This document shows, in pieces, positions 1 to 64,000 of a DNA stretch of 64,000 bases. Made by a program: the position numbers and the translations under genes. The notes under the pieces were generated by a model. That model did not search any database. It worked only from the letters and a program-made list of their open reading frames with translations, and was not told the origin of the DNA. The number at the start of each line of letters is the position of its first letter. Within the stretch, counting starts at the first letter, position 1. Source of the DNA: Chrysogorgia sp. JL179-B06 (taxonomy: Eukaryota; Cnidaria; Anthozoa; Scleralcyonacea; Chrysogorgiidae); NCBI GenBank assembly GCA_035772405.1, contig JAYKKM010000142.1, positions 2,710,998 through 2,774,997 on the forward strand, read 5' to 3'.

Positions 1-162
1 ATTTTTCCATTTTTCATGTCTCAACTTTTTTCTCTGGTGAACGCAGCACTTTTTTCGTTTTTAGATTCCACATATAATTTTCGAGCAAATATGTGGAATC
101 TAAAAACGGAAAAAGTGCTGCGTTCTCCAGAGAAGTTGAGACACTCAAATGGAAAAAGTTCG
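1..162. repeat. imperfect palindrome, ~75-nt arms, 13-nt spacer
   Basis: Arms at about 1-75 and 89-162 are reverse complements with several small indels, mostly in T runs; the unpaired spacer is 76-88. The left arm supplies the first in-frame ATG of the polymerase frame, so the extreme N-terminus predicted there is probably not native. Confidence 0.85.
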
Positions 163-1569
163 CTGTTACCCCCACTTTCGAGACTACTAATAGACGATGT
201 GTCGCATGGTTTGGAGCCTATGAGACGTGTCTCAGCTAGTAGGCTACAGAGTGAGGTGTCTAGACGTGGCGCTAGACGTGGGGCTGCTGTGGTTAGAGGT
301 GTAGATCGTAACAAGATTATGTCAAGCAATATTGTGTATGATCCTGATATGGGCTTTATTTCAGGTCATGAGTTGAGTGGATTCCTTGATTCGAAAAGGT
401 CTAAGAACTTAGCTATATTAAATAATAAAACGACTCTTATGAGAAGGTCTGAACGTAAACGTAACCCTATTGTGGGTGGTAATGTCGCTCGTAGTGGTAC
501 ACTATCGAGTGGTGGTGCACGTGATCCTGCTATGGGTTCTGGTGATTTAGTTATACCGAATATTAAGATGAGTTTTCTAAAGAGGATGTCTGACTATCTA
601 GCTGATGCTAAAGCATTGGGGTATAAGTGGATGGACCTTATTAGAAGAGGATCTAGAGAGAACGTCATTAATAGAGTCACCAGAATTAGGGAGGTCAGAG
701 AAATTCGAAAGGCTAGACGCGATCTTAGACGATATGTGAGGAGGTCACAATTAAGTCAGGAGGCCTCAGACAAAGAGTATGAGAGAATCACTAGTCTTAT
801 TGCTAAGACGAAACGTCCTACTGTAGTACAAAGGAGAGTTGCTCTCAAAGGGTACACCAAGTCGTATAGTGTTGAGGTGATCGACAATAAAGATCCACTA
901 AAACAACTAGTCAAGACTAGGAGAGTAGTGGGCTCGACTTTACAGAGAGAGTTAGAGAAACTGAAAGGTTTAAAGTTTTCCGAGACATTGAAAGTGACTC
1001 TAGAGAAACAAATTGGTGACGGAGAGTCTGTGTTTAAGACAGCCTTCTTCAATAGTGTGGTCAAAACAGTGGTTAGTAGTGTTGATGTTAGTGGGACTAC
1101 GAGACAAGCTAGTGAGGAGATAGTAAATCGTATAGCTGTATGGTTGTCAGAAGGGTCTGGGTGGGTTGTGGACAATATTAGTGACCACTTTATTAATGTG
1201 GTAGTGTATAAGCCTCTTAAAGGATCGAGTTATATTGAGCTACCAAAGGAGTTGAGGAACGCGTCGAAAGGTTTAGTCAACATAAGAAATAGTGATGACA
1301 AGTGTTTTATGCGGTGTCACGTGTTACACAAATGTCCTGTGGGAAAGGATCCGCAGAGAGTGTCGAAGCATAAGAAGAACGTAGGTTCTGTCAATTATGA
1401 GGGAGTGAGATTTCCAGTGAATACGAAACAGTACAACAAGATAGAGAGGCAGAACGGTATTAGCATCAGCGTGTTTGGGTACGAGGACAAGCAGCCATTC
1501 CCTATCTACGTTTCTGAGGAGAAGTGTGAGGATCATATGGACCTGCTGCTAATAACGAATGGTGTTTAA
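16..1569 (+). CDS. protein-primed DNA polymerase B, N-terminal frame
   Basis: 517-codon frame forming the N-terminal part of the element's replicative polymerase. It is basic and Arg/Lys-rich over residues 60-330. The last ~200 residues carry the region normally preceding the exonuclease in Polinton-type PolB, including a Cys/His stretch (FMRCHVLHKC). It ends 11 nt inside the next frame, which continues the same polymerase in +1 relation, so the two are probably one gene interrupted by a single-base indel, or joined by frameshifting. The first ATG lies inside the window-edge palindrome; the ATG at 91 or a later one is an alternative start. No canonical motif is expected here, so identification rests on position and the C-terminal part. 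Confidence 0.75.
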   Translation: MSQLFSLVNAALFSFLDSTYNFRANMWNLKTEKVLRSPEKLRHSNGKSSLLPPLSRLLIDDVSHGLEPMRRVSASRLQSEVSRRGARRGAAVVRGVDRNKIMSSNIVYDPDMGFISGHELSGFLDSKRSKNLAILNNKTTLMRRSERKRNPIVGGNVARSGTLSSGGARDPAMGSGDLVIPNIKMSFLKRMSDYLADAKALGYKWMDLIRRGSRENVINRVTRIREVREIRKARRDLRRYVRRSQLSQEASDKEYERITSLIAKTKRPTVVQRRVALKGYTKSYSVEVIDNKDPLKQLVKTRRVVGSTLQRELEKLKGLKFSETLKVTLEKQIGDGESVFKTAFFNSVVKTVVSSVDVSGTTRQASEEIVNRIAVWLSEGSGWVVDNISDHFINVVVYKPLKGSSYIELPKELRNASKGLVNIRNSDDKCFMRCHVLHKCPVGKDPQRVSKHKKNVGSVNYEGVRFPVNTKQYNKIERQNGISISVFGYEDKQPFPIYVSEEKCEDHMDLLLITNGV

Positions 1570-4240
1570 ACGACACTACATATACATAAAAGATTTCGAC
1601 AGGTTTATGTGCAGTCAGTCTAAACACAAGTGTCGCAAGAATTTCTGTAGGTACTGTCTTCAATGTTTTACTACCAGTGAGATTCTAGAGAAACATAAGG
1701 AGGTTTGTATGACGGTAAATGGTAAGCAAGCGATTAAGATGCCAGATGAAGGAGACAACACTCTTGATTATAAAAACTTTCACAAACAATTAGAGGTACC
1801 ATTCGTAATATACGCAGACTTCGAGGCTATCACAGAGAAGGTCGACAACGTGACACCACTCACAGGATCGTACACTAGCGAGTACCAAAAACACACGGAC
1901 TGTGGGTATGGGTACAAAGTAGTGTGCTGTTATGATGGTAAATATAGTAAACCAGTAGAGATGTTTCGAGGTAAGAACGCGGTTAGGAAGTTCATGAAAA
2001 AGATGTTAGAGGAGGTTAAATACTGCAAGAAAGTTAGAAAGGAGCATTTTAATGAGGACATGGTGTTGACTAGAGATGATAAGGTTAACTTCAAGGAAGC
2101 GACTAAATGTCATATTTGTGATAGGAAATATAAAAGTGGAGACGTGATAGTTAGAGACCATTGTCATATCACTAGTAAGTATAGAGGTTCAGCACATCAG
2201 TTATGTAATAGGAACTATAGACTGACTGATAAGATACCTGTCATATTTCACAATCTAAGAGGATACGATAGCCACTTCATAATGCAAGAGATAGGCAAGC
2301 TTGGTCAGAAAATCAACGTCATACCAAATAATATGGAGAAATATATGGCATTCATGTTAGGTAAACATCTAGTATTTATAGATAGTTTCCAATTCATGAG
2401 CTCTAGTCTAGTCAACCTAGTAAACAACCTACCAAAAGATTGTCTTAAGTACACGTCTGAAGTGTTTCAAGGTAAGGAGTTAGAGTTGATGTCACGAAAA
2501 GGTGTGTACCCATATGACCATATGGATAGTTTCGATAAGTTTAACGAACTTGAGTTGCCATCAAAGGAGAGTTTTTACAGCATCCTAAACGACGAGCATG
2601 TGTCAGATACAGACTACGAGCACGCTCAAGAAGTATGGAAGACAATGGGTGTGGAGAATATGGGTGAGTACCACAACCTATACTTAAAGTCTGACGTGTT
2701 ACTATTGGCTGACGTGTTCGAGAACTTTAGAAGAACGTGTAAACAGTACTACCAATTAGATCCTTGTCACTACTTCACATCACCTGGACTATCGTGGGAC
2801 GCTGCTCTAAAGATGACAGGAGTGAAACTAGAGTTGATGACTGACATTGATATGTTTCAGTTTATCGAGAAAGGAATGCGGGGTGGTGTCTCCTGTATAA
2901 CACATAGACACGGAGAAGCTAATAACAAATACATGAAGGGGTATGATAGTAGTAAACCATCGAAACACATCGTATACTTAGATGCGAATAACCTTTATGG
3001 TTGGGCTATGTGTCAGTATCTACCGACTGGTGGATTTGAGTGGGTCGAGGGTTTTGACACCAACAATCTAGACAAATATAATAACAACTCAGACAAGGGG
3101 TTGATACTCGAGGTTGATTTAGAGTACCCAGAGGAGTTGCACGATCTTCACAACGACTATCCTTTAGCCACTGAGAGGATGAAAGTAAGTAGTGATATGT
3201 TGTCAAACTATTGTAAGACAATCCAAAACAAGTTTAAGATATCTATAGGAGAGGTTGCAAAACTTATACCTAACCTAAACGATAAGAGTAAGTACGTCGT
3301 TCACTATAGAAACCTACAATTGTACAAGAGTTTGGGAATGAAGGTCAAGAAGATACATAGAGCACTTCAATTCAATCAGTCACCATGGCTCAAACAATAT
3401 ATCGACTTTAATACGGACAAGAGAACCCAAGCAAAGAATGACTTTGAGAAAGACTTTTTCAAGCTTATGAATAATAGTATGTTTGGAAAGACTATGGAGA
3501 ATCTACGAAAGCGTGTGAATGTGGAGTTAGTAACAGACGAGGAAAAACTGAAGAAACTAACGTCAAAACCAACCTTTGTAAGCAGTAAAATATTTGACAA
3601 TAACTTGGTAGCAATTCACAAGATCAAAGAGACACTAACTCTAAATAGACCAGCATACGTGGGTATGTGTATTCTAGACCTATCGAAGACATTGATGTAC
3701 GACTTCCACTACAGTAACATCAAAAAGAAATATGGCAACAAAGCCAAATTACTATTCACAGACACTGATAGCCTAATGTACGAGATTGAGACGGAGGATG
3801 TGTACAAAGACATGCACGCTAACAAAGAAATGTTTGACTTTAGTGGATATGATAAGTCATCTCCCTACTTCGACCTAACTAATAAGAAGGTTATTGGTAA
3901 AATGAAGGATGAGACATTAGGAGTCCCCATCGTTGAGTTCGTTGGTTTAAAGTCAAAAATGTATAGCTACCTAAAAGAGGACGGAAAAGGTGGGAAGACT
4001 GCTAAAGGTATCAAGAAGAGTACCATTAGAAACAACATAAGACATGACAACTATAAAAGTGTCCTAACAAATGGTGAGCAAATGTCTCACATAATTAAAA
4101 CTATTCGCAGCAAGAGCCACCAACTAGGAAGCTATGAAATAAATAAGATATCCTTAAGCTGCTTTGACGACAAACGACATATACTACCAGACGGCGTGTC
4201 TAGCTATGCGTATGGACATTACAAAATAGTCCAGAACTAG
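1559..4240 (+). CDS. protein-primed DNA polymerase B, exonuclease and polymerase domains
   Basis: 893-codon frame with the organised motifs of DNA_pol_B_2 enzymes. Residues ~30-50 form a C/H zinc-finger-like cluster. Exo I is YADFEA (~85-90). A CxxC...DHCH...CN segment (~184-217) resembles an endonuclease VII-type zinc motif. Exo II is HNLRGYDSHF (~231-240), and SDVLLLADV belongs to Exo III. Polymerase motif A is DANNLYG (~475), motif B KLMNNSMFGK (~634), motif C TDTDS (~733). Catalytic Asp residues are present. Its role is replication of the element from protein-primed termini. The ATG at 1,559 is probably not a true start because polymerase homology continues upstream in the other frame. 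It ends tail-to-tail with a small minus-strand gene, overlapping by 4 nt. Confidence 0.93.
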   Translation: MVFKRHYIYIKDFDRFMCSQSKHKCRKNFCRYCLQCFTTSEILEKHKEVCMTVNGKQAIKMPDEGDNTLDYKNFHKQLEVPFVIYADFEAITEKVDNVTPLTGSYTSEYQKHTDCGYGYKVVCCYDGKYSKPVEMFRGKNAVRKFMKKMLEEVKYCKKVRKEHFNEDMVLTRDDKVNFKEATKCHICDRKYKSGDVIVRDHCHITSKYRGSAHQLCNRNYRLTDKIPVIFHNLRGYDSHFIMQEIGKLGQKINVIPNNMEKYMAFMLGKHLVFIDSFQFMSSSLVNLVNNLPKDCLKYTSEVFQGKELELMSRKGVYPYDHMDSFDKFNELELPSKESFYSILNDEHVSDTDYEHAQEVWKTMGVENMGEYHNLYLKSDVLLLADVFENFRRTCKQYYQLDPCHYFTSPGLSWDAALKMTGVKLELMTDIDMFQFIEKGMRGGVSCITHRHGEANNKYMKGYDSSKPSKHIVYLDANNLYGWAMCQYLPTGGFEWVEGFDTNNLDKYNNNSDKGLILEVDLEYPEELHDLHNDYPLATERMKVSSDMLSNYCKTIQNKFKISIGEVAKLIPNLNDKSKYVVHYRNLQLYKSLGMKVKKIHRALQFNQSPWLKQYIDFNTDKRTQAKNDFEKDFFKLMNNSMFGKTMENLRKRVNVELVTDEEKLKKLTSKPTFVSSKIFDNNLVAIHKIKETLTLNRPAYVGMCILDLSKTLMYDFHYSNIKKKYGNKAKLLFTDTDSLMYEIETEDVYKDMHANKEMFDFSGYDKSSPYFDLTNKKVIGKMKDETLGVPIVEFVGLKSKMYSYLKEDGKGGKTAKGIKKSTIRNNIRHDNYKSVLTNGEQMSHIIKTIRSKSHQLGSYEINKISLSCFDDKRHILPDGVSSYAYGHYKIVQN

Positions 4241-4416
4241 CTGCTTAAATTTCTCAAATGTTTTTTAGTCTTGATGTGTTTATATTTAGAGGTCACATGG
4301 TATGACCTATCGCATGTCTCACACACCCACTTATGAGTTCTCATCCACTCTTTGGTTTGCGCTCTGGCTGCTCTTAAAGCTTCTTCTTTTGTTTTATAAA
4401 TTTTTGGTCTTGCCAT
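4237..4416 (-). CDS. small C2H2-like zinc-finger protein (59 aa)
   Basis: A 59-codon ORF encoding a Lys/Arg-rich protein with one finger-like motif CETCDRSYHVTSKYKHIKTKKH (residues ~32-53; spacing CxxC...HxxxxxH). Small single-finger proteins of this kind are common in large and mid-size eukaryotic DNA viruses and related transposons. Its ATG overlaps the stop codon of the upstream 210-aa gene in the order TAATG, suggesting coupled expression. It overlaps the 3' end of the polymerase gene by 4 nt on the opposite strand. Function is unknown; nucleic-acid binding is an inference. Confidence 0.7.
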   Translation of the reverse strand: MARPKIYKTKEEALRAARAQTKEWMRTHKWVCETCDRSYHVTSKYKHIKTKKHLRNLSS

Positions 4417-5048
4417 TATATATTACTATATGTTTTATTTATCCACTCGTTGTAGTATGGATCTCCTCTCCCGTCCCAACCTAGATCCTTGTATACTACA
4501 CTATACAGGTTATACTCGAATCGCACCTTAACATTACCAGGTTTTAGGTCGTTAAAACTACCTCTCAATTCTATACCTCTTCTAGAGCATATTCTTATGA
4601 CATAGAAAATATATTTCGATATGTTCTTGACAATCAGTTTGTTTCTTTTAAGAGACCATAGTATTTTTACAAAATCACTGACAACTGTTGGTGTGTCACT
4701 CTCATTAACTAGTCTTTTACTAGTCAACATTCTCTCTAACCACTTACTGTAACTATGAGCCGATTTCTTATACATCCAAATATTAGGTATGAAGTTTCTC
4801 ACGCGTCCATAGGTAGTCTCTCCACACTTGTCACAACTAAATACACCATCTTCGATTTGGGCTCTGTGGTTACTACACTCGTAACAGTATGTGGTGTCGT
4901 TCCACTTTTTTGGTGTTGTGTCCTTACTTCCGTTCTTGATCTCGTCCAATGTGTACCCTAATGTAGTACCACTCCACTTTTTTGGTGTCTCAATCTCATC
5001 CAATGTATACCCAGCATAGAACATTCTCATTGTACGTTCGTCAACCAT
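4416..5048 (-). CDS. zinc-ribbon protein, possible viral late transcription factor-like
   Basis: 210 residues with a four-cysteine zinc ribbon (C55, C58, C72, C75). An internal duplication of the GYTLDEI...PKKW segment (residues ~13-25 and ~31-49) precedes it. The ribbon followed by an alpha/beta C-terminal part ending in YYNEWINK recalls TFIIB-like or VLTF3-like factors of eukaryotic DNA viruses, but I see no diagnostic signature, so the transcription role is a guess. The first ~33 codons lie in the left arm of the 679-bp inverted repeat, and a truncated duplicate starts at 6,218. Overlaps the downstream small zinc-finger gene by one base. Confidence 0.65.
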   Translation of the reverse strand: MVDERTMRMFYAGYTLDEIETPKKWSGTTLGYTLDEIKNGSKDTTPKKWNDTTYCYECSNHRAQIEDGVFSCDKCGETTYGRVRNFIPNIWMYKKSAHSYSKWLERMLTSKRLVNESDTPTVVSDFVKILWSLKRNKLIVKNISKYIFYVIRICSRRGIELRGSFNDLKPGNVKVRFEYNLYSVVYKDLGWDGRGDPYYNEWINKTYSNI

Positions 5049-5078
5049 CTAAGTTACTATACTATATATATCTTTAGA

Positions 5079-5269
5079 CTATAGTGTAGTAACTTTGTGG
5101 TTGTCGGTTAGTGTCTCCCACTCACACTTTATTGTTGTGACCTGTTTTAGAGCGTCTGATAGTAATTGTTCCAACTCTTCTATCTGACGAGTTTGGTAAA
5201 AGAGTGTCTCTATCAAGTTACGTTTTTGTTAAATTCCATAGCCATCTCCTTCAAAGTTTTAGCGCTCAT
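5079..5269 (-). pseudogene. small coiled-coil ORF, frame-broken (left arm copy)
   Basis: Starts MSAKTLKEMAMEF and reaches a stop after about 18 codons; a +1-shifted frame continues with a heptad-like stretch (QIEELEQLLSDALKQ) to a stop at 5,079. Located between the tail-anchored coiled-coil gene and the zinc-ribbon gene. The identical break occurs in the mirror copy, so it predates the inverted duplication or the arms are one sequence. Function unknown. Confidence 0.45.
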
Positions 5270-5271
5270 TT

Positions 5272-5649
5272 CTATACTACTCTATATATTAAGTAACCTA
5301 AAGGTAGTCCAACAACTCCGACGAATACCATTTGATACTCTTTCATCTCATCCGAGGGTTTGTAATAGTCTGATAACTCAGGCTCTTTGTTAAATGTCTT
5401 CCCATCATACTGTATCGTCAGTACTTGTCTTAGTTGGTCTAGAGCGTGGTTCGTGTCGTTTATGTCTGCGTTAGCGTCTGACAGTTGTTGTCTTAACTCC
5501 TGAATTTTGTCTCTCTGACGAATCTCATTCTCGTAGAACTTTTCTTTCGCTCTTGCAAGACTCTCCAATGCTTTGTTGTGTCTCTTTATCTCTGTCTCGT
5601 AGCCGGTGTGGTTTAGCTTGCTGAATATAAATCCAGGAGATTCAGCAAG
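5272..5649 (-). CDS. coiled-coil protein with C-terminal membrane anchor, 5'-truncated (left arm)
   Basis: Open frame without a credible start, cut at the palindrome centre. It encodes a charged coiled coil (RDKIQELRQQLSDANADIND region) and ends with a hydrophobic segment (MVFVGVVGLPLGYLIY), suggesting a tail-anchored membrane protein. The real N-terminus is lost at the inversion point. I do not recognise the family; a virion-membrane or scaffold role would be speculation. Confidence 0.55.
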   Translation of the reverse strand, partial: LAESPGFIFSKLNHTGYETEIKRHNKALESLARAKEKFYENEIRQRDKIQELRQQLSDANADINDTNHALDQLRQVLTIQYDGKTFNKEPELSDYYKPSDEMKEYQMVFVGVVGLPLGYLIYRVV

Positions 5650-5994
5650 CTAAACCACACCGGCTACGAGACAGAGATAAAGAGACACAACAAAGCATTG
5701 GAGAGTCTTGCAAGAGCGAAAGAAAAGTTCTACGAGAATGAGATTCGTCAGAGAGACAAAATTCAGGAGTTAAGACAACAACTGTCAGACGCTAACGCAG
5801 ACATAAACGACACGAACCACGCTCTAGACCAACTAAGACAAGTACTGACGATACAGTATGATGGGAAGACATTTAACAAAGAGCCTGAGTTATCAGACTA
5901 TTACAAACCCTCGGATGAGATGAAAGAGTATCAAATGGTATTCGTCGGAGTTGTTGGACTACCTTTAGGTTACTTAATATATAGAGTAGTATAG
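5617..5994 (+). CDS. coiled-coil protein with C-terminal membrane anchor, 5'-truncated (right arm)
   Basis: Mirror copy of the minus-strand frame at 5,272-5,649, with identical predicted protein. The frame is open from the stop at 5,614-5,616 through the spacer, and the only nearby initiator is a TTG at 5,698, so it is best called partial. Confidence 0.55.
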   Translation, partial: LAEYKSRRFSKLNHTGYETEIKRHNKALESLARAKEKFYENEIRQRDKIQELRQQLSDANADINDTNHALDQLRQVLTIQYDGKTFNKEPELSDYYKPSDEMKEYQMVFVGVVGLPLGYLIYRVV

Positions 5995-5996
5995 AA

Positions 5997-6187
5997 ATGA
6001 GCGCTAAAACTTTGAAGGAGATGGCTATGGAATTTAACAAAAACGTAACTTGATAGAGACACTCTTTTACCAAACTCGTCAGATAGAAGAGTTGGAACAA
6101 TTACTATCAGACGCTCTAAAACAGGTCACAACAATAAAGTGTGAGTGGGAGACACTAACCGACAACCACAAAGTTACTACACTATAG
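5997..6187 (+). pseudogene. small coiled-coil ORF, frame-broken (right arm copy)
   Basis: Exact mirror of 5,079-5,269 with the same early stop (TGA after ~18 codons) and +1-shifted continuation to the TAG at 6,185-6,187. Confidence 0.45.
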
Positions 6188-6217
6188 TCTAAAGATATAT
6201 ATAGTATAGTAACTTAG

Positions 6218-6592
6218 ATGGTTGACGAACGTACAATGAGAATGTTCTATGCTGGGTATACATTGGATGAGATTGAGACACCAAAAAAGTGGAGTGGTAC
6301 TACATTAGGGTACACATTTGTGCAGACGCCACCATCCTTCCACATAAAATTAAAGGTGTTCTCGATACGCCTCACTTTTTTAAATTTATACATTGGTCAC
6401 ATGAAGCGTCCAATGTACCGTAGAAACATTTTTTCACACAGTGGTCAGAAGGTTTGCGAGATAAAGAGAGAAAGTTTCGCAGATATTTTTTTGTCAAGTT
6501 AAAAATATCTTTTAAAAATGTTAGAACAGTTGTCACCTCGAACGCCGTCTCAACAGCGAGAACGAGTGCTAATTCGGCTCATTACTCGTTGT
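6218..6592 (+). pseudogene. truncated copy of zinc-ribbon gene plus unrecognised sequence
   Basis: The first 33 codons equal those of the minus-strand 210-aa gene; identity stops at 6,318 where the inverted repeat ends. The frame runs on to 6,502 through unrelated sequence. The segment 6,319-6,592 has short open stretches in two plus frames but no recognisable motif. It separates the palindrome from the 3' end of the Bro-N gene. Confidence 0.7.
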
Positions 6593-7360
6593 CTAGAAAG
6601 TCTCTTTACAATAGTGTCTCTCGTGGTTACTCAACGCTGATTTATTTTTAAATTTACGAAAACACTGAGAGCACTGAAACCCAACGTCAAAGAAATATTT
6701 TATCACTGTGGTAATAGCGTCGTCGTATGAGTCGCACAATAGTGTCAGATAACCAGCGGACTTGTATCTGAGCAACAGAGACTCCTGCTCTTTGGATGTC
6801 TTACCTGTGCCGCCTGGGTTCTTGAACTCAATCACGAGTCCAATGTGCTGCCGGTTTGCGTTGACAATAATCAAGTCAGGCGTTCCACGTTGGTAACCTT
6901 TTTTCCATGAGTTTATTCTCTTCGCAGAAGTGTCTTGATTCTCACCAAGCCCGGCTATCAAAATAGCTTCTGGATAATATTTCCTAAGAAAACCAACAAC
7001 TTTCGTATGAAGGTCGAACTCAGTGATCATTTTAAACTGGTTGTGTTTGAGACCAACGTTAGCTAAACTTTTTTTAACGCTTGGTAAAACTTCTGAGTGC
7101 ACCCACCTTCCAAAGTGTTTCGCACGCTCCATTTTACTCGAGAACGTCAATGAGTAGACCCCAAGTTCGTTGATAAACGAGGCCTGCTCCACCTTCATTT
7201 TGCAATCAGGTTCAACGTGGTCGTTAACTGCGTCTTTTGGTCTAGCATAACCTAGAGCGCTCGCGACTTCTTTTGCTTTGAACCATATTTCACCGTTGTG
7301 ATTAACCGTTGTGATTTGGCAACCATCGAAATCGAATAATCGAAGTGTTGCGGAAGTCAT
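6593..7360 (-). CDS. Bro-N / PD-(D/E)XK nuclease / C2H2 zinc-finger protein
   Basis: 255 residues from the ATG at 7,360 (a GTG at 7,381 is in frame). Residues 1-~95 match the BRO family N-terminal DNA-binding fold (FKAKEVASALGYARPKDAVNDH, then ELGVYSLTFSS and FGRWVHSEVLPSV). Residues ~110-225 carry a VRR-NUC-like nuclease core: GTPDLII, then VIEFK with the metal-binding D and ExK. The last ~25 residues are a finger CSQCFRKFKNKSALSNHERHYC-like with CxxC and HxxxxC. Bro-N proteins occur in baculoviruses, phages and Polinton relatives; fused nuclease and finger suggest a DNA-processing or regulatory factor. It is the last gene of the minus-strand block. Confidence 0.82.
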   Translation of the reverse strand: MTSATLRLFDFDGCQITTVNHNGEIWFKAKEVASALGYARPKDAVNDHVEPDCKMKVEQASFINELGVYSLTFSSKMERAKHFGRWVHSEVLPSVKKSLANVGLKHNQFKMITEFDLHTKVVGFLRKYYPEAILIAGLGENQDTSAKRINSWKKGYQRGTPDLIIVNANRQHIGLVIEFKNPGGTGKTSKEQESLLLRYKSAGYLTLLCDSYDDAITTVIKYFFDVGFQCSQCFRKFKNKSALSNHERHYCKETF

Positions 7361-7388
7361 CACTATGTTATAGTCCCCCACAAAAAAA

Positions 7389-7559
7389 CTACTCGATGTG
7401 GGTGTTAGACCTTTTATAGATCTGGTTTGTTGTGTACCAACGCATCACATGTGTTTTATTAGTCTTCGGTTTTCTACGTCGTCTGAAAAAGTTTCTAATG
7501 TTACGAACCAGTTTTCTAAGTCTTCGAAGCTGAGATCCTCGAAGCTGAGACCAACCCAT
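7389..7559 (-). CDS. 56-aa arginine-rich basic protein
   Basis: ORF of 56 codons lying between the 68-aa gene (6-nt gap) and the Bro-N gene. It starts MGWSQL, repeats SQLR, and holds a run of basic residues (RNFFRRRRKPK). Strong basicity and placement beside virion genes are compatible with a DNA-condensing core protein, but also with a nuclear-localisation or membrane-active peptide. The MG start could be N-myristoylated only weakly. No homologue recognised. Confidence 0.55.
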   Translation of the reverse strand: MGWSQLRGSQLRRLRKLVRNIRNFFRRRRKPKTNKTHVMRWYTTNQIYKRSNTHIE

Positions 7560-7565
7560 TTTAAC

Positions 7566-7772
7566 TTAGGTCACGTCTCCTACCACTCCTACGGTGTCTG
7601 ACTCTGGTAACATAATAGGTTCGCCATAAGTCTTTTTAGACCTCATACCAATCTCAGCGTGGAGCTCTAGAGTCACGTCACCGCGGCCAAATGACCCACC
7701 AGCTTTGAACATGTGGTCAGTCGTTTTATTTATCTTATATATTTCATGAGGTCTCGAAAAACACGCTCCCAT
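7566..7772 (-). CDS. 68-aa protein with possible N-myristoylation site
   Basis: Starts MGACFSRP: Gly2 with Ser6, plus a neighbouring Cys, resembles a myristoylation/palmitoylation signal. The rest is short and beta-rich with no recognised domain. The start codon directly abuts the stop of the fibre-like gene (TAAATG), so it probably shares its transcript. Function unknown; membrane association is inferred. Confidence 0.55.
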   Translation of the reverse strand: MGACFSRPHEIYKINKTTDHMFKAGGSFGRGDVTLELHAEIGMRSKKTYGEPIMLPESDTVGVVGDVT

Positions 7773-8723
7773 TTACTTTACACCATATTCCTTCATCATT
7801 TCTCCACCCATGATTATGATGTCTCGGTTCGTCATGTAACCACTCACAATTTTCACGCCGTAGAATTCTATCAATGATGGGTACGCATAAGGTGCGAGTG
7901 GTATTCTTGGTCGATGTATTCCAAAAATTGTTCCATAGGGTGTGCCTATCTTTTTCATATTTGCTATGAAGTCTGAATCGGTTGACTTAACGTTGTTGAC
8001 CCTGACATGCGAATTGCTCATTTGCCAGTGTATTGATATCATATGCATTTTACTTATGTCAACGCTACTCGGAATAGTGCATATGCTCTCCATTGCTGGG
8101 ATGCTGCCACCATACGCGAGTCCATTAGTCATACCAGTCTTGTACCCTACGAACTTATCCCACTGACCGTCGTCGTTCGATATAATTGTCTCCCAATTTG
8201 ATCCAGCGGTTCTCATTGGTAACCTCACCACAACAAAAATAGAGAGATCACACCATTGCATACTGGGGCAATTAAAATGGAGACCTGACTCAAGTGGGAG
8301 TGGTGTTAACACGGGGGATAGAAAACTTTGACTCACACCGCTGATGCCGACAATAGGACCATAAGCTGGGTTGTTTTGCACTAATTTACTTGTTTCACCA
8401 ATGGCTTTCACTTTGTTTGAACCATTGGTGTGAAATTCCACGTTTTTTGAGGCGTGTGTGCTAACGTTGAAGTCGAGCACAAGATTATATGACTGACTCT
8501 TGAGGTAGCTTGATAGCAGTTGCTCTAGAGTTCTTTTATTCGCAGCGTCTGAGTCATCGACTGGGTCTGCTACGTTTTTTATTGCCGAGCCTTGCATGTC
8601 TATTAGTCCAGACATCCTTCCACCAGTCGCACTTAACTTAGGATCTTCGTCCAGATGCCTTTTCGTTCTTTTTAGTATTTTATCGTGAGGGTCGTCAGAC
8701 TCATACCCATAGTTTAGGCTCAT
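7773..8723 (-). CDS. fibre-like / attachment-type protein
   Basis: 316 residues. Residues ~35-66 contain the repeat-like motif IKNVADPVDDSDAANK, typical of trimeric phage and viral tail fibres, followed by a ~230-residue beta-rich C-terminal part with Trp- and Gly-rich strands consistent with a lectin-like (concanavalin/LamG-type) jelly roll. The first residues MSLNYGYES are nearly identical to those of the plus-strand paralogue 2 (MSLNYGCDS), suggesting a common anchoring leader. Start ATG lies 2 nt after the stop of the 497-aa gene. Receptor binding on the virion surface is inferred from the architecture. Confidence 0.6.
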   Translation of the reverse strand: MSLNYGYESDDPHDKILKRTKRHLDEDPKLSATGGRMSGLIDMQGSAIKNVADPVDDSDAANKRTLEQLLSSYLKSQSYNLVLDFNVSTHASKNVEFHTNGSNKVKAIGETSKLVQNNPAYGPIVGISGVSQSFLSPVLTPLPLESGLHFNCPSMQWCDLSIFVVVRLPMRTAGSNWETIISNDDGQWDKFVGYKTGMTNGLAYGGSIPAMESICTIPSSVDISKMHMISIHWQMSNSHVRVNNVKSTDSDFIANMKKIGTPYGTIFGIHRPRIPLAPYAYPSLIEFYGVKIVSGYMTNRDIIIMGGEMMKEYGVK

Positions 8724-8725
8724 TA

Positions 8726-10219
8726 CTACTTCAAGGTGTATTTGGTTACTAAATAGCCAGAGACTGCTGAGAACCCTAAGATTATCGCTAGCGTTGTCGT
8801 GTCTGACTTACTTGTGGTGGTAGTCTGTGTAATTTGATTGGTGGTGACCACTGTTTTCTTCGCGGCAGGTCTCAGCTTTGAAGGTCCTAGCTTTGAAGGT
8901 CCTAGCTTTGAAGGTCCTAGCTTTGAAGGTGGTGCGACTAGAGTTTCCAAGTGGAGTCCCGCCGCTTGATGGACTTTTTTGTTCTTCGCTTTTGGCGCTC
9001 GGCGGTAGTTCAACCCGTCATTATACCCAAACGTCATCCCAGTCTCAGATGAAGTTCTGAGCACGTTATTGTAACCAACAATGGGGTCCTTTAACAAAAC
9101 CATGCTTCTGGGGATCAGCCAAGTGTTAGGTGTCACAGCCATGTCCAGCTTGACATTGGTGTCACTAATCGCTTTATTCATAAGGTTGATCCAGACACTT
9201 GGTGAATACTGAACCACGGCGTTTTCAACTATGTCTCTAAAGATTTGTTGTGTTTCTCGAGCACTAGCTCTAGTTCCAACAATGCTTTGCTTTGATCTCG
9301 CTTGGGCTCCGAGAATGGCATACATGTAAACTTCAATCGACTGGTTTAATAGTTCTTGCCCTAATGGTGTGAACCCATCAGAGTGTCTCGGACAATACCG
9401 ACGATAATCACCTTGAGTGTCCATGATGTATCTATTGTCAACATCAGTCAATGGTAGGTGACCTTTCAAAAGTCGCCAGTCAGGGAGGTACAGTCTTAAG
9501 ATGTTGTTAATGTCAACTTGGCTCTTACTCAAACGAAACATCACACGACGAATGGTGAAGTACACGTGGAACCTCATGAGACTCACAACTTGCTTTGGGG
9601 TGTCGACGTGATTACTTAAGTTTTGCAGAGACACCCCTGAACGGTACGTAGCGATGTACATACCTGCGATCGCTTGATAGTAGCTCTCGAGTAGAGTCCA
9701 AACTGTGTTAACGCTACCACCAATCGCTTTGTCGTTGTGGCGTCTTTTGGTGTCGATGAGTATTCTCGGTAGGTCTGACTTGAAGGAATTATTGTCGTCA
9801 ACAAAGACGCTGAAATTATGGGTTGGGTAATTGAGGACATATGGTGGAAACGTGGCGACTTCTCTGTAGCTCTTGTGGGTTTCTGTCAGTAATAACTTTG
9901 GGACATGCCCATCGCTCGACCATATTTTTGGGAACTTGCTGTTGTGCAACCACTTCTGCATGTTTTTATCATTTTTGAAAGTTGTGCTGGTTATGTCCGT
10001 GCTGAGGATGTCATTGTTTCTGAAATACACATCGACACTCACGATTTTACCGTCTTGTGAAATATTTGGATAGAACTCGAATTTGCCTAAAGTAGCGTTG
10101 GGGTACTTTTTGATGAAGTCTGCCTTTGCGTCATGTGTAGCCTTCGATGTGCTCGCCATCGCACGTTTGTAATACTTTCCATAGTACTCATGAAGGGCTT
10201 TCTGCATATAATATACCAT
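8726..10219 (-). CDS. putative virion protein with PSKLG repeats and C-terminal membrane helix
   Basis: 497 residues (493 if the ATG at 10,207 is used). No recognised family. Residues 1-~400 look globular. Then comes a low-complexity linker with four PSKLG/R units, a Thr-rich stretch, and a C-terminal hydrophobic segment (LAIILGFSAVSGYLV) that could anchor it in a membrane. First gene of a tight minus-strand block (497-aa, fibre-like, 68-aa, 56-aa, Bro-N) and divergent from paralogue 1. A structural role is inferred from size, position and linker. Confidence 0.65.
   Translation of the reverse strand: MVYYMQKALHEYYGKYYKRAMASTSKATHDAKADFIKKYPNATLGKFEFYPNISQDGKIVSVDVYFRNNDILSTDITSTTFKNDKNMQKWLHNSKFPKIWSSDGHVPKLLLTETHKSYREVATFPPYVLNYPTHNFSVFVDDNNSFKSDLPRILIDTKRRHNDKAIGGSVNTVWTLLESYYQAIAGMYIATYRSGVSLQNLSNHVDTPKQVVSLMRFHVYFTIRRVMFRLSKSQVDINNILRLYLPDWRLLKGHLPLTDVDNRYIMDTQGDYRRYCPRHSDGFTPLGQELLNQSIEVYMYAILGAQARSKQSIVGTRASARETQQIFRDIVENAVVQYSPSVWINLMNKAISDTNVKLDMAVTPNTWLIPRSMVLLKDPIVGYNNVLRTSSETGMTFGYNDGLNYRRAPKAKNKKVHQAAGLHLETLVAPPSKLGPSKLGPSKLGPSKLRPAAKKTVVTTNQITQTTTTSKSDTTTLAIILGFSAVSGYLVTKYTLK
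8871..8932. repeat. 15-bp tandem repeat, four units
   Basis: Four head-to-tail copies of a 15-bp unit (GGTCCTAGCTTTGAA on the plus strand), in frame with the 497-aa gene and coding for PSKLG units; the terminal unit is variant. Expansion by whole codons keeps the frame. Confidence 0.9.
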
Positions 10220-10250
10220 ATGTTACACATAACACATGCTACATTATATA
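10205..10250. promoter_or_regulatory. divergent promoter-like region
   Basis: Only ~30 bp separates the 497-aa gene and paralogue 1. It contains AT-rich sequence with ATATACCATATGTTACACAT. The same motif (one base different) stands directly before paralogue 3 at 11,796-11,816, in a duplicated block. Conservation in front of two separately transcribed paralogues suggests an element-specific promoter; no host TATA/Inr arrangement was established. Confidence 0.45.
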
Positions 10251-10912
10251 TGGTCAGGGTTGTAGTATTGATTAGAGGTCCAACGGAAACTGTGGATCTA
10301 CCAGAGGCACTTTTGACGTTTGGTTCAGATCCTCACTTACTAGTGAAAAAAGCGACCATCTTTTGGGACTACATTAATGTGGAGACTGGTGTGAACGATG
10401 AAATAAGCTACAACAGCAACAAACACGTTTTTGGGTCTGGGTACCACACTTTTAAAATGATTGCTGACGAGTTGAAGGGATTAGGGGCTATCGAGCTAGT
10501 GGCCAACAAACACAATTCAAAGTGTGAGATAAAAACTGACCAACAATTAGAGCTGCTCAAATTTGGAGAGCTGTTAGGGTTCAGCGATAACACAACGATA
10601 ACCACTAGTGGTTTGGTCAGCCCTAATGTTGTGGATGTTAACAAAGGGCTGAAGTATGTACAAGTGGGTTGTAGCATTGTGAACAGACCTGAGAACATTG
10701 TTAATGGTATCAAAAGCGAGGTTATCGTCGAGTTACCATTGACCACCACTCAACCACTGAAGAGCTCTGTTCAACACTTCTTCAACATTGAGTCGAAGGT
10801 GTCGATAAACAAAGGCGCTTTTACGCAGCTGGTGTTTAATGTGACTGACCAAGATGGTAGTGGTGTCAACGTTGGTGACATATTGTTGGACTTGTATGCG
10901 ACGCTTGAGTAG
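10250..10912 (+). CDS. paralogue 1 of a triplicated virion-type protein
   Basis: 220 residues from the ATG at 10,250, chosen because its N-terminus (MVRVVVLIRG) aligns with paralogue 3 (MRKLTVFIEG) and sits just after the conserved promoter-like block; a longer frame from 10,133 overlaps the divergent gene. Shared landmarks in all three copies: K(T/K)AT(V/I)FW(N/D)Y near residue 35, an LG/LLGF segment mid-way, (N/Y)(K/R)GLKY(V/I), then a C-terminal strand set ending in LLDLYATLE. Beta-rich composition and position next to capsid genes suggest a minor capsid, penton or spike component; this is inference. Confidence 0.65.
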   Translation: MVRVVVLIRGPTETVDLPEALLTFGSDPHLLVKKATIFWDYINVETGVNDEISYNSNKHVFGSGYHTFKMIADELKGLGAIELVANKHNSKCEIKTDQQLELLKFGELLGFSDNTTITTSGLVSPNVVDVNKGLKYVQVGCSIVNRPENIVNGIKSEVIVELPLTTTQPLKSSVQHFFNIESKVSINKGAFTQLVFNVTDQDGSGVNVGDILLDLYATLE

Positions 10913-10937
10913 CTGACGTTAAACGCGCGCTAAAGTA

Positions 10938-11723
10938 ATGAGTCTAAACTATGGGTGTGACTCTGGTGGTTACACTGAAAAGCGACGTGCACACAACAAC
11001 CCTCAAAAGTTGATGGTGCTTGTTGAGGGTGTGGAGAAAGTCGTGACTTTTGACCATAGTGTGGTAGTCGCACACGATAACCCACACGTTGTAGTTAAGA
11101 CAGCCACTGTGTTTTGGAACTATGAAAATGTGGTGAGTAACACCACTACGCGACTCACCAATTCTCCTTCAGGGATAGTAATACAGGATATTCGAGTGGA
11201 CGGGGGCTACTACGAGTTCGACGCGTTGGTTAGAACTCTACGACACGCGCTCAAGACGCACGATGTAGACCTCATGGTGGAGAAACTGATAGCCACAGGT
11301 AAAAGTAGGGTCAAAAGTCAGTATCTTTTGAGTAAGTACTTCAATTTAAGTACGGAGCTTATGCTAGGTGACATCGGGCTTTTGTTTGGTTTTGCTAAGG
11401 ACGTGGGGATTGTGTCAGATGGTAAGTGGCATGACAGTCCAAACAAGATTGGCATGAATAGAGGTCTAAAGTATGTAGAGGTCTCGTGCGACGCTGTCGA
11501 GACGGAGAGCAATGTGGGCACTGATGGGAAACGTAGCGATGTGATCACAACATTGTCAATACCCACCGAGAAGTCTCTTGATGGAGGGGCGCAACATTAT
11601 GTATACGTCAACTCCAAGGTGAGAATTAAAAAAGGTATTTACTCAAGTATGACGTTTCGTGTTAAACCAAACAATGGTGACACTGACGTTGGTGTAGTGC
11701 TATTGGAACTGTGTATTGTGTGA
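10938..11723 (+). CDS. paralogue 2, with fibre-type leader
   Basis: 261 residues. After a ~30-residue leader beginning MSLNYGCDSGG the protein follows the paralogue pattern (VEKVVTFDHS, KTATVFWNYENV, LGDIGLLFGF, MNRGLKYVEVSCD, GVVLLELCIV). The leader, and about 30 bp of DNA around the ATG, match the start of the minus-strand fibre-like gene, unlike paralogues 1 and 3. This suggests exchange of 5' ends or a shared assembly peptide. 25 bp after paralogue 1. Confidence 0.65.
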   Translation: MSLNYGCDSGGYTEKRRAHNNPQKLMVLVEGVEKVVTFDHSVVVAHDNPHVVVKTATVFWNYENVVSNTTTRLTNSPSGIVIQDIRVDGGYYEFDALVRTLRHALKTHDVDLMVEKLIATGKSRVKSQYLLSKYFNLSTELMLGDIGLLFGFAKDVGIVSDGKWHDSPNKIGMNRGLKYVEVSCDAVETESNVGTDGKRSDVITTLSIPTEKSLDGGAQHYVYVNSKVRIKKGIYSSMTFRVKPNNGDTDVGVVLLELCIV

Positions 11724-11741
11724 ATTATGTGGAGCTTGGCG

Positions 11742-11816
11742 TGTAGCCTTCGGTGTGTTTGCCATCGCACGCTTGTAGCACTTTCTGCATAAAATATACC
11801 ATATGTTATACATAAT
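11742..11816. repeat. duplicated intergenic block with remnant 5' end of the 497-aa gene
   Basis: Minus-strand translation across this gap retains KCYKRAMANTPKATR, matching the start of the 497-aa protein (KYYKRAMASTSKATH), and the outer part repeats the divergent promoter-like motif. It is a partial copy of 10,130-10,235, showing that paralogue 3 arose by duplicating the whole divergent region. Confidence 0.85.
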
Positions 11817-12540
11817 GCGAAAGTTGACGGTGTTCATTGAAGGTGTGGAGAAAGTGGTGTCCTTTGACAACAGCGTGATGGTCACGCATGATAACCCATG
11901 CATTATGGTCAAGACAGCCACTGTGTTTTGGAACTATGATAATGTGACGGGTAGTAATACTATTCAAATATTATACGTTAGACAGAGTAGACCACGGCGA
12001 TGGTCCACGACAACTTGGTTGGATGAGGGTCACTACGACTTCGACGCATTGGTTAGAGCTCTACGACACGCGCTCAAGGTGCTCGATGTAGACCTCGTGG
12101 TGGAGAAACTGACGACCACAGGTAAAAGTAGGGTTAAAGCTCAGTCTACGAGTCGTAGCGTCACCGGAGTAGAGCTAAGGCTAGGTAGTATCGGGATTTT
12201 GCTTGGTTTCGCGAAGGATGTGGTAATCTTGATAGATAACAAGTGGCACACTAGCCCAAACGAGGTTGATATGTATAGAGGTCTGAAGTACATAGAAGTC
12301 TCATGTGATATTGTTGAGACAGAGAGTAATGTAGGTATTGATGGGAAGCGTAGCAATGTGATCACAACGTTGCCAATACCCACCGAGCAGCCCTTGAAGG
12401 GGTTAGTGCAACGCCATGTAGACATCGAATCCAAGGTGGGTGTTAAAAAAGGTGTTTACTCAAGTGTGACGTTTCGCGTCAAACCAAATAACGACGATCT
12501 CAAAATTGGCGCGGTGTTATTGGAACTGTATATTGTGTGA
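11815..12540 (+). CDS. paralogue 3 of a triplicated virion-type protein
   Basis: 241 residues from the ATG at 11,815. Closest to paralogue 2 (VEKVVSFDNS, KTATVFWNYDNV, YDFDALVRALRHALK, YRGLKYIEVSCDIVETESNVG, AVLLELYIV). It lacks the MSLNYG leader. It ends 5 nt before the integrase ATG. Probable structural protein; specific role unknown. Confidence 0.65.
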   Translation: MRKLTVFIEGVEKVVSFDNSVMVTHDNPCIMVKTATVFWNYDNVTGSNTIQILYVRQSRPRRWSTTTWLDEGHYDFDALVRALRHALKVLDVDLVVEKLTTTGKSRVKAQSTSRSVTGVELRLGSIGILLGFAKDVVILIDNKWHTSPNEVDMYRGLKYIEVSCDIVETESNVGIDGKRSNVITTLPIPTEQPLKGLVQRHVDIESKVGVKKGVYSSVTFRVKPNNDDLKIGAVLLELYIV

Positions 12541-12545
12541 ATTAT

Positions 12546-13649
12546 ATGGAACTTGGTGTGGAGACAGAACAAGGGTTGCGAGATATTTACTATAATCCCA
12601 AGACAGGGTACAGCGGTGCAGAGAAATTGTATCAAAGTGCATTGGGAGACGGATTGAAAGTGACTAGAAAAACAGTGAAAGAATGGTTGACAGCGCAGGA
12701 CACTTACACTAGGTACAAACCTATTGTGAGAAGACATAAATTCCGCGCGACTTTTGTTGGATTTCTTGGTGAAGAGCTCCAAATGGACTTAGTGGACATG
12801 AGTAAGTATTCAAAACAGAATGGAGGTTATTATTGGATATTGACAGGCATTGAAATATTGAGTAGATACGCTTTTGGAATTGCAGTTTATAGAAAAGACA
12901 CTAAGAACATGACTAAGGCTGTTGGAAAGTTGTTGGTTGACTTTAAAGATCGGTTTGGGACCACACCTAAGTTAGCGCAATTTGATGATGGGCTTGAGTT
13001 CTACAACGTTGGTGTGAAAAGTTTACTGAAAAAACATGGTGTCGAATATTTCAGCACTAAGAGTGATAAAAAGGCTGCTGTTGTCGAGCGTTTTAATAGA
13101 AGTCTGAAGAGCATTATGTGGAAGTATTTTTACGCTCGCGGGACGTACAAGTGGATTGGGGTTCTAGACCAGTTTGTGAGCAATTACAACAGCAGTGTGA
13201 ATCGAAGCATTATGATGAAACCGAAGGATGTCAATAAGTCAAACGAAAGCGAAGTGTGGACCACTTTGTTCGGTCACCAATTTGCAGACAACCCATTGCC
13301 GAAGTTCAAGGTTGGTCAATTAGTGAGAATTAGTAAATACAAGAGTGTGTTCACAAAGGGCTATGAAGCCAACTTCACTGAGGAGCTGTTTAAAGTGGTA
13401 AAGGTTATTCGTGGTGACCCTAATGTGTACGAAATTGAGGATCACACCGGTGAACAGATTATTGGGAAATTTTACGAACAGGAATTATCGCTGGTCAGTG
13501 AGAAACATGGCGACGATGTGTACAGAGTTGAGAAGGTGTTGAAAAGAAAGAAAGTCAGAGGAGAGAAGATGGCGCTGGTCAAATGGTTGGGTTATGAGAG
13601 CAAACATAATTCGTGGATACCAGAAAGCGATATTCAAAATGTGAGCTAA
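12546..13649 (+). CDS. retroviral-type integrase with chromodomain
   Basis: 367 residues from the ATG at 12,546 (a GTG lies three codons upstream). An N-terminal helical DNA-binding part (DIYYNPKTGYSG...KEWL) is followed by an rve core with catalytic Asp81 (QMDLVDM), Asp147 (QFDDGLEF) and Glu181 (VVERFNRS), the last two 33 residues apart. A C-terminal chromodomain (YRVEKVLKRKK...LVKWLGYESKHNSWIPESDI, residues ~325-365) probably targets chromatin. This is the Polinton/adintovirus integrase, which inserts the linear genome into host DNA. All three acidic residues are intact. Same transcription direction as the capsid genes. Confidence 0.92.
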   Translation: MELGVETEQGLRDIYYNPKTGYSGAEKLYQSALGDGLKVTRKTVKEWLTAQDTYTRYKPIVRRHKFRATFVGFLGEELQMDLVDMSKYSKQNGGYYWILTGIEILSRYAFGIAVYRKDTKNMTKAVGKLLVDFKDRFGTTPKLAQFDDGLEFYNVGVKSLLKKHGVEYFSTKSDKKAAVVERFNRSLKSIMWKYFYARGTYKWIGVLDQFVSNYNSSVNRSIMMKPKDVNKSNESEVWTTLFGHQFADNPLPKFKVGQLVRISKYKSVFTKGYEANFTEELFKVVKVIRGDPNVYEIEDHTGEQIIGKFYEQELSLVSEKHGDDVYRVEKVLKRKKVRGEKMALVKWLGYESKHNSWIPESDIQNVS

Positions 13650-13655
13650 TGTAAT

Positions 13656-14912
13656 ATGGCTGAAGGTGGGGAAGGTTTTGACGAGATTGAGATGGAGAAC
13701 CTTGGTAGAGTCTACACTGATGATCAAATAGATGCCGAACTTGAAAGTGTTACTCAAGATTACATTTTACTTGACGATAAGTACGCCGACGACGTTATGC
13801 CTGACGTTGAGCGTGTTGAGTACGATAAATTGTTCGACAAAATGATTAGATTACAGAATGAGCAAGAGAGGAGGTCTCGAGAGAAAGAGACGTCATTTAT
13901 CGACACTGACGATGGTAAAACGGTGACAATAAGGGGGACTAACACAGAAGTCCCAACAGTAGAGTTTGTTGAACAGGAGTCATATGGTGACGTCGATGAC
14001 ACGAGCTTCAGTATAGCTTTTGAAGAGGAGGAGGAAATTAAGAAAAGACTGGGTGAGCTAAAAGCGTCCAACAAAGAGCTAACAGAAAACAATGTAAAAA
14101 GAATCAAGCTAATAAGTAGGAAAATACGTAAATTGAGCAAAAAGGCACTCGGCCAAGACGACGCGTCAAGGAAAATAGTCAACAGGTCGCAGGTTACGGA
14201 CTCGGGGGCTATTCTTTTCAAACCGATAAACAAAGACGGTAAATATGGAAAACCCAAACGAATTCTAATACCTGGGAAAAAAGGCTTGATCTACAGTAAA
14301 GACGCGAGTAGTAAAAACGCGATTGAGCAGTTCAAAAAGTTAGTTAGTCAAATCCCCAAGAGCGCAGAGACAACGGCTGTCACAACAGAAGTAACCCCGG
14401 ATGACTTCCCAGTAATTGAGACAAGAGTGGGCTATGTCGACATACCTGGGCTATCACCAGACGAAAACCGCGAGCTGAATGGTGTGCTTAATCCAAGTGA
14501 TGGTGTGTTGCGTGAATCAAGAGTGGGTGATGATGGCGCACTGCAAGTGCAGGCAGACCACTTTCAAGAGACGATAGATGAGACGAATGAAAGAATAGCA
14601 GAGCTCGATAAAAAAAAAGACCTTACGATTGCAGAGAATGAAGAGTACATTGATCTACACGAAAGAGTGATTGGACTTACGCGAGCTAAATACAGAACTT
14701 TAGGACAGCGGCAAATAGAAGAGGTTAGAGAGCAACAAGAGATCGACATTGACAGATTTCAGAAATTTAGGGAATGGGCTAAAGAAAATATGGTTGGGTT
14801 GAGCGCTGTGGCAATTTCAATGGTTGGGATTATAACAACTATTATTATCGCTGGTAGATCTGCTGTTATGAAAGGCGCTATGGCCACGGAGGTCATTTGC
14901 GCAGGCTGTTAA
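13656..14912 (+). CDS. acidic coiled-coil protein with C-terminal membrane segment
   Basis: 418 residues. N-terminal ~130 residues are acidic, followed by a Lys-rich helix (KRIKLISRKIRKLSKKA), a central beta-type region, a long helix (HFQETIDETNERIAEL... REQQEIDIDRF) and a hydrophobic segment (SAVAISMVGIITTIIIAG). The frame stops at 14,912, but a +1 frame continues with further hydrophobic residues to 15,078, so the native protein was probably ~55 residues longer. Position between integrase and capsid protein, and the membrane segment, suggest a minor virion protein. Family not recognised. Confidence 0.65.
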   Translation: MAEGGEGFDEIEMENLGRVYTDDQIDAELESVTQDYILLDDKYADDVMPDVERVEYDKLFDKMIRLQNEQERRSREKETSFIDTDDGKTVTIRGTNTEVPTVEFVEQESYGDVDDTSFSIAFEEEEEIKKRLGELKASNKELTENNVKRIKLISRKIRKLSKKALGQDDASRKIVNRSQVTDSGAILFKPINKDGKYGKPKRILIPGKKGLIYSKDASSKNAIEQFKKLVSQIPKSAETTAVTTEVTPDDFPVIETRVGYVDIPGLSPDENRELNGVLNPSDGVLRESRVGDDGALQVQADHFQETIDETNERIAELDKKKDLTIAENEEYIDLHERVIGLTRAKYRTLGQRQIEEVREQQEIDIDRFQKFREWAKENMVGLSAVAISMVGIITTIIIAGRSAVMKGAMATEVICAGC

Positions 14913-15078
14913 GAACGCAATCGCGAAGATGGGTCCATGGGCTGTTGGATTGGCTAACTTAGTTTACAATGCGTTGACGTTGGGTGCGAAGGGTCTCGCA
15001 TGGTTGGCTCAAAATCTGTGGGTACTTGCGGTGGTACTTGCGTGGTTTGCGTATGATTATTACAAGCTAAAACGGTAG
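14872..15078 (+). pseudogene. out-of-frame C-terminal extension of the preceding gene
   Basis: After the stop TGA at 14,869-14,871 in this frame, an open stretch runs to the TAG at 15,076-15,078 with two hydrophobic helices (GPWAVGLANLVYNAL and NLWVLAVVLAWFAYDYY). It has no good start of its own except an internal ATG at 14,928. The switch point must lie between 14,872 and 14,910. A single-base indel, possibly a sequencing error, is the simplest explanation. Confidence 0.6.
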
Positions 15079-15100
15079 CGATAAAACATATGTAAAGTAT

Positions 15101-16339
15101 ATGAACGCCACGTCAGCAGAATTGAGTCCCGGTTTTAGACGAGCGACCATGGGTGTCATAAAAGGGGCGAGAACACAGCACGTGATCACGTTGAACCCTA
15201 ACAAAGTCAGTCCTGGTGAGGAACTCTACATCGATGTACCGAAGCTCAAGGTTAGTAGCTGCTTGGTGCCTGGGTCGTTGGGTCTAGTGTTTGACTTTAA
15301 GAACGCGAACGCTAAAAGTTGGTTCTTGAATAATGTGAGCAAGTTGCTTTGTGAGAAACTTGTTGTGAGACTAGCTGGGGAGACTGTGTATGACAACAAC
15401 GGGGAAAATTACACTGGTGTTTATCGCGACCTTTGGGAAAGCATCACTGCGCGAAATCAAATGATTGATTATGGCATCGCTGGTGAGAACTTGAGAAAGC
15501 TAATTTCTAAGGACGATAGTGGCGCGACGAGTGGAGACGTTGTTAAGGTTAGTGACGCATTGATGTTTAGCGTGATTGGAACGAAACAGCGAATAAAGCT
15601 TGGTAAAATCATGAGTGACCACGGGTTGTACGCTCCTTTTAGCATGAACAACAACTTGCAGTACGTCATCACACTTCCGAAGGCCGCAGACATCATGGTG
15701 GCGCAATCCGGTAGCGCTGTGGGTGGGTACACTCTGGAGAACCTCGAGCTTGAGTACGAGACGATTGATAACCAGGAGCTCGCTGATGAAATAGCGTCAG
15801 GCTATGCAAGTGGTCGTAGTTTGTCGTACGAGCACGTTACGTTGATGAAAACCACCGAATGGGACAAAGGCACGACCATTGTGAACGAGAACATTAATCT
15901 ACCAAGAAAAAGCATGAAGGCAATCGTGTTGCTATTCACGAATAAGGTGCGAGCAGACAGTGAGGAGTTTCTTTTCCCAAATATCGAGAGTGTTAGAGTC
16001 ACGATTGAAGGTGTGCCAAATAGTGTGTACTCGCAAGGCATTCCGAAGTCGAAGTTCTATGCAGAAGCGAAACGATTGTTTGGGTTGGGTGAAGAGCACG
16101 CCCAGTTCATGACCATACAGAAATTCTATAAAAATAGTTTTGCGTTGGTCATCGACTTGAGGAGCGTCCAAGATAATTACAACGTCGCCACTGGTAAAAA
16201 AATTGTGAACACACAATCTGGCGTGCTTCTTGAGATCACTAAAAAAGCGACGACTGCAAATGTCATGTGTAGGGTGTTTGTGATGAGTGATGGACTGGTC
16301 AACTTCATGAACAATGGGTTGCAGTCAATCCAGTATTAA
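15101..16339 (+). CDS. major capsid protein (putative double jelly-roll)
   Basis: 412 residues, beta-rich, with the conserved blocks of the Polinton-relative capsid family recurring in invertebrate genomes: LNPNKVSPGEELYIDVPKLK, LVPGSLGLVFDF, LCEKLVVRLAGETVYDN, YRDLW, and QGIPKSKFYAEAKRLFG in the second half. It lies directly before the packaging ATPase, as in other adintovirus-like elements. It would form the hexagonal capsomers. The fold itself cannot be proven from sequence alone; structure prediction would settle it. Frame intact. Confidence 0.8.
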   Translation: MNATSAELSPGFRRATMGVIKGARTQHVITLNPNKVSPGEELYIDVPKLKVSSCLVPGSLGLVFDFKNANAKSWFLNNVSKLLCEKLVVRLAGETVYDNNGENYTGVYRDLWESITARNQMIDYGIAGENLRKLISKDDSGATSGDVVKVSDALMFSVIGTKQRIKLGKIMSDHGLYAPFSMNNNLQYVITLPKAADIMVAQSGSAVGGYTLENLELEYETIDNQELADEIASGYASGRSLSYEHVTLMKTTEWDKGTTIVNENINLPRKSMKAIVLLFTNKVRADSEEFLFPNIESVRVTIEGVPNSVYSQGIPKSKFYAEAKRLFGLGEEHAQFMTIQKFYKNSFALVIDLRSVQDNYNVATGKKIVNTQSGVLLEITKKATTANVMCRVFVMSDGLVNFMNNGLQSIQY

Positions 16340-16354
16340 ATCAAGCGTGAGTTA

Positions 16355-16954
16355 ATGGAGACTCCGTTTAATATGCTAATTGTTGGTATGACAGCTTGTG
16401 GTAAGACGCATTATTTGCTGGAAACATTGGAATCTGAGTACTTTAGTAAATTTGACTACATTGTGTTCATTTGCCCTACTTTCGAGTGGAACAAAGCGTA
16501 CCAAGATTGGAAATATGTGCGTGACCCTGACGTGCTAGCGATAGACTGCACACAGGACAATGTCGACGCTGTTCTCAAGTGTGTAACAAACATTTTTAAA
16601 GGAACAAACACTCTAATTGTGCTAGACGACTGTGCAAGTTCTCAAGATGTCAAGAATAGGACTAGTCAATTGGTCAACTTGGCTTTTAGTGCGCGACATT
16701 TTACGCTGAGCGTTATTGTCATCACACAACAACTGACGTCAATCGCGAAACCGTATAGAGAAAACATTAGTAAGCTCGTTTGCTTCTACTGCCCGAGTAG
16801 GAGTGACATGAAGGTCGTTATTGACGATTACCTTGGGCACATTAGCAAAGAAGAAGTGTCAACGATTGTGACCGCACTAAAAAATAATAAATACGCTAGA
16901 CTTGAAATCTCACTGCGTTATCCATACAATTACGAAGTTGTTATTCCGCAATAA
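16355..16954 (+). CDS. A32-type DNA-packaging ATPase
   Basis: 199 residues with Walker A GMTACGKT (residues 11-18), Walker B LIVLDDC (~88-94) and a downstream ITQQL sensor-like segment. The length and compact P-loop fold match the FtsK/HerA-superfamily packaging ATPases of Polintons, virophages and adintoviruses, which drive genome packaging into capsids. 15 bp after the capsid gene, 3 bp before the next gene; likely co-transcribed. All catalytic motifs intact. Confidence 0.9.
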   Translation: METPFNMLIVGMTACGKTHYLLETLESEYFSKFDYIVFICPTFEWNKAYQDWKYVRDPDVLAIDCTQDNVDAVLKCVTNIFKGTNTLIVLDDCASSQDVKNRTSQLVNLAFSARHFTLSVIVITQQLTSIAKPYRENISKLVCFYCPSRSDMKVVIDDYLGHISKEEVSTIVTALKNNKYARLEISLRYPYNYEVVIPQ

Positions 16955-16957
16955 AAT

Positions 16958-17473
16958 ATGGGTATAAGTAGTAGCGCGATGGTGAAACGCAAAAGCGATG
17001 AAAATCCCACGATTGAGGAATTAGTCGAGGAGACCGATGACACCTCGACTGTGGACACTGACGACACTGACGTTAGGAGGGCTGAACTTATTAGACTGTC
17101 TGGTGATGGTGTGGTAAGCCAATCCGAAGCATACATTAAAAAAGCGTCCGCAAAGGTTATCGACAAGATATGGCGCCAACACGAGTTGAAGAGAGTGGAA
17201 ATTGCAAACGCTTTTCTCACCGACTTGCTAATCAGCAAATTCGCTAGCCTACTGGATGGGTTGAACGCTATTGAGAACTCTGACGAACTAAACGACGAGT
17301 TACAAAAAGACCCGTTATTAAAAAAAGACGTTGAGAGCATTGTCGCGGTTGTGACACCGTACGTACCTTTCTTGGGCTTGTTGTCGGGAGGAATTATAAC
17401 GTCGAAACATGTGTACGATCACCATTTTAGAAGTGAGGTGGTAACCACTGAAAACAGTGAGCAAACGGACTAA
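16958..17473 (+). CDS. unrecognised 171-aa protein, possible N-myristoylation
   Basis: Starts MGISSSAM, a good myristoylation context (Gly2, Ser6). Residues ~15-50 are acidic and Thr-rich, the middle is helical (SEAYIKKASAKVIDKIWRQHELKRVEIANAF), and a hydrophobic stretch follows (VPFLGLLSGGIIT, ~140-152). Last gene of the plus-strand block, 3 bp after the ATPase. Possibly a membrane-associated virion protein; family unknown. Confidence 0.6.
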   Translation: MGISSSAMVKRKSDENPTIEELVEETDDTSTVDTDDTDVRRAELIRLSGDGVVSQSEAYIKKASAKVIDKIWRQHELKRVEIANAFLTDLLISKFASLLDGLNAIENSDELNDELQKDPLLKKDVESIVAVVTPYVPFLGLLSGGIITSKHVYDHHFRSEVVTTENSEQTD

Positions 17474-17545
17474 TTCGTAAAATAGTTGGCTATTTGTTAG
17501 TCAATGTTGTTAGCCAATCAAAAGAGCACCATTTGGATAAACACT

Positions 17546-17577
17546 ACCACTAGAACCAAAATCTAGTGGTTTTTTTT
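17546..17577 (+). terminator. hairpin followed by T8 after the last plus-strand gene
   Basis: A 9-bp perfect stem (ACCACTAGA / TCTAGTGGT) with a 7-nt loop is followed directly by eight Ts, 73 bp after the stop of the 171-aa gene. It looks like an intrinsic terminator or a hairpin 3'-end signal such as some large DNA viruses use; in a nuclear Pol II setting the meaning is uncertain. Confidence 0.5.
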
Positions 17578-18136
17578 CGCGCGTGAATCGGGACAGCAGT
17601 AGTTTGTTAAAAAATGTGAAAATGTTGAAACGACACTTTTTTTAAATATGTGAAAATTGTGAAACGACACTTTCTATTGAAATGTCATATTACTAGCGTA
17701 TAAATCAAGTTTTGGGGGGTTCGCGATTTGGCGATGTTTTGGCGTTTATATTCGCGTTCGACATCGAATGTGCTGTGTGAAAATGCCTGGGCTCGTGCCG
17801 CATATTTTTTTTTCTAAAAATAGAAAGTGTCGCTTCGTCATTTTATATTTTTCCAGATATGTGAAAAACGCTTGGGGTCCCACACTCTACTTTTTTTGAA
17901 ACGACACTTTCTATTTTTTAAAAACATGTAAAAATATTGAAATGTCACATTATTAGCGTATAAATCGGGTTTGTGGTCTTATTTAATGCATATTATAAAT
18001 TTAGAATTACCGAAATGACATCGAATTTTGGGGGCTTGGGATTTGGCGCAAATTTGGCGAAGTTTTGGTGATTATATTCGCGTTCAACATTGAATGTGCC
18101 AAAATTGGGCTCGCACCCCCACTCTCTATACTACTC
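17578..18136. repeat. non-coding right flank with dispersed short repeats
   Basis: No gene. GAAACGACACTTT occurs near 17,629, 17,660 and 17,897 with an inverted version near 17,823. A ~100-bp block (GTGTC/AATGTCA...TTAGCGTATAAATC...ATTTGGCG...TATATTCGCGTT...ATTGAATGTGC) is present twice, starting near 17,680 and 17,940. This may be the subterminal region of the Polinton, but no partner was seen at the left end. Confidence 0.6.
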
Positions 18137-20294
18137 ATAACCCTCATGTATGATAATGCGAAACGCTCTATGCTGTAATTTTTGGAGTTTATTGGATAAT
18201 GTTATTCCAAGGCAGCCCATACCTGCGCACAATAATCAAAGTATGGCTGAATTATAGAATGATATATAGTTATTAAAGTGGTAAAACCAACTGTATCTCG
18301 GAGTTGTCGAAGGATACTGAGGCCCGAAGTGACCTTATTTGAAATATGATCAACCTGCACAGTATAGCTTAGAGACTTGTCTATCATTAGGCCCAATGAT
18401 TTTGTCGTTTTAACTCCCTTAATTTCTAAATTTCCCACATTGATGACTGGGTCAAAAGTTAATTGACTAAACCTTTTCTGAGAACCAATAAGCATGTATT
18501 CGGTTTTTCTTTTGTTTAGAGTCAATTTGTTAGCAGTCAGCCAATTTGCAACATTATTTAAATCGTCATTTAAAGCTTCAGTAATTTCATTTATATCATC
18601 ACTTGCTGTTGCAATTTGGGTGTCGTCCGCAAACATGTGTGATTTTGCATTGTTTAAGCATTTCGGTAAGTCGTTGACGTAAATTAGAAATAACGATGGA
18701 CCTAAACCGGAACCTTGGGGTATACCTATCGTCATCGTTAATGAGTTAGATAGACGACCATTTATGTAACAATACTGGGTCCTGTTAGATAGATAAGATT
18801 CCAGCCAGCAAGGCGCAGTTCCCTTTATTCCATAGATTGCTATTTTATCTAAAAGTATTTTGTAGTCAACAGTATCGAATGCTTTTTTAAGGTCGAGAAA
18901 CACGATCCCGTTTAGTTTGCCAATATCAATATTGTTATACCACTTATTGGTAATATCTAATAATGCTGTAACTGTTGAGTATAAAGATCGAAATCCATGT
19001 TGGCAATTTGTAAGTAAATTTGAATTATTTTAATAGTCATAGATCTGGTTATAATAATAATAATAATAGTAAATGTCTTTATTTCATCACAAGATAAAAA
19101 ATACATGTCTTATGTTACATCATATTAGTAAACTAATTAACTTACAAGGATATAACCTATACCTATTTACAAAGCTAAATATATTTAAAATTAGACAGTT
19201 AATATAAGAATTTTGAAACAATTGGTATTAATCTTTAGAAAGTTACTAGACTTATTTCTACATTCATGCTACAGTGCTAAATTATATTTAAAAATTAGAC
19301 GGTTAATATGAGAATTTTTGAAACGATCTGTATTAATATTTGGAAAGTTACTAGATTTATTTCTAAGTTCATATCTATTAATCTTCTTCTTTGGCAATAA
19401 GATCCTTAACGGGTGCTGTTCAATTTGCGCGACCTTGCTAAAAAGTTTTCTATCTTGCTTTTCTAGCAGTTCCTGCACACTAATTTCCCTCGAAATATAT
19501 TTGCGTTTATAACATCTTCGCAAAAAGCATTCAATTTTTGTAAGTTCAGATTTAGAAGCACCATATACTGGAAGAGCATATGTAATATTTGGTAGTACTA
19601 AGGTAATAAATAAATGATCAATCTCTTTCTTATTATAGCCTTCCTTGCGTAATGATCTTAGGATGAAAAGTCACTTGTTAGCCTTTTTTAGTTTTTCATA
19701 AACATGAATGGTAAATCTGCTATCTTCTTGGAATGTGACTCCTAACATAACGATATGGATCAGCTTTTCCAAAATTTTGGCAACTACTGATATTAGAGAT
19801 ATGGGTCTATAATTTGTCATCTCATCTTTAGCTTCTGATTTATAAATTGGGGTAATTCTTTCAATTTTCCAATCATGAGGAAATATACCTGTTAAAATGG
19901 ACTGGTTGAATATTGATGTAAGAGATGGCGCAATAATTGGTGCCGCAGTTTTTAAGACACGAGTAGAAATACCATCAATCCCCGATGCTTTATTGGGGCC
20001 CAACCCTTGTAGCAATTTTAAAACTTCATTTTCAGAAGTTTCGTGGAAACAAAGAAGTCCATTAACTGGGTAGTTTACATCATTAAGAAAGCTAGCAGGT
20101 GATGTAGTCGATCGAGAAATATTGCTCGCAAGTTTTTCTCCTAATTCAACAAAATATTTATTAAAAGCATCAGGGATCAATATTTCATCAATTATTTCAC
20201 CATCTTCGCCTTTTATTTCTGTAATTTTGTTCTTATTCGACGGTTTATTCATTAATTCATTAATTGTTTTCCAGGTCTGTTTTCCAGGTCTGTT
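18137..20294 (-). mobile_element. LINE-B copy 1 (non-LTR retrotransposon fragment)
   Basis: Minus-strand reverse transcriptase fragments: 20,252-19,671 holds the fingers region (NKASGIDGIS, NYRPISLISVVAKILEKL) and 18,903-18,202 holds motif A ([11 protein letters not shown]), GIPQGSGLGP and the catalytic FADD. The 3' end is missing because the Polinton flank joins at 18,137, inside the C-terminal coding region. A LINE-A fragment interrupts it at 19,049-19,760. The 5' edge at 20,294 is a truncation inside a satellite monomer. CR1/L2/jockey-like by motif style; family not determined. Dead copy. Confidence 0.85.
19049..19760 (-). mobile_element. LINE-A 3' fragment nested in LINE-B copy 1
   Basis: Encodes only the last ~150 residues of a different LINE ORF2 (MLGVTFQED..., LPNITYALPVYGAS, CYKRKYIS), a 3' UTR and a terminal AAT microsatellite tail at 19,051-19,070. 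It splits LINE-B between KLIH and QIYDYL. Short ATAACC duplication at the ends is visible in the other copies; here 12 bp is lost at the 5' junction. A stop replaces a Cys codon near 19,671, separating the ORF. Confidence 0.8.
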
Positions 20295-21215
20295 GTGTGC
20301 CCTCAGTTAACCTCACCAATCTCACCATGCGTCACGATCGGACGAATCGGACGATTGGACGGATTTTTCGCTGTACCTCTTCGCAGTGTGCCCTTAGTTA
20401 ACCTCACCAATCTCACGATCCGTCACGATCGGACAAATCGGAAGATTGGATGGATTTTTCGCTGTAGCTCTTCGCAGTGTGCCCTCAGTTAACCTCACCA
20501 ATCTCACCATCCGTCACTATCGGACAAATCGGACGAATCGGACCATTTGACGGATTTTTCGCTGTACCTCTTCGCAGTGTGACCTCAGTCAACCTCACCA
20601 ATCTTACCATCCGTCACGATCGGACAAATCGGACGATTAGACGGATTTTTCTCTGTACCTTTTCGCAGTGTGCCCTCAGTTAACCTCACCAATCTCACGA
20701 TTCGTCACGATCGGACGATTGGACGGATTTTTTGCTGTACCTCTTCGCAGTGTGCCCTCAGTTAACCTCACCAATCTCACGATTCGTAACGATCGGACAA
20801 ATCGGACGAATCGGACGATTGGACGGATTTTTCGCTGTATCTCTTCGCAGTGTGCCCTCAGTTAACCTCACCAATCTCACCATCCGTCACGATCGGACAA
20901 ATCGGACGGATTTTTCTCTGTACTTTTTCGCAGTGTGCTCTCAGTTAACCTCACCAATCTCACGATTCGTCACGATCGGACGATTGGACGGATTTTTCGA
21001 TGTACCTCTTCGCACTTCGCAGTGTGCCCTCAGTTAACCTCACAAATCTCACGATTCGTCACGATCGGACAAATCGGACGAATCCGACGATTTTTCGCTG
21101 TACCTCTTTGCAGTGTGCCCTCAGTTAACCTCATCAATCTCACCATCCGTCAAGATCGGACAAATCGGACGAATCGGACGATTGGACGGATTTTTCGCTG
21201 TACCTCTTCGCAGTG
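20295..21215. repeat. satellite array 1 (~9-10 monomers of ~85-105 bp)
   Basis: Monomers begin TGCCCTCAGTTAACCTCACC and end GTACCTCTTCGCAGTG. Inside is a variable run of 10-bp units (ATCGGACAA / ATCGGACGA), which makes monomer length vary. Flanked by the 5' edge of one LINE-B and the 3' end of the next. Confidence 0.95.
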
Positions 21216-22388
21216 TTTATTTATTTTATTTTTATTTATAGACAATATTTACACACGGTACAATTTCACCTAATAAATATAGATAAAAATAAAAAGGTGA
21301 TCTTCCAACCTGAACCGGCCGTGCTCACACAATTATAAAAATAAGAAATTAAAATATTTACAAAGGAACAAACAACTATATAACAATGAAGACAAAATTA
21401 TGTATTACATTTATATGAACTCAACCCAACTGAAGTTTTAACATATGTTAATTTGTTTCATTTTGATTTGAAGTTTGAAATATTATTCGATGTTTTTAGA
21501 GATGTAGGAAGATTATTCCAATTTTCCGCACCTCTGTGGCTAAATGAATTTTTCATATAGTTCGTTTTTGGCTTTGGTAATATCAAATTGGCTTTTGACT
21601 GCCTTGTGTTATGATCATGTACATCACGAGTATTTGTAAACATGTCACACAAGTAATCTGCAACCAATTTGTTTTTTACCTTGTACATTAAGATAGAAAG
21701 ATGTTGCGCTCTTCTCTTTTCAAGATTCGAAAATCCTAACTTGTTTAAAATGACGACTGATCGTGTTGCATAACCCTCACGTGTGATAATGCGAAACGCT
21801 CTATTCTGTAATTTTTGGAGTTTATTGGATAATGTTATTCCAAGGCAGCCCATACCTGCGCACAATAATCAAAGTATGGCTGAATTATAGAATAATATAT
21901 AGTTATTAAAGTGGTAAAACCAACTGTATCTCGGAGTTGTCGAAGGATACTGAGACCCGAAGTGACCTTATTTGAAATATGATCAACCTGCACAGTATAA
22001 TAGCTTAGAGACTCGTCTATCATTAGGTCCAATGATTTTGTCGTTTTAACTCTCTTAATTTCTAAATTACCCACATTAATGACTGGGTTAAAAGTTAATT
22101 GACTAAACCGTTTCTTAGAACCAATAAGCATGTATTCGGTTTTACTTTTGTTTTGAGTCAATTTGTTAGCAGTCAGCCAATTTGCAACATTATTTAAATC
22201 GTCATTTAAAGCTTCAGTAATTTCATTTATATCATCACTTGCTGTTGCAATTTGGGTGTCGTCCGCAAACATGTGTGATTTTGCATTGTTTAAGCATTTC
22301 GGTAAGTCGTTGATGTAAATTAGAAATAACAATGGACCTAAACCGGAACCTTGGGGTATACCTGTCTTCATCGTTAATGAGTTAGATA
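21216..22388 (-). mobile_element. LINE-B copy 2, 3' part
   Basis: Contains the LINE-B 3' UTR, the C-terminal ORF (21,865-21,458) and the RT palm (22,371-21,835: GIPQGSGLGPLLFLIY, FADDTQI). The two frames overlap out of phase at the same place in all copies, so the inserted parent was already frame-broken or used a shifted frame. Interrupted at a TA dinucleotide by the 7.66-kb transposon; resumes at 30,047. Confidence 0.88.
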
Positions 22389-22626
22389 CACTGTTAATTT
22401 TAGGGTGTTAATTTAGCACCAAAAGTGGTGTTAAATAAAAAGGTACAGAATAGCACCTTTTGGGGTGCTATTTTAACACCTCTATTTAAGGTGTCAATTT
22501 AGCACCTTGCAAAGTGCTAAAATAGCACCATTTTTGGTGTCATAATAACCCGGATTTAAGTGTTATTTTAGCACTTACGCCTTAGTGTTAATATAGCACT
22601 TGATTATGGTGCTATTTCACCACCAT
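22389..22626. repeat. left subterminal repeat cluster
   Basis: At least nine copies of GGTGCTATTTTAGCACC-like half sites (GGTGTTA, TAGCACC, GGTGCTA) in both orientations, spaced ~15-30 bp. Likely transposase-binding array. Confidence 0.85.
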
Positions 22627-22907
22627 AATATCCTAAAATGTATTTCCTTGGCACACAAACTGCAATAATATTTATAAAAATATGTATATTATCTATAATA
22701 TATGTATAAAAAACTATAATATATGCATAAAAATATGTATATTATCTACTTTATACTATCTATCCAATGAGCGAGTGTATGTTTATGAGCTAATAGTAAT
22801 GTTCAATTCTTTAATAAGTTTTTGCACAGAAATCTTTTTCTTCGCTTCTTGACGGCCGACTCAACATACATGTAATAGCCTCCAAGGCGGCATAAACATA
22901 TTCGATA
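22627..22907. other. AT-rich spacer between outer and nested transposon ends
   Basis: Contains a degenerate tandem of ATATGTATA-type words (22,670-22,750). No gene seen. Confidence 0.5.
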
Positions 22908-23244
22908 CACCCCTTACAAAAAAAACCTATAGGAATTCCTATAGGATCCTATTGGAAATTGGCCCGTGACCCTATAGGATTCTATAGGAATTCCTATAGG
23001 ATCCTATACAAATTAAAATCCATATTGGAGATACTACAGGTATATACCTGTACGGTAGATATCCTGCCAATTACACAAATTAAAAAGCAACAACAATTGA
23101 GACAAAAATGTTAGTTAACCAAATGATTTATTCAATTAATTTCTACAGGAATAAAAACTTACAATTTCAATAAAGTTAATTGATAACTCCAGTAAAAAAT
23201 CCCATTTTGATAAACAACCTTAGGGAAAGTGGGAAACCCATACA

Positions 23245-23335
23245 TAATTGGCCGGGTTGGAGTTTGAACTGCCATGACCTTATATAGTATAATATATGGT
23301 ATACTAGTCTGACGCTTACTGCTTGAGCTACAAGT
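23245..23335 (-). repeat. tRNA-like / SINE-like sequence
   Basis: On the minus strand, GTAGCTCAAGCAGTAAGCG resembles a Pol III A box and GCAGTTCAAACTCC a B box, ~50 bp apart, with a degenerate intervening anticodon-arm region. Looks like a decayed tRNA-derived SINE head rather than a functional tRNA; no cloverleaf was confirmed. Confidence 0.35.
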
Positions 23336-23499
23336 GAAGTTGGAAGCAGGTGGAATGCTGGTACTTGGGTTTATGATATTTTGAAATTATACATCAAGAC
23401 ATTTCTACAACAGTATAACAAATTCACAAGTGTAAATAGAAATGCCAATGACTAATGTGTGGTTTTAGCCTGATGTTAATTCAGCATACCATCATTATT

Positions 23500-23579
23500 T
23501 CACTGATGAAGATGATGCTCTCATATTAGTGACCATATATATATGGTCACTAATATGAGAGCATCATCTTCATTCAGTG
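23500..23579. repeat. perfect-type palindrome (~40-nt arms)
   Basis: Centre at 23,539/23,540 (ACCATATATATATGGT); arms TCACTGATGAAGATGATGC... match with one indel. Possible MITE core or hairpin. Confidence 0.85.
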
Positions 23580-23631
23580 ATATATGCTCTAGTATTTGAC
23601 AATTAAATGCATTCATAATAATGGTCATAGG

Positions 23632-23860
23632 TATATTGTGGTACTTCAGGAAAATACTGGTTTTTTATTTCATGATGTTAATTTTTAATGACAAGTGAAC
23701 ACTGAGTTTGCTTATATGGTACACAAGCTGGTATGTTTCAAGCAAATGCCCTTTGTCAGAGAGATGTTTTCTGTGATGAAAATGCAAATTCAATGTTCTC
23801 TTGTCATTAAAACAAGTATTTTCCTGAAGTACCATAATACACCTATTACCATTCTTATTG
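23632..23860. repeat. inverted repeat with ~110-bp spacer
   Basis: GGTACTTCAGGAAAATACT near 23,640 pairs with AGTATTTTCCTGAAGTACC near 23,815-23,833; ATTAATGACAAG pairs with CTTGTCATTAA. A small fold-back element is likely. Confidence 0.7.
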
Positions 23861-24709
23861 CACACTTTTATTGTACTATTGAGTTTGCTTGAAATACATG
23901 CTTACTTTTAGTCTAATAAAAGTTTGAAAACTACAGGTCTACATAATAAAATCTATGTTGTTTGTCACAGACTAAATGTCACTTTTATAATGTTTATATG
24001 CTTTGAGCATCCCATTAAAAGGGGCAGCAATGTCTTGTGGCATTCATCCCTATCTTGTTTTGCTTTGGATAGTCAAAATCTAACAGGTAGAAAGATGCCA
24101 AAAACCCCACAGTAGCTTCCTTCATATCTCTAACATCAGCTTGAATAAGATCCTTTTTTCCACAATTACATATACAAAATATTTATCAAATAGCAGCACT
24201 GGTACATTCCCCACTTGTTTTGTACTCCATGTATCTAATCTGGATCTTCATAATCCTTAAAAGAAACAAATATTAGTTTAGTACTGTAAATAGAAACAAA
24301 AGATTTTCTAATTATATTTTAATATCATACAATGTCTAGGAATGACTTGTGTTAGAACCTGGATGGAAAACAAAACTAACTACTTTTCCAAACGTGCAGA
24401 CATTAAATGATTTGTTATATTATATCAATCTATTCAGACAAGAAAACATCACAAAACAATTTATCCAGTACCGTACTAATTAAAATGTGTCCATTTTTTA
24501 AACACAATTTTGTTGAAGGGACAGTAAGACGAAAATCATACATCACAATTTTGCATTTTGCTTAGAAGTACTCTCAAAATGATGACGAATAGCATGCTCG
24601 CTTGTTGTCAATATCTCATCTTATTGTAGAAATATCCTAGTTTTTGAAAGATGCAAATGAGATACCTTGCAACATAATCTGCACAAAAAGAAAAACTAAA
24701 TGAGTAATA
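23861..24709. other. non-coding stretch, no feature recognised
   Basis: AT-rich with only short ORFs (at most 64 codons) and no motif. Includes the AT-rich left flank of the hAT MITE. Confidence 0.4.
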
Positions 24710-25001
24710 CAGTGATGGATCCAGCTTGATCTGGTAGGGGGTGCCAGTGAAGTGAGATCCTGAGGCGTGGGGCATGACCGAGGCAGGGTGGAGTGCCCGC
24801 AAAGCCCACCAGAAAATTTTGTTATACCTATTAATACCTATGAATCATATGATAGCTAATATATGAATCATATATCTACTGTATGAATCATATGATAGCT
24901 GATACCTAAAAACTGGATTTGACATAGCAATTGGCACCCTCACTGCACCCCCATTGGCCAAGGCCAGGGGGTGCATATACCCCCCTGTAAATCCATCACT
25001 G
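24710..25001. mobile_element. hAT-type MITE (292 bp)
   Basis: Terminal inverted repeat CAGTGATGGAT / ATCCATCACTG with the 8-bp target duplication GAGTAATA at 24,702-24,709 and 25,002-25,009. These are the classical hAT hallmarks. No coding capacity. Confidence 0.9.
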
Positions 25002-25009
25002 GAGTAATA

Positions 25010-25640
25010 TACCTAGTAAACTTAGGATTCTCTCTCAAGGCATCTCATTTGCATTTAAAGAAAATATTGACCAAGCCAGAACACCATTCTTCCTTATTTA
25101 ATAATGACAGTGAATAAAGTACAGTTTTAGATGGTAATTTAACATAAATAATGGTAGGTTGAAAACCAAGGTGAGATGATCTAACCAACATGTTAATGTT
25201 TTTAAATTTGTCAGAGTGTAAACAGTCTTTGACAAACTTAAAACATAAACAGGTACCCCCAGTCAAGGAGTTGGTGAAGTCGGTGTACTGTGCATCCACT
25301 GAACACCCAGTTTTTGTCGGTAAGGAGAAAACATTTTCAAATTATTTAAAAATCATGCAGATTTTTGAAGGTATATACAGTACTTTATGTATATGCTCTT
25401 TCACAAGCATAATAAAAAATTTATTAGTAGATAAAATAAACTCAAACTTACCAAAATAAGCTAAATAAATTTTTCCAGCTGCTCTTATCTTAGTTTTATT
25501 TAAGCAGGAATGGCAACTTCATCTAGAAACAACCTAATTAAAATACATAATAAATAAGATAATGGTTGCAACCACTCAACCAATCCATGTCGAGTATTCC
25601 ACTGCTCTATACCCATAGTGCTTTAATTCATGATTAGACA
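25010..25640. other. non-coding stretch, no feature recognised
   Basis: Short ORFs up to 89 codons on either strand (25,045-25,299 minus, 25,190-25,459 plus), overlapping on opposite strands, without motifs; not supported as genes. Confidence 0.4.
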
Positions 25641-25985
25641 GGTTAATAGTGAACTCTATATAGTATATAGAGTAGAGTCCACTAAAATATATTTTGTTTT
25701 CTTTTGTCATAGCACAGTGGATTCTATATACTATAGAGTTCACTAATGAATTCAATAAGTCAATGGTTCTGGTAAATGTGCGAGGCAAAAAATAAACAGT
25801 AACAGTTAAAATTACTTTGTGGTTTCAACCATTCTCTAAGATAGTTAGATAATGATCCCTCATGCTCTATGGGATACAGAGTCCCTCGAATTAAATAGAA
25901 GTCCACTCGGGGCCTTCTAACTACTGTAATTCTTGGTATTCTATGTCCCATAGAACACTTGTGACCATTATCTAACCTATACTTA
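25641..25985. repeat. two adjacent inverted-repeat (fold-back) sequences
   Basis: AGTGAACTCTATATAGTATA near 25,648 pairs with CTATATACTATAGAGTTCACT near 25,725-25,744. TAGATAATGATC...CTATGGGATACAG near 25,848 pairs with CTATGTCCCATAG...GACCATTATCTA near 25,940-25,976. Probably decayed MITEs. Confidence 0.65.
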
Positions 25986-26035
25986 ATGTTACAATATTAT
26001 AAGTCTCATTAAACTATCTTGTTATGCAAATATAT

Positions 26036-26475
26036 TAGGGATGTGCCGGATACCACTTTACCGGATACCGGATTTAACCGGATAGTTATTGACCGGATAG
26101 TATCGGATACCGGATACCGGATAGTACTATTGTAATAGTAGCAGGTTTAACTACAAGGGACCGGGTTGGAGAAAGAAATGGGAATACTATTGTCAGTGTG
26201 CATACAGATAGTTTACACCTGAAATTCAAATAAAATATGAAAAGCATCAAACTAGAACAAGTATATAATAATACATCTTAAAGAAAACTGTAACAAGTGT
26301 CTAATATATTATAAAGTGGAATAACTTCCTGTCTTCCTGCCTCGTACCAAGGGAAACAGACCTAAGTGCAAGCGGAAGTAAACACAGCATATATCCGGTA
26401 AATATCCGGTAAAAGTTTACCGGATACCGGATACTACCGGAATTTTACCGGATACCGGTATCCGGCACATCCCTA
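26036..26475. mobile_element. hAT-type MITE (440 bp) with CCGGATA repeats
   Basis: Ends TAGGGATGTGCCGGATACC and its inverse, flanked by the 8-bp duplication AAATATAT (26,028-26,035; 26,476-26,483). Both ends contain clustered CCGGATA/TATCCGG subterminal repeats (about seven and six). No ORF. Confidence 0.92.
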
Positions 26476-26513
26476 AAATATATACAGTAGTGATTATTAT
26501 TAGTATTACGATA

Positions 26514-26718
26514 CATGATGATCGTCAAGTTCAAATCCTCAGAAAATGAATCCCAGACAGTTTCCTAAGTATAATACTGGTACTGTATATAGTGAATTTT
26601 GCATATGCAGTGAATATAGCAATCAAACCAGTACATTTGATAGAAGAACAGAAGGTTACAGGATCAATCCCTGTCTGGGATATTTTCTAAGGATTTGAGC
26701 TTGACAATCATCCATGTA
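26514..26718. repeat. inverted repeat, ~45-bp arms
   Basis: ATGATCGTCAAGTTCAAATC... near 26,518 pairs imperfectly with GATTTGAGCTTGACAATCAT near 26,692-26,711, spacer ~110 bp. Decayed fold-back element. Confidence 0.7.
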
Positions 26719-26819
26719 TCGTCTAAGCTGGTTCACTTGGTACATGTACTTTGTTTGCCACCTGAATTTTAATTCCATGAAATATCAAAAATCTATAACT
26801 ACTTGACAACCGGTATGCA

Positions 26820-27091
26820 ATACTGCCATTTGCAAGCGACCGTTAAGCGTGCGATTTTTTTCATGTTTGTTTACGTTTGAAAGTTGGACGTTTCACACGA
26901 AAACGTTGAACGTTTAAAAACAAATCAATCAACTTGCGGCGTCATTTTGACAGGTTTCTTTGAACTGACGCCGCAAGTTGATTTATTTGTTTTTAAACGT
27001 TCAACGTTTTCGTGTGAAACGTCCCAACTTTCAAACGTAAACAAACATGAAAAAAATCGCACGCTTAACGGTCGCTTGCAAATGGCAGTAT
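26820..27091. mobile_element. fold-back MITE with 125-bp arms
   Basis: Arms 26,820-26,944 and 26,966-27,091 are almost perfect inverse copies, ends TACTGCCATTTGCAAGCGAC; 21-nt spacer. Small ORFs through it are by-products of the symmetry. Family not determined; no clear target duplication. Confidence 0.85.
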
Positions 27092-28130
27092 CACATGAAG
27101 GAATATTTTGAGTAATGCCAAATGTTTGGAAGTTGAATTTATACATAAAAATTATGATAACAACACTTCTAAAACCATGCCATTACTCTCTGAATTTGTG
27201 CTTTTCAGCAAGGATTTAAATGATCCTTAGAAATTCCCTTTTGTTGATTGTTGTTCATACTAATCATTATCATAAACAAATAAAAGGTTATATAAACGGT
27301 TATTCCCATAAATATTTGTATAACATACCGTTTTGTTTCCTGAGACCAGATAAAGGATGGGCTTTCTCGATCATTCAAATTATTTTGATTAAGACACTTG
27401 ATTATCCACATTTCAATTGAAAAATAACTCTTCTCACACAATGGAATACTCTAAGACAAAGGTTTTGATAATATAAGTTCCGGACAACTATTAGATTTGC
27501 TTCAAACGTTCAGATGCATTTAGGAGCTATATAATATATTAGTAGATCAGAGTGAGACTTAATACCTTCGTCTTCGAACTTTGCTGAAAGCCTGAAAACG
27601 CATCACTGTCGTATTTGCCCCTGTATTTTGTAAGATCGACGAATAATTGATGATCAGCCACTTCTTTAGAATTGGTAACACAAAAAGCAATAAAGAATCC
27701 AAGACACAAACCAGTTTCAACGGCGACCACGAGAGATTCAAAATTTCAAATATGGCGCAGCGACATTAACTCGCAAGGACCTCTGGGAAATGTCCATACC
27801 CTTCACAATCCCTATACTTCCCTGCAATCCCAGCCAAAACATTGCTAAAGATGCCACAGGAGGCTACCTGTGGAAGAGGCTAGTAGAAATTATATATAAT
27901 ATCAGCATATTGTCAAGTTGAGCGAGTCAGTGTATCTTGCTGGTTTATAAAGCTCTCCGATGAGGGGGAGGGGATTGGGGCGAGCCGCTACGCAGGCTAA
28001 CTCGAATGACACCAAGACGACTCCGCGTCGCGTTTGCGCAATGTTTATTCACTTTCAGTTATATACCGGTAATGAGTATATTGAAATTGACTAAGAAATA
28101 TGCTATTGTTACAAGTAAATTTCATTGTCG
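27092..28130. other. non-coding stretch, no feature recognised
   Basis: Opposing short ORFs near 27,205-27,441 and 27,539-27,741 carry no motif. Composition shifts to higher GC near 27,950-28,060 without a gene. Confidence 0.4.
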
Positions 28131-28635
28131 GTAATATTATTCTTGTGATCTTCATAAGAAATTCATATTTAATCTTGGTTAATTATTGATAAGAAAATAT
28201 TTTCTCGTTTTAAGTTTTGTTTTTGTGTATAAATATATATTCTATTTTTCTAGGTAGGCTTTTACTTAATAAATGACAAAATATATTATAATTACATGAT
28301 CAGGTTTTCTTATTTCATGAATTTTTATTATCTCAAAATAATTGTTTTTATGGAAATCTTATCTTTTTTAACATATTATTTTTCTTGTAAATAAAATAAT
28401 TTTCTAATTTCAAGAAAATATTTTCTTAGTTTAAGAAAAAGGAAAATATTTCTTACTTTAAGAATTGTTTTTCTTATCAAGAAAATCATTTTCTTATTTT
28501 AAGAAATTGGAAAATTTCATTTCTTGCAATACAAAATATTTCTTATTTTAAGAAATTTATTATCTTGTTTCAAAGACAAATAATTCTTGAAATAAGAAAC
28601 ATTTTCTTAATAAGAAAATGACTTTTTGCTGTGTA
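28131..28635. repeat. AAGAAAATATTTTCTT-type repeat cluster ending in a transposon-like terminus
   Basis: Many short palindromic TTTTCTTA/TAAGAAAA units in both orientations from ~28,195. The right edge CTTTTTGCTGTG followed by TA (28,634-28,635) resembles the GCTGTG|TA end of the 6.1-kb element, suggesting the right terminus of a third element of this style. Its left end was not found. Confidence 0.55.
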
Positions 28636-28909
28636 AGATGCACAATTAAGTGAGATAGAAAATCGGCCGAAGGCCCGACTGAGGGTCCGAGACAGCTAGT
28701 GAACTGATATATTCTTATAAACCAATGACCAAAATTTTGGGTGAAGCTTCGTATAAATCCCGAAATGACATCACAGACTATCGGTAGTAAAATTTGAAAT
28801 TAAAATCAGCTGTTATTTTCAAAACAAAGTATTATAGCATTATGTTTTAAATTTGGGATATTTATATGAAACATCTGCTAAAATTTTGCTAAAAATATAA
28901 TTTGTGTTC

Positions 28910-29031
28910 CTATAGGATCCTATAGGAATTCCTATAGGATGGGAATTTTCCTATAGGAATTCAAATTCAAATTCCTATAGGAAAGTTTGTTCCTATAGGA
29001 TCCTATAGGAATTCCTATAGGATTTTTTCGA
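28910..29031. repeat. right CCTATAGGAATTCC cluster
   Basis: Five or more CCTATAGG palindromes and GGATCC/GAATTC cores; inverse counterpart of the cluster at 22,928-23,012. Confidence 0.85.
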
Positions 29032-29042
29032 CCTGCTGTGTA

Positions 29043-29774
29043 TTCCATGTTAATACATAAAATGTACCAACGAGGAGTACCACTGCCATAGGTATTTGAT
29101 TATTGGTTACTGAAGATAACTCCAGGAATATTTGTCCTTCTACAGCAATGAACAGGGGATCCACTTTTTAGAAACAATAGTTCTGCTGCCTTCTCCTGTA
29201 ATTAGTGTAATACATCTTGTAAGATCAAAGCAGCCACTGTACTCTTTATCTCTGTTAAGAGAAAAAGAATATGAATTAAAAATGTGTTAATTCACAAGCA
29301 ATATGCTGGTGCATGGGGGCTCTAATGAATGGTGGACCTAGGGAGGATAAGGCACCAAAGGTAAATTTTGGGAACAGGATACTTTGGGTTTTATATGCTC
29401 ATGAAAAAGTAAGAATTATTTAAATTATGTACCTGGTTCTCTATCTGGCTCCTCTTCAAACAACCTCTCCATCATGCTCACCAGGGATTTTATGTTTCTT
29501 TTGGTGCACCCGGAAGCATACTTGATCATTTTCTTCTCCAGCAATTGAAAGGTACTTGCCATATCACGAACCAACTTGTTATTATTTAAAATCCTTCCAA
29601 ATTTCGCGTTTACAATTTGCCACTCATCTTTTAGTTGTTAAATTTAACCAAACTTGCTTTGCGATCATATAAATAACAATAAGTTATTAAGAATTGCGAT
29701 ATTTTTCCCAATTTACGTGTCTATAAAACTTCGCCGCTCCTTCATCGTCCGCCATTTTGAATGCGAAAAACGTG
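29043..29774. other. outer-transposon interior, no gene recognised
   Basis: Between the nested element and the right subterminal cluster. Short ORFs only; minus-strand codons near 29,440-29,640 look protein-like but are broken and unidentified. Confidence 0.35.
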
Positions 29775-30046
29775 TTTATGTGGTGCTAATTTGACACCCA
29801 AAATTTAACTCTTGAAATGGGGCTATTTTAGCACTTTCACTTACAGGTAAGGTGTTATTTTAGCACCTTAAAAAAGTGTTAGATATCTAAGGTGCTAAAT
29901 TTGCACTTTTATACCAACTCGTGATTTTATGGTGTTAAATTGGCACCCAAATCGGTGCTAGAATAACACTTGTCATTTAGCACCACCACAAGGTGTCGAA
30001 ATAACACCTATGAAGGTGCTATTATAACACTCTGAAATTAACAGTG
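29775..30046. repeat. right subterminal repeat cluster
   Basis: About ten GGTGCTA / TAGCACC / GGTGTTA half sites in both orientations, mirroring 22,389-22,626. Confidence 0.85.
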
Positions 30047-31608
30047 TAGACGACCATTTATGAAACAATATTGGGTCCTGTTAGATAGATAAGACTCCAG
30101 CCAGCAATGCGCAGTTGCCTTTATTCCATAGATTGCTATTTTATCTAAAAGTATTTTGTAGTCAACAGTATCGAATGCTTTTTTAAGGTCGAGAAACACG
30201 ATCCCGTTTAGTTTGCCAATATCAATATTGTTATACCACTTATTGGTAATATCTAATAATGCTGTAACTGTTGAGTATAAAGGTTGAAATCCATGTTGGC
30301 AATTTGTCAGTAAATTTGAATTATTTAAATAGTCATAGATCTGGTTATAACAATAATAATAATAATAAATGTCTTTATTTCATCACAAGATAAAAAACAC
30401 ATATCTTATGTTACATCATATTAGTAAACTAATTAACTTACAAGGATATAACCTATACCTATTTACAAAGCTAAATATATTTAAAATTAGACAGTTAATA
30501 TAAGAATTTTGAAACAATTGGTATTAATCTTTAGAAAGTTACTAGACTTATTTCTACATTCATGCTACAGTGCTAAATTATATTTAAAAATTAGATGGTT
30601 AATATAAGAATTTTTGAAACGATCTGTATTAATATTTGGAAAGTTACTAGATTTATTTCTAAGTTCATATCTATTAACCTTCTTCTTTGGCAATAAGTTC
30701 CTTAACGGGTGCTGTTCAATTTGCGCGACCTTGCTAAAAAGTTTTCTATCTTGCTTTTCTAGCAGTTCCTGCACACTAATTTCCCTCGAAATATATTTGC
30801 GTTTATAACATCTTCGCAAAAAGCATTCAATTTTTGTAAGTTCAGATTTAGAAGCACCATATACTGGAAGAGCATATGTAATATTTGGTAGTACTAAGGT
30901 AATAAATAAATGATCAATCTCTTTCTGATTATAGCCTTCCTTGCGTAATGATCTTAGAATGAAAAGGCACTTGTTAGCCTTTTTTAGTTTTTCATAAACA
31001 TGAATTGTAAATCTGCTATCTTCTTGGAATGTGACTCCTAACATAACGATATGGATCAGGTTATGGATCAGCTTTTCCAAAATTTTGGCAACTACTGATA
31101 TTAGGGATATGGGTCTATAATTTGTCATCTCATCTTTAGCTTCTGATTTATAAATTGTGATAATTCTGGCAATTTTCCAATCATGAGGAAATATACCTGT
31201 TAAAATGGACTGGTTGAATATTGATGTGTAAGACATGGCGCAATAATTGGTGCCGCAGTTTTTAAGACACGAGTAGAAATACCATCAATCCCCGATGCTT
31301 TATTGGGGCCCAGCCCTTGTAGCAATTTTAAAACTTCATTTTCAGAAGTTTCGTGGAAACAAAGAAGTCCATTAACTGGGTAGTTTAATTACATCATTAA
31401 GAAAGCTAGCAGGTGATGTAGTCGATCGAGAAATATTGCTCGCAAGTTTTTTTCCTAATTCAACAAAATATTTATTAAAAGCATCAGGGATCAATATTTC
31501 ATCAATTATTTCACCATCTTCGCCTTTTATTTCTGTAATTTTGTTCTTATTCGACGGTTTATTCATTAATTCATTAATTGTTTTCCAGGTCTGTTTTCCA
31601 GGTCTGTT
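30047..31608 (-). mobile_element. LINE-B copy 2, 5' part, with nested LINE-A (30,346-31,060)
   Basis: Continues LINE-B copy 2 after the transposon: motif A region (FLDLKKAF) near 30,170, then LINE-A with its AAT tail, then the fingers region and the truncated 5' edge at the satellite. A 223-codon frame (31,236-30,565) runs from LINE-B into LINE-A, a chimera of two elements. The LINE-A entry shows the duplicated GGTTATGGATCAG junction. Confidence 0.88.
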
Positions 31609-32356
31609 GTGTGCCCTCAGTTAACCTCACCAATCTCACCATCCGTCACGATCGGACGAATCGGACGATTGGACGGATTTTTCGCTGTACCTCTTCGCAG
31701 TGTTCCCTCAGTTAACCTCACCAATCTCACGATCCGTCACGATCGGACAAATCGGACGATTGGATGGATTTTTCGCTGTACCTCTTCGCAGTGTGCCCTC
31801 AGTTAACCTCACCAATCTCACCATCCGTCACTAGCGGACAAATCGGACGAATCGGACCATTTGACGGATTTTTCGCTGTACCTCTTCGCAGTGTGCCCTC
31901 AGTTAACCTCACCAATCTCACGATTCGTCACGATCGGACAAATCGGACGATTAGACGGATTTTTCTCTGTACGTTTTCGCAGTGTGCCCTCAGTTAACCT
32001 CACCAATCTCACGATTCGTCACGATCGGACGATTGGACGAATCGGACGATTGGACGGATTTTTCGCTGTATCTCTTCGCAGTGTGCCCTCAGTTAACCTC
32101 ACCAATCTCACCATCCGTCACGATCGGACAAATCGGACGATTGGACGGATTTTTCTCTGTACGTTTTCGCAGTGTGCCCTCAGTTAACCTCACCAATCTC
32201 ACGATTCGTCTCGATCGGACGAATCGGACGATTGGACGGATTTTTCGCTGTATCTCTTCGCAGTGTGCCCTCAGTTAACCTCACCAATCTCACCATCCGT
32301 CACGATCGGACAAATCGGACGATTGGACGGAATTTTCGCTGTACCTCTTCGCAGTG
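31609..32356. repeat. satellite array 2
   Basis: About eight monomers of the same ~95-bp satellite as array 1, with the same order of several variants, indicating that arrays 1 and 2 descend from one duplicated block. Confidence 0.95.
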
Positions 32357-34679
32357 TTTATTTATTTTATTTTTATTTATAGACAATATTTACACACGGC
32401 ACAATTTCACCTAATAAATATTAAAATATTTACAAAGGAACAAACAACTATATAACAATGAAGACAAAATAATGTATTACATTTATATGAACTCAACCCA
32501 ACTGAAGTATTTGTTTCACTTTTGATTTGAAGTTTGAAATATTATCCGATGTTTTTAGAGATGTAGGAAGATTATTCCAATTTTCCGCACCTCTGTGGCT
32601 AAATGAATTATTCATATAGTTCGTTTTTGGCTTTGGTAATATCAAACTGGCTTTTGACTGCCTTGTGTTGTGATCATGTACATCGCGAGTATTTGTAAAC
32701 ATGTCACACAAGTATTCTGCAACCAATTTGTTTTTTACCTTGTACATTAAGATAGAAAGATGTTGCGCTCTTCTCTTTTCAAGATTCGAAAATCCTAACT
32801 TGTTTAAAATGTCGACTGATCGTGTTGCATAACCCTCACGTGTGATAATGCGAAACGCTCTATTCTGTAATTTTTGGAGTTTATTGGATAATGTTATTCC
32901 AAGGCAGCCCATACCTGCGCACAATAATCAAAGTATGGCTGAATTATAGAATGATATATAGTTATTAAAGTGGTAAAACCAACTGTATCTCGGAGTTGTC
33001 GAAGGATACTGAGACCCGAAGTGACCTTATTTGAAATATGATCAACATGCACAGTCCAGCTTAGAGACTCGTCTATCATTAGGCCCAATGATTTTGTCGT
33101 TTTAACTCTCTTAATTTCTAAATTACCCACATTGATGACTGGGTCAAAAGTTAATTGACTAAACCTTTTCTTAGAACCAATAAGCATGTATTCGGTTTTA
33201 CTTTTGTTTAGAGTCAATTTGCTAGCAGTCAGCCAATTTGCAACATTATTTAAATCGTCATTTAAAGCTTCAGTAATTTCATTTATATCATCACTTGCTG
33301 TTGCAATTTGGGTGTCGTCCGCAAACATGTGTGATTTTGCATTGTTTAAGCATTTTGGTAACTCGCTGATGTAAATTAGAAATAACAATGGACCTAAACC
33401 GGAACCTTGGGGTATACCTGTCTTCATCGTTAATGAGTTAGATAGACGACAATTTATGTAACAATACTGGGTCCTGTTAGATAGATAAGACTCCAGCCAG
33501 CAATGCGCAGTTCCCTTTATTTCACAGATTGCTATTTTATCTAAAAGTATTTTGTAGTCAACAGTATCGAATGCTTTTTAAGGTCGAGCAACACGATCCC
33601 GTTTAGTTTGCCAATATCAATATTGTTATACCACTTATTGGTAATATCTAATAATGCTGTAACTGTTGAGTATAAAGGTCGAAATCCATGTTGGCAATTT
33701 GTAAGTAAATTTGAATTATTTTAATAGTCATAGATCTGGTTATAATAATAATAATAATAATAAATGTCTTTATTTCATCACAAGATAAAAAATACATATC
33801 TTATGTTACATCATATTAGTAAACTAATTAACTTACAAGGATATAACCTATACCTATTTACAAAGCTAAATATATTTAAAATTAGACAGTTAATATAAGA
33901 ATTTTGAAACAATTGGTATTAATCTTTAGAAAGTTACTAGACTTATTTCTACATTCATGCTACAGTGCTAAATTATATTTAAAAATTAGACGGTTAATAT
34001 GAGAATTTTTGAAACGATCTGTATTAATATTTGGAAAGTTACTAGATTTATTTCTAAGTTCATATCTATTAATCTTCTTCTTTGGCAATAAGATCCTTAA
34101 CGGGTGCTGTTCAATTTGCGCGACCTTGCTAAAAAGTTTTCTATCTTGCTTTTCTAGCAGTTCCTGCACACTAATTTCCCTCGAAATATATTTGCGTTTA
34201 TAACATCTTCGCAAAAAGCATTCAATTTTTGTAAGTTCAGATTTAGAAGCACCATATACTGGAAGAGCATATGTAATATTTGGTAGTACTAAGGTAATAA
34301 ATAAATGATCAATCTCTTTCTTATTATAGCCTTCCTTGCGTAATGATCTTAGGATGAAAAGGCACTTGTTAGCCTTTTTTAGTTTTTCATAAACATGAAT
34401 TGTAGATCTGCTATCTTCTTGGAATGTGACTCCTAACATAACGATATGGATCAGGTTATGGATCAGCTTTTCCAAAATTTTGGCAACTACTGATATTAGA
34501 GATATGGGTCTATAATTTGTCATCTCATCTTTAGCTTCTGATTTATAAATTGGGGTAATTCTGGCAATTTTCCAATCATGAGGAAATATACCTGTTAAAA
34601 TGGACTGGTTGAATATTGATGTAAGAGATGGCGCAATAATTGGTGCCGCAGTTTTTAAGACACGAGTAGAAATACCATC
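32357..34679 (-). mobile_element. LINE-B copy 3, 3' part, with nested LINE-A (33,740-34,455)
   Basis: RT palm at 33,427-32,894 and C-terminal frame 32,924-32,493. A ~75-bp piece of 3' UTR present in other copies is missing here. LINE-A entry at 34,455. At 34,680 LINE-B stops and LINE-C begins; it resumes at 39,387. Confidence 0.88.
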
Positions 34680-34876
34680 TTTAATCTTTAATTAAATTTC
34701 TTTACACACGGTAGCCTATTCAGTAAAACTGTTTTTCAAAGGGCCGTGCTATTATAGTTAAAAATAAGTACAGCATAAACCTAACTATATATAAATATAT
34801 CAATAAACAATACTAAAATAAAAATACAAATGTAAGTCAATATATACAATTATATTACAAGTCGTCAGCTATTCAA

Positions 34877-35653
34877 TTATGAAAGATTCTTAAGTCGTCG
34901 TTTGAATGACGAGATAGATAGACTTTGATAATTGTCAGTTACTTCATTGGACAGTTCGTTCCACGAAATTGCAGCCCTATATGAGTAACTTGTTTTAAGG
35001 TAATTAGCATTTGGTTTTGCCAAAGTAAGTTTAGTGCCATTACTTCGTAAATTGTAATTTTCATTATCACAAGTATTAAATAAGTCAACAAGATAATTTG
35101 GTAATTTCGATGTCAATGCTCTAAATGTCATCAAAGTTTGACGATTTCCTAGAATCTCGTGAATTGACATCCAACCAAGTTTTTCTAAAATTTCAGTGGA
35201 ACGAACATTGTAAGTATCACCAGTTATAACACGCGCCGCTCTCTTTTGTTGTTTTGAAAGTTTATTAATATGAGTAATACAACCATCGTTCCAGACAGTT
35301 GAGCAATATCTGAAGTGAGGCAACACTAAAGCATTATACATATTTATTAGAATTTTTTGGGGAACAAATGATTTTGCCCTTCGAAGTAAAGCAATGTTTT
35401 TCGAAATTTTCTTACATTGTACTTCATTGTGTTTTCCCCACTTCAGCTGTTCATCAAGAGTTACACCAAGTGATTTCTTATGGGGGACTTGTTTGATTTT
35501 ATCACCCCCTATGCTTATTTCAGGGCTTTCGTTAATTGAGGCCAGATGATATTTGGAGCCAATAATCATAAATTCGGTTTTAGTTTTATTGAGTGTGAGT
35601 TTATTTCCCATAAGCCACTGGTGAACATTATCGAGATCATTATTAAAGTGCAT
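34877..35653 (-). CDS. LINE-C reverse transcriptase, C-terminal part (partial)
   Basis: 258 residues directly downstream of the RT active site: thumb-like NVHQWLMGNKLTLNKTKTEFMIIGS, the LGVTLDEQLKW motif, then LPHFRYCSTVW and a C-terminal region ending SFKRRLKNLS. This arrangement is standard for ORF2 of CR1/jockey-type LINEs. It is separated from the active-site part by the 1.81-kb TTAA element, whose inserted end supplies the apparent start codon; not a real gene start. Confidence 0.85.
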   Translation of the reverse strand: MHFNNDLDNVHQWLMGNKLTLNKTKTEFMIIGSKYHLASINESPEISIGGDKIKQVPHKKSLGVTLDEQLKWGKHNEVQCKKISKNIALLRRAKSFVPQKILINMYNALVLPHFRYCSTVWNDGCITHINKLSKQQKRAARVITGDTYNVRSTEILEKLGWMSIHEILGNRQTLMTFRALTSKLPNYLVDLFNTCDNENYNLRSNGTKLTLAKPNANYLKTSYSYRAAISWNELSNEVTDNYQSLSISSFKRRLKNLS

Positions 35654-35954
35654 ATAAGCCCTACAGGGTTTTTAGTTATTCGTGTAGACCACGAAAAATG
35701 ACCTAATAAAGTATTTTACAGTTTTTTATTTGGTCCTTTCGTTTCCGAGATATTGCTCTTCAAACATAGCCATTTGGCGTTGTTTGCATAAAATGCCGCG
35801 CGTGAGAGAGTCCTGGTACTCGGGGACGGATTAGATCTTCACAAACAAGGAATACATAGCGTTTTGGACAACAACAAGTTCAAAAGATCATATATCAAGT
35901 GAAATCGCCGCGATATCACGCTCAAATTCAGACTCAAATGAGTATGAAAGCCCA

Positions 35955-36344
35955 TTGTCTAGTTCAGATAATATAATCGAGGAAGAAACTGAACTATCGG
36001 CGAAATATGAGGACGAGTCTGATGACTGTTTCATGGACGCCTACGCTGATGAGCCGTTTGCTGACGCAGAATGGCTTGCCGCGTATGAAAGAAGAAGGGA
36101 GGAGGACAAAAAACACTTGGAACAACTTACTCGAAGGTGGAATGGTGCTGAATCCGTCAAATCTTGGTACGTTTATTGCGCCATATTTGTCATATATTTC
36201 ATCAATTTATTTTATGTACAGTATGGTATGGGTTTATTGGTTTATTGTATAGCCTATAGTATAGGTGCAAGTGTGGGAACTATTACAGTTCGTTGTAACT
36301 GTAAAACCCTAGGGAAATGTTCGACTGTTTCGTGCATAACTTGA
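35955..36344 (+). other. captured exon-like ORF, left arm copy
   Basis: Encodes an acidic Ser/Glu/Asp-rich segment (SSSDNIIEEETEL...SDDCFMDAYADEP, EWLAAYERRREEDKKHLEQL). Likeness to the right-arm ORF ends at a G|GTACGT splice-donor-like site near 36,166, after which the frame runs through intron-like sequence. Upstream part is frame-broken. Confidence 0.55.
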
Positions 36345-36924
36345 ACATCCTGGCTTTGGAATTTGGTCCTGTTTGTCTCAACAGATGGAGTTTGAACACT
36401 TTTTCAGACACGAGACGGACGTCGATACAATCAAATATTATCAAAAGAAAGGTAATATGAGAGGCCAAACTATTAAAATATTTAGCAAACAACCTTGTCA
36501 ATATCAAACTAAACATAGAAAAAATTTAATTTTACCATTCCATTTTATAATAGGTGTCTATGTGTAGTTTAATATTGACAAGGTTGTTTGCTAAATATTT
36601 TAACATACTTTGGCCTCTCATATTACGTCCAATTCGTGTCTGAAAAGTGTTTGCCGCTAACTCCAAACTTCATCTGTTGAGACAAACAGGACCAAAGCCA
36701 GGATCTTCAGTCATGCACGGAGGCTGTTAACCTACGACTTCAATCAATTTAGTGTCGCTCAAAACAGTCGAACATTTCTTATTTCTGTGCAGCAACAACA
36801 TTCCGTAGGGTTTTACAGTTACAACGACATCAATACAGTTCTCCCACTAGTTGCACCTATACTACAGGCTATACAATAAACCCATACCATACTGTACATA
36901 AAATAAATTAATGAAAGATATGAC

Positions 36925-37350
36925 CTATATGGCGCAATGAACGTACCAAGATTTTACGGATTCAGCACCATTCCACCTTCGAGTAAGTTGTTCCAAGTGT
37001 TTTTTGTCCTCCTCCCTTCTTCTTTCATACGCGGCAAGCCATTCTTCGTCAGCCAACGGCTCATCAGCGTAGGCGTCCATGAAACAGTCATCAGACTCGT
37101 CCTCATATTTCGCCAATAGTTCAGTTTCTTCCTCGATTATATTATCTGAACTAGACAATGGGCTTTCATACTTATTTGAGTCTGAATTTGAGTGTGATAT
37201 CGCGGCGATTTCACTTGATATATGATCTTTTGAACTTGTTGTTGTCCAAAACGTTATGTATTCCTTGTTTGTGAAATCTAATCCGTCCCCGAGTACCAGG
37301 ACTCTCTCACGCGCGGCTTTCAACGCCAAATGGCTATGTTTGAAGAGCAA
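36925..37350 (-). other. captured exon-like ORF, right arm copy (more intact)
   Basis: 141 codons starting MLFKHSHLALKAARER; about 128 codons to the donor-like site after ...AESVKSW. A polypyrimidine/AG and a short second exon candidate ending AAG|GTAATA follow in the arm (plus-strand copy near 36,360-36,453). Could be the acidic N-terminus of a piggyBac transposase or a captured host exon. Identity unknown. Confidence 0.5.
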
Positions 37351-37456
37351 TATCTCGGAAACGAAAGGACCAAATCCAAAACTGTAAAATACTTTATCAG
37401 GTCATTTTTTGTGGTCTACACGAATAACTGAAAACCCCGTAGGGCTTATATGCACT

Positions 37457-38511
37457 TTAAGTTTATTTTGTATCTCATAGGAATTATTACCTTTACAAGT
37501 GAGATTCGTATCATCAGCGAATAAAGTCGCCTCAGTTTTTTCCAAACAATTCGGTAAATCATTTATATACAGGAGAAAAAGGATGGGACCAAGGTTAGAT
37601 CCTTGTGGTACTCCACAACCAATTTCTCCTGTATCGGATGATCTGCCGTTTATTACACAAATTTGTTTTCTGTTCCCGATATAGGACTTAAACCATTCGA
37701 GAGTGTTCCCTCTTATACCATAAAATTAAAGTTTTGAGATAAGGATCTCATGATTAACAGTATCGAATGCTTTTTTGAGATCTAAAAACAGGACACCGCT
37801 AATCATACCTTTATCCATGTTGTATAGCCATTCATTCGTAGAACTAAGCAACGTAGTTTCGGTAGAATGTTGTAACCGGAAACCAGACTGCTGTTCAACG
37901 AGGATATTATTTTCAGTCATAAATAATCTTAGCTGTTTGCATACCAATTTCTCAAAAAGTTTAGCGACAACAGAGATTACCGAAATTGGTCGATAGTTAC
38001 CACAATCAGTTTTATCTCCTTCCGTGAAGATTGGCGAAACTTTAGCTAATTTCCAGTCCTCAAAGAAGATTGCTGTCTGAAGTGACAGATTATAAATGCG
38101 CAATAGCGACTCAGTAATAGTTTCACCAGCGTCTTTTAATAGCTTCATACTGATACCATCAATACCTGATGATTTTTTAGTTTTTAATTGGCTTAAAGTG
38201 TTCATTAATTCCAGACTGGTCACATTTCTGAAATAGAACGAGTTTTCAACAGGAGTCACAAAGCTCAATGGATCAATATCACTGTCTTTAATATTATCAG
38301 CTAATTTAGAGCCAATTGTTGAAAAATATTTATTAAATCCATTAGCAATATCTTTATCTCCAGTTAAAATTTGATCATTAGCGTTCAATTGTTTGACTTG
38401 CGTGGTCTTGGATTTCTTATTTAACAATTCATTAATAGCTTGCCAGCTTTCTTTGCTATTTTTAGCTTTGCTTAATTTTGTTGTTTCTTTCCCGTAACTC
38501 GTCATTTTCAT
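37457..38511 (-). CDS. LINE-C reverse transcriptase, active-site part (partial)
   Basis: From 38,511: linker [16 protein letters not shown], fingers [16 protein letters not shown] and [19 protein letters not shown], motif [19 protein letters not shown]. After a frame break near 37,725 come [20 protein letters not shown] and the catalytic FADD (~37,515). Cut at 37,456 by the TTAA insertion. The start overlaps the end of ORF1 in another frame, with no endonuclease domain between. Confidence 0.85.
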
Positions 38512-39289
38512 TCTTTAGCTTTATAATCTCTTCCCTTAGACCAGTAACAAGGTCATCAGAGCGATAGAGATTCTCATTTCTGATATCGTTGATTTCGGTT
38601 GATAGAGCTTCGACTTTTGCACTAATAGTTTCTGCAAATTGTTCAATTTTACTCTTAAGATCAGTCAATGATGATTTGTCACACTGGGCAGTTTCTTTTC
38701 CCAGGGGAGTGGTGTTGTTACCCACAATATGTAAATTATCTTGATCTTGAAGCACGAGATTTGAATTGACTTTCTTTTCACGCTCATATTTTTCCCTATT
38801 TCGAATGATTGTTAATAATTTGGCCTTAACCTCATCAGCCTTAGCTCCTTTAAGGGTGAGCGATCCTTTGGTGGAGTACCAACGAATTGATAACTCTTCA
38901 CTTTCATAAAGTTTTGAACCACCGCCTGGTGATGTCCACTTTGCACACGGCAACTTCAAATCAACAACGAGGTCACAAAGACCTTCGAAATTGCCGAGCC
39001 ATTTTAAGTTTCCCCTCTCTGAGGTTACCAAATCATTCCCAAATGATGTACTAGGTATGACCATGTAGCATGAATTAACATCCAGGCATAGAGTAGATTC
39101 TTCCTGGATATTGTAGATTTCCAGGGTATGGTCATCTTCAAGTTGTTTGTCATTGAAGGTAAGTCGCTGTTGATCGGGAGGAAATCCTTCCGTATCTTGG
39201 ATTTTGAACTTTAAATTCATAATTGTATCCTTAGGATCGATTTCGAGAGCTGTAATCTTACCATTTTGGGTCTTCACAAGGATTTTCAT
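38462..39289 (-). CDS. LINE-C ORF1 with N-terminal ubiquitin-like domain and coiled coil
   Basis: 275 residues. Residues 1-~72 follow the ubiquitin fold signature: [18 protein letters not shown] start, [19 protein letters not shown] core, [20 protein letters not shown] end. The Gly-Gly tail needed for conjugation is not present; the domain runs on into LCLDVNS. Residues ~85-160 form a second domain ([32 protein letters not shown]). Residues ~205-275 are a coiled coil ([16 protein letters not shown]). Coiled coil fits LINE ORF1 RNA-binding trimers; the ubiquitin-like head is unusual. Repeated at 46,448-47,095 and 54,078-54,905. Confidence 0.8.
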
Positions 39290-39386
39290 GATGAAATTTT
39301 ATCAAAATTTGTCAGAGTTCAACAAAACACGTCTTGCATCAATCAATGCAAATTCTCCACTGCAAATTCTCCAATGCAAATTCTCC

Positions 39387-39697
39387 GATGCTTTATTGGG
39401 GCCCAACCCTTGTAGCAATTTTAAAACTTCATTTTCAGAAGTTTCGTGGAAACAAAGAAGTCCATTAACTGGGTAGTTTACATCATTAAGAAAGCTAGCA
39501 GGTGATGTAGTCGATCGAGAAATATTGCTCGCAAGTTTTTCTCCTAATTCAACAAAATATTTATTAAAAGCATCAGGGATCAATATTTCATCAATTATTT
39601 CACCATCTTCGCATTTTATTTCTGTAATTTTGTTCTTATTCGACGGTTTATTCATTAATTCATTAATTGTTTTCCAGGTCAGTTTTCCAGGTCTGTT
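39387..39697 (-). mobile_element. LINE-B copy 3, 5' part
   Basis: Codes NKPSNKNKITEIK ... LLQGLGPNKAS, then runs into LINE-C. Truncated 5' edge at the satellite junction (CAGACCTGGAAAAC), same breakpoint as every other LINE-B copy. Confidence 0.88.
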
Positions 39698-40074
39698 GTG
39701 TGCCCCCAGTTAACCTCACCAATCTCACCATCCGTCACGATCGGACGAATCGGACGATTGGACGGATTTTTCGCTGTACATCTTCGCAGTGTGCCCTCAG
39801 TCAACCTCACCAATCTCACGATCCGTCACGATCGGACAAATCGGACGATTGGATGGATTTTTCGCTGTACCTCTTCGCAGTGTGCCCTCAGTTAACCTCA
39901 CCAATCTCACCATCCGTCACTATCGGACAAATCGGACGAATCGGACCATTTGACGGATTTTTAGCTGTATCTCTTCGCAGTGTGCCCTCAGTTAACCTCA
40001 CCAATCTCACCATCCGTCACGATCGGACAAATCGGACGATTGGACGGATTTTTCGCTGTACCTCTTCGCAGTGT
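39698..40074. repeat. satellite array 3 (four monomers)
   Basis: Four ~93-bp monomers between LINE-B 5' edge and the next LINE-B 3' end; the same four-variant order recurs in array 4 and at the start of array 5. Confidence 0.95.
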
Positions 40075-42480
40075 TTATTTATTTTATTTTTATTTATAGA
40101 CAATATTTACACACGGTACAATTTCACCTAATAAATATAGATAAAAATAAAAAGGCGATCTTCCACCTGAACCGGCCGTGCTCACACAATTATAAAAATA
40201 AGAAATTAAAATATTTACAAAGGAACAAACAACTATATAACAATGAAGACAAAATAATGTATTACATTTATATGAACTCAACCCAACTGAAGTTTTAACA
40301 TATGTTAATTTGTTTCACTTTTGATTTGAAGTTTGAAATATTATCCGATGTTTTTAGAGATGTAGGAAGATTATTCCAATTTTCCGCACCTCTGTGGCTA
40401 AATGAATTATTCATATAGTTCGTTTTTGGCTTTGGTAATATCAAACTGGCTTTTGACTGCCTTGTGTTGTGATCATGTACATCGCGAGTATTTGTAAACA
40501 TGTCACACAAGTATTCTGCAACCAATTTGTTTTTTACCTTGTACATTAAGATAGAAAGATGTTGCGCTCTTCTCTTTTCAAGATTCGAAAATCCTAACTT
40601 GTTTAAAATGTCGACTGATCGTGTTGCATAACCCTCACGTGTGATAATGCGAAACGCTCTATTCTGTAATTTTTGGAGTTTATTGGATAATGTTATTCCA
40701 AGGCAGCCCATACCTGCGCACAATAATCAAAGTATGGCTGAATTATAGAATGATATATAGTTATTAAAGTGGTAAAAACCAACTGTATCTCGGAGTTGTC
40801 GAAGGATGCTGAGACCCGAAGTGACCTTATTTGAAATATGATCAACATGCACAGTCCAGCTTAGAGACTCGTCTATCATTAGGCTCAATGATTTTGTCGT
40901 TTTAACTCTCTTAATTTCTAAATTACCCACATTGATGACTGGGTCAAAAGTTAATTGACTAAACCTTTTCTTAGAACCAATAAGCATGTATTCGGTTTTA
41001 CTTTTGTTTAGAGTCAATTTGCTAGCAGTCGGCCAATTTGCAACATTATTTAAATCGTCATTTAAAGCTTCAGTAATTTCATTTATATCATCACTTGCTG
41101 TTGCAATTTGGGTGTCGTCCGCAAACATGTGTGATTTTGCATTGTTTAAGCATTTTGGTAACTCGCTGATGTAAATTAGAAATAACAATGGACCTAAACC
41201 GGAACCTTGGGGTATACCTGTCTTCATCGTTAATGAGTTAGATAGACGACAATTTATGTAACAATACTGGGTCCTGTTAGATAGATAAGACTCCAGCCAG
41301 CAATGCGCAGTTCCCTTTATTTCACAGATTGCTATTTTATCTAAAAGTATTTTGTAGTCAACAGTATCGAATGCTTTTTAAGGTCGAGCAACACGATCCC
41401 GTTTAGTTTGCCAATATCAATATTGTTATACCACTTATTGGTAATATCTAATAATGCTGTAACTGTTGAGTATAAAGGTCGAAATCCATGTTGGCAATTT
41501 GTAAGTAAATTTGAATTATTTTAATAGTCATAGATCTGGTTATAATAATAATAATAATAATAAATGTCTTTATTTCATCACAAGATAAAAAATACATATC
41601 TTATGTTACATCATATTAGTAAACTAATTAACTTACAAGGATATAACCTATACCTATTTACAAAGCTAAATATATTTAAAATTAGACAGTTAATATAAGA
41701 ATTTTGAAACAATTGGTATTAATCTTTAGAAAGTTACTAGACTTATTTCTACATTCATGCTACAGTGCTAAATTATATTTAAAAATTAGACGGTTAATAT
41801 GAGAATTTTTGAAACGATCTGTATTAATATTTGGAAAGTTACTAGATTTATTTCTAAGTTCATATCTATTAATCTTCTTCTTTGGCAATAAGATCCTTAA
41901 CGGGTGCTGTTCAATTTGCGCGACCTTGCTAAAAAGTTTTCTATCTTGCTTTTCTAGCAGTTCCTGCACACTAATTTCCCTCGAAATATATTTGCGTTTA
42001 TAACATCTTCGCAAAAAGCATTCAATTTTTGTAAGTTCAGATTTAGAAGCACCATATACTGGAAGAGCATATGTAATATTTGGTAGTACTAAGGTAATAA
42101 ATAAATGATCAATCTCTTTCTTATTATAGCCTTCCTTGCGTAATGATCTTAGGATGAAAAGGCACTTGTTAGCCTTTTTTAGTTTTTCATAAACATGAAT
42201 TGTAAATCTGCTATCTTCTTGGAATGTGACTCCTAACATAACGATATGGATCAGGTTATGGATCAGCTTTTCCAAAATTTTGGCAACTACTGATATTAGA
42301 GATATGGGTCTATAATTTGTCATCTCATCTTTAGCTTTCTGATTTATAAATTGGGGTAATTCTGGCAATTTTCCAATCATGAGGAAATATACCTGTTAAA
42401 ATGGACTGGTTGAATATTGATGTAAGAGATGGCGCAATAATTGGTGCCGCAGTTTTTAAGACACGAGTAGAAATACCATC
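40075..42480 (-). mobile_element. LINE-B copy 4, 3' part, with nested LINE-A (41,540-42,255)
   Basis: As copy 3 with full 3' UTR. C-terminal frame 40,723-40,295, RT palm 41,227-40,727 (one extra A near 40,777 shifts the frame), LINE-A end of ORF 42,380-41,760. Confidence 0.88.
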
Positions 42481-45400
42481 TTTAATCTTTAATTAAATTT
42501 CTTTACACACGGTAGCCTATTCAGTAAAACTGTTTTTCAAAGGGTCGTGCTATTATAGTTAAAAATAAGTACAGCATAAACCTAACTATATATAAATATA
42601 TCAATAAACAATACTAAAATAAAAATACAAATGTAAGTCAATATATACAATTATATTACAAGTCGTCAGCTATTCAATTATGAAAGATTCTTAAGTCGTC
42701 GTTTTGAATGACGAGATAGATAGACTTTGATAATTGTCAGTTACTTCATTGGACAGTTCGTTCCACGAAATTGCAGCCCTATATGAGTAACTTATTTTAA
42801 GGTAATTAGTATTTGGTTTTGCCAAAGTAAGTTTAGTGCCATTACTTCGTAAATTGTAATTTTCATTATCACAAGTATTAAATAAGTCAACAAGATAATT
42901 TGGTAATTTCGATGTCAATGCTCTAAATGTCATCAAAGTTTGACGATTTCCTAGAATCTCGTGAATTGACATCCAACCAAGTTTTTCTAAAATTTCAGTG
43001 GAACGAACATTGTAAGTATCACCAGTTATAACACGCGCCGCTCTCTTTTGTTGTTTTGAAAGTTTATTAATATGAGTAATACAACCATCGTTCCAGGACA
43101 GTTGAGCAATATCTGAAGTGAGGCAACACTAAAGCATTATACATATTTATTAGAATTTTTTGGGGAACAAATGATTTTGCCCTTCGAAGTAAAGCAATGT
43201 TTTTCGAAATTTTCTTACATTGTACTTCATTGTGTTTTCCCCACTTCAGCTGTTCATCAAGAGTTACACCAAGTGATTTCTTATGGGGGACTTGTTTGAT
43301 TTTATCACCCCCTATGCTTATTTCAGGGCTTTCGTTAATTGAGGCCAGATGATATTTGGAGCCAATAATCATAAATTCGGTTTTAGTTTTATTGAGTGTG
43401 AGTTTATTTCCCATAAGCCACTGGTGAACATTATCGAGATCATTATTAAAGTGCATATAAGCCCTACAGGGTTTTTAGTTATTCGTGTAGACCACGAAAA
43501 ATGACCTAATAAAGTATTTTACAGTTTTTGATTTGGTCCTTTCGTTTCCGAGATATTGCTCTTCAAACATAGCCATTTGGCGTTGTTTGCATAAAAAAGC
43601 CGCGCGTGAGAGAGTCCTGGTACTCGGGACGGATTAGATCTTCACAAACAAGGAATACATAGCGTTTTGGACAACAACAAGTTCAAAAGATCATATATCA
43701 AGTGAAATCGCCGCGATATCACGCTCAAATTCAGACTCAAATGAGTATGAAAGCCCATTGTCTAGTTCAGATAATATAATCGAGGAAGAAACTGAACTAT
43801 CGGCGAAATATGAGGACGAGTCTGATGACTGTTTCATGGACGCCTACGCTGATGAGCCGTTGGCTGACGCAGAATGGCTTGCCGCGTATGAAAGAAGAAG
43901 GGAGGAGGACAAAGAACACTTGGAACAACTTACTCGAAGGTGGAATGGTGCTGAATCCGTCAAATCTTGGTACGTTCATTGCGCCATATTTGTCATATAT
44001 TTCATCAATTTATTTTATGTACAGTATGGTATGGGTTTATTGGTTTATTGTATAGCCTATAGTATAGGTGCAAGTGTGGGAACTATTACAGTTCGTTGTA
44101 ACTGTAAAACCCTAGGGAAATGTTCGACTGTTTCGTGCATAACTTGAACATTCTGGCTTTGGAGTTTGGTCCTGTTTTGTCTCAACAGATGGAGTTTGAA
44201 CACTTTTCAGACACGAGACGGACGTCGATACAATCAAATATTATCAAAAGAAAGGTAATATGAGAGGCCAAACTATTAAAATATTTAGCAAACAACCTTG
44301 TCAATATCAAACTAAACATAGAAAAAATTTAATTTTACCATTCCATTTTATAATAGGTGTCTATGTGTAGTTTAATATTGACAAGGTTGTTTGCTAAATA
44401 TTTTAACATACTTTGGCCTCTCATATTACGTCCATCTCGTGTCTGAAAAGTGTTTGCCGCTAACTCCAAACTTCATCTGTTGAGACAAACAGGACCAAAG
44501 CCAGGATCTTCAGTCATGCACGGAGGCTGTTAACCTACGACTTCAATCAGTTTAGTGTCGCTCAAAACAGTCGAACATTTCTTATTTCTGTGCAGCAACA
44601 ACATTCCGTAGGGTTTTACAGTTACAACGACATCAATACAGTTCTCCCACTAGTTGCACCTATACTACAGGCTATACAATAAACGCATACCATACTGTAC
44701 ATAAAATAAATTAATGAAAGATATGACCTATATGGCGCAATGAACGTACCAAGATTTTTACGGATTCAGCACCATTCCACCTTCGAGTAAGTTGTTCCAA
44801 GTGTTTTTTGTCCTCCTCCCTTCTTCTTTCATACGCGGCAAGCCATTCTTCGTCAGCCAACGGCTCATCAGCGTAGGCGTCCATGAAACAGTCATCAGAC
44901 TCGTCCTCATATTTCGCCGATAGTTCAGTTTCTTCCTCGATTATATTATCTGAACTAGACAATGGGCTTTCATACTTATTTGAGTCTGAATTTGAGTGTG
45001 ATATCGCGGCGATTTCACTTGATATATGATCTTTTGAACTTGTTGTTGTCCAAAACGTTATGTATTCCTTGTTTGTGAAATCTAATCCGTCCCCGAGTAC
45101 CAGGACTCTCTCACGCGCGGCTTTCAACGCCAAATGGCTATGTTTGAAGAGCAATATCTCGGAAACGAAAGGACCAAATCCAAAACTGTAAAATACTTTA
45201 TCAGGTCATTTTTTGTGGTCTACACGAATAACTGAAAACCCCGTAGGGCTTATATGCACTTTAAGTTTATTTTGTATCTCATAGGAATTATTACCTTTAC
45301 AAGTGAGATTCGTATCATCAGCGAATAAAGTCGCCTCAGTTTTTTCCAAACAATTCGGTAAATCATTTATATACAGGAGAAAAAGGATGGGACCAAGGTT

Positions 45401-47191
45401 AGATCCTTGTGGTACTCCACAACCAATTTCTCCTGTATCGGATGATCTGCCGTTTTATTACACAAATTTGTTTTCTGTTCCCGATATAGGACTTAAACCA
45501 TTCGAGAGTGTTCCCTCTTATACCATAAAATTAAAGTTTTGAGATAAGGATCTCATGATTAACAGTATCGAATGCTTTTTTGAGATCTAAAAACAGGACA
45601 CCGCTAATCATACCTTTATCCATGTTGTTATAGCCATTCATTCGTAGAACTAAGCAACGTAGTTTCGGTAGAATGTTGTAACCGGAAACCAGACTGCTGT
45701 TCAACGAGGATATTATTTTCAGTCATAAATAATCTTAGCTGTTTGCATACCAATTTCTCAAAAAGTTTAGCGACAACAGAGATTACCGAAATTGGTCGAT
45801 AGTTACCACAATCAGTTTTATCTCCTTCCGTGAAGATTGGCGAAACTTTAGCTAATTTCCAGTCCTCAAAGAAGATTGCTGTCTGAAGTGACAGATTATA
45901 AATGCGCAATAGCGACTCAGTAATAGTTTCACCAGCGTCTTTTAATAGCTTCATACTGATACCATCATACCTGATGATTTTTTAGTTTTTAACTGGCTTA
46001 AAAGTGTTCATTAATTCCAGACTGGTCACATTTCTGAAATAGAACGAGTTTTCAACAGGAGTCACAAAGCTCCATGGATCAATATCACTGTCTTTAATAT
46101 TATCAGCTAATTTAGAGCCAATTGTTGAAAAATATTTATTAAACCATTAGCAATATCTTTATCTCCAGTTAAAATTTGATCATTAGCGTTCAATTGTTTG
46201 ACTTGCGTGGTCTTGGATTTCTTATTTAACAATTCATTAATAGCTTGCCAGCTTTCTTTGCTATTTTTAGCTTTGCTTAATTTTGTTGTTTCTTTCCCGT
46301 AACTCGTCATTTTCATTCTTTAGCTTTATAATCTCTTCCCTTAGACCAGTAACAAGGTCATCAGAGCGATAGAGATTCTCATTTCTGATATCGTTGATTT
46401 CGGTTGATAGAGCTTCGACTTTTGCACTAATAGTTTCTGCAAATTGTTCAATTTTTACTCTTAAGATCAGTCAATGATGATTTGTCACACTGGGCAGTTT
46501 CTTTTCCCAGGGGAGTGATGTTGTTACCCACAATATGTAAATTATCTTGAACTTGAAGCACGAGATTTGAATTGACTTTCTTTTCACGCTCATATTTTTC
46601 CCTATTTCGAATGATTGATAATAATTTGGCCTTAACCTCATCAGCCTTAGCTCCTTTAAGGGTGAGCGATCCTTTGGTGGAGTACCAACGAATTGATAAC
46701 TCTTCACTTTCATAAAGTTTTGAACCACCGCCTGGTGATGTCCACTTTGCACACGGCAACTTCAAATCAACAACGAGGTCACAAAGACCCTCGAAATTGC
46801 CGAGCCATTTTAAGTTTCCCCTCTCTGAGGTTACCAAATCATTCCCAAATGATGTACTATGTATGACCATGTAGCATGAATTAACATCCAGGCATAGAGT
46901 AGATTCTTCCTGGATATTGTAGATTTCCAGGGTATGGTCATCTTCAAGTTGTTTGTCATTGAAGGTAAGTCGCTGTTGATCGGGAGGAAATCCTTCCGTA
47001 TCTTGGATTTTGAACTTTAAATTCATAATTGTATCCTTAGGATCGATTTCGAGAGCTGTAATCTTACCATTTTGGGTCTTCACAAGGATTTTCATGATGA
47101 AATTTATCAAAATTTGTCAGAGTTCAACAAAACACGTCTTGCATCAATCAATGCAAATTCTCCACTGCAAATTCTCCAATGCAAATTCTCC
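42481..47191 (-). mobile_element. LINE-C copy 2
   Basis: Same layout as copy 1. ORF1 with the ubiquitin-like head starts at 47,095 and is shifted by one extra T near 46,455. RT pieces at 46,316-46,107, 45,954-45,628, 43,456-43,067 and 42,972-42,691 are separated by single-base indels in homopolymers. Confidence 0.85.
43450..45260. mobile_element. TTAA-flanked fold-back element, copy 2
   Basis: TTAA at 43,446-43,449 and 45,261-45,264. Same arms and exon-like ORFs (43,758-44,147 plus; 45,154-44,711 minus). Confidence 0.88.
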
Positions 47192-47503
47192 GATGCTTTA
47201 TTGGGGGCGCAACCCTTGTAGCAATTTTAAAACTTCATTTTCAGAAGTTTCGTGGAAACAAAGAAGTCCATTAACTGGGTAGTTTACATCATTAAGAAAG
47301 CTAGCAGGTGATGTAGTCGATCGAGAAATATTGCTCGCAAGTTTTTCTCCTAATTCAACAAAATATTTATTAAAAGCATCAGGGATCAATATTTCATCAA
47401 TTATTTCACCATCTTCGCATTTTATTTCTGTAATTTTGTTCTTATTCGACGGTTTATTCATTAATTCATTAATTGTTTTCCAGGTCAGTTTTCCAGGTCT
47501 GTT
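47192..47503 (-). mobile_element. LINE-B copy 4, 5' part
   Basis: Same as 39,387-39,697 with a one-base difference at GGGGGCGCAACC near 47,204 that shifts the KAS codons. Confidence 0.88.
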
Positions 47504-47880
47504 GTGTGCCCCCAGTTAACCTCACCAATCTCACCATCCGTCACGATCGGACGAATCGGACGATTGGACGGATCTTTTCGCTGTACATCTTCGCAGTGTG
47601 CCCTCAGTTAACCTCACCAATCTCACGATCCGTCACGATCGGACAAATCGGACGATTGGATGGATTTTTCGCTGTACCTCTTCGCAGTGTGCCCTCAGTT
47701 AACCTCACCAATCTCACCATCCGTCACTATCGGACAAATCGGACGAATCGGACCATTTGACGGATTTTTAGCTGTATCTCTTCGCAGTGTGCCCTCAGTT
47801 AACCTCACCAATCTCACCATCCGTCACGATCGGACAAATCGGACGATTGGACGGATTTTTCGCTGTACCTCTTCGCAGTG
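47504..47880. repeat. satellite array 4 (four monomers)
   Basis: Copy of array 3 with few substitutions and one inserted base. Confidence 0.95.
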
Positions 47881-50291
47881 TTTATTTATTTTATTTTTAT
47901 TTATAGACAATATTTACACACGGTACAATTTCACCTAATAAATATAGATAAAAAATAAAAAGGCGATCTTCCACCTGAACCGGCCGTGCTCACACAATTA
48001 TAAAAATAAGAAATTAAAATATTTACAAAGGAACAAACAACTATATAACAATGAAGACAAAATAATGTATTACATTTATATGAACTCAACCCAACTGAAG
48101 TTTTAACATATGTTAATTTGTTTCACTTTTGATTTGAAGTTTGAAATATTATCCGATGTTTTTTTAGAGATGTAGGAAGATTATTCCAATTTTCCGCACC
48201 TCTGTGGCTAAATGAATTATTCATATAGTTCGTTTTTGGCTTTGGTAATATCAAACTGGCTTTTGACTGCCTTGTGTTGTGATCATGTACATCGCGAGTA
48301 TTTGTAAACATGTCACACAAGTATTCTGCAACCAATTTGTTTTTTACCTTGTACATTAAGATAGAAAGATGTTGCGCTCTTCTCTTTTCAAGATTCGAAA
48401 ATCCTAACTTGTTTAAAATGTCGACTGATCGTGTTGCATAACCCTCACGTGTGATAATGCGAAACGCTCTATTCTGTAATTTTTGGAGTTTATTGGATAA
48501 TGTTATTCCAAGGCAGCCCATACCTGCGCACAATAATCAAAGTATGGCTGAATTATAGAATGATATATAGTTATTAAAGTGGTAAAACCAACTGTATCTC
48601 GGAGTTGTCGAAGGATACTGAGACCCGAAGTGACCTTATTTGAAATATGATCAACATGCACAGTCCAGCTTAGAGACTCGTCTATCATTAGGCCCAATGA
48701 TTTTGTCGTTTTAACTCTCTTAATTTCTAAATTACCCACATTGATGACTGGGTCAAAAGTTAATTGACTAAACCTTTTCTTAGAACCAATAAGCATGTAT
48801 TCGGTTTTACTTTTGTTTAGAGTCAATTTGCTAGCAGTCAGCCAATTTGCAACATTATTTAAATCGTCATTTAAAGCTTCAGTAATTTCATTTATATCAT
48901 CACTTGCTGTTGCAATTTGGGTGTCGTCCGCAAACATGTGTGATTTTGCATTGTTTTAAGCATTTTGGTAACTCGCTGATGTAAATTAGAAATAACAATG
49001 GACCTAAACCGGAACCTTGGGGTATACCTGTCTTCATCGTTAATGAGTTAGATAGACGACAATTTATGTAACAATACTGGGTCCTGTTAGATAGATAAGA
49101 CTCCAGCCAGCAATGCGCAGTTCCCTTTATTTCACAGATTGCTATTTTATCTAAAAGTATTTTGTAGTCAACAGTATCGAATGCTTTTTAAGGTCGAGCA
49201 ACACGATCCCGTTTAGTTTGCCAATATCAATATTGTTATACCACTTATTGGTAATATCTAATAATGCTGTAACTGTTGAGTATAAAGGTCGAAATCCATG
49301 TTGGCAATTTGTAAGTAAATTTGAATTATTTTAATAGTCATAGATCTGGTTATAATAATAATAATAATAATAAATGTCTTTATTTCATCACAAGATAAAA
49401 AATACATATCTTATGTTACATCATATTAGTAAACTAATTAACTTACAAGGATATAACCTATACCTATTTACTAAGCTAAATATATTTAAAATTAGACAGT
49501 TAATATAAGAATTTTGAAACAATTGGTATTAATCTTTAGAAAGTTACTAGACTTATTTCTACATTCATGCTACAGTGCTAAATTATATTTAAAAATTAGA
49601 CGGTTAATATGAGAATTTTTGAAACGATCTGTATTAATATTTGGAAAGTTACTAGATTTATTTCTAAGTTCATATCTATTAATCTTCTTCTTTGGCAATA
49701 AGATCCTTAACGGGTGCTGTTCAATTTGCGCGACCTTGCTAAAAAGTTTTTCTATCTTGCTTTTTCTAGCAGTTCCTGCACACTAATTTCCCTCGAAATA
49801 TATTTGCGTTTATAACATCTTCGCAAAAAGCATTCAATTTTTGTAAGTTCAGATTTAGAAGCACCATATACTGGAAGAGCATATGTAATATTTGGTAGTA
49901 CTAAGGTAATAAATAAATGATCAATCTCTTTCTTATTATAGCCTTCCTTGCGTAATGATCTTAGGATGAAAAGGCACTTGTTAGCCTTTTTTAGTTTTTC
50001 ATAAACATGAATTGTAAATCTGCTATCTTCTTGGAATGTGACTCCTAACATAACGATATGGATCAGGTTATGGATCAGCTTTTCCAAAATTTTGGCAACT
50101 ACTGATATTAGAGATATGGGTCTATAATTTGTCATCTCATCTTTAGCTTCTGATTTATAAATTGGAGTAATTCTGGCAATTTTCCAATCATGAGGAAATA
50201 TACCTGTTAAAATGGACTGGTTGAATATTGATGTAAGAGATGGCGCAATAATTGGTGCCGCAGTTTTTAAGACACGAGTAGAAATACCATC
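47881..50291 (-). mobile_element. LINE-B copy 5, 3' part, with nested LINE-A (49,350-50,069)
   Basis: C-terminal frame 48,533-48,123, palm 48,937-48,503 with FADDTQI, and LINE-A ORF end 50,135-49,752, each cut by single-base insertions in T runs. Confidence 0.88.
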
Positions 50292-53200
50292 TTTAATCTT
50301 TAATTAAATTTCTTTACACACGGTAGCCTATTCAGTAAAACTGTTTTTCAAAGGGCCGTGCTATTATAGTTAAAAATAAGTACAGCATAAACCTAACTAT
50401 ATATAAATATATCAATAAACAATACTAAAATAAAAATACAAATGTAAGTCAATATATACAATTATATTACAAGTCGTCAGCTATTCAATTATGAAAGATT
50501 CTTAAGTCGTCGTTTGAATGACGAGATTAGATAGACTTTGATAATTGTCAGTTACTTCATTGGACAGTTCGTTCCACGAAATTGCAGCCCTATATGAGTA
50601 ACTTGTTTTAAGGTAATTAGCATTTGTTTTGCCAAAGTAAGTTTAGTGCCATTACTTCGTAAATTGTAATTTTCATTATCACAAGTATTAAATAAGTCAA
50701 CAAGATAATTTGGTAATTTCGATGTCAATGCTCTAAATGTCATCAAAGTTTGACGATTTCCTAGAATCTCGTGAATTGACATCCAACCAAGTTTTTCTAA
50801 AATTTCAGTGGAACGAACATTGTAAGTATCACCAGTTATAACACGCGCCGCTCTCTTTTGTTGTTTTGAAAGTTTATTAATATGAGTAATACAACCATCG
50901 TTCCAGACAGTTGAGCAATATCTGAAGTGAGGCAACACTAAAGCATTATACATATTTATTAGAATTTTTTGGGGAACAAATGATTTTGCCCTTCGAAGTA
51001 AAGCAATGTTTTTCGAAATTTTCTTACATTGTACTTCATTGTGTTTTCCCCACTTCAGCTGTTCATCAAGAGTTACACCAAGTGATTTCTTATGGGGGAC
51101 TTGTTTGATTTTATCACCCCCTATGCTTATTTCAGGGCTTTCGTTAATTGAGGCCAGATGATATTTGGAGCCAATAATCATAAATTCGGTTTTAGTTTTA
51201 TTGAGTGTGAGTTTATTTCCCATAAGCCACTGGTGAACATTATCGAGATCATTATTAAAGTGCATATAAGCCCTACAGGGTTTTTAGTTATTCGTGTAGA
51301 CCACGAAAAATGACCTAATAAAGTATTTTACAGTTTTTGATTTGGTCCTTTCGTTTCCGAGATATTGCTCTTCAAACATAGCCATTTGGCGTTGTTTGCA
51401 TAAAAAAGCCGCGCGTGAGAGAGTCCCTGGTACTCGGGGACGGATTAGATCTTCACAAACAAGGAATACATAGCGTTTTGGACAACAACAAGTTCAAAAG
51501 ATCATATATCAAGTGAAATCGCCGCGATATCACGCTCAAATTCAGACTCAAATGAGTATGAAAGCCCATTGTCTAGTTCAGATAATATAATCGAGGAAGA
51601 AACTGAACTATCGGCGAAATATGAGGACGAGTTTGATGACTGTTTCATGGACGCCTACGCTGATGAGCCGTTTGCTGACGCAGAATGGCTTGCCGCGTAT
51701 GAAAGAAGAAGGGAGGAGGACAAAAAACACTTGGAACAACTTACTCGAAGGTGGAATGGTGCTGAATCCGTCAAATCTTGGTACGTTTATTGCGCCATAT
51801 TTGTCATATATTTCATCAATTTATTTTATGTACAGTATGGTATGGGTTTATTGGTTTATTGTATAGCCTATAGTATAGGTGCAAGTGTGGGAACTATTAC
51901 AGTTCGTTGTAACTGTAAAACCCTAGGGAAATGTTCGACTGTTTCGTGCATAACTTGAACATCCTGGCTTTGGAATTTGGTCCTGTTTGTCTCAACAGAT
52001 GGAGTTTGAACACTTTTCAGACACGAGACGGACGTCGATACAATCAAATATTATCAAAAGAAAGGTAATATGAGAGGCCAAACTATTAAAATATTTAGCA
52101 AACAACCTTGTCAATATCAAACTAAACATAGAAAAAATTTAATTTTACCATTCCATTTTATAATAGGTGTCTATGTGTAGTTTAATATTGACAAGGTTGT
52201 TTGCTAAATATTTTAACATACTTTTGGCCTCTCATATTACGTCCAATTCGTGTCTGAAAAGTGTTTGCCGCTAACTCCAAACTTCATCTGTTGAGACAAA
52301 CAGGACCAAAGCCAGGATCTTCAGTCATGCACGGAGGCTGTTAACCTACGACTTCAATCAATTTAGTGTCGCTCAAAACAGTCGAACATTTCTTATTTCT
52401 GTGCAGCAACAACATTCCGTAGGGTTTTACAGTTACAACGACATCAATACAGTTCTCCCACTAGTTGCACCTATACTACAGGCTATACAATAAAACCCAT
52501 ACCATACTGTACATAAAATAAATTAATGAAAGATATGACCTATATGGCGCAATGAACGTACCAAGATTTTACGGATTCAGCACCATTCCACCTTCGAGTA
52601 AGTTGTTCCAAGTGTTTTTTGTCCTCCTCCCTTCTTCTTTCATACGCGGCAAGCCATTCTTCGTCAGCCAACGGCTCATCAGCGTAGGCGTCCATGAAAC
52701 AGTCATCAGACTCGTCCTCATATTTCGCCAATAGTTCAGTTTCTTCCTCGATTATATTATCTGAACTAGACAATGGGCTTTCATACTTATTTGAGTCTGA
52801 ATTTGAGTGTGATATCGCGGCGATTTCACTTGATATATGATCTTTTGAACTTGTTGTTGTCCAAAACGTTATGTATTCCTTGTTTGTGAAATCTAATCCG
52901 TCCCCGAGTACCAGGACTCTCTCACGCGCGGCTTTCAACGCCAAATGGCTATGTTTGAAGAGCAATATCTCGGAAACGAAAGGACCAAATCCAAAACTGT
53001 AAAATACTTTATCAGGTCATTTTTTGTGGTCTACACGAATAACTGAAAACCCCGTAGGGCTTATATGCACTTTAAGTTTATTTTGTATCTCATAGGAATT
53101 ATTACCTTTACAAGTGAGATTCGTATCATCAGCGAATAAAGTCGCCTCAGTTTTTTCCAAACAATTCGGTAAATCATTTATATACAGGAGAAAAAGGATG

Positions 53201-55001
53201 GGACCAAGGTTAGATCCTTGTGGTACTCCACAACCAATTTCTCCTGTATCGGATGATCTGCCGTTTATTACACAAATTTGTTTTCTGTTCCCGATATAGG
53301 ACTTAAACCATTCGAGAGTGTTCCCTCTTATACCATAAAATTAAAGTTTTGAGATAAGGATCTCATGATTAACAGTATCGAATGCTTTTTTTGAGATCTA
53401 AAAACAGGACACCGCTAATCATACCTTTATCCATGTTGTATAGCCATTCATTCGTAGAACTAAGCAACGTAGTTTCGGTAGAATGTTGTAACCGGAAACC
53501 AGACTGCTGTTCAACGAGGATATTATTTTCAGTCATAAATAATCTTAGCTGTTTGCATACCAATTTCTCAAAAAGTTTAGCGACAACAGAGATTACCGAA
53601 ATTGGTCGATAGTTACCACAATCAGTTTTATCTCCTTCCGTGAAGATTGGCGAAACTTTAGCTAATTTCCAGTCCTCAAAGAAGATTGCTGTCTGAAGTG
53701 ACAGATTATAAATGCGCAATAGCGACTCAGTAATAGTTTCACCAGCGTCTTTTAATAGCTTCATACTGATACCATCAATACCTGATGATTTTTTAGTTTT
53801 TAACTGGCTTAAAGTGTTCATTAATTCCAGACTGGTCACATTTCTGAAATAGAACGAGTTTTCAACAGGAGTCACAAAGCTCAATGGATCAATATCACTG
53901 TCTTTAATATTATCAGCTAATTAAGAGTCAATTGTTGAAAAATATTTATTAAATCCATTAGCAATATCTTTATCTCCAGTTAAAATTTGATCATTAGCGT
54001 TCAATTGTTTGACTTGCGTGGTCTTGGATTTCTTATTTAACAATTCATTAATAGCTTGCCAGCTTTCTTTGCTATTTTTAGCTTTGCTTAATTTTGTTGT
54101 TTCTTTCCCGTAACTCGTCATTTTCATTCTTTAGCTTTATAATCTCTTCCCTTAGACCAGTAACAAGGTCATCAGAGCGATAGAGATTCTCATTTCTGAT
54201 ATCGTTGATTTCGGTTGATAGAGCTTCGACTTTTGCACTAATAGTTTCTGCAAATTGTTCAATTTTACTCTTAAGATCAGTCAATGATGATTTGTCACAC
54301 TGGGCAGTTTCTTTTCCCAGGGGAGTGGTGTTGTTACCCACAATATGTAAATTATCTTGATCTTGAAGCACGAGATTTGAATTGACTTTCTTTTCACGCT
54401 CATATTTTTCCCTATTTCGAATGATTGATAATAATTTGGCCTTAACCTCATCAGCCTTAGCTCCTTTAAGGGTGAGCGATCCTTTGGTGGAGTACCAACG
54501 AATTGATAACTCTTCACTTTCATAAAGTTTTGAACCACCGCCTGGTGATGTCCACTTTGCACACGGCAACTTCAAATCAACAACGAGGTCACAAAGACCT
54601 TCGAAATTGCCGAGCCATTTTAAGTTTCCCCTCTCTGAGGTTACCAAATCATTCCCAAATGATGTACTAGGTATGACCATGTAGCATGAATTAACATCCA
54701 GGCATAGAGTAGATTCTTCCTGGATATTGTAGATTTCCAGGGTATGGTCATCTTCAAGTTGTTTGTCATTGAAGGTAAGTCGCTGTTGATCGGGAGGAAA
54801 TCCTTCCGTATCTTGGATTTTGAACTTTAAATTCATAATTGTATCCTTAGGATCGATTTCGAGAGCTGTAATCTTACCATTTTGGGTCTTCACAAGGATT
54901 TTCATGATGAAATTTATCAAAATTTGTCAGAGTTCAACAAAACACGTCTTGCATCAATCAATGCAAATTCTCCACTGCAAATTCTCCAATGCAAATTCTC
55001 C
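50292..55001 (-). mobile_element. LINE-C copy 3
   Basis: ORF1 intact (54,905-54,078, 275 codons from the MKILVK start), RT fingers/palm 54,127-53,921 and 53,884-53,369, C-terminal part 51,265-50,552. A premature stop near 53,920 and one-base indels separate the RT pieces. Confidence 0.85.
51259..53071. mobile_element. TTAA-flanked fold-back element, copy 3
   Basis: TTAA at 51,255-51,258 and 53,072-53,075. Exon-like ORFs at 51,569-51,958 (plus) and 52,965-52,540 (minus). Confidence 0.88.
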
Positions 55002-55312
55002 GATGCTTTATTGGGGCCCAACCCTTGTAGCAATTTTAAAACTTCATTTTCAGAAGTTTCGTGGAAACAAAGAAGTCCATTAACTGGGTAGTTTACATCA
55101 TTAAGAAAGCTAGCAGGTGATGTAGTCGATCGAGAAATATTGCTCGCAAGTTTTTCTCCTAATTCAACAAAATATTTATTAAAAGCATCAGGGATCAATA
55201 TTTCATCAATTATTTCACCATCTTGGCATTTTATTTCTGTAATTTTGTTCTTATTCGACGGTTTATTCATTAATTCATTAATTGTTTTCCAGGTCAGTTT
55301 TCCAGGTCTGTT
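55002..55312 (-). mobile_element. LINE-B copy 5, 5' part
   Basis: As in the other units; its minus-strand frame continues upstream into the satellite (to 55,345) only because satellite monomers are stop-poor. Confidence 0.85.
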
Positions 55313-58300
55313 GTGTGCCCCAGTTAACCTCGCCAATCTCACCAACCGTGACGATCGGACGAATCGGACGATTGGACGGATTTTTCGCTGTACATCTTCG
55401 CAGTGTGCCCTCAGTTAACCTCACCAATCTCACGATCCGTCACGATCGGACAAATCGGACGATTGGATGGATTTTTTCGCTGTACCTCTTCGCAGTGTGC
55501 CCTCAGTTAACCTCACCAATCTCACCATCCGTCACTATCGGACAAATCGGACGAATCGGAACCATTTGACGGATTTTTAGCTGTACCTCTTCGCAGTGTT
55601 CCCTCAGTTAACCTCACCAATCTCACCATCCGTCACGATCGGACAAATCGGACGATTGGACGGATTTTTCGCTGTATCTCTTCGCAGTGTGCCCTCAGTT
55701 AACCTCACCAATCTCACGATTCGTCCACGATCGGACGATTGGACGGATTTTTCGCTGTACCTCTTCACAGTGTGCCCTCAGTTAACCTCACCAATCTGAC
55801 GATCCGTCAAGATCGGACAAATCGGACGAATCCGACGATTGGACGGATTTTTTCGCTGTACCTCTTCGCAGTGTGCCTTCAGTTAACCTCACAAATCTCA
55901 CCATCCTTCAAGATCGGACCAAATCGGACGAATCGGACGATTGGACGGATTTTTCGCTCTACCTCTTCGCAGTGTGCCCTCAGTTAACCTCACCAATCTC
56001 ACGATCCGTCACGATCGGACAAATCGGACGAATTTTTCGCTGTACCTCTTCGCAGTGTGCCATCCATCACGATCGGACAAATCGGACGATTGGACGGATT
56101 TTTCTCTGTACCTTTTCGCAGTGTGCCCTCAGTTAACCTCACCAATCTCACGATTTCGTCAGGATCGGACGAGTCGGACGATTGGACGGATTTTTCGCTG
56201 TACCTCTTCGCAGTGTGCCCTCAGTTAACCTCACCAATCTCGCGATTCGTCACGATCGGACAAATCGGACGAATCGGACGATTGGACGGATTTTTCGCTG
56301 TACCTCTTCGCAGTGTCCCTCAGTTAACCTCACCAATCTCACCATCCGTCAAGATCGGACAAATCGGACGAATCGGAAGATTGGACGGATTTTTCGCTCT
56401 ACCTCTTCGCAGTGTGCCCTCAGTTAACCTCACCAATCTCACCATCCGTCACGATCAGACGAATCGGACGATTGGACGGATTTTTTGCTGTGCCTCTTCG
56501 CAGTGTGCCCTCGGTTAACGTCACCAATCTCACGATTCGTCACGATAGGATAAATCGGACGATTGGACGGATTTTTCGCTGTACCTCTTCGCAGTGTGCC
56601 CTCAGTTAACCTCACCAATCTCACAATCCGTCACGATCGGACAAATCGTACGAATTTTTCGCTGTACCTCTTCGCAGTGTGCCCTCAGTTAACGTCACAA
56701 TCTCCACCATCCATCACGATCGGACAAATCGGACGATTGGACGGATTTTTCTCTGTACCTTTTCGCAGTGTGCCCTCAGTTAACCTCACCAATCTCACGA
56801 TTCGTCCAGGATCGGACGATTGGACGGATTTTTCGCTGTACCTCTTCGCAATGTGCCCTCAGTTTAACCTCACCAATCTCACGATTCGTCACGATCGGAC
56901 AAATCGGACGAATGGACGGATTTTTTCGCTGTACCTCTTCGCAGTGTGCCCTCAGTTAACCTCACCAATCTCACCATCCGTCACGATCGGACGAATCGGA
57001 CGATTGGACGGATTTTTTGCTGTAACCTCTTCGCAGCTTGCCCCTCGGTTAACGTCACCAATCTCACGATTCGTTACCGATAGGACAAATCGGACGATTG
57101 CAAGGATTTTTCGCTGTACCTCTTCGCAGTGTGCCCTCAGTTAACCTCACCAATCTCACGATCCGTCACGATCGGACCAAATCGGAACGAATTTTTTCGC
57201 TGTACCTCTTCGCAGTGTTCCCCTCAGTTAACGTCACAATCTCACCATCCGTCACGATCGGACAAATCGGACGATTGGACGGATTTTTCTCTGTACCTTT
57301 TCGCAGTGTGCCCTCAGTTAACCTCACCAATCTCACGATTCGTCAGGATCGGACGAGTCGGACGATTTGGACGGATTTTTCGCTGTACCTCTTCGCAGTG
57401 TGCCCTCAGTTAACCTCACCAATCTCGCGATTTCGTCACGATCGGACAAATCGGACGAATCGGACGATTGGACGGATTTTTCGCTGTACCTCTTCGCAGT
57501 GTCCCTCAGTTAACCTCACCAATCTCACCATCCGTCAAGATCGGACAAATCGGACGAATCGGGAAGATTGGACGGATTTTTTCGCTCTACCTCTTCGCAG
57601 TGTGCCCCTCAGTTAACCTCACCAATCTCACCATCCGTCACGATCAGACGAATCGGACGATTGGACGGATTTTTTGCTGTGCCTCTTCGCAGTGTGCCCT
57701 CGGTTAACGTCACCAATCTCACGATTCGTCACGATAGGATAAATCGGACGATTGGACGGATTTTTCGCTGTAACCTCTTCGCAGTGTGCCCTCAGTTAAC
57801 CTCACCAATCTCACAATCCGTCACGATCGGACAAATCGTACGAATTTTTCGCTGTACCTCTTCGCAGTGTGCCCTCAGTTAACGTCACAATCTCACCATC
57901 CATCACGATCGGACAAATCGGACGATTGGACGGATTTTTCTCTGTACCTTTTCGCAGTGTGGCCCTCAGTTAACCTCACCAATCTCACGATTCGTCAGGA
58001 TTCGGACGATTGGACGGATTTTTCGCTGTACCTCTTCGCCAATGTGCCCTCAGTTAACCTCACCAATCTCACGATTCGTCACGATCGGACAAATCGGACG
58101 AATGGACGGATTTTTTCGCTGTACCTCTTCGCAGTGTGCCCTCAGTTAACCTCACCAATCTCACCATCCGTCACGATCGGACGAATCGGACGATTGGACG
58201 GATTTTTTGCTGTACCTCTTCGCAGTTGCCCTCGGTTAACGTCACCAATCTCACGATTCGTTACGATAGGACAAATCGGACGATTGCAAGGATTTTTCGC

Positions 58301-61300
58301 TGTACCTCTTCGCAGTGTGCCCTCAGTTAACCTCACCAATCTCACGATCCGTCACGATCGGACAAATCGGACGAATTTTTCGCTGTACCTCTTCGCAGTG
58401 TTCCCTCAGTTTAACGTCACAATCTCACCATCCGTCACGATCGGACAAATCGGACGATTGGACGGATTTTTCTCTGTACCTCTTCGCAGTGTGCCCTCAG
58501 TTAACCTTACCAATCTCACGATTCGTCACGATCGGACGAATCGGACGATTGGACGGATTTTCGCTGTACCTCTTCGCAGTGTGCCCTCAGTTAAACCTCA
58601 CCAATCTCACGATTCGTCACGATCGGACAAATCGGTACGAATCGGACGATTGGACGGATTTTTAACTGTACCTCTTCGCAGTGTGCCCTTAGTTAACCTC
58701 ACCAATCTGACGAACCGTCACGATCGGACGATTGGACGGATTTTTTCGCTGTACCTCTTCTGGAGTGTGCCCTCAATCTCACGATTCGTCTCGATCGGAC
58801 GAATCGGACGATTGTACGGATTTTTCGCTGTACCTCTTCGCAGTGTGACCTCAGTTAACCTCACCAATCTCGCGATTCGTCACGATCGGACAAATCGGAC
58901 GAATCGGACGATTGGACGGATTTTTCGCTGTACCTCTTCGCAGTGTGCCCTCAGTTAACCTCACCAATCTCACCATCCGTCAAGATCGGACAAATCGGAC
59001 GAATCGGACGATTGGACGGATTTTTTCGCTGTACCTCTTCGCAGTGTGCCCTCAGTTAACCTCACCAATCTCACCATCCATCACGATCGGACAAATCGGA
59101 CGATTGGACGGATTTTTCTCTGTACCTTTTTCGCAGTGTGCCCTCAGTTAATCCTCGCCAATCTCACGATTTCGTCACGATCGGACAAATCGTACGAATT
59201 TTTCGCTGTTACCTCTTCGCAGTGTTCCCATCAGTTAACGTCACAATCTCACCATCCATCACGATCGGACAAATCGGACGATTGGACGGATTTTTCTCTG
59301 TACCTTTTCGCAGTGTGCCCTCAGTTAACCTCACCAATCTCACGATTTCGTCACGATCGGACAAATCGGACGAATTTTTCGCTGTACCTCTTTCGCAGTG
59401 TTCTCTCAGTTAACGTCACAATCTCACCATCCGTCACGATCGGACAAATCGGACGATTGGACGGATTTTTCTCTGTACCTCTTCGCAGTGTGCCCTCAGT
59501 TAACCTTACCAATCTCACGATTCGTCACGATCGACGAATCGGACGATTGGACGGATTTTTCGCTCTACCTCTTCGCAGTGTGCCCTCAGTTAACCTCACC
59601 AATCTCACGATTCGTCACGATCGGACAAATCGGACGAATCGGACGATTGGAGGGATTTTTAACTGTACCTCTTCGCAGTTGTGCCCTCAGTTAACCTCAC
59701 CAATCTCACGATCCGTCACGATCGGACAAATCGGGACGAATTTTTCGCTGTACCTCTTCGCAGTGTTTCCCTCAGTTAACGTCACAATCTCACCATCCGT
59801 CACGATCGGACAAATCGGACGATTGGACGGATTTTTCTCTGTACCTCTTCGCAGTGTGCCCTCAGTTAACCTCACCAATCTCACGATTCGTCACGATCGG
59901 ACGAATCGGACGATTGGACGGATTTTTCGCTGTTACCTCTTCGCAGTGTGCCCTCAGTTAACCTCACCAATCTCACGATTCGTCACGATCGGACAAAATC
60001 GGGACGAATCGGACGATTGGACGGATTTTTAACTGTACCTCTTCGCAGTGTGCCCTTAGTTAACCTCACCAATCTGACGAACCGTCACGATCGGACGATT
60101 GGACGGATTTTTCGCTGTAACCTCTTCTGAGTGTGCCCTCAATCTCACGATTCGTCTCGATCGGACGAATCGGACGATTGTACGGATTTTTTCGCTGTAC
60201 CTCTTCGCAGTGTGACCTCAGTTAACCTCACCAATCTCGCGATTCGTCACGATCGGACAAATCGGACGAATCGGACGATTGGACGGATTTTTCGCTGTAA
60301 CCTCTTCGCAGTGTGCCCTCAGTTAACCTCACCAATCTCACCATCCGTCAAGATCGGACAAATCGGACGAATCGGACGATTGGACGGATTTTTCGCTGTA
60401 CCTCTTCGCAGTGTGCCCTCAGTTAACCTCACCAAATCTCACCATCCATCACGATCGGACAAATCGGACGATTGGACGGATTTTTCTCTGTTACCTTTTC
60501 GCAGTGTGCCCTCAGTTAACCTCGCCAATCTCACGATTCGTCACGATCGGACAAATCGGACGAATTTTTCGCTGTACCTCTTCGCAGTGTTCCCTCAGTT
60601 AACGTCACAATCTCACCATCCATCACGATCGGACAAATCGGACGATTGGACGGATTTTTCTCTGTACCTTTTTCGCAGTGTGCCCTCAGTTAACCTCACC
60701 AATCTCACGATTCGTCACGATCGGACAAAATCGGACGAATTTTTCGCTGTACCTCTTCGCAGTGTTCTCTCAGTTAACGTCACAATCTCACCATCCGTCA
60801 CGATCGGACAAATCGGACGATTGGGACGGATTTTTCCTCTGTACCTCTTCGCAGTGTGCCCTCAGTTAACCTTACCAATCTCACGATTCGTCACGATCGG
60901 ACGAATCGGACGATTGGACGGATTTTTCGCTCTACCTCTTCGCAGTGTGGCCCTCAGTTAACCTCACCAATCTCACGATTCGTCACGATCGGACAAATCG
61001 GACGAATCGGACGATTGGAGGGATTTTTAACTGTACCTCTTCGCAGTGTGCCCTCAGTTAACCTCACCAATCTGACGATCCGTCACGATCGGACAATTGG
61101 ACGGATTTTTCGCTGTACCTCTTTGCAGTGTGCCCTCAGTTAACCTCACCAATCTCACGATTCGTCACGATCGGACGATTGGACGGATTTTTCGCTTGTA
61201 CCTCTTCGGAGTGTGCCCTCAATCTCACGATTCGTCACGATCGGACGAATCGGACGATAGTACGGATTTTTTCGCTGTACCTCTTCGCAGTGTGCGCTCA

Positions 61301-61360
61301 TTTAACCTCACCAATCTCACGATTCGTCACGATCGGACAAATCGGACAGATCGGAGAAAT
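55313..61360. repeat. satellite array 5 (~6 kb) with higher-order repeats
   Basis: About 65 monomers of 70-110 bp. Variant monomers recur at fixed distance. GATTGCAAGGATTTTTC (57,095; 58,282) and the ATAGGATAAATCGG variant (56,547; 57,735) give a ~1.19-kb period. GACGAACCGTCA (58,709; 60,076), ATTGTACGGATTTTT (58,811; 60,177) and GGAGGGATTTTTAAC (59,649; 61,017) give a ~1.37-kb period. Long plus-strand frames (up to 390 codons) are by-products of stop-poor monomers. Many one-base length differences. Confidence 0.95.
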
Positions 61361-61518
61361 CGGACTTTTTTATTTGTTGTTGTCTTATTTGCTATAATAA
61401 GTAAAAAATAATAAGGGAAAAAACAAACAAACAAAGATCCTAGAAGTTTTATCGTGATGAAAAAAAAATCAATACAATTAAAAGGGAAGAAATAAATTTG
61501 GAAAACCTTTTTCTCGAG

Positions 61519-61705
61519 ATGCTAAACATACCTTATGTTGGTATTCCTAAGCAAATTTATACTGGTGTAAAACGTATAGTAAGCGGTAAAAAGAAGAAGC
61601 AAATGAAAAATGTTAGACATATAGGTGGTGCGGTGGGAAAACGTTAAAAGGAAACAAAAAGGAGGATTTTTAGCACCTTTATTATTAGCTTCAATATTTA
61701 AATAA
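61519..61705 (+). pseudogene. small basic protein with hydrophobic C-terminus, one frame break
   Basis: First frame from the ATG at 61,519 codes MLNIPYVGIPKQIYTGVKRI then a Lys-rich run, and stops at 61,647. The adjacent frame continues with KGGFLAPLLLASIFK to the stop at 61,703-61,705. Basic followed by a hydrophobic tail recalls the small core/minor capsid proteins of adintovirus-like elements; this likeness is weak. Convergent with the protease relic. Confidence 0.35.
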
Positions 61706-61924
61706 AATCTCTAAACAGACAATTGTGAATTGTGTTGTAAATATTTTAATTAAAATTTTGATTTATTAAAAGAACAACAACTTTGATTATTAGCTTTTCT
61801 GTGTTTCTATTTTATTTTTAAATTTTTTTATTATAAATGTTAACTATTACCTTTCCTAGTATAACTATTTTTACGACCTAATTTAATATCATTAATTAAT
61901 TAATTTTTATTTTTACTTTTAAAT

Positions 61925-62310
61925 AACAAATATTTTTGTTGTTTGTTGTATTTCGTTTTTACATTTATTATGTAAATAATAAAGACTCCAATTTCCACAT
62001 AAAACTATTGCACGGGATTGAAGGGGAATTTTTTTGATCATAAACAAATGTCAAATTATTTGTTTCAGCATAAGTCATTCCAATACGTACGTTTATAAAA
62101 ACTAACGTTTTTGTCAAAACTATCAAAAAATACATGTGTTTGTTTTTATCAACCCAAGCAGCTACCCAATGCTGTCCTTTATCTTTTGACTTATCTGTAT
62201 TCCAAATTCAAGATAAGGAAATTTGATTTTTTCAGGAAATACATCTGCCGGATAAGCACCAAAAAATATTTGTTTAAAATCGAGTTTGTGCTTGCTATTT
62301 TATTAATGTC
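61925..62310 (-). pseudogene. adenain-like cysteine protease, broken in three frames
   Basis: Motifs of the adenovirus-type protease occur in the right order on the minus strand but in shifting frames. An F-G-A-Y-P-A-D-like block lies near 62,260, the histidine block GQHWVAAWVD near 62,165-62,195, an FDS block near 62,130, and the cysteine block LCGNWSLYYL near 61,966-61,995. His, Asp and Cys of the triad are all present. At least three single-base frame changes, mostly in T or A runs, separate them. The family matures virion proteins. A dead copy, or an error-affected live one. Confidence 0.65.
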
Positions 62311-62503
62311 ATCGGTATATAAAAATTTATGTATAAAACATAAATTAGGAATAATTTTTTTTCTTCTTTTATCTCTATCGGATAGAAAAGGTCCTCGTAT
62401 TCATCGTATTCTTTTAAGTGTCTATTAAAAACGATACTAGGTGATTGTGGTTGAGATACCAGCTAAAGATGAGTGAACGCCTTCATCCTCATCACTTCCA
62501 TCT

Positions 62504-62917
62504 TTATATTGTTGTCGAAGCTTTGAATTTCGTATATAATGTACAGATATTTTCATTTTTTTTAATTCTTTTTAAAACTTTAGAATGTTGTTTAGATGTT
62601 AAATTATAATTTTGATTTTTCGATACATTGTGTGTTAAATCATACAACATATCCCCATAATCAACATTATAATTATTTAACCTTAATATGTCATCTTTTG
62701 TGTCAATGTGTTTAATACGTGCTTCACTTAAATTAGTATATGTAGATTTTCCCTGCTCCCGCTTCTTGTGATTCTTCTTCTTGGTCATTGGTAGTAGTTG
62801 CTTCAGCTTTTCCCTCTTTAGTTTTTCTTTCTTTTTTAAAAAAATCACTATATTTTCTTCAGTTTGATTATTATTCTTTGTTTTTAATTCTTGTTCCATT
62901 TTATCTTTACTTTCCAA
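62504..62917 (-). CDS. lysine-rich ORF, unrecognised
   Basis: 137 codons, highly charged (Lys/Glu/Asn) from AT-rich sequence, with LTHNVSKNQNYNLTSKQHS and KFKASTTI near the end. Placed upstream of the protease relic in the same direction, so it may be a gene of the same element. No domain recognised and composition alone could create such an ORF. Confidence 0.3.
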   Translation of the reverse strand: MESKDKMEQELKTKNNNQTEENIVIFLKKKEKLKREKLKQLLPMTKKKNHKKREQGKSTYTNLSEARIKHIDTKDDILRLNNYNVDYGDMLYDLTHNVSKNQNYNLTSKQHSKVLKRIKKNENICTLYTKFKASTTI

Positions 62918-63036
62918 TAAAGCATATTCCTCTTTGTTTTTTTATTCCTTGTAATACATTTTTTATTATCATTATCTTTTATTATTAATTCTAAGATTTA
63001 ATTTAATTTATTTAGATTCAACTAAATTGTACTTTA

Positions 63037-63390
63037 TTAATTTCCACTCATTTTTTCCTTTGTTTCGTGTATAATCAATTTGTATGCTTCTTCTTCCTCT
63101 TCTTCTTCTTCTTCTTCTCTTCTTCTTCTTCTTCCATTCTTCTTCTTCTTCTTCTTCTTCTTCTTCTCTACTTTTTTAATAAATGTTGTGTAATTAATCT
63201 TGCAGGTGTTAATTTTTAACCCTATTTTTATTTCATTTCGAAACTCTGCGATATAAAGTAATACTCCAGCAACAGTATTTTGTGGAAAATTAAAATCAAT
63301 GTTTACATTTCCCGAGGGTCGTGAAGGTAATACAGTAAGATGATAATCTTTATTGCTTGTTAAATCAAATCCAAGCAATGCAATATCCAT
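63037..63390 (-). CDS. unrecognised ORF with microsatellite-encoded tail
   Basis: 117 codons. The first ~75 residues look like real protein (MDIALLGFDLTSNKDYHLTV, then VNIDFNFPQNTVAGVLLYI), with beta-strand pattern. The tail is a run of Lys, then Arg and Glu coded by the CTT/TTC microsatellite, so the native C-terminus is probably altered. Same strand as the protease relic. Function unknown. Confidence 0.4.
   Translation of the reverse strand: MDIALLGFDLTSNKDYHLTVLPSRPSGNVNIDFNFPQNTVAGVLLYIAEFRNEIKIGLKINTCKINYTTFIKKVEKKKKKKKKKNGRRRRREEEEEEEEEEAYKLIIHETKEKMSGN
63086..63172. repeat. CTT/TTC trinucleotide microsatellite
   Basis: About 28 CTT-type triplets with a few interruptions; encodes the poly-Lys/Glu tail on the minus strand. 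Confidence 0.95.
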
Positions 63391-63400
63391 TTTTTAAAAT

Positions 63401-64000
63401 CATTAAAATGTAAAGGGCATATGTTTATATTTTCGATTTAAAACATTACGTAGATTGGAATGAGCTTCTTCAGCAGTTGAAATTTTCATAACAGTGTTAT
63501 TATTTACCGAAACACAAACATCAGAGTAGGTTGGCCATACCCACAGAATAAGAAATGAACAGAAGGGCCACTCGGGGGTACGTCGTGTCCTCGTTTTTGT
63601 TAGTGCGCATGCGTTGGGTCCGCCATCTTCCAGCCAGTAAAACCGCAGCCAGTTCAACAGTAAACAACATGGAGAAATACGGAGTTGAGACAATAAAATG
63701 GCTATAACTCGAGAAAGACCTGTCCGATTTTCATTCCACGACCACTGACTATAAAGTACGCACTAATGGTAAGCACTAATATTACTTTTGGTTAGAATAT
63801 CTAAAAGAAAACAATTATCGAGGCATTTAGCTAATACATTGCAGCCATCTATGCGCTAGCTTGCCGACGGGAGCACATTTAATTTGTTATTTTTGAGATA
63901 ATATTTTTGTTTAAAAACTTCATGGTTCTGTGTGTTGATTTTATTATTCATACAGAGTTTTCTATCTCTGTATCAGACTTCTGGCTCAAGTCACTCTTGG
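63401..64000. other. right edge, no gene supported
   Basis: A 96-codon minus-strand frame (63,403-63,693) has no recognised motif. GC rises near 63,560-63,720, possibly a different dispersed repeat or host sequence. Nothing recognised after 63,700. Confidence 0.4.

Follow-up and report, generated by a model that had tools for sequence, protein, structure and literature searches.

A ubiquitin-like head on LINE ORF1 proteins of Chrysogorgia sp. JL179-B06 and its probable exchange between LINE lineages

The ORF1 protein of a LINE in the genome of Chrysogorgia sp. JL179-B06 (Cnidaria, Anthozoa) begins with a ubiquitin-like domain, hereafter the head, which very probably originated from ubiquitin itself. 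The head has probably been exchanged between LINE lineages, as its presence conflicts with the trees of the rest of ORF1. We regard an explanation that combines capture of the head, its exchange and its use for docking as reasonably likely. The putative docking, through a face other than the Ile44 patch, is the weakest step of this explanation and is proposed tentatively.

The window, which is the whole stretch of DNA analysed here, covers 64,000 nucleotides (contig JAYKKM010000142.1, positions 2,710,998 to 2,774,997), and its LINE features are listed in Table 1. By ORF reading, the truncated LINE ORF1 has 275 aa and lies on the minus strand. The first-pass annotation gave the right position (38462..39289), to which the minus strand has to be added; the plus-strand translation of this interval is riddled with stops. 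Residues 3-69 match the Pfam ubiquitin family (PF00240) with an E value of 1.3e-21, and residues 1-69 match solved ubiquitins with an E value of about 1e-21, which excludes a chance likeness. The identity between the window head and ubiquitin is 63%. The AF2 model, built on an alignment of six sequences, gave a beta-grasp fold for the head, with strands at 2-6 and 12-16, a helix at 23-34, a strand at 41-45, a short helix at 56-59 and a strand at 66-71; the pLDDT was 83-88 in ten-residue blocks save one block at 73. Foldseek with the head model returned rmsd values of 0.5-0.9 Å in 41 of the 50 rows listed, and all 50 were ubiquitins or their fusions. Thus the proposal of the first-pass annotation that ORF1 opens with a ubiquitin-like domain is borne out by Pfam, by the solved ubiquitins and by the predicted fold. 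The second domain and the coiled coil that it placed behind the head are also present in the model, at about residues 86-163 and as a long helix at 205-274.

Table 1. Features of the family A LINE and its copies in the window
Feature	Position	Strand	Evidence
LINE of family A (LINE-C of the first-pass annotation), internally deleted, inside another LINE	34679..39386 (ends approximate)	minus	outer frame break, empty sites, 3' tail
ORF2 remnant, last part (residues 701-955)	34883..35647	minus	95.3% identity to L009 ORF2
Nested 1.8-kb inverted-repeat element splitting RT	35643..37460	no strand	arms of 140 and 402 nt, 96-97% complementary; ORF2 match resumes beyond
ORF2 remnant, first RT part (L009 ORF2 residues 361-701)	37459..38481	minus	98.5% identity; RVT_1 1.7e-15
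Truncated ORF1, 275 aa	38462..39289	minus	P0001, P0002 and L009 run on past its end
Coiled-coil helix, residues 205-274 of model, cut by deletion	38468..38677	minus	
Deletion join, 5-bp microhomology	38478..38482	minus	base-by-base comparison with L009
Second ("KW") domain, residues 86-163, possible nucleic-acid-binding domain	38801..39034	minus	
Ubiquitin-like head, residues 1-70	39080..39289	minus	PF00240, AF2 model, Foldseek
Second tandem copy of truncated ORF1, frame-broken, internal stops	46448..47110	minus	
Third tandem copy of truncated ORF1, open	54078..54905	minus	

The family A LINE interrupts the frame of the outer LINE between GLGPNKAS and GIDGIS, and uninterrupted outer-LINE copies, i.e. 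empty sites, lie near 19.98 kb and 31.29 kb. Its 3' tail is an ATTAAAG repeat as in L009 and L011. Compared with L009, the window copy is without 2,124 bp, comprising the end of ORF1 and the endonuclease, and the deletion fuses the ORF1 coiled coil to the ORF2 stretch between endonuclease and RT. Splicing was rejected as the cause, since the missing stretch has neither a GT start nor an AG end. The units at 39289, 47110 and 54920 (39.3, 47.1 and 54.9 kb) agree at 99.3-99.6% over 5.6 kb, a length that takes in the flank; judged by sequence, a single internally deleted insertion was duplicated in tandem to give the three window copies. The first-pass annotation stated that all three copies keep the head. 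Head and second domain are indeed matched in all three, but the second copy has stops inside, and three duplicates of a single insertion, near-identical even in flank, prove no conservation. The outer LINE with the deleted inner LINE inside it was also found on three other contigs (L013, L014, L015) with 97-99% identity, which means that this composite spread after the inner insertion. These loci share 785 bp of flank upstream of the ATG with the window copies, again at 97-99% identity.

Some other features of the window may be mentioned. Positions 1-17500 carry a Maverick/Polinton-like gene set, with an integrase with chromodomain and a large protein with an endonuclease VII match, and a perfect 679-nt inverted repeat lies at 4948-6318. 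A minisatellite with units of about 82-100 nt forms blocks at 20.2-21.3, 31.5-32.4, 39.6-40.1, 47.5-48.0 and 55.3-61.4 kb, and the last block is an array of about 6 kb.

A protein-level search of the assembly that contains the window (781 Mb, 522 contigs) gave at least 142 match rows. Among the best candidates scored, 41 of 142 rows were single matches spanning both the head and the KW domain, with a start at residue 1 or 2 and an end at residue 158 or further on; their identities were 32-100%, and 31 of the 41 had no internal stop; the 41 include the three window copies and the three composite copies. Intact elements were identified in family A (L009-L011), with open frames of 616 codons for ORF1 and 964-965 codons for ORF2, and in family B (L017, L018), with 653 and 629 codons for ORF1 and 979 codons for ORF2. 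The complete architecture is an ORF1 with ubiquitin-like head, KW domain, coiled coil and GDSL esterase, and an ORF2 with endonuclease and RT. The L009 ORF1 of 609 aa ends in the GDSL esterase, a domain lacking in the deleted window copies. Pfam finds ubiquitin and GDSL esterase together in ORF1 of L009, L017, L023 and L025. The esterase (PF13472) is above the cut-off in L017 and L023 and below it in L009 (32.8 bits against 32.9), L025 (17.3) and the truncated L021, and the esterase motifs GDS, GTND and G-HLN are found in families A, B, D and E. The coiled coil ahead of the esterase, which corresponds to the helix of the model, is a motif common to the relatives. ORF2 of both L009 and L017 contains PF03372 (endonuclease) and PF00078 (RT), and the endonuclease is absent from the window copy. 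No UBA domain was among the Pfam matches of L009, L017, L023 and L025 at E up to 0.01. From their anatomy, that is the ORF1 type and the 3' tail, we infer that these elements are CR1/L2-like LINEs.

PF00240 scored above the cut-off in eight families, as a full head in A, B, C, D, G, H and the fragment I (L047), and as the second half only in family E. In the headless loci L028-L033 and L035-L038 it was found in 0 of 10 at E up to 1. Family H is a broken copy, and L049 of family G is frame-broken behind the KW domain. The homology of family E to L027 begins 40 nt ahead of its ATG, and by this the half head may be natural; 5' truncation is the rival cause.

Protein searches outside the genome, as suggested in the first-pass annotation, returned four more headed proteins (P0003, P0005, P0016, P0032), all with PF00240 above the cut-off. 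P0005 is 94% identical to family D. P0016 is a protein of the gorgonian octocoral Paramuricea clavata with the database label "ubiquitin", but it is a LINE ORF1; its identity to family D is 62% in an alignment of 384 columns that includes the head. Names of P. clavata stood on 6 of the 46 proteins returned by one protein search. No relatives were found in prokaryote genomes, IMG/VR or phages.

The head was called uncleaved in the first-pass annotation, and this agrees with every head read: the C-terminal GG is absent in the translations of families A, B, C, D, E, G, H and I and of P0003, P0005, P0016 and P0032. Full heads are 42-73% identical to ubiquitin and 31-42% identical to NEDD8. Every full head is nearer to ubiquitin, and an origin from NEDD8 was thus ruled out. 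Positions were classed as core or as Ile44 patch and rim according to their roles in ubiquitin. In nine heads (A, B, C, D, E, G, H, I and P0003), the core positions were hydrophobic in 127 of 128 cells, and were equal to ubiquitin in 102/128 cells versus 28/79 for the Ile44 patch and rim; once P0016 and P0032 were included, the values became 128/158 for the core versus 35/97 for patch and rim. The positions kept in 11/11 heads (K29, L43, F45, L56, Y59, S65) are mostly structural. Of the patch residues, L8 survives in 2/10 heads, I44 in 3/11, H68 in 2/11 and V70 in 2/11; family H keeps L8 and V70, with M44. K48 is kept in 7/11 heads and lost in 4/11. Across families, outside the tandem array, the dN/dS test that the first-pass annotation had proposed gave 0.12-0.49 in 18 of 21 family pairs, as ratios of NG86 values at near-saturated synonymous sites, and dS was undefined in the other three. 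Selection maintains the fold of the head, but not its usual recognition face. The heads share the beta-grasp fold with ubiquitin, but differ from it in that they have no GG tail, have mostly lost the Ile44 patch and are a permanent part of a larger protein.

The KW domain behind the head may be a nucleic-acid binder, and the leads are weak. The first structural matches of its model were to the RNase H3 N-domain (DUF3378), for which PMC4132731 gives an order of helix, three-stranded sheet and helix like that predicted for KW. Profile matches among 16 KW sequences, at E 0.027 and 0.059, were to DUF3378 in one and to RnlA in two, all below the cut-off. Such below-cut-off matches recur for L033, L036 and L037, with an RnlA value of 0.0075 in P0011; a set of 10 further ORF1s gave no match to either profile at E up to 5. 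The KH-domain model of PARP14 matched KW with 0.0061, 0.0093 and 0.016, as good as or better than DUF3378 and RnlA; a KH domain is likewise no better than a lead. Searching KW against PDB sequences gave 15 rows with a best E of 0.068, and RNase H3 was absent from them.

The history of the head was examined with two trees. In the KW tree (26 rows), the placement of 16 headed or half-headed rows in one clade was rejected (p-AU 7e-5), and one clade of the 11 headed rows without E and G was not rejected (p-AU 0.137). In the tree of coiled coil and esterase (25 rows), in which P0016 and P0032 are gappy, P0002, P0037, P0012 and P0028 sit on long branches, and P0014, P0030, P0033 and P0048 were left out because the cutting motif was not found in them, one clade of seven full-headed rows was rejected (p-AU 5.5e-4). 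A single vertical history of the head was thus rejected on both trees, though not for the set without E and G. Compared piece by piece with ORF2 of family A, that of C is 71-75% identical, that of E 50-64%, that of B 45% and that of D 36-45%, and the headless family F has 63-75% over ORF2 residues 1-439. The A head is 57% identical to the B head and 49% to the C head, an order opposite to that of ORF2. The head tree also groups A with B at 80/81, with 8 of its 10 inner branches open.

Synonymous differences were compared with a rough saturation model (60 draws, codon usage of one ORF1 each). The heads lay 3.4-5.0 s.d. below saturation in the pairs A-B (5.0), A-G, A-H, B-G, B-H and G-H, versus -1.8 to +1.5 s.d. 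for the KW domains of the same pairs and -3.1 to +0.2 s.d. for other head pairs. The KW domain was below saturation too in B-C (z -4.6) and, more weakly, in C-E (-2.8) and C-D (-2.5), which means either that pieces besides the head may have moved or that the model is rough. The low synonymous divergence of the heads might also come from constraint close to the start codon, but this does not account for the conflict with ORF2. Between heads and host ubiquitin, the mean synonymous differences over 12 repeats were 0.69-0.85, counted without the saturation model, which is against a recent capture. Q2K occurs in 8/10 heads, and this pattern would fit one capture. Taken together, trees, ORF2 identities and synonymous data suggest an old capture with exchange later. 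The host polyubiquitin (L051, L052) has A28T in 10 of the 12 repeats read, unusual for so conserved a protein. A28T was rejected as a mark of capture, as T28 occurs in just 3/11 heads and at a fast site.

In families B and G, copies that are 98-99.9% identical from shortly upstream of the ATG carry different leaders, so 5' ends do get swapped. The switch lies about 21 nt ahead of the ATG in L018/L019 versus L017/L020, and about 34 nt ahead in L041 versus L039/L040/L044. The motif GACGTGT, which resembles a downstream promoter element, is common to families A, B, D and G (L009, L017, L023, L041) at about 40-60 nt ahead of the ORF1 ATG, and is followed by TGAGCTCC in three of these four families.

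Domain swapping is a known trait of LINE ORF1 proteins, and the place of the head is filled differently in related ORF1s. According to Pfam, the INI1 (SMARCB1) DNA-binding domain opens P0019, P0020, P0023 and P0038 (E 3e-19 to 2e-22) and a SAP domain opens P0021 (E 1.2e-8); P0022 has an INI1 label in its precomputed domains. The termite protein P0048 has a PHD finger and then a GDSL match just under the cut-off. Headless relatives with full-length ORF1, such as P0006, indicate that the head is dispensable to some relatives.

We propose that a host ubiquitin frame was joined long ago to the 5' end of ORF1, that loss of the diglycine tail would have left the head attached, and that the head would later have been handed between LINE lineages via 5'-end recombination; other lineages would have put SAP or SMARCB1/INI1 in its place or left the place empty. 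The head would then sit at the tip of the ORF1p oligomer and serve there for docking, as a module that is folded but cannot be conjugated. It would bind a host protein via a face distinct from the Ile44 patch and thereby place the RNP. Contact with nucleic acid would be made by the KW domain, while oligomerisation and lipid binding would fall to the coiled coil and the esterase.

This docking role and its rivals are all putative, and we rank docking ahead of a tag for folding and solubility, followed by a degron and receptor mimicry on an equal footing. Ubiquitin raises the yield of ribosomal fusion proteins, and a fast-folding ubiquitin fold at the N-terminus could likewise raise the yield of ORF1p with no specific partner. 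The erosion of the patch is accounted for equally well if the fold serves folding or solubility only, as the core is kept, the surface is free to change and the invariant positions are mostly structural. We consider it somewhat unlikely, since INI1 and SAP, which by their Pfam names bind DNA or chromatin, stand in the same place and suggest targeting; for the same reason docking via another face is favoured.

The two remaining functions meet the same difficulty. As a ubiquitin-fusion degron, the uncleavable head would allow chain extension via K29 or K48, turnover of ORF1p and a limit on copy number, and the absent GG tail, the invariant K29 and the K48 of most heads are consistent with this. 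The loss of K48 in four heads and of most of the Ile44 patch, which recognition of ubiquitin usually needs, makes it improbable. Mimicry or sequestration of ubiquitin receptors via the normal surface is equally improbable: the fold is nearly identical to ubiquitin and family H retains part of the patch, but the four patch residues survive in few heads. The suggestion of the first-pass annotation that the head recruits or evades ubiquitin receptors is therefore not supported for the usual surface, given the low agreement of the patch compared with the core. As to origin, the idea that a ubiquitin pseudogene became fused to a LINE just once could point to ubiquitin-like relics elsewhere in the genome, but it is refuted and keeps hardly any probability, because the head recurs in several diverged families, in intact elements and in another species. 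Of the two findings that the first-pass annotation named as refuting its reading, a one-off fusion and a fold other than a beta-grasp, neither applies. The two relics, L048 (C437) and L053 (C300), have changes common to both and no GG, and no LINE frame was present in the short stretches read.

Five ORF1 types are described in PMC4120745, in which the word ubiquitin does not occur. The esterase-type (Type IV) ORF1 of CR1/L2 elements, such as ZfL2-1, has, according to PMC3905857 and PMC4120745, the same coiled coil followed by a GDSL/SGNH esterase, with endonuclease and RT in ORF2, and the LINEs described here differ from it by the ubiquitin-like head and KW domain added in front. Transposon esterases from cnidarians and sponges are already aligned in PMC3905857. 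The PHD-headed CR1/L2 ORF1s of PMC4120745 also bear a small host-type N-terminal domain, reported there to be shuffled; the occupant differs, being ubiquitin here and INI1 or SAP in relatives. No ubiquitin-headed LINE ORF1 was found among the matches listed from the open-access literature.

Tentatively, the N-terminus may be an exchangeable docking slot for domains taken from the host (ubiquitin, INI1 or SAP), which LINE lineages would trade by 5' recombination, with their fold maintained by selection and their surface re-tailored. The adjoining predicted nucleic-acid-binding domain, perhaps related to that of RNase HIII, might supply the contact with RNA or RNA/DNA hybrid that is otherwise missing from esterase-type ORF1p. 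The KW domain bears on the question, asked in PMC3905857, of how esterase-type ORF1 proteins contact RNA. The finding would also explain why the Paramuricea clavata LINE ORF1 protein P0016 is filed as "ubiquitin" in the database. If the proposed history is true, a host signalling protein was captured by a retrotransposon and then traded between retrotransposon lineages.
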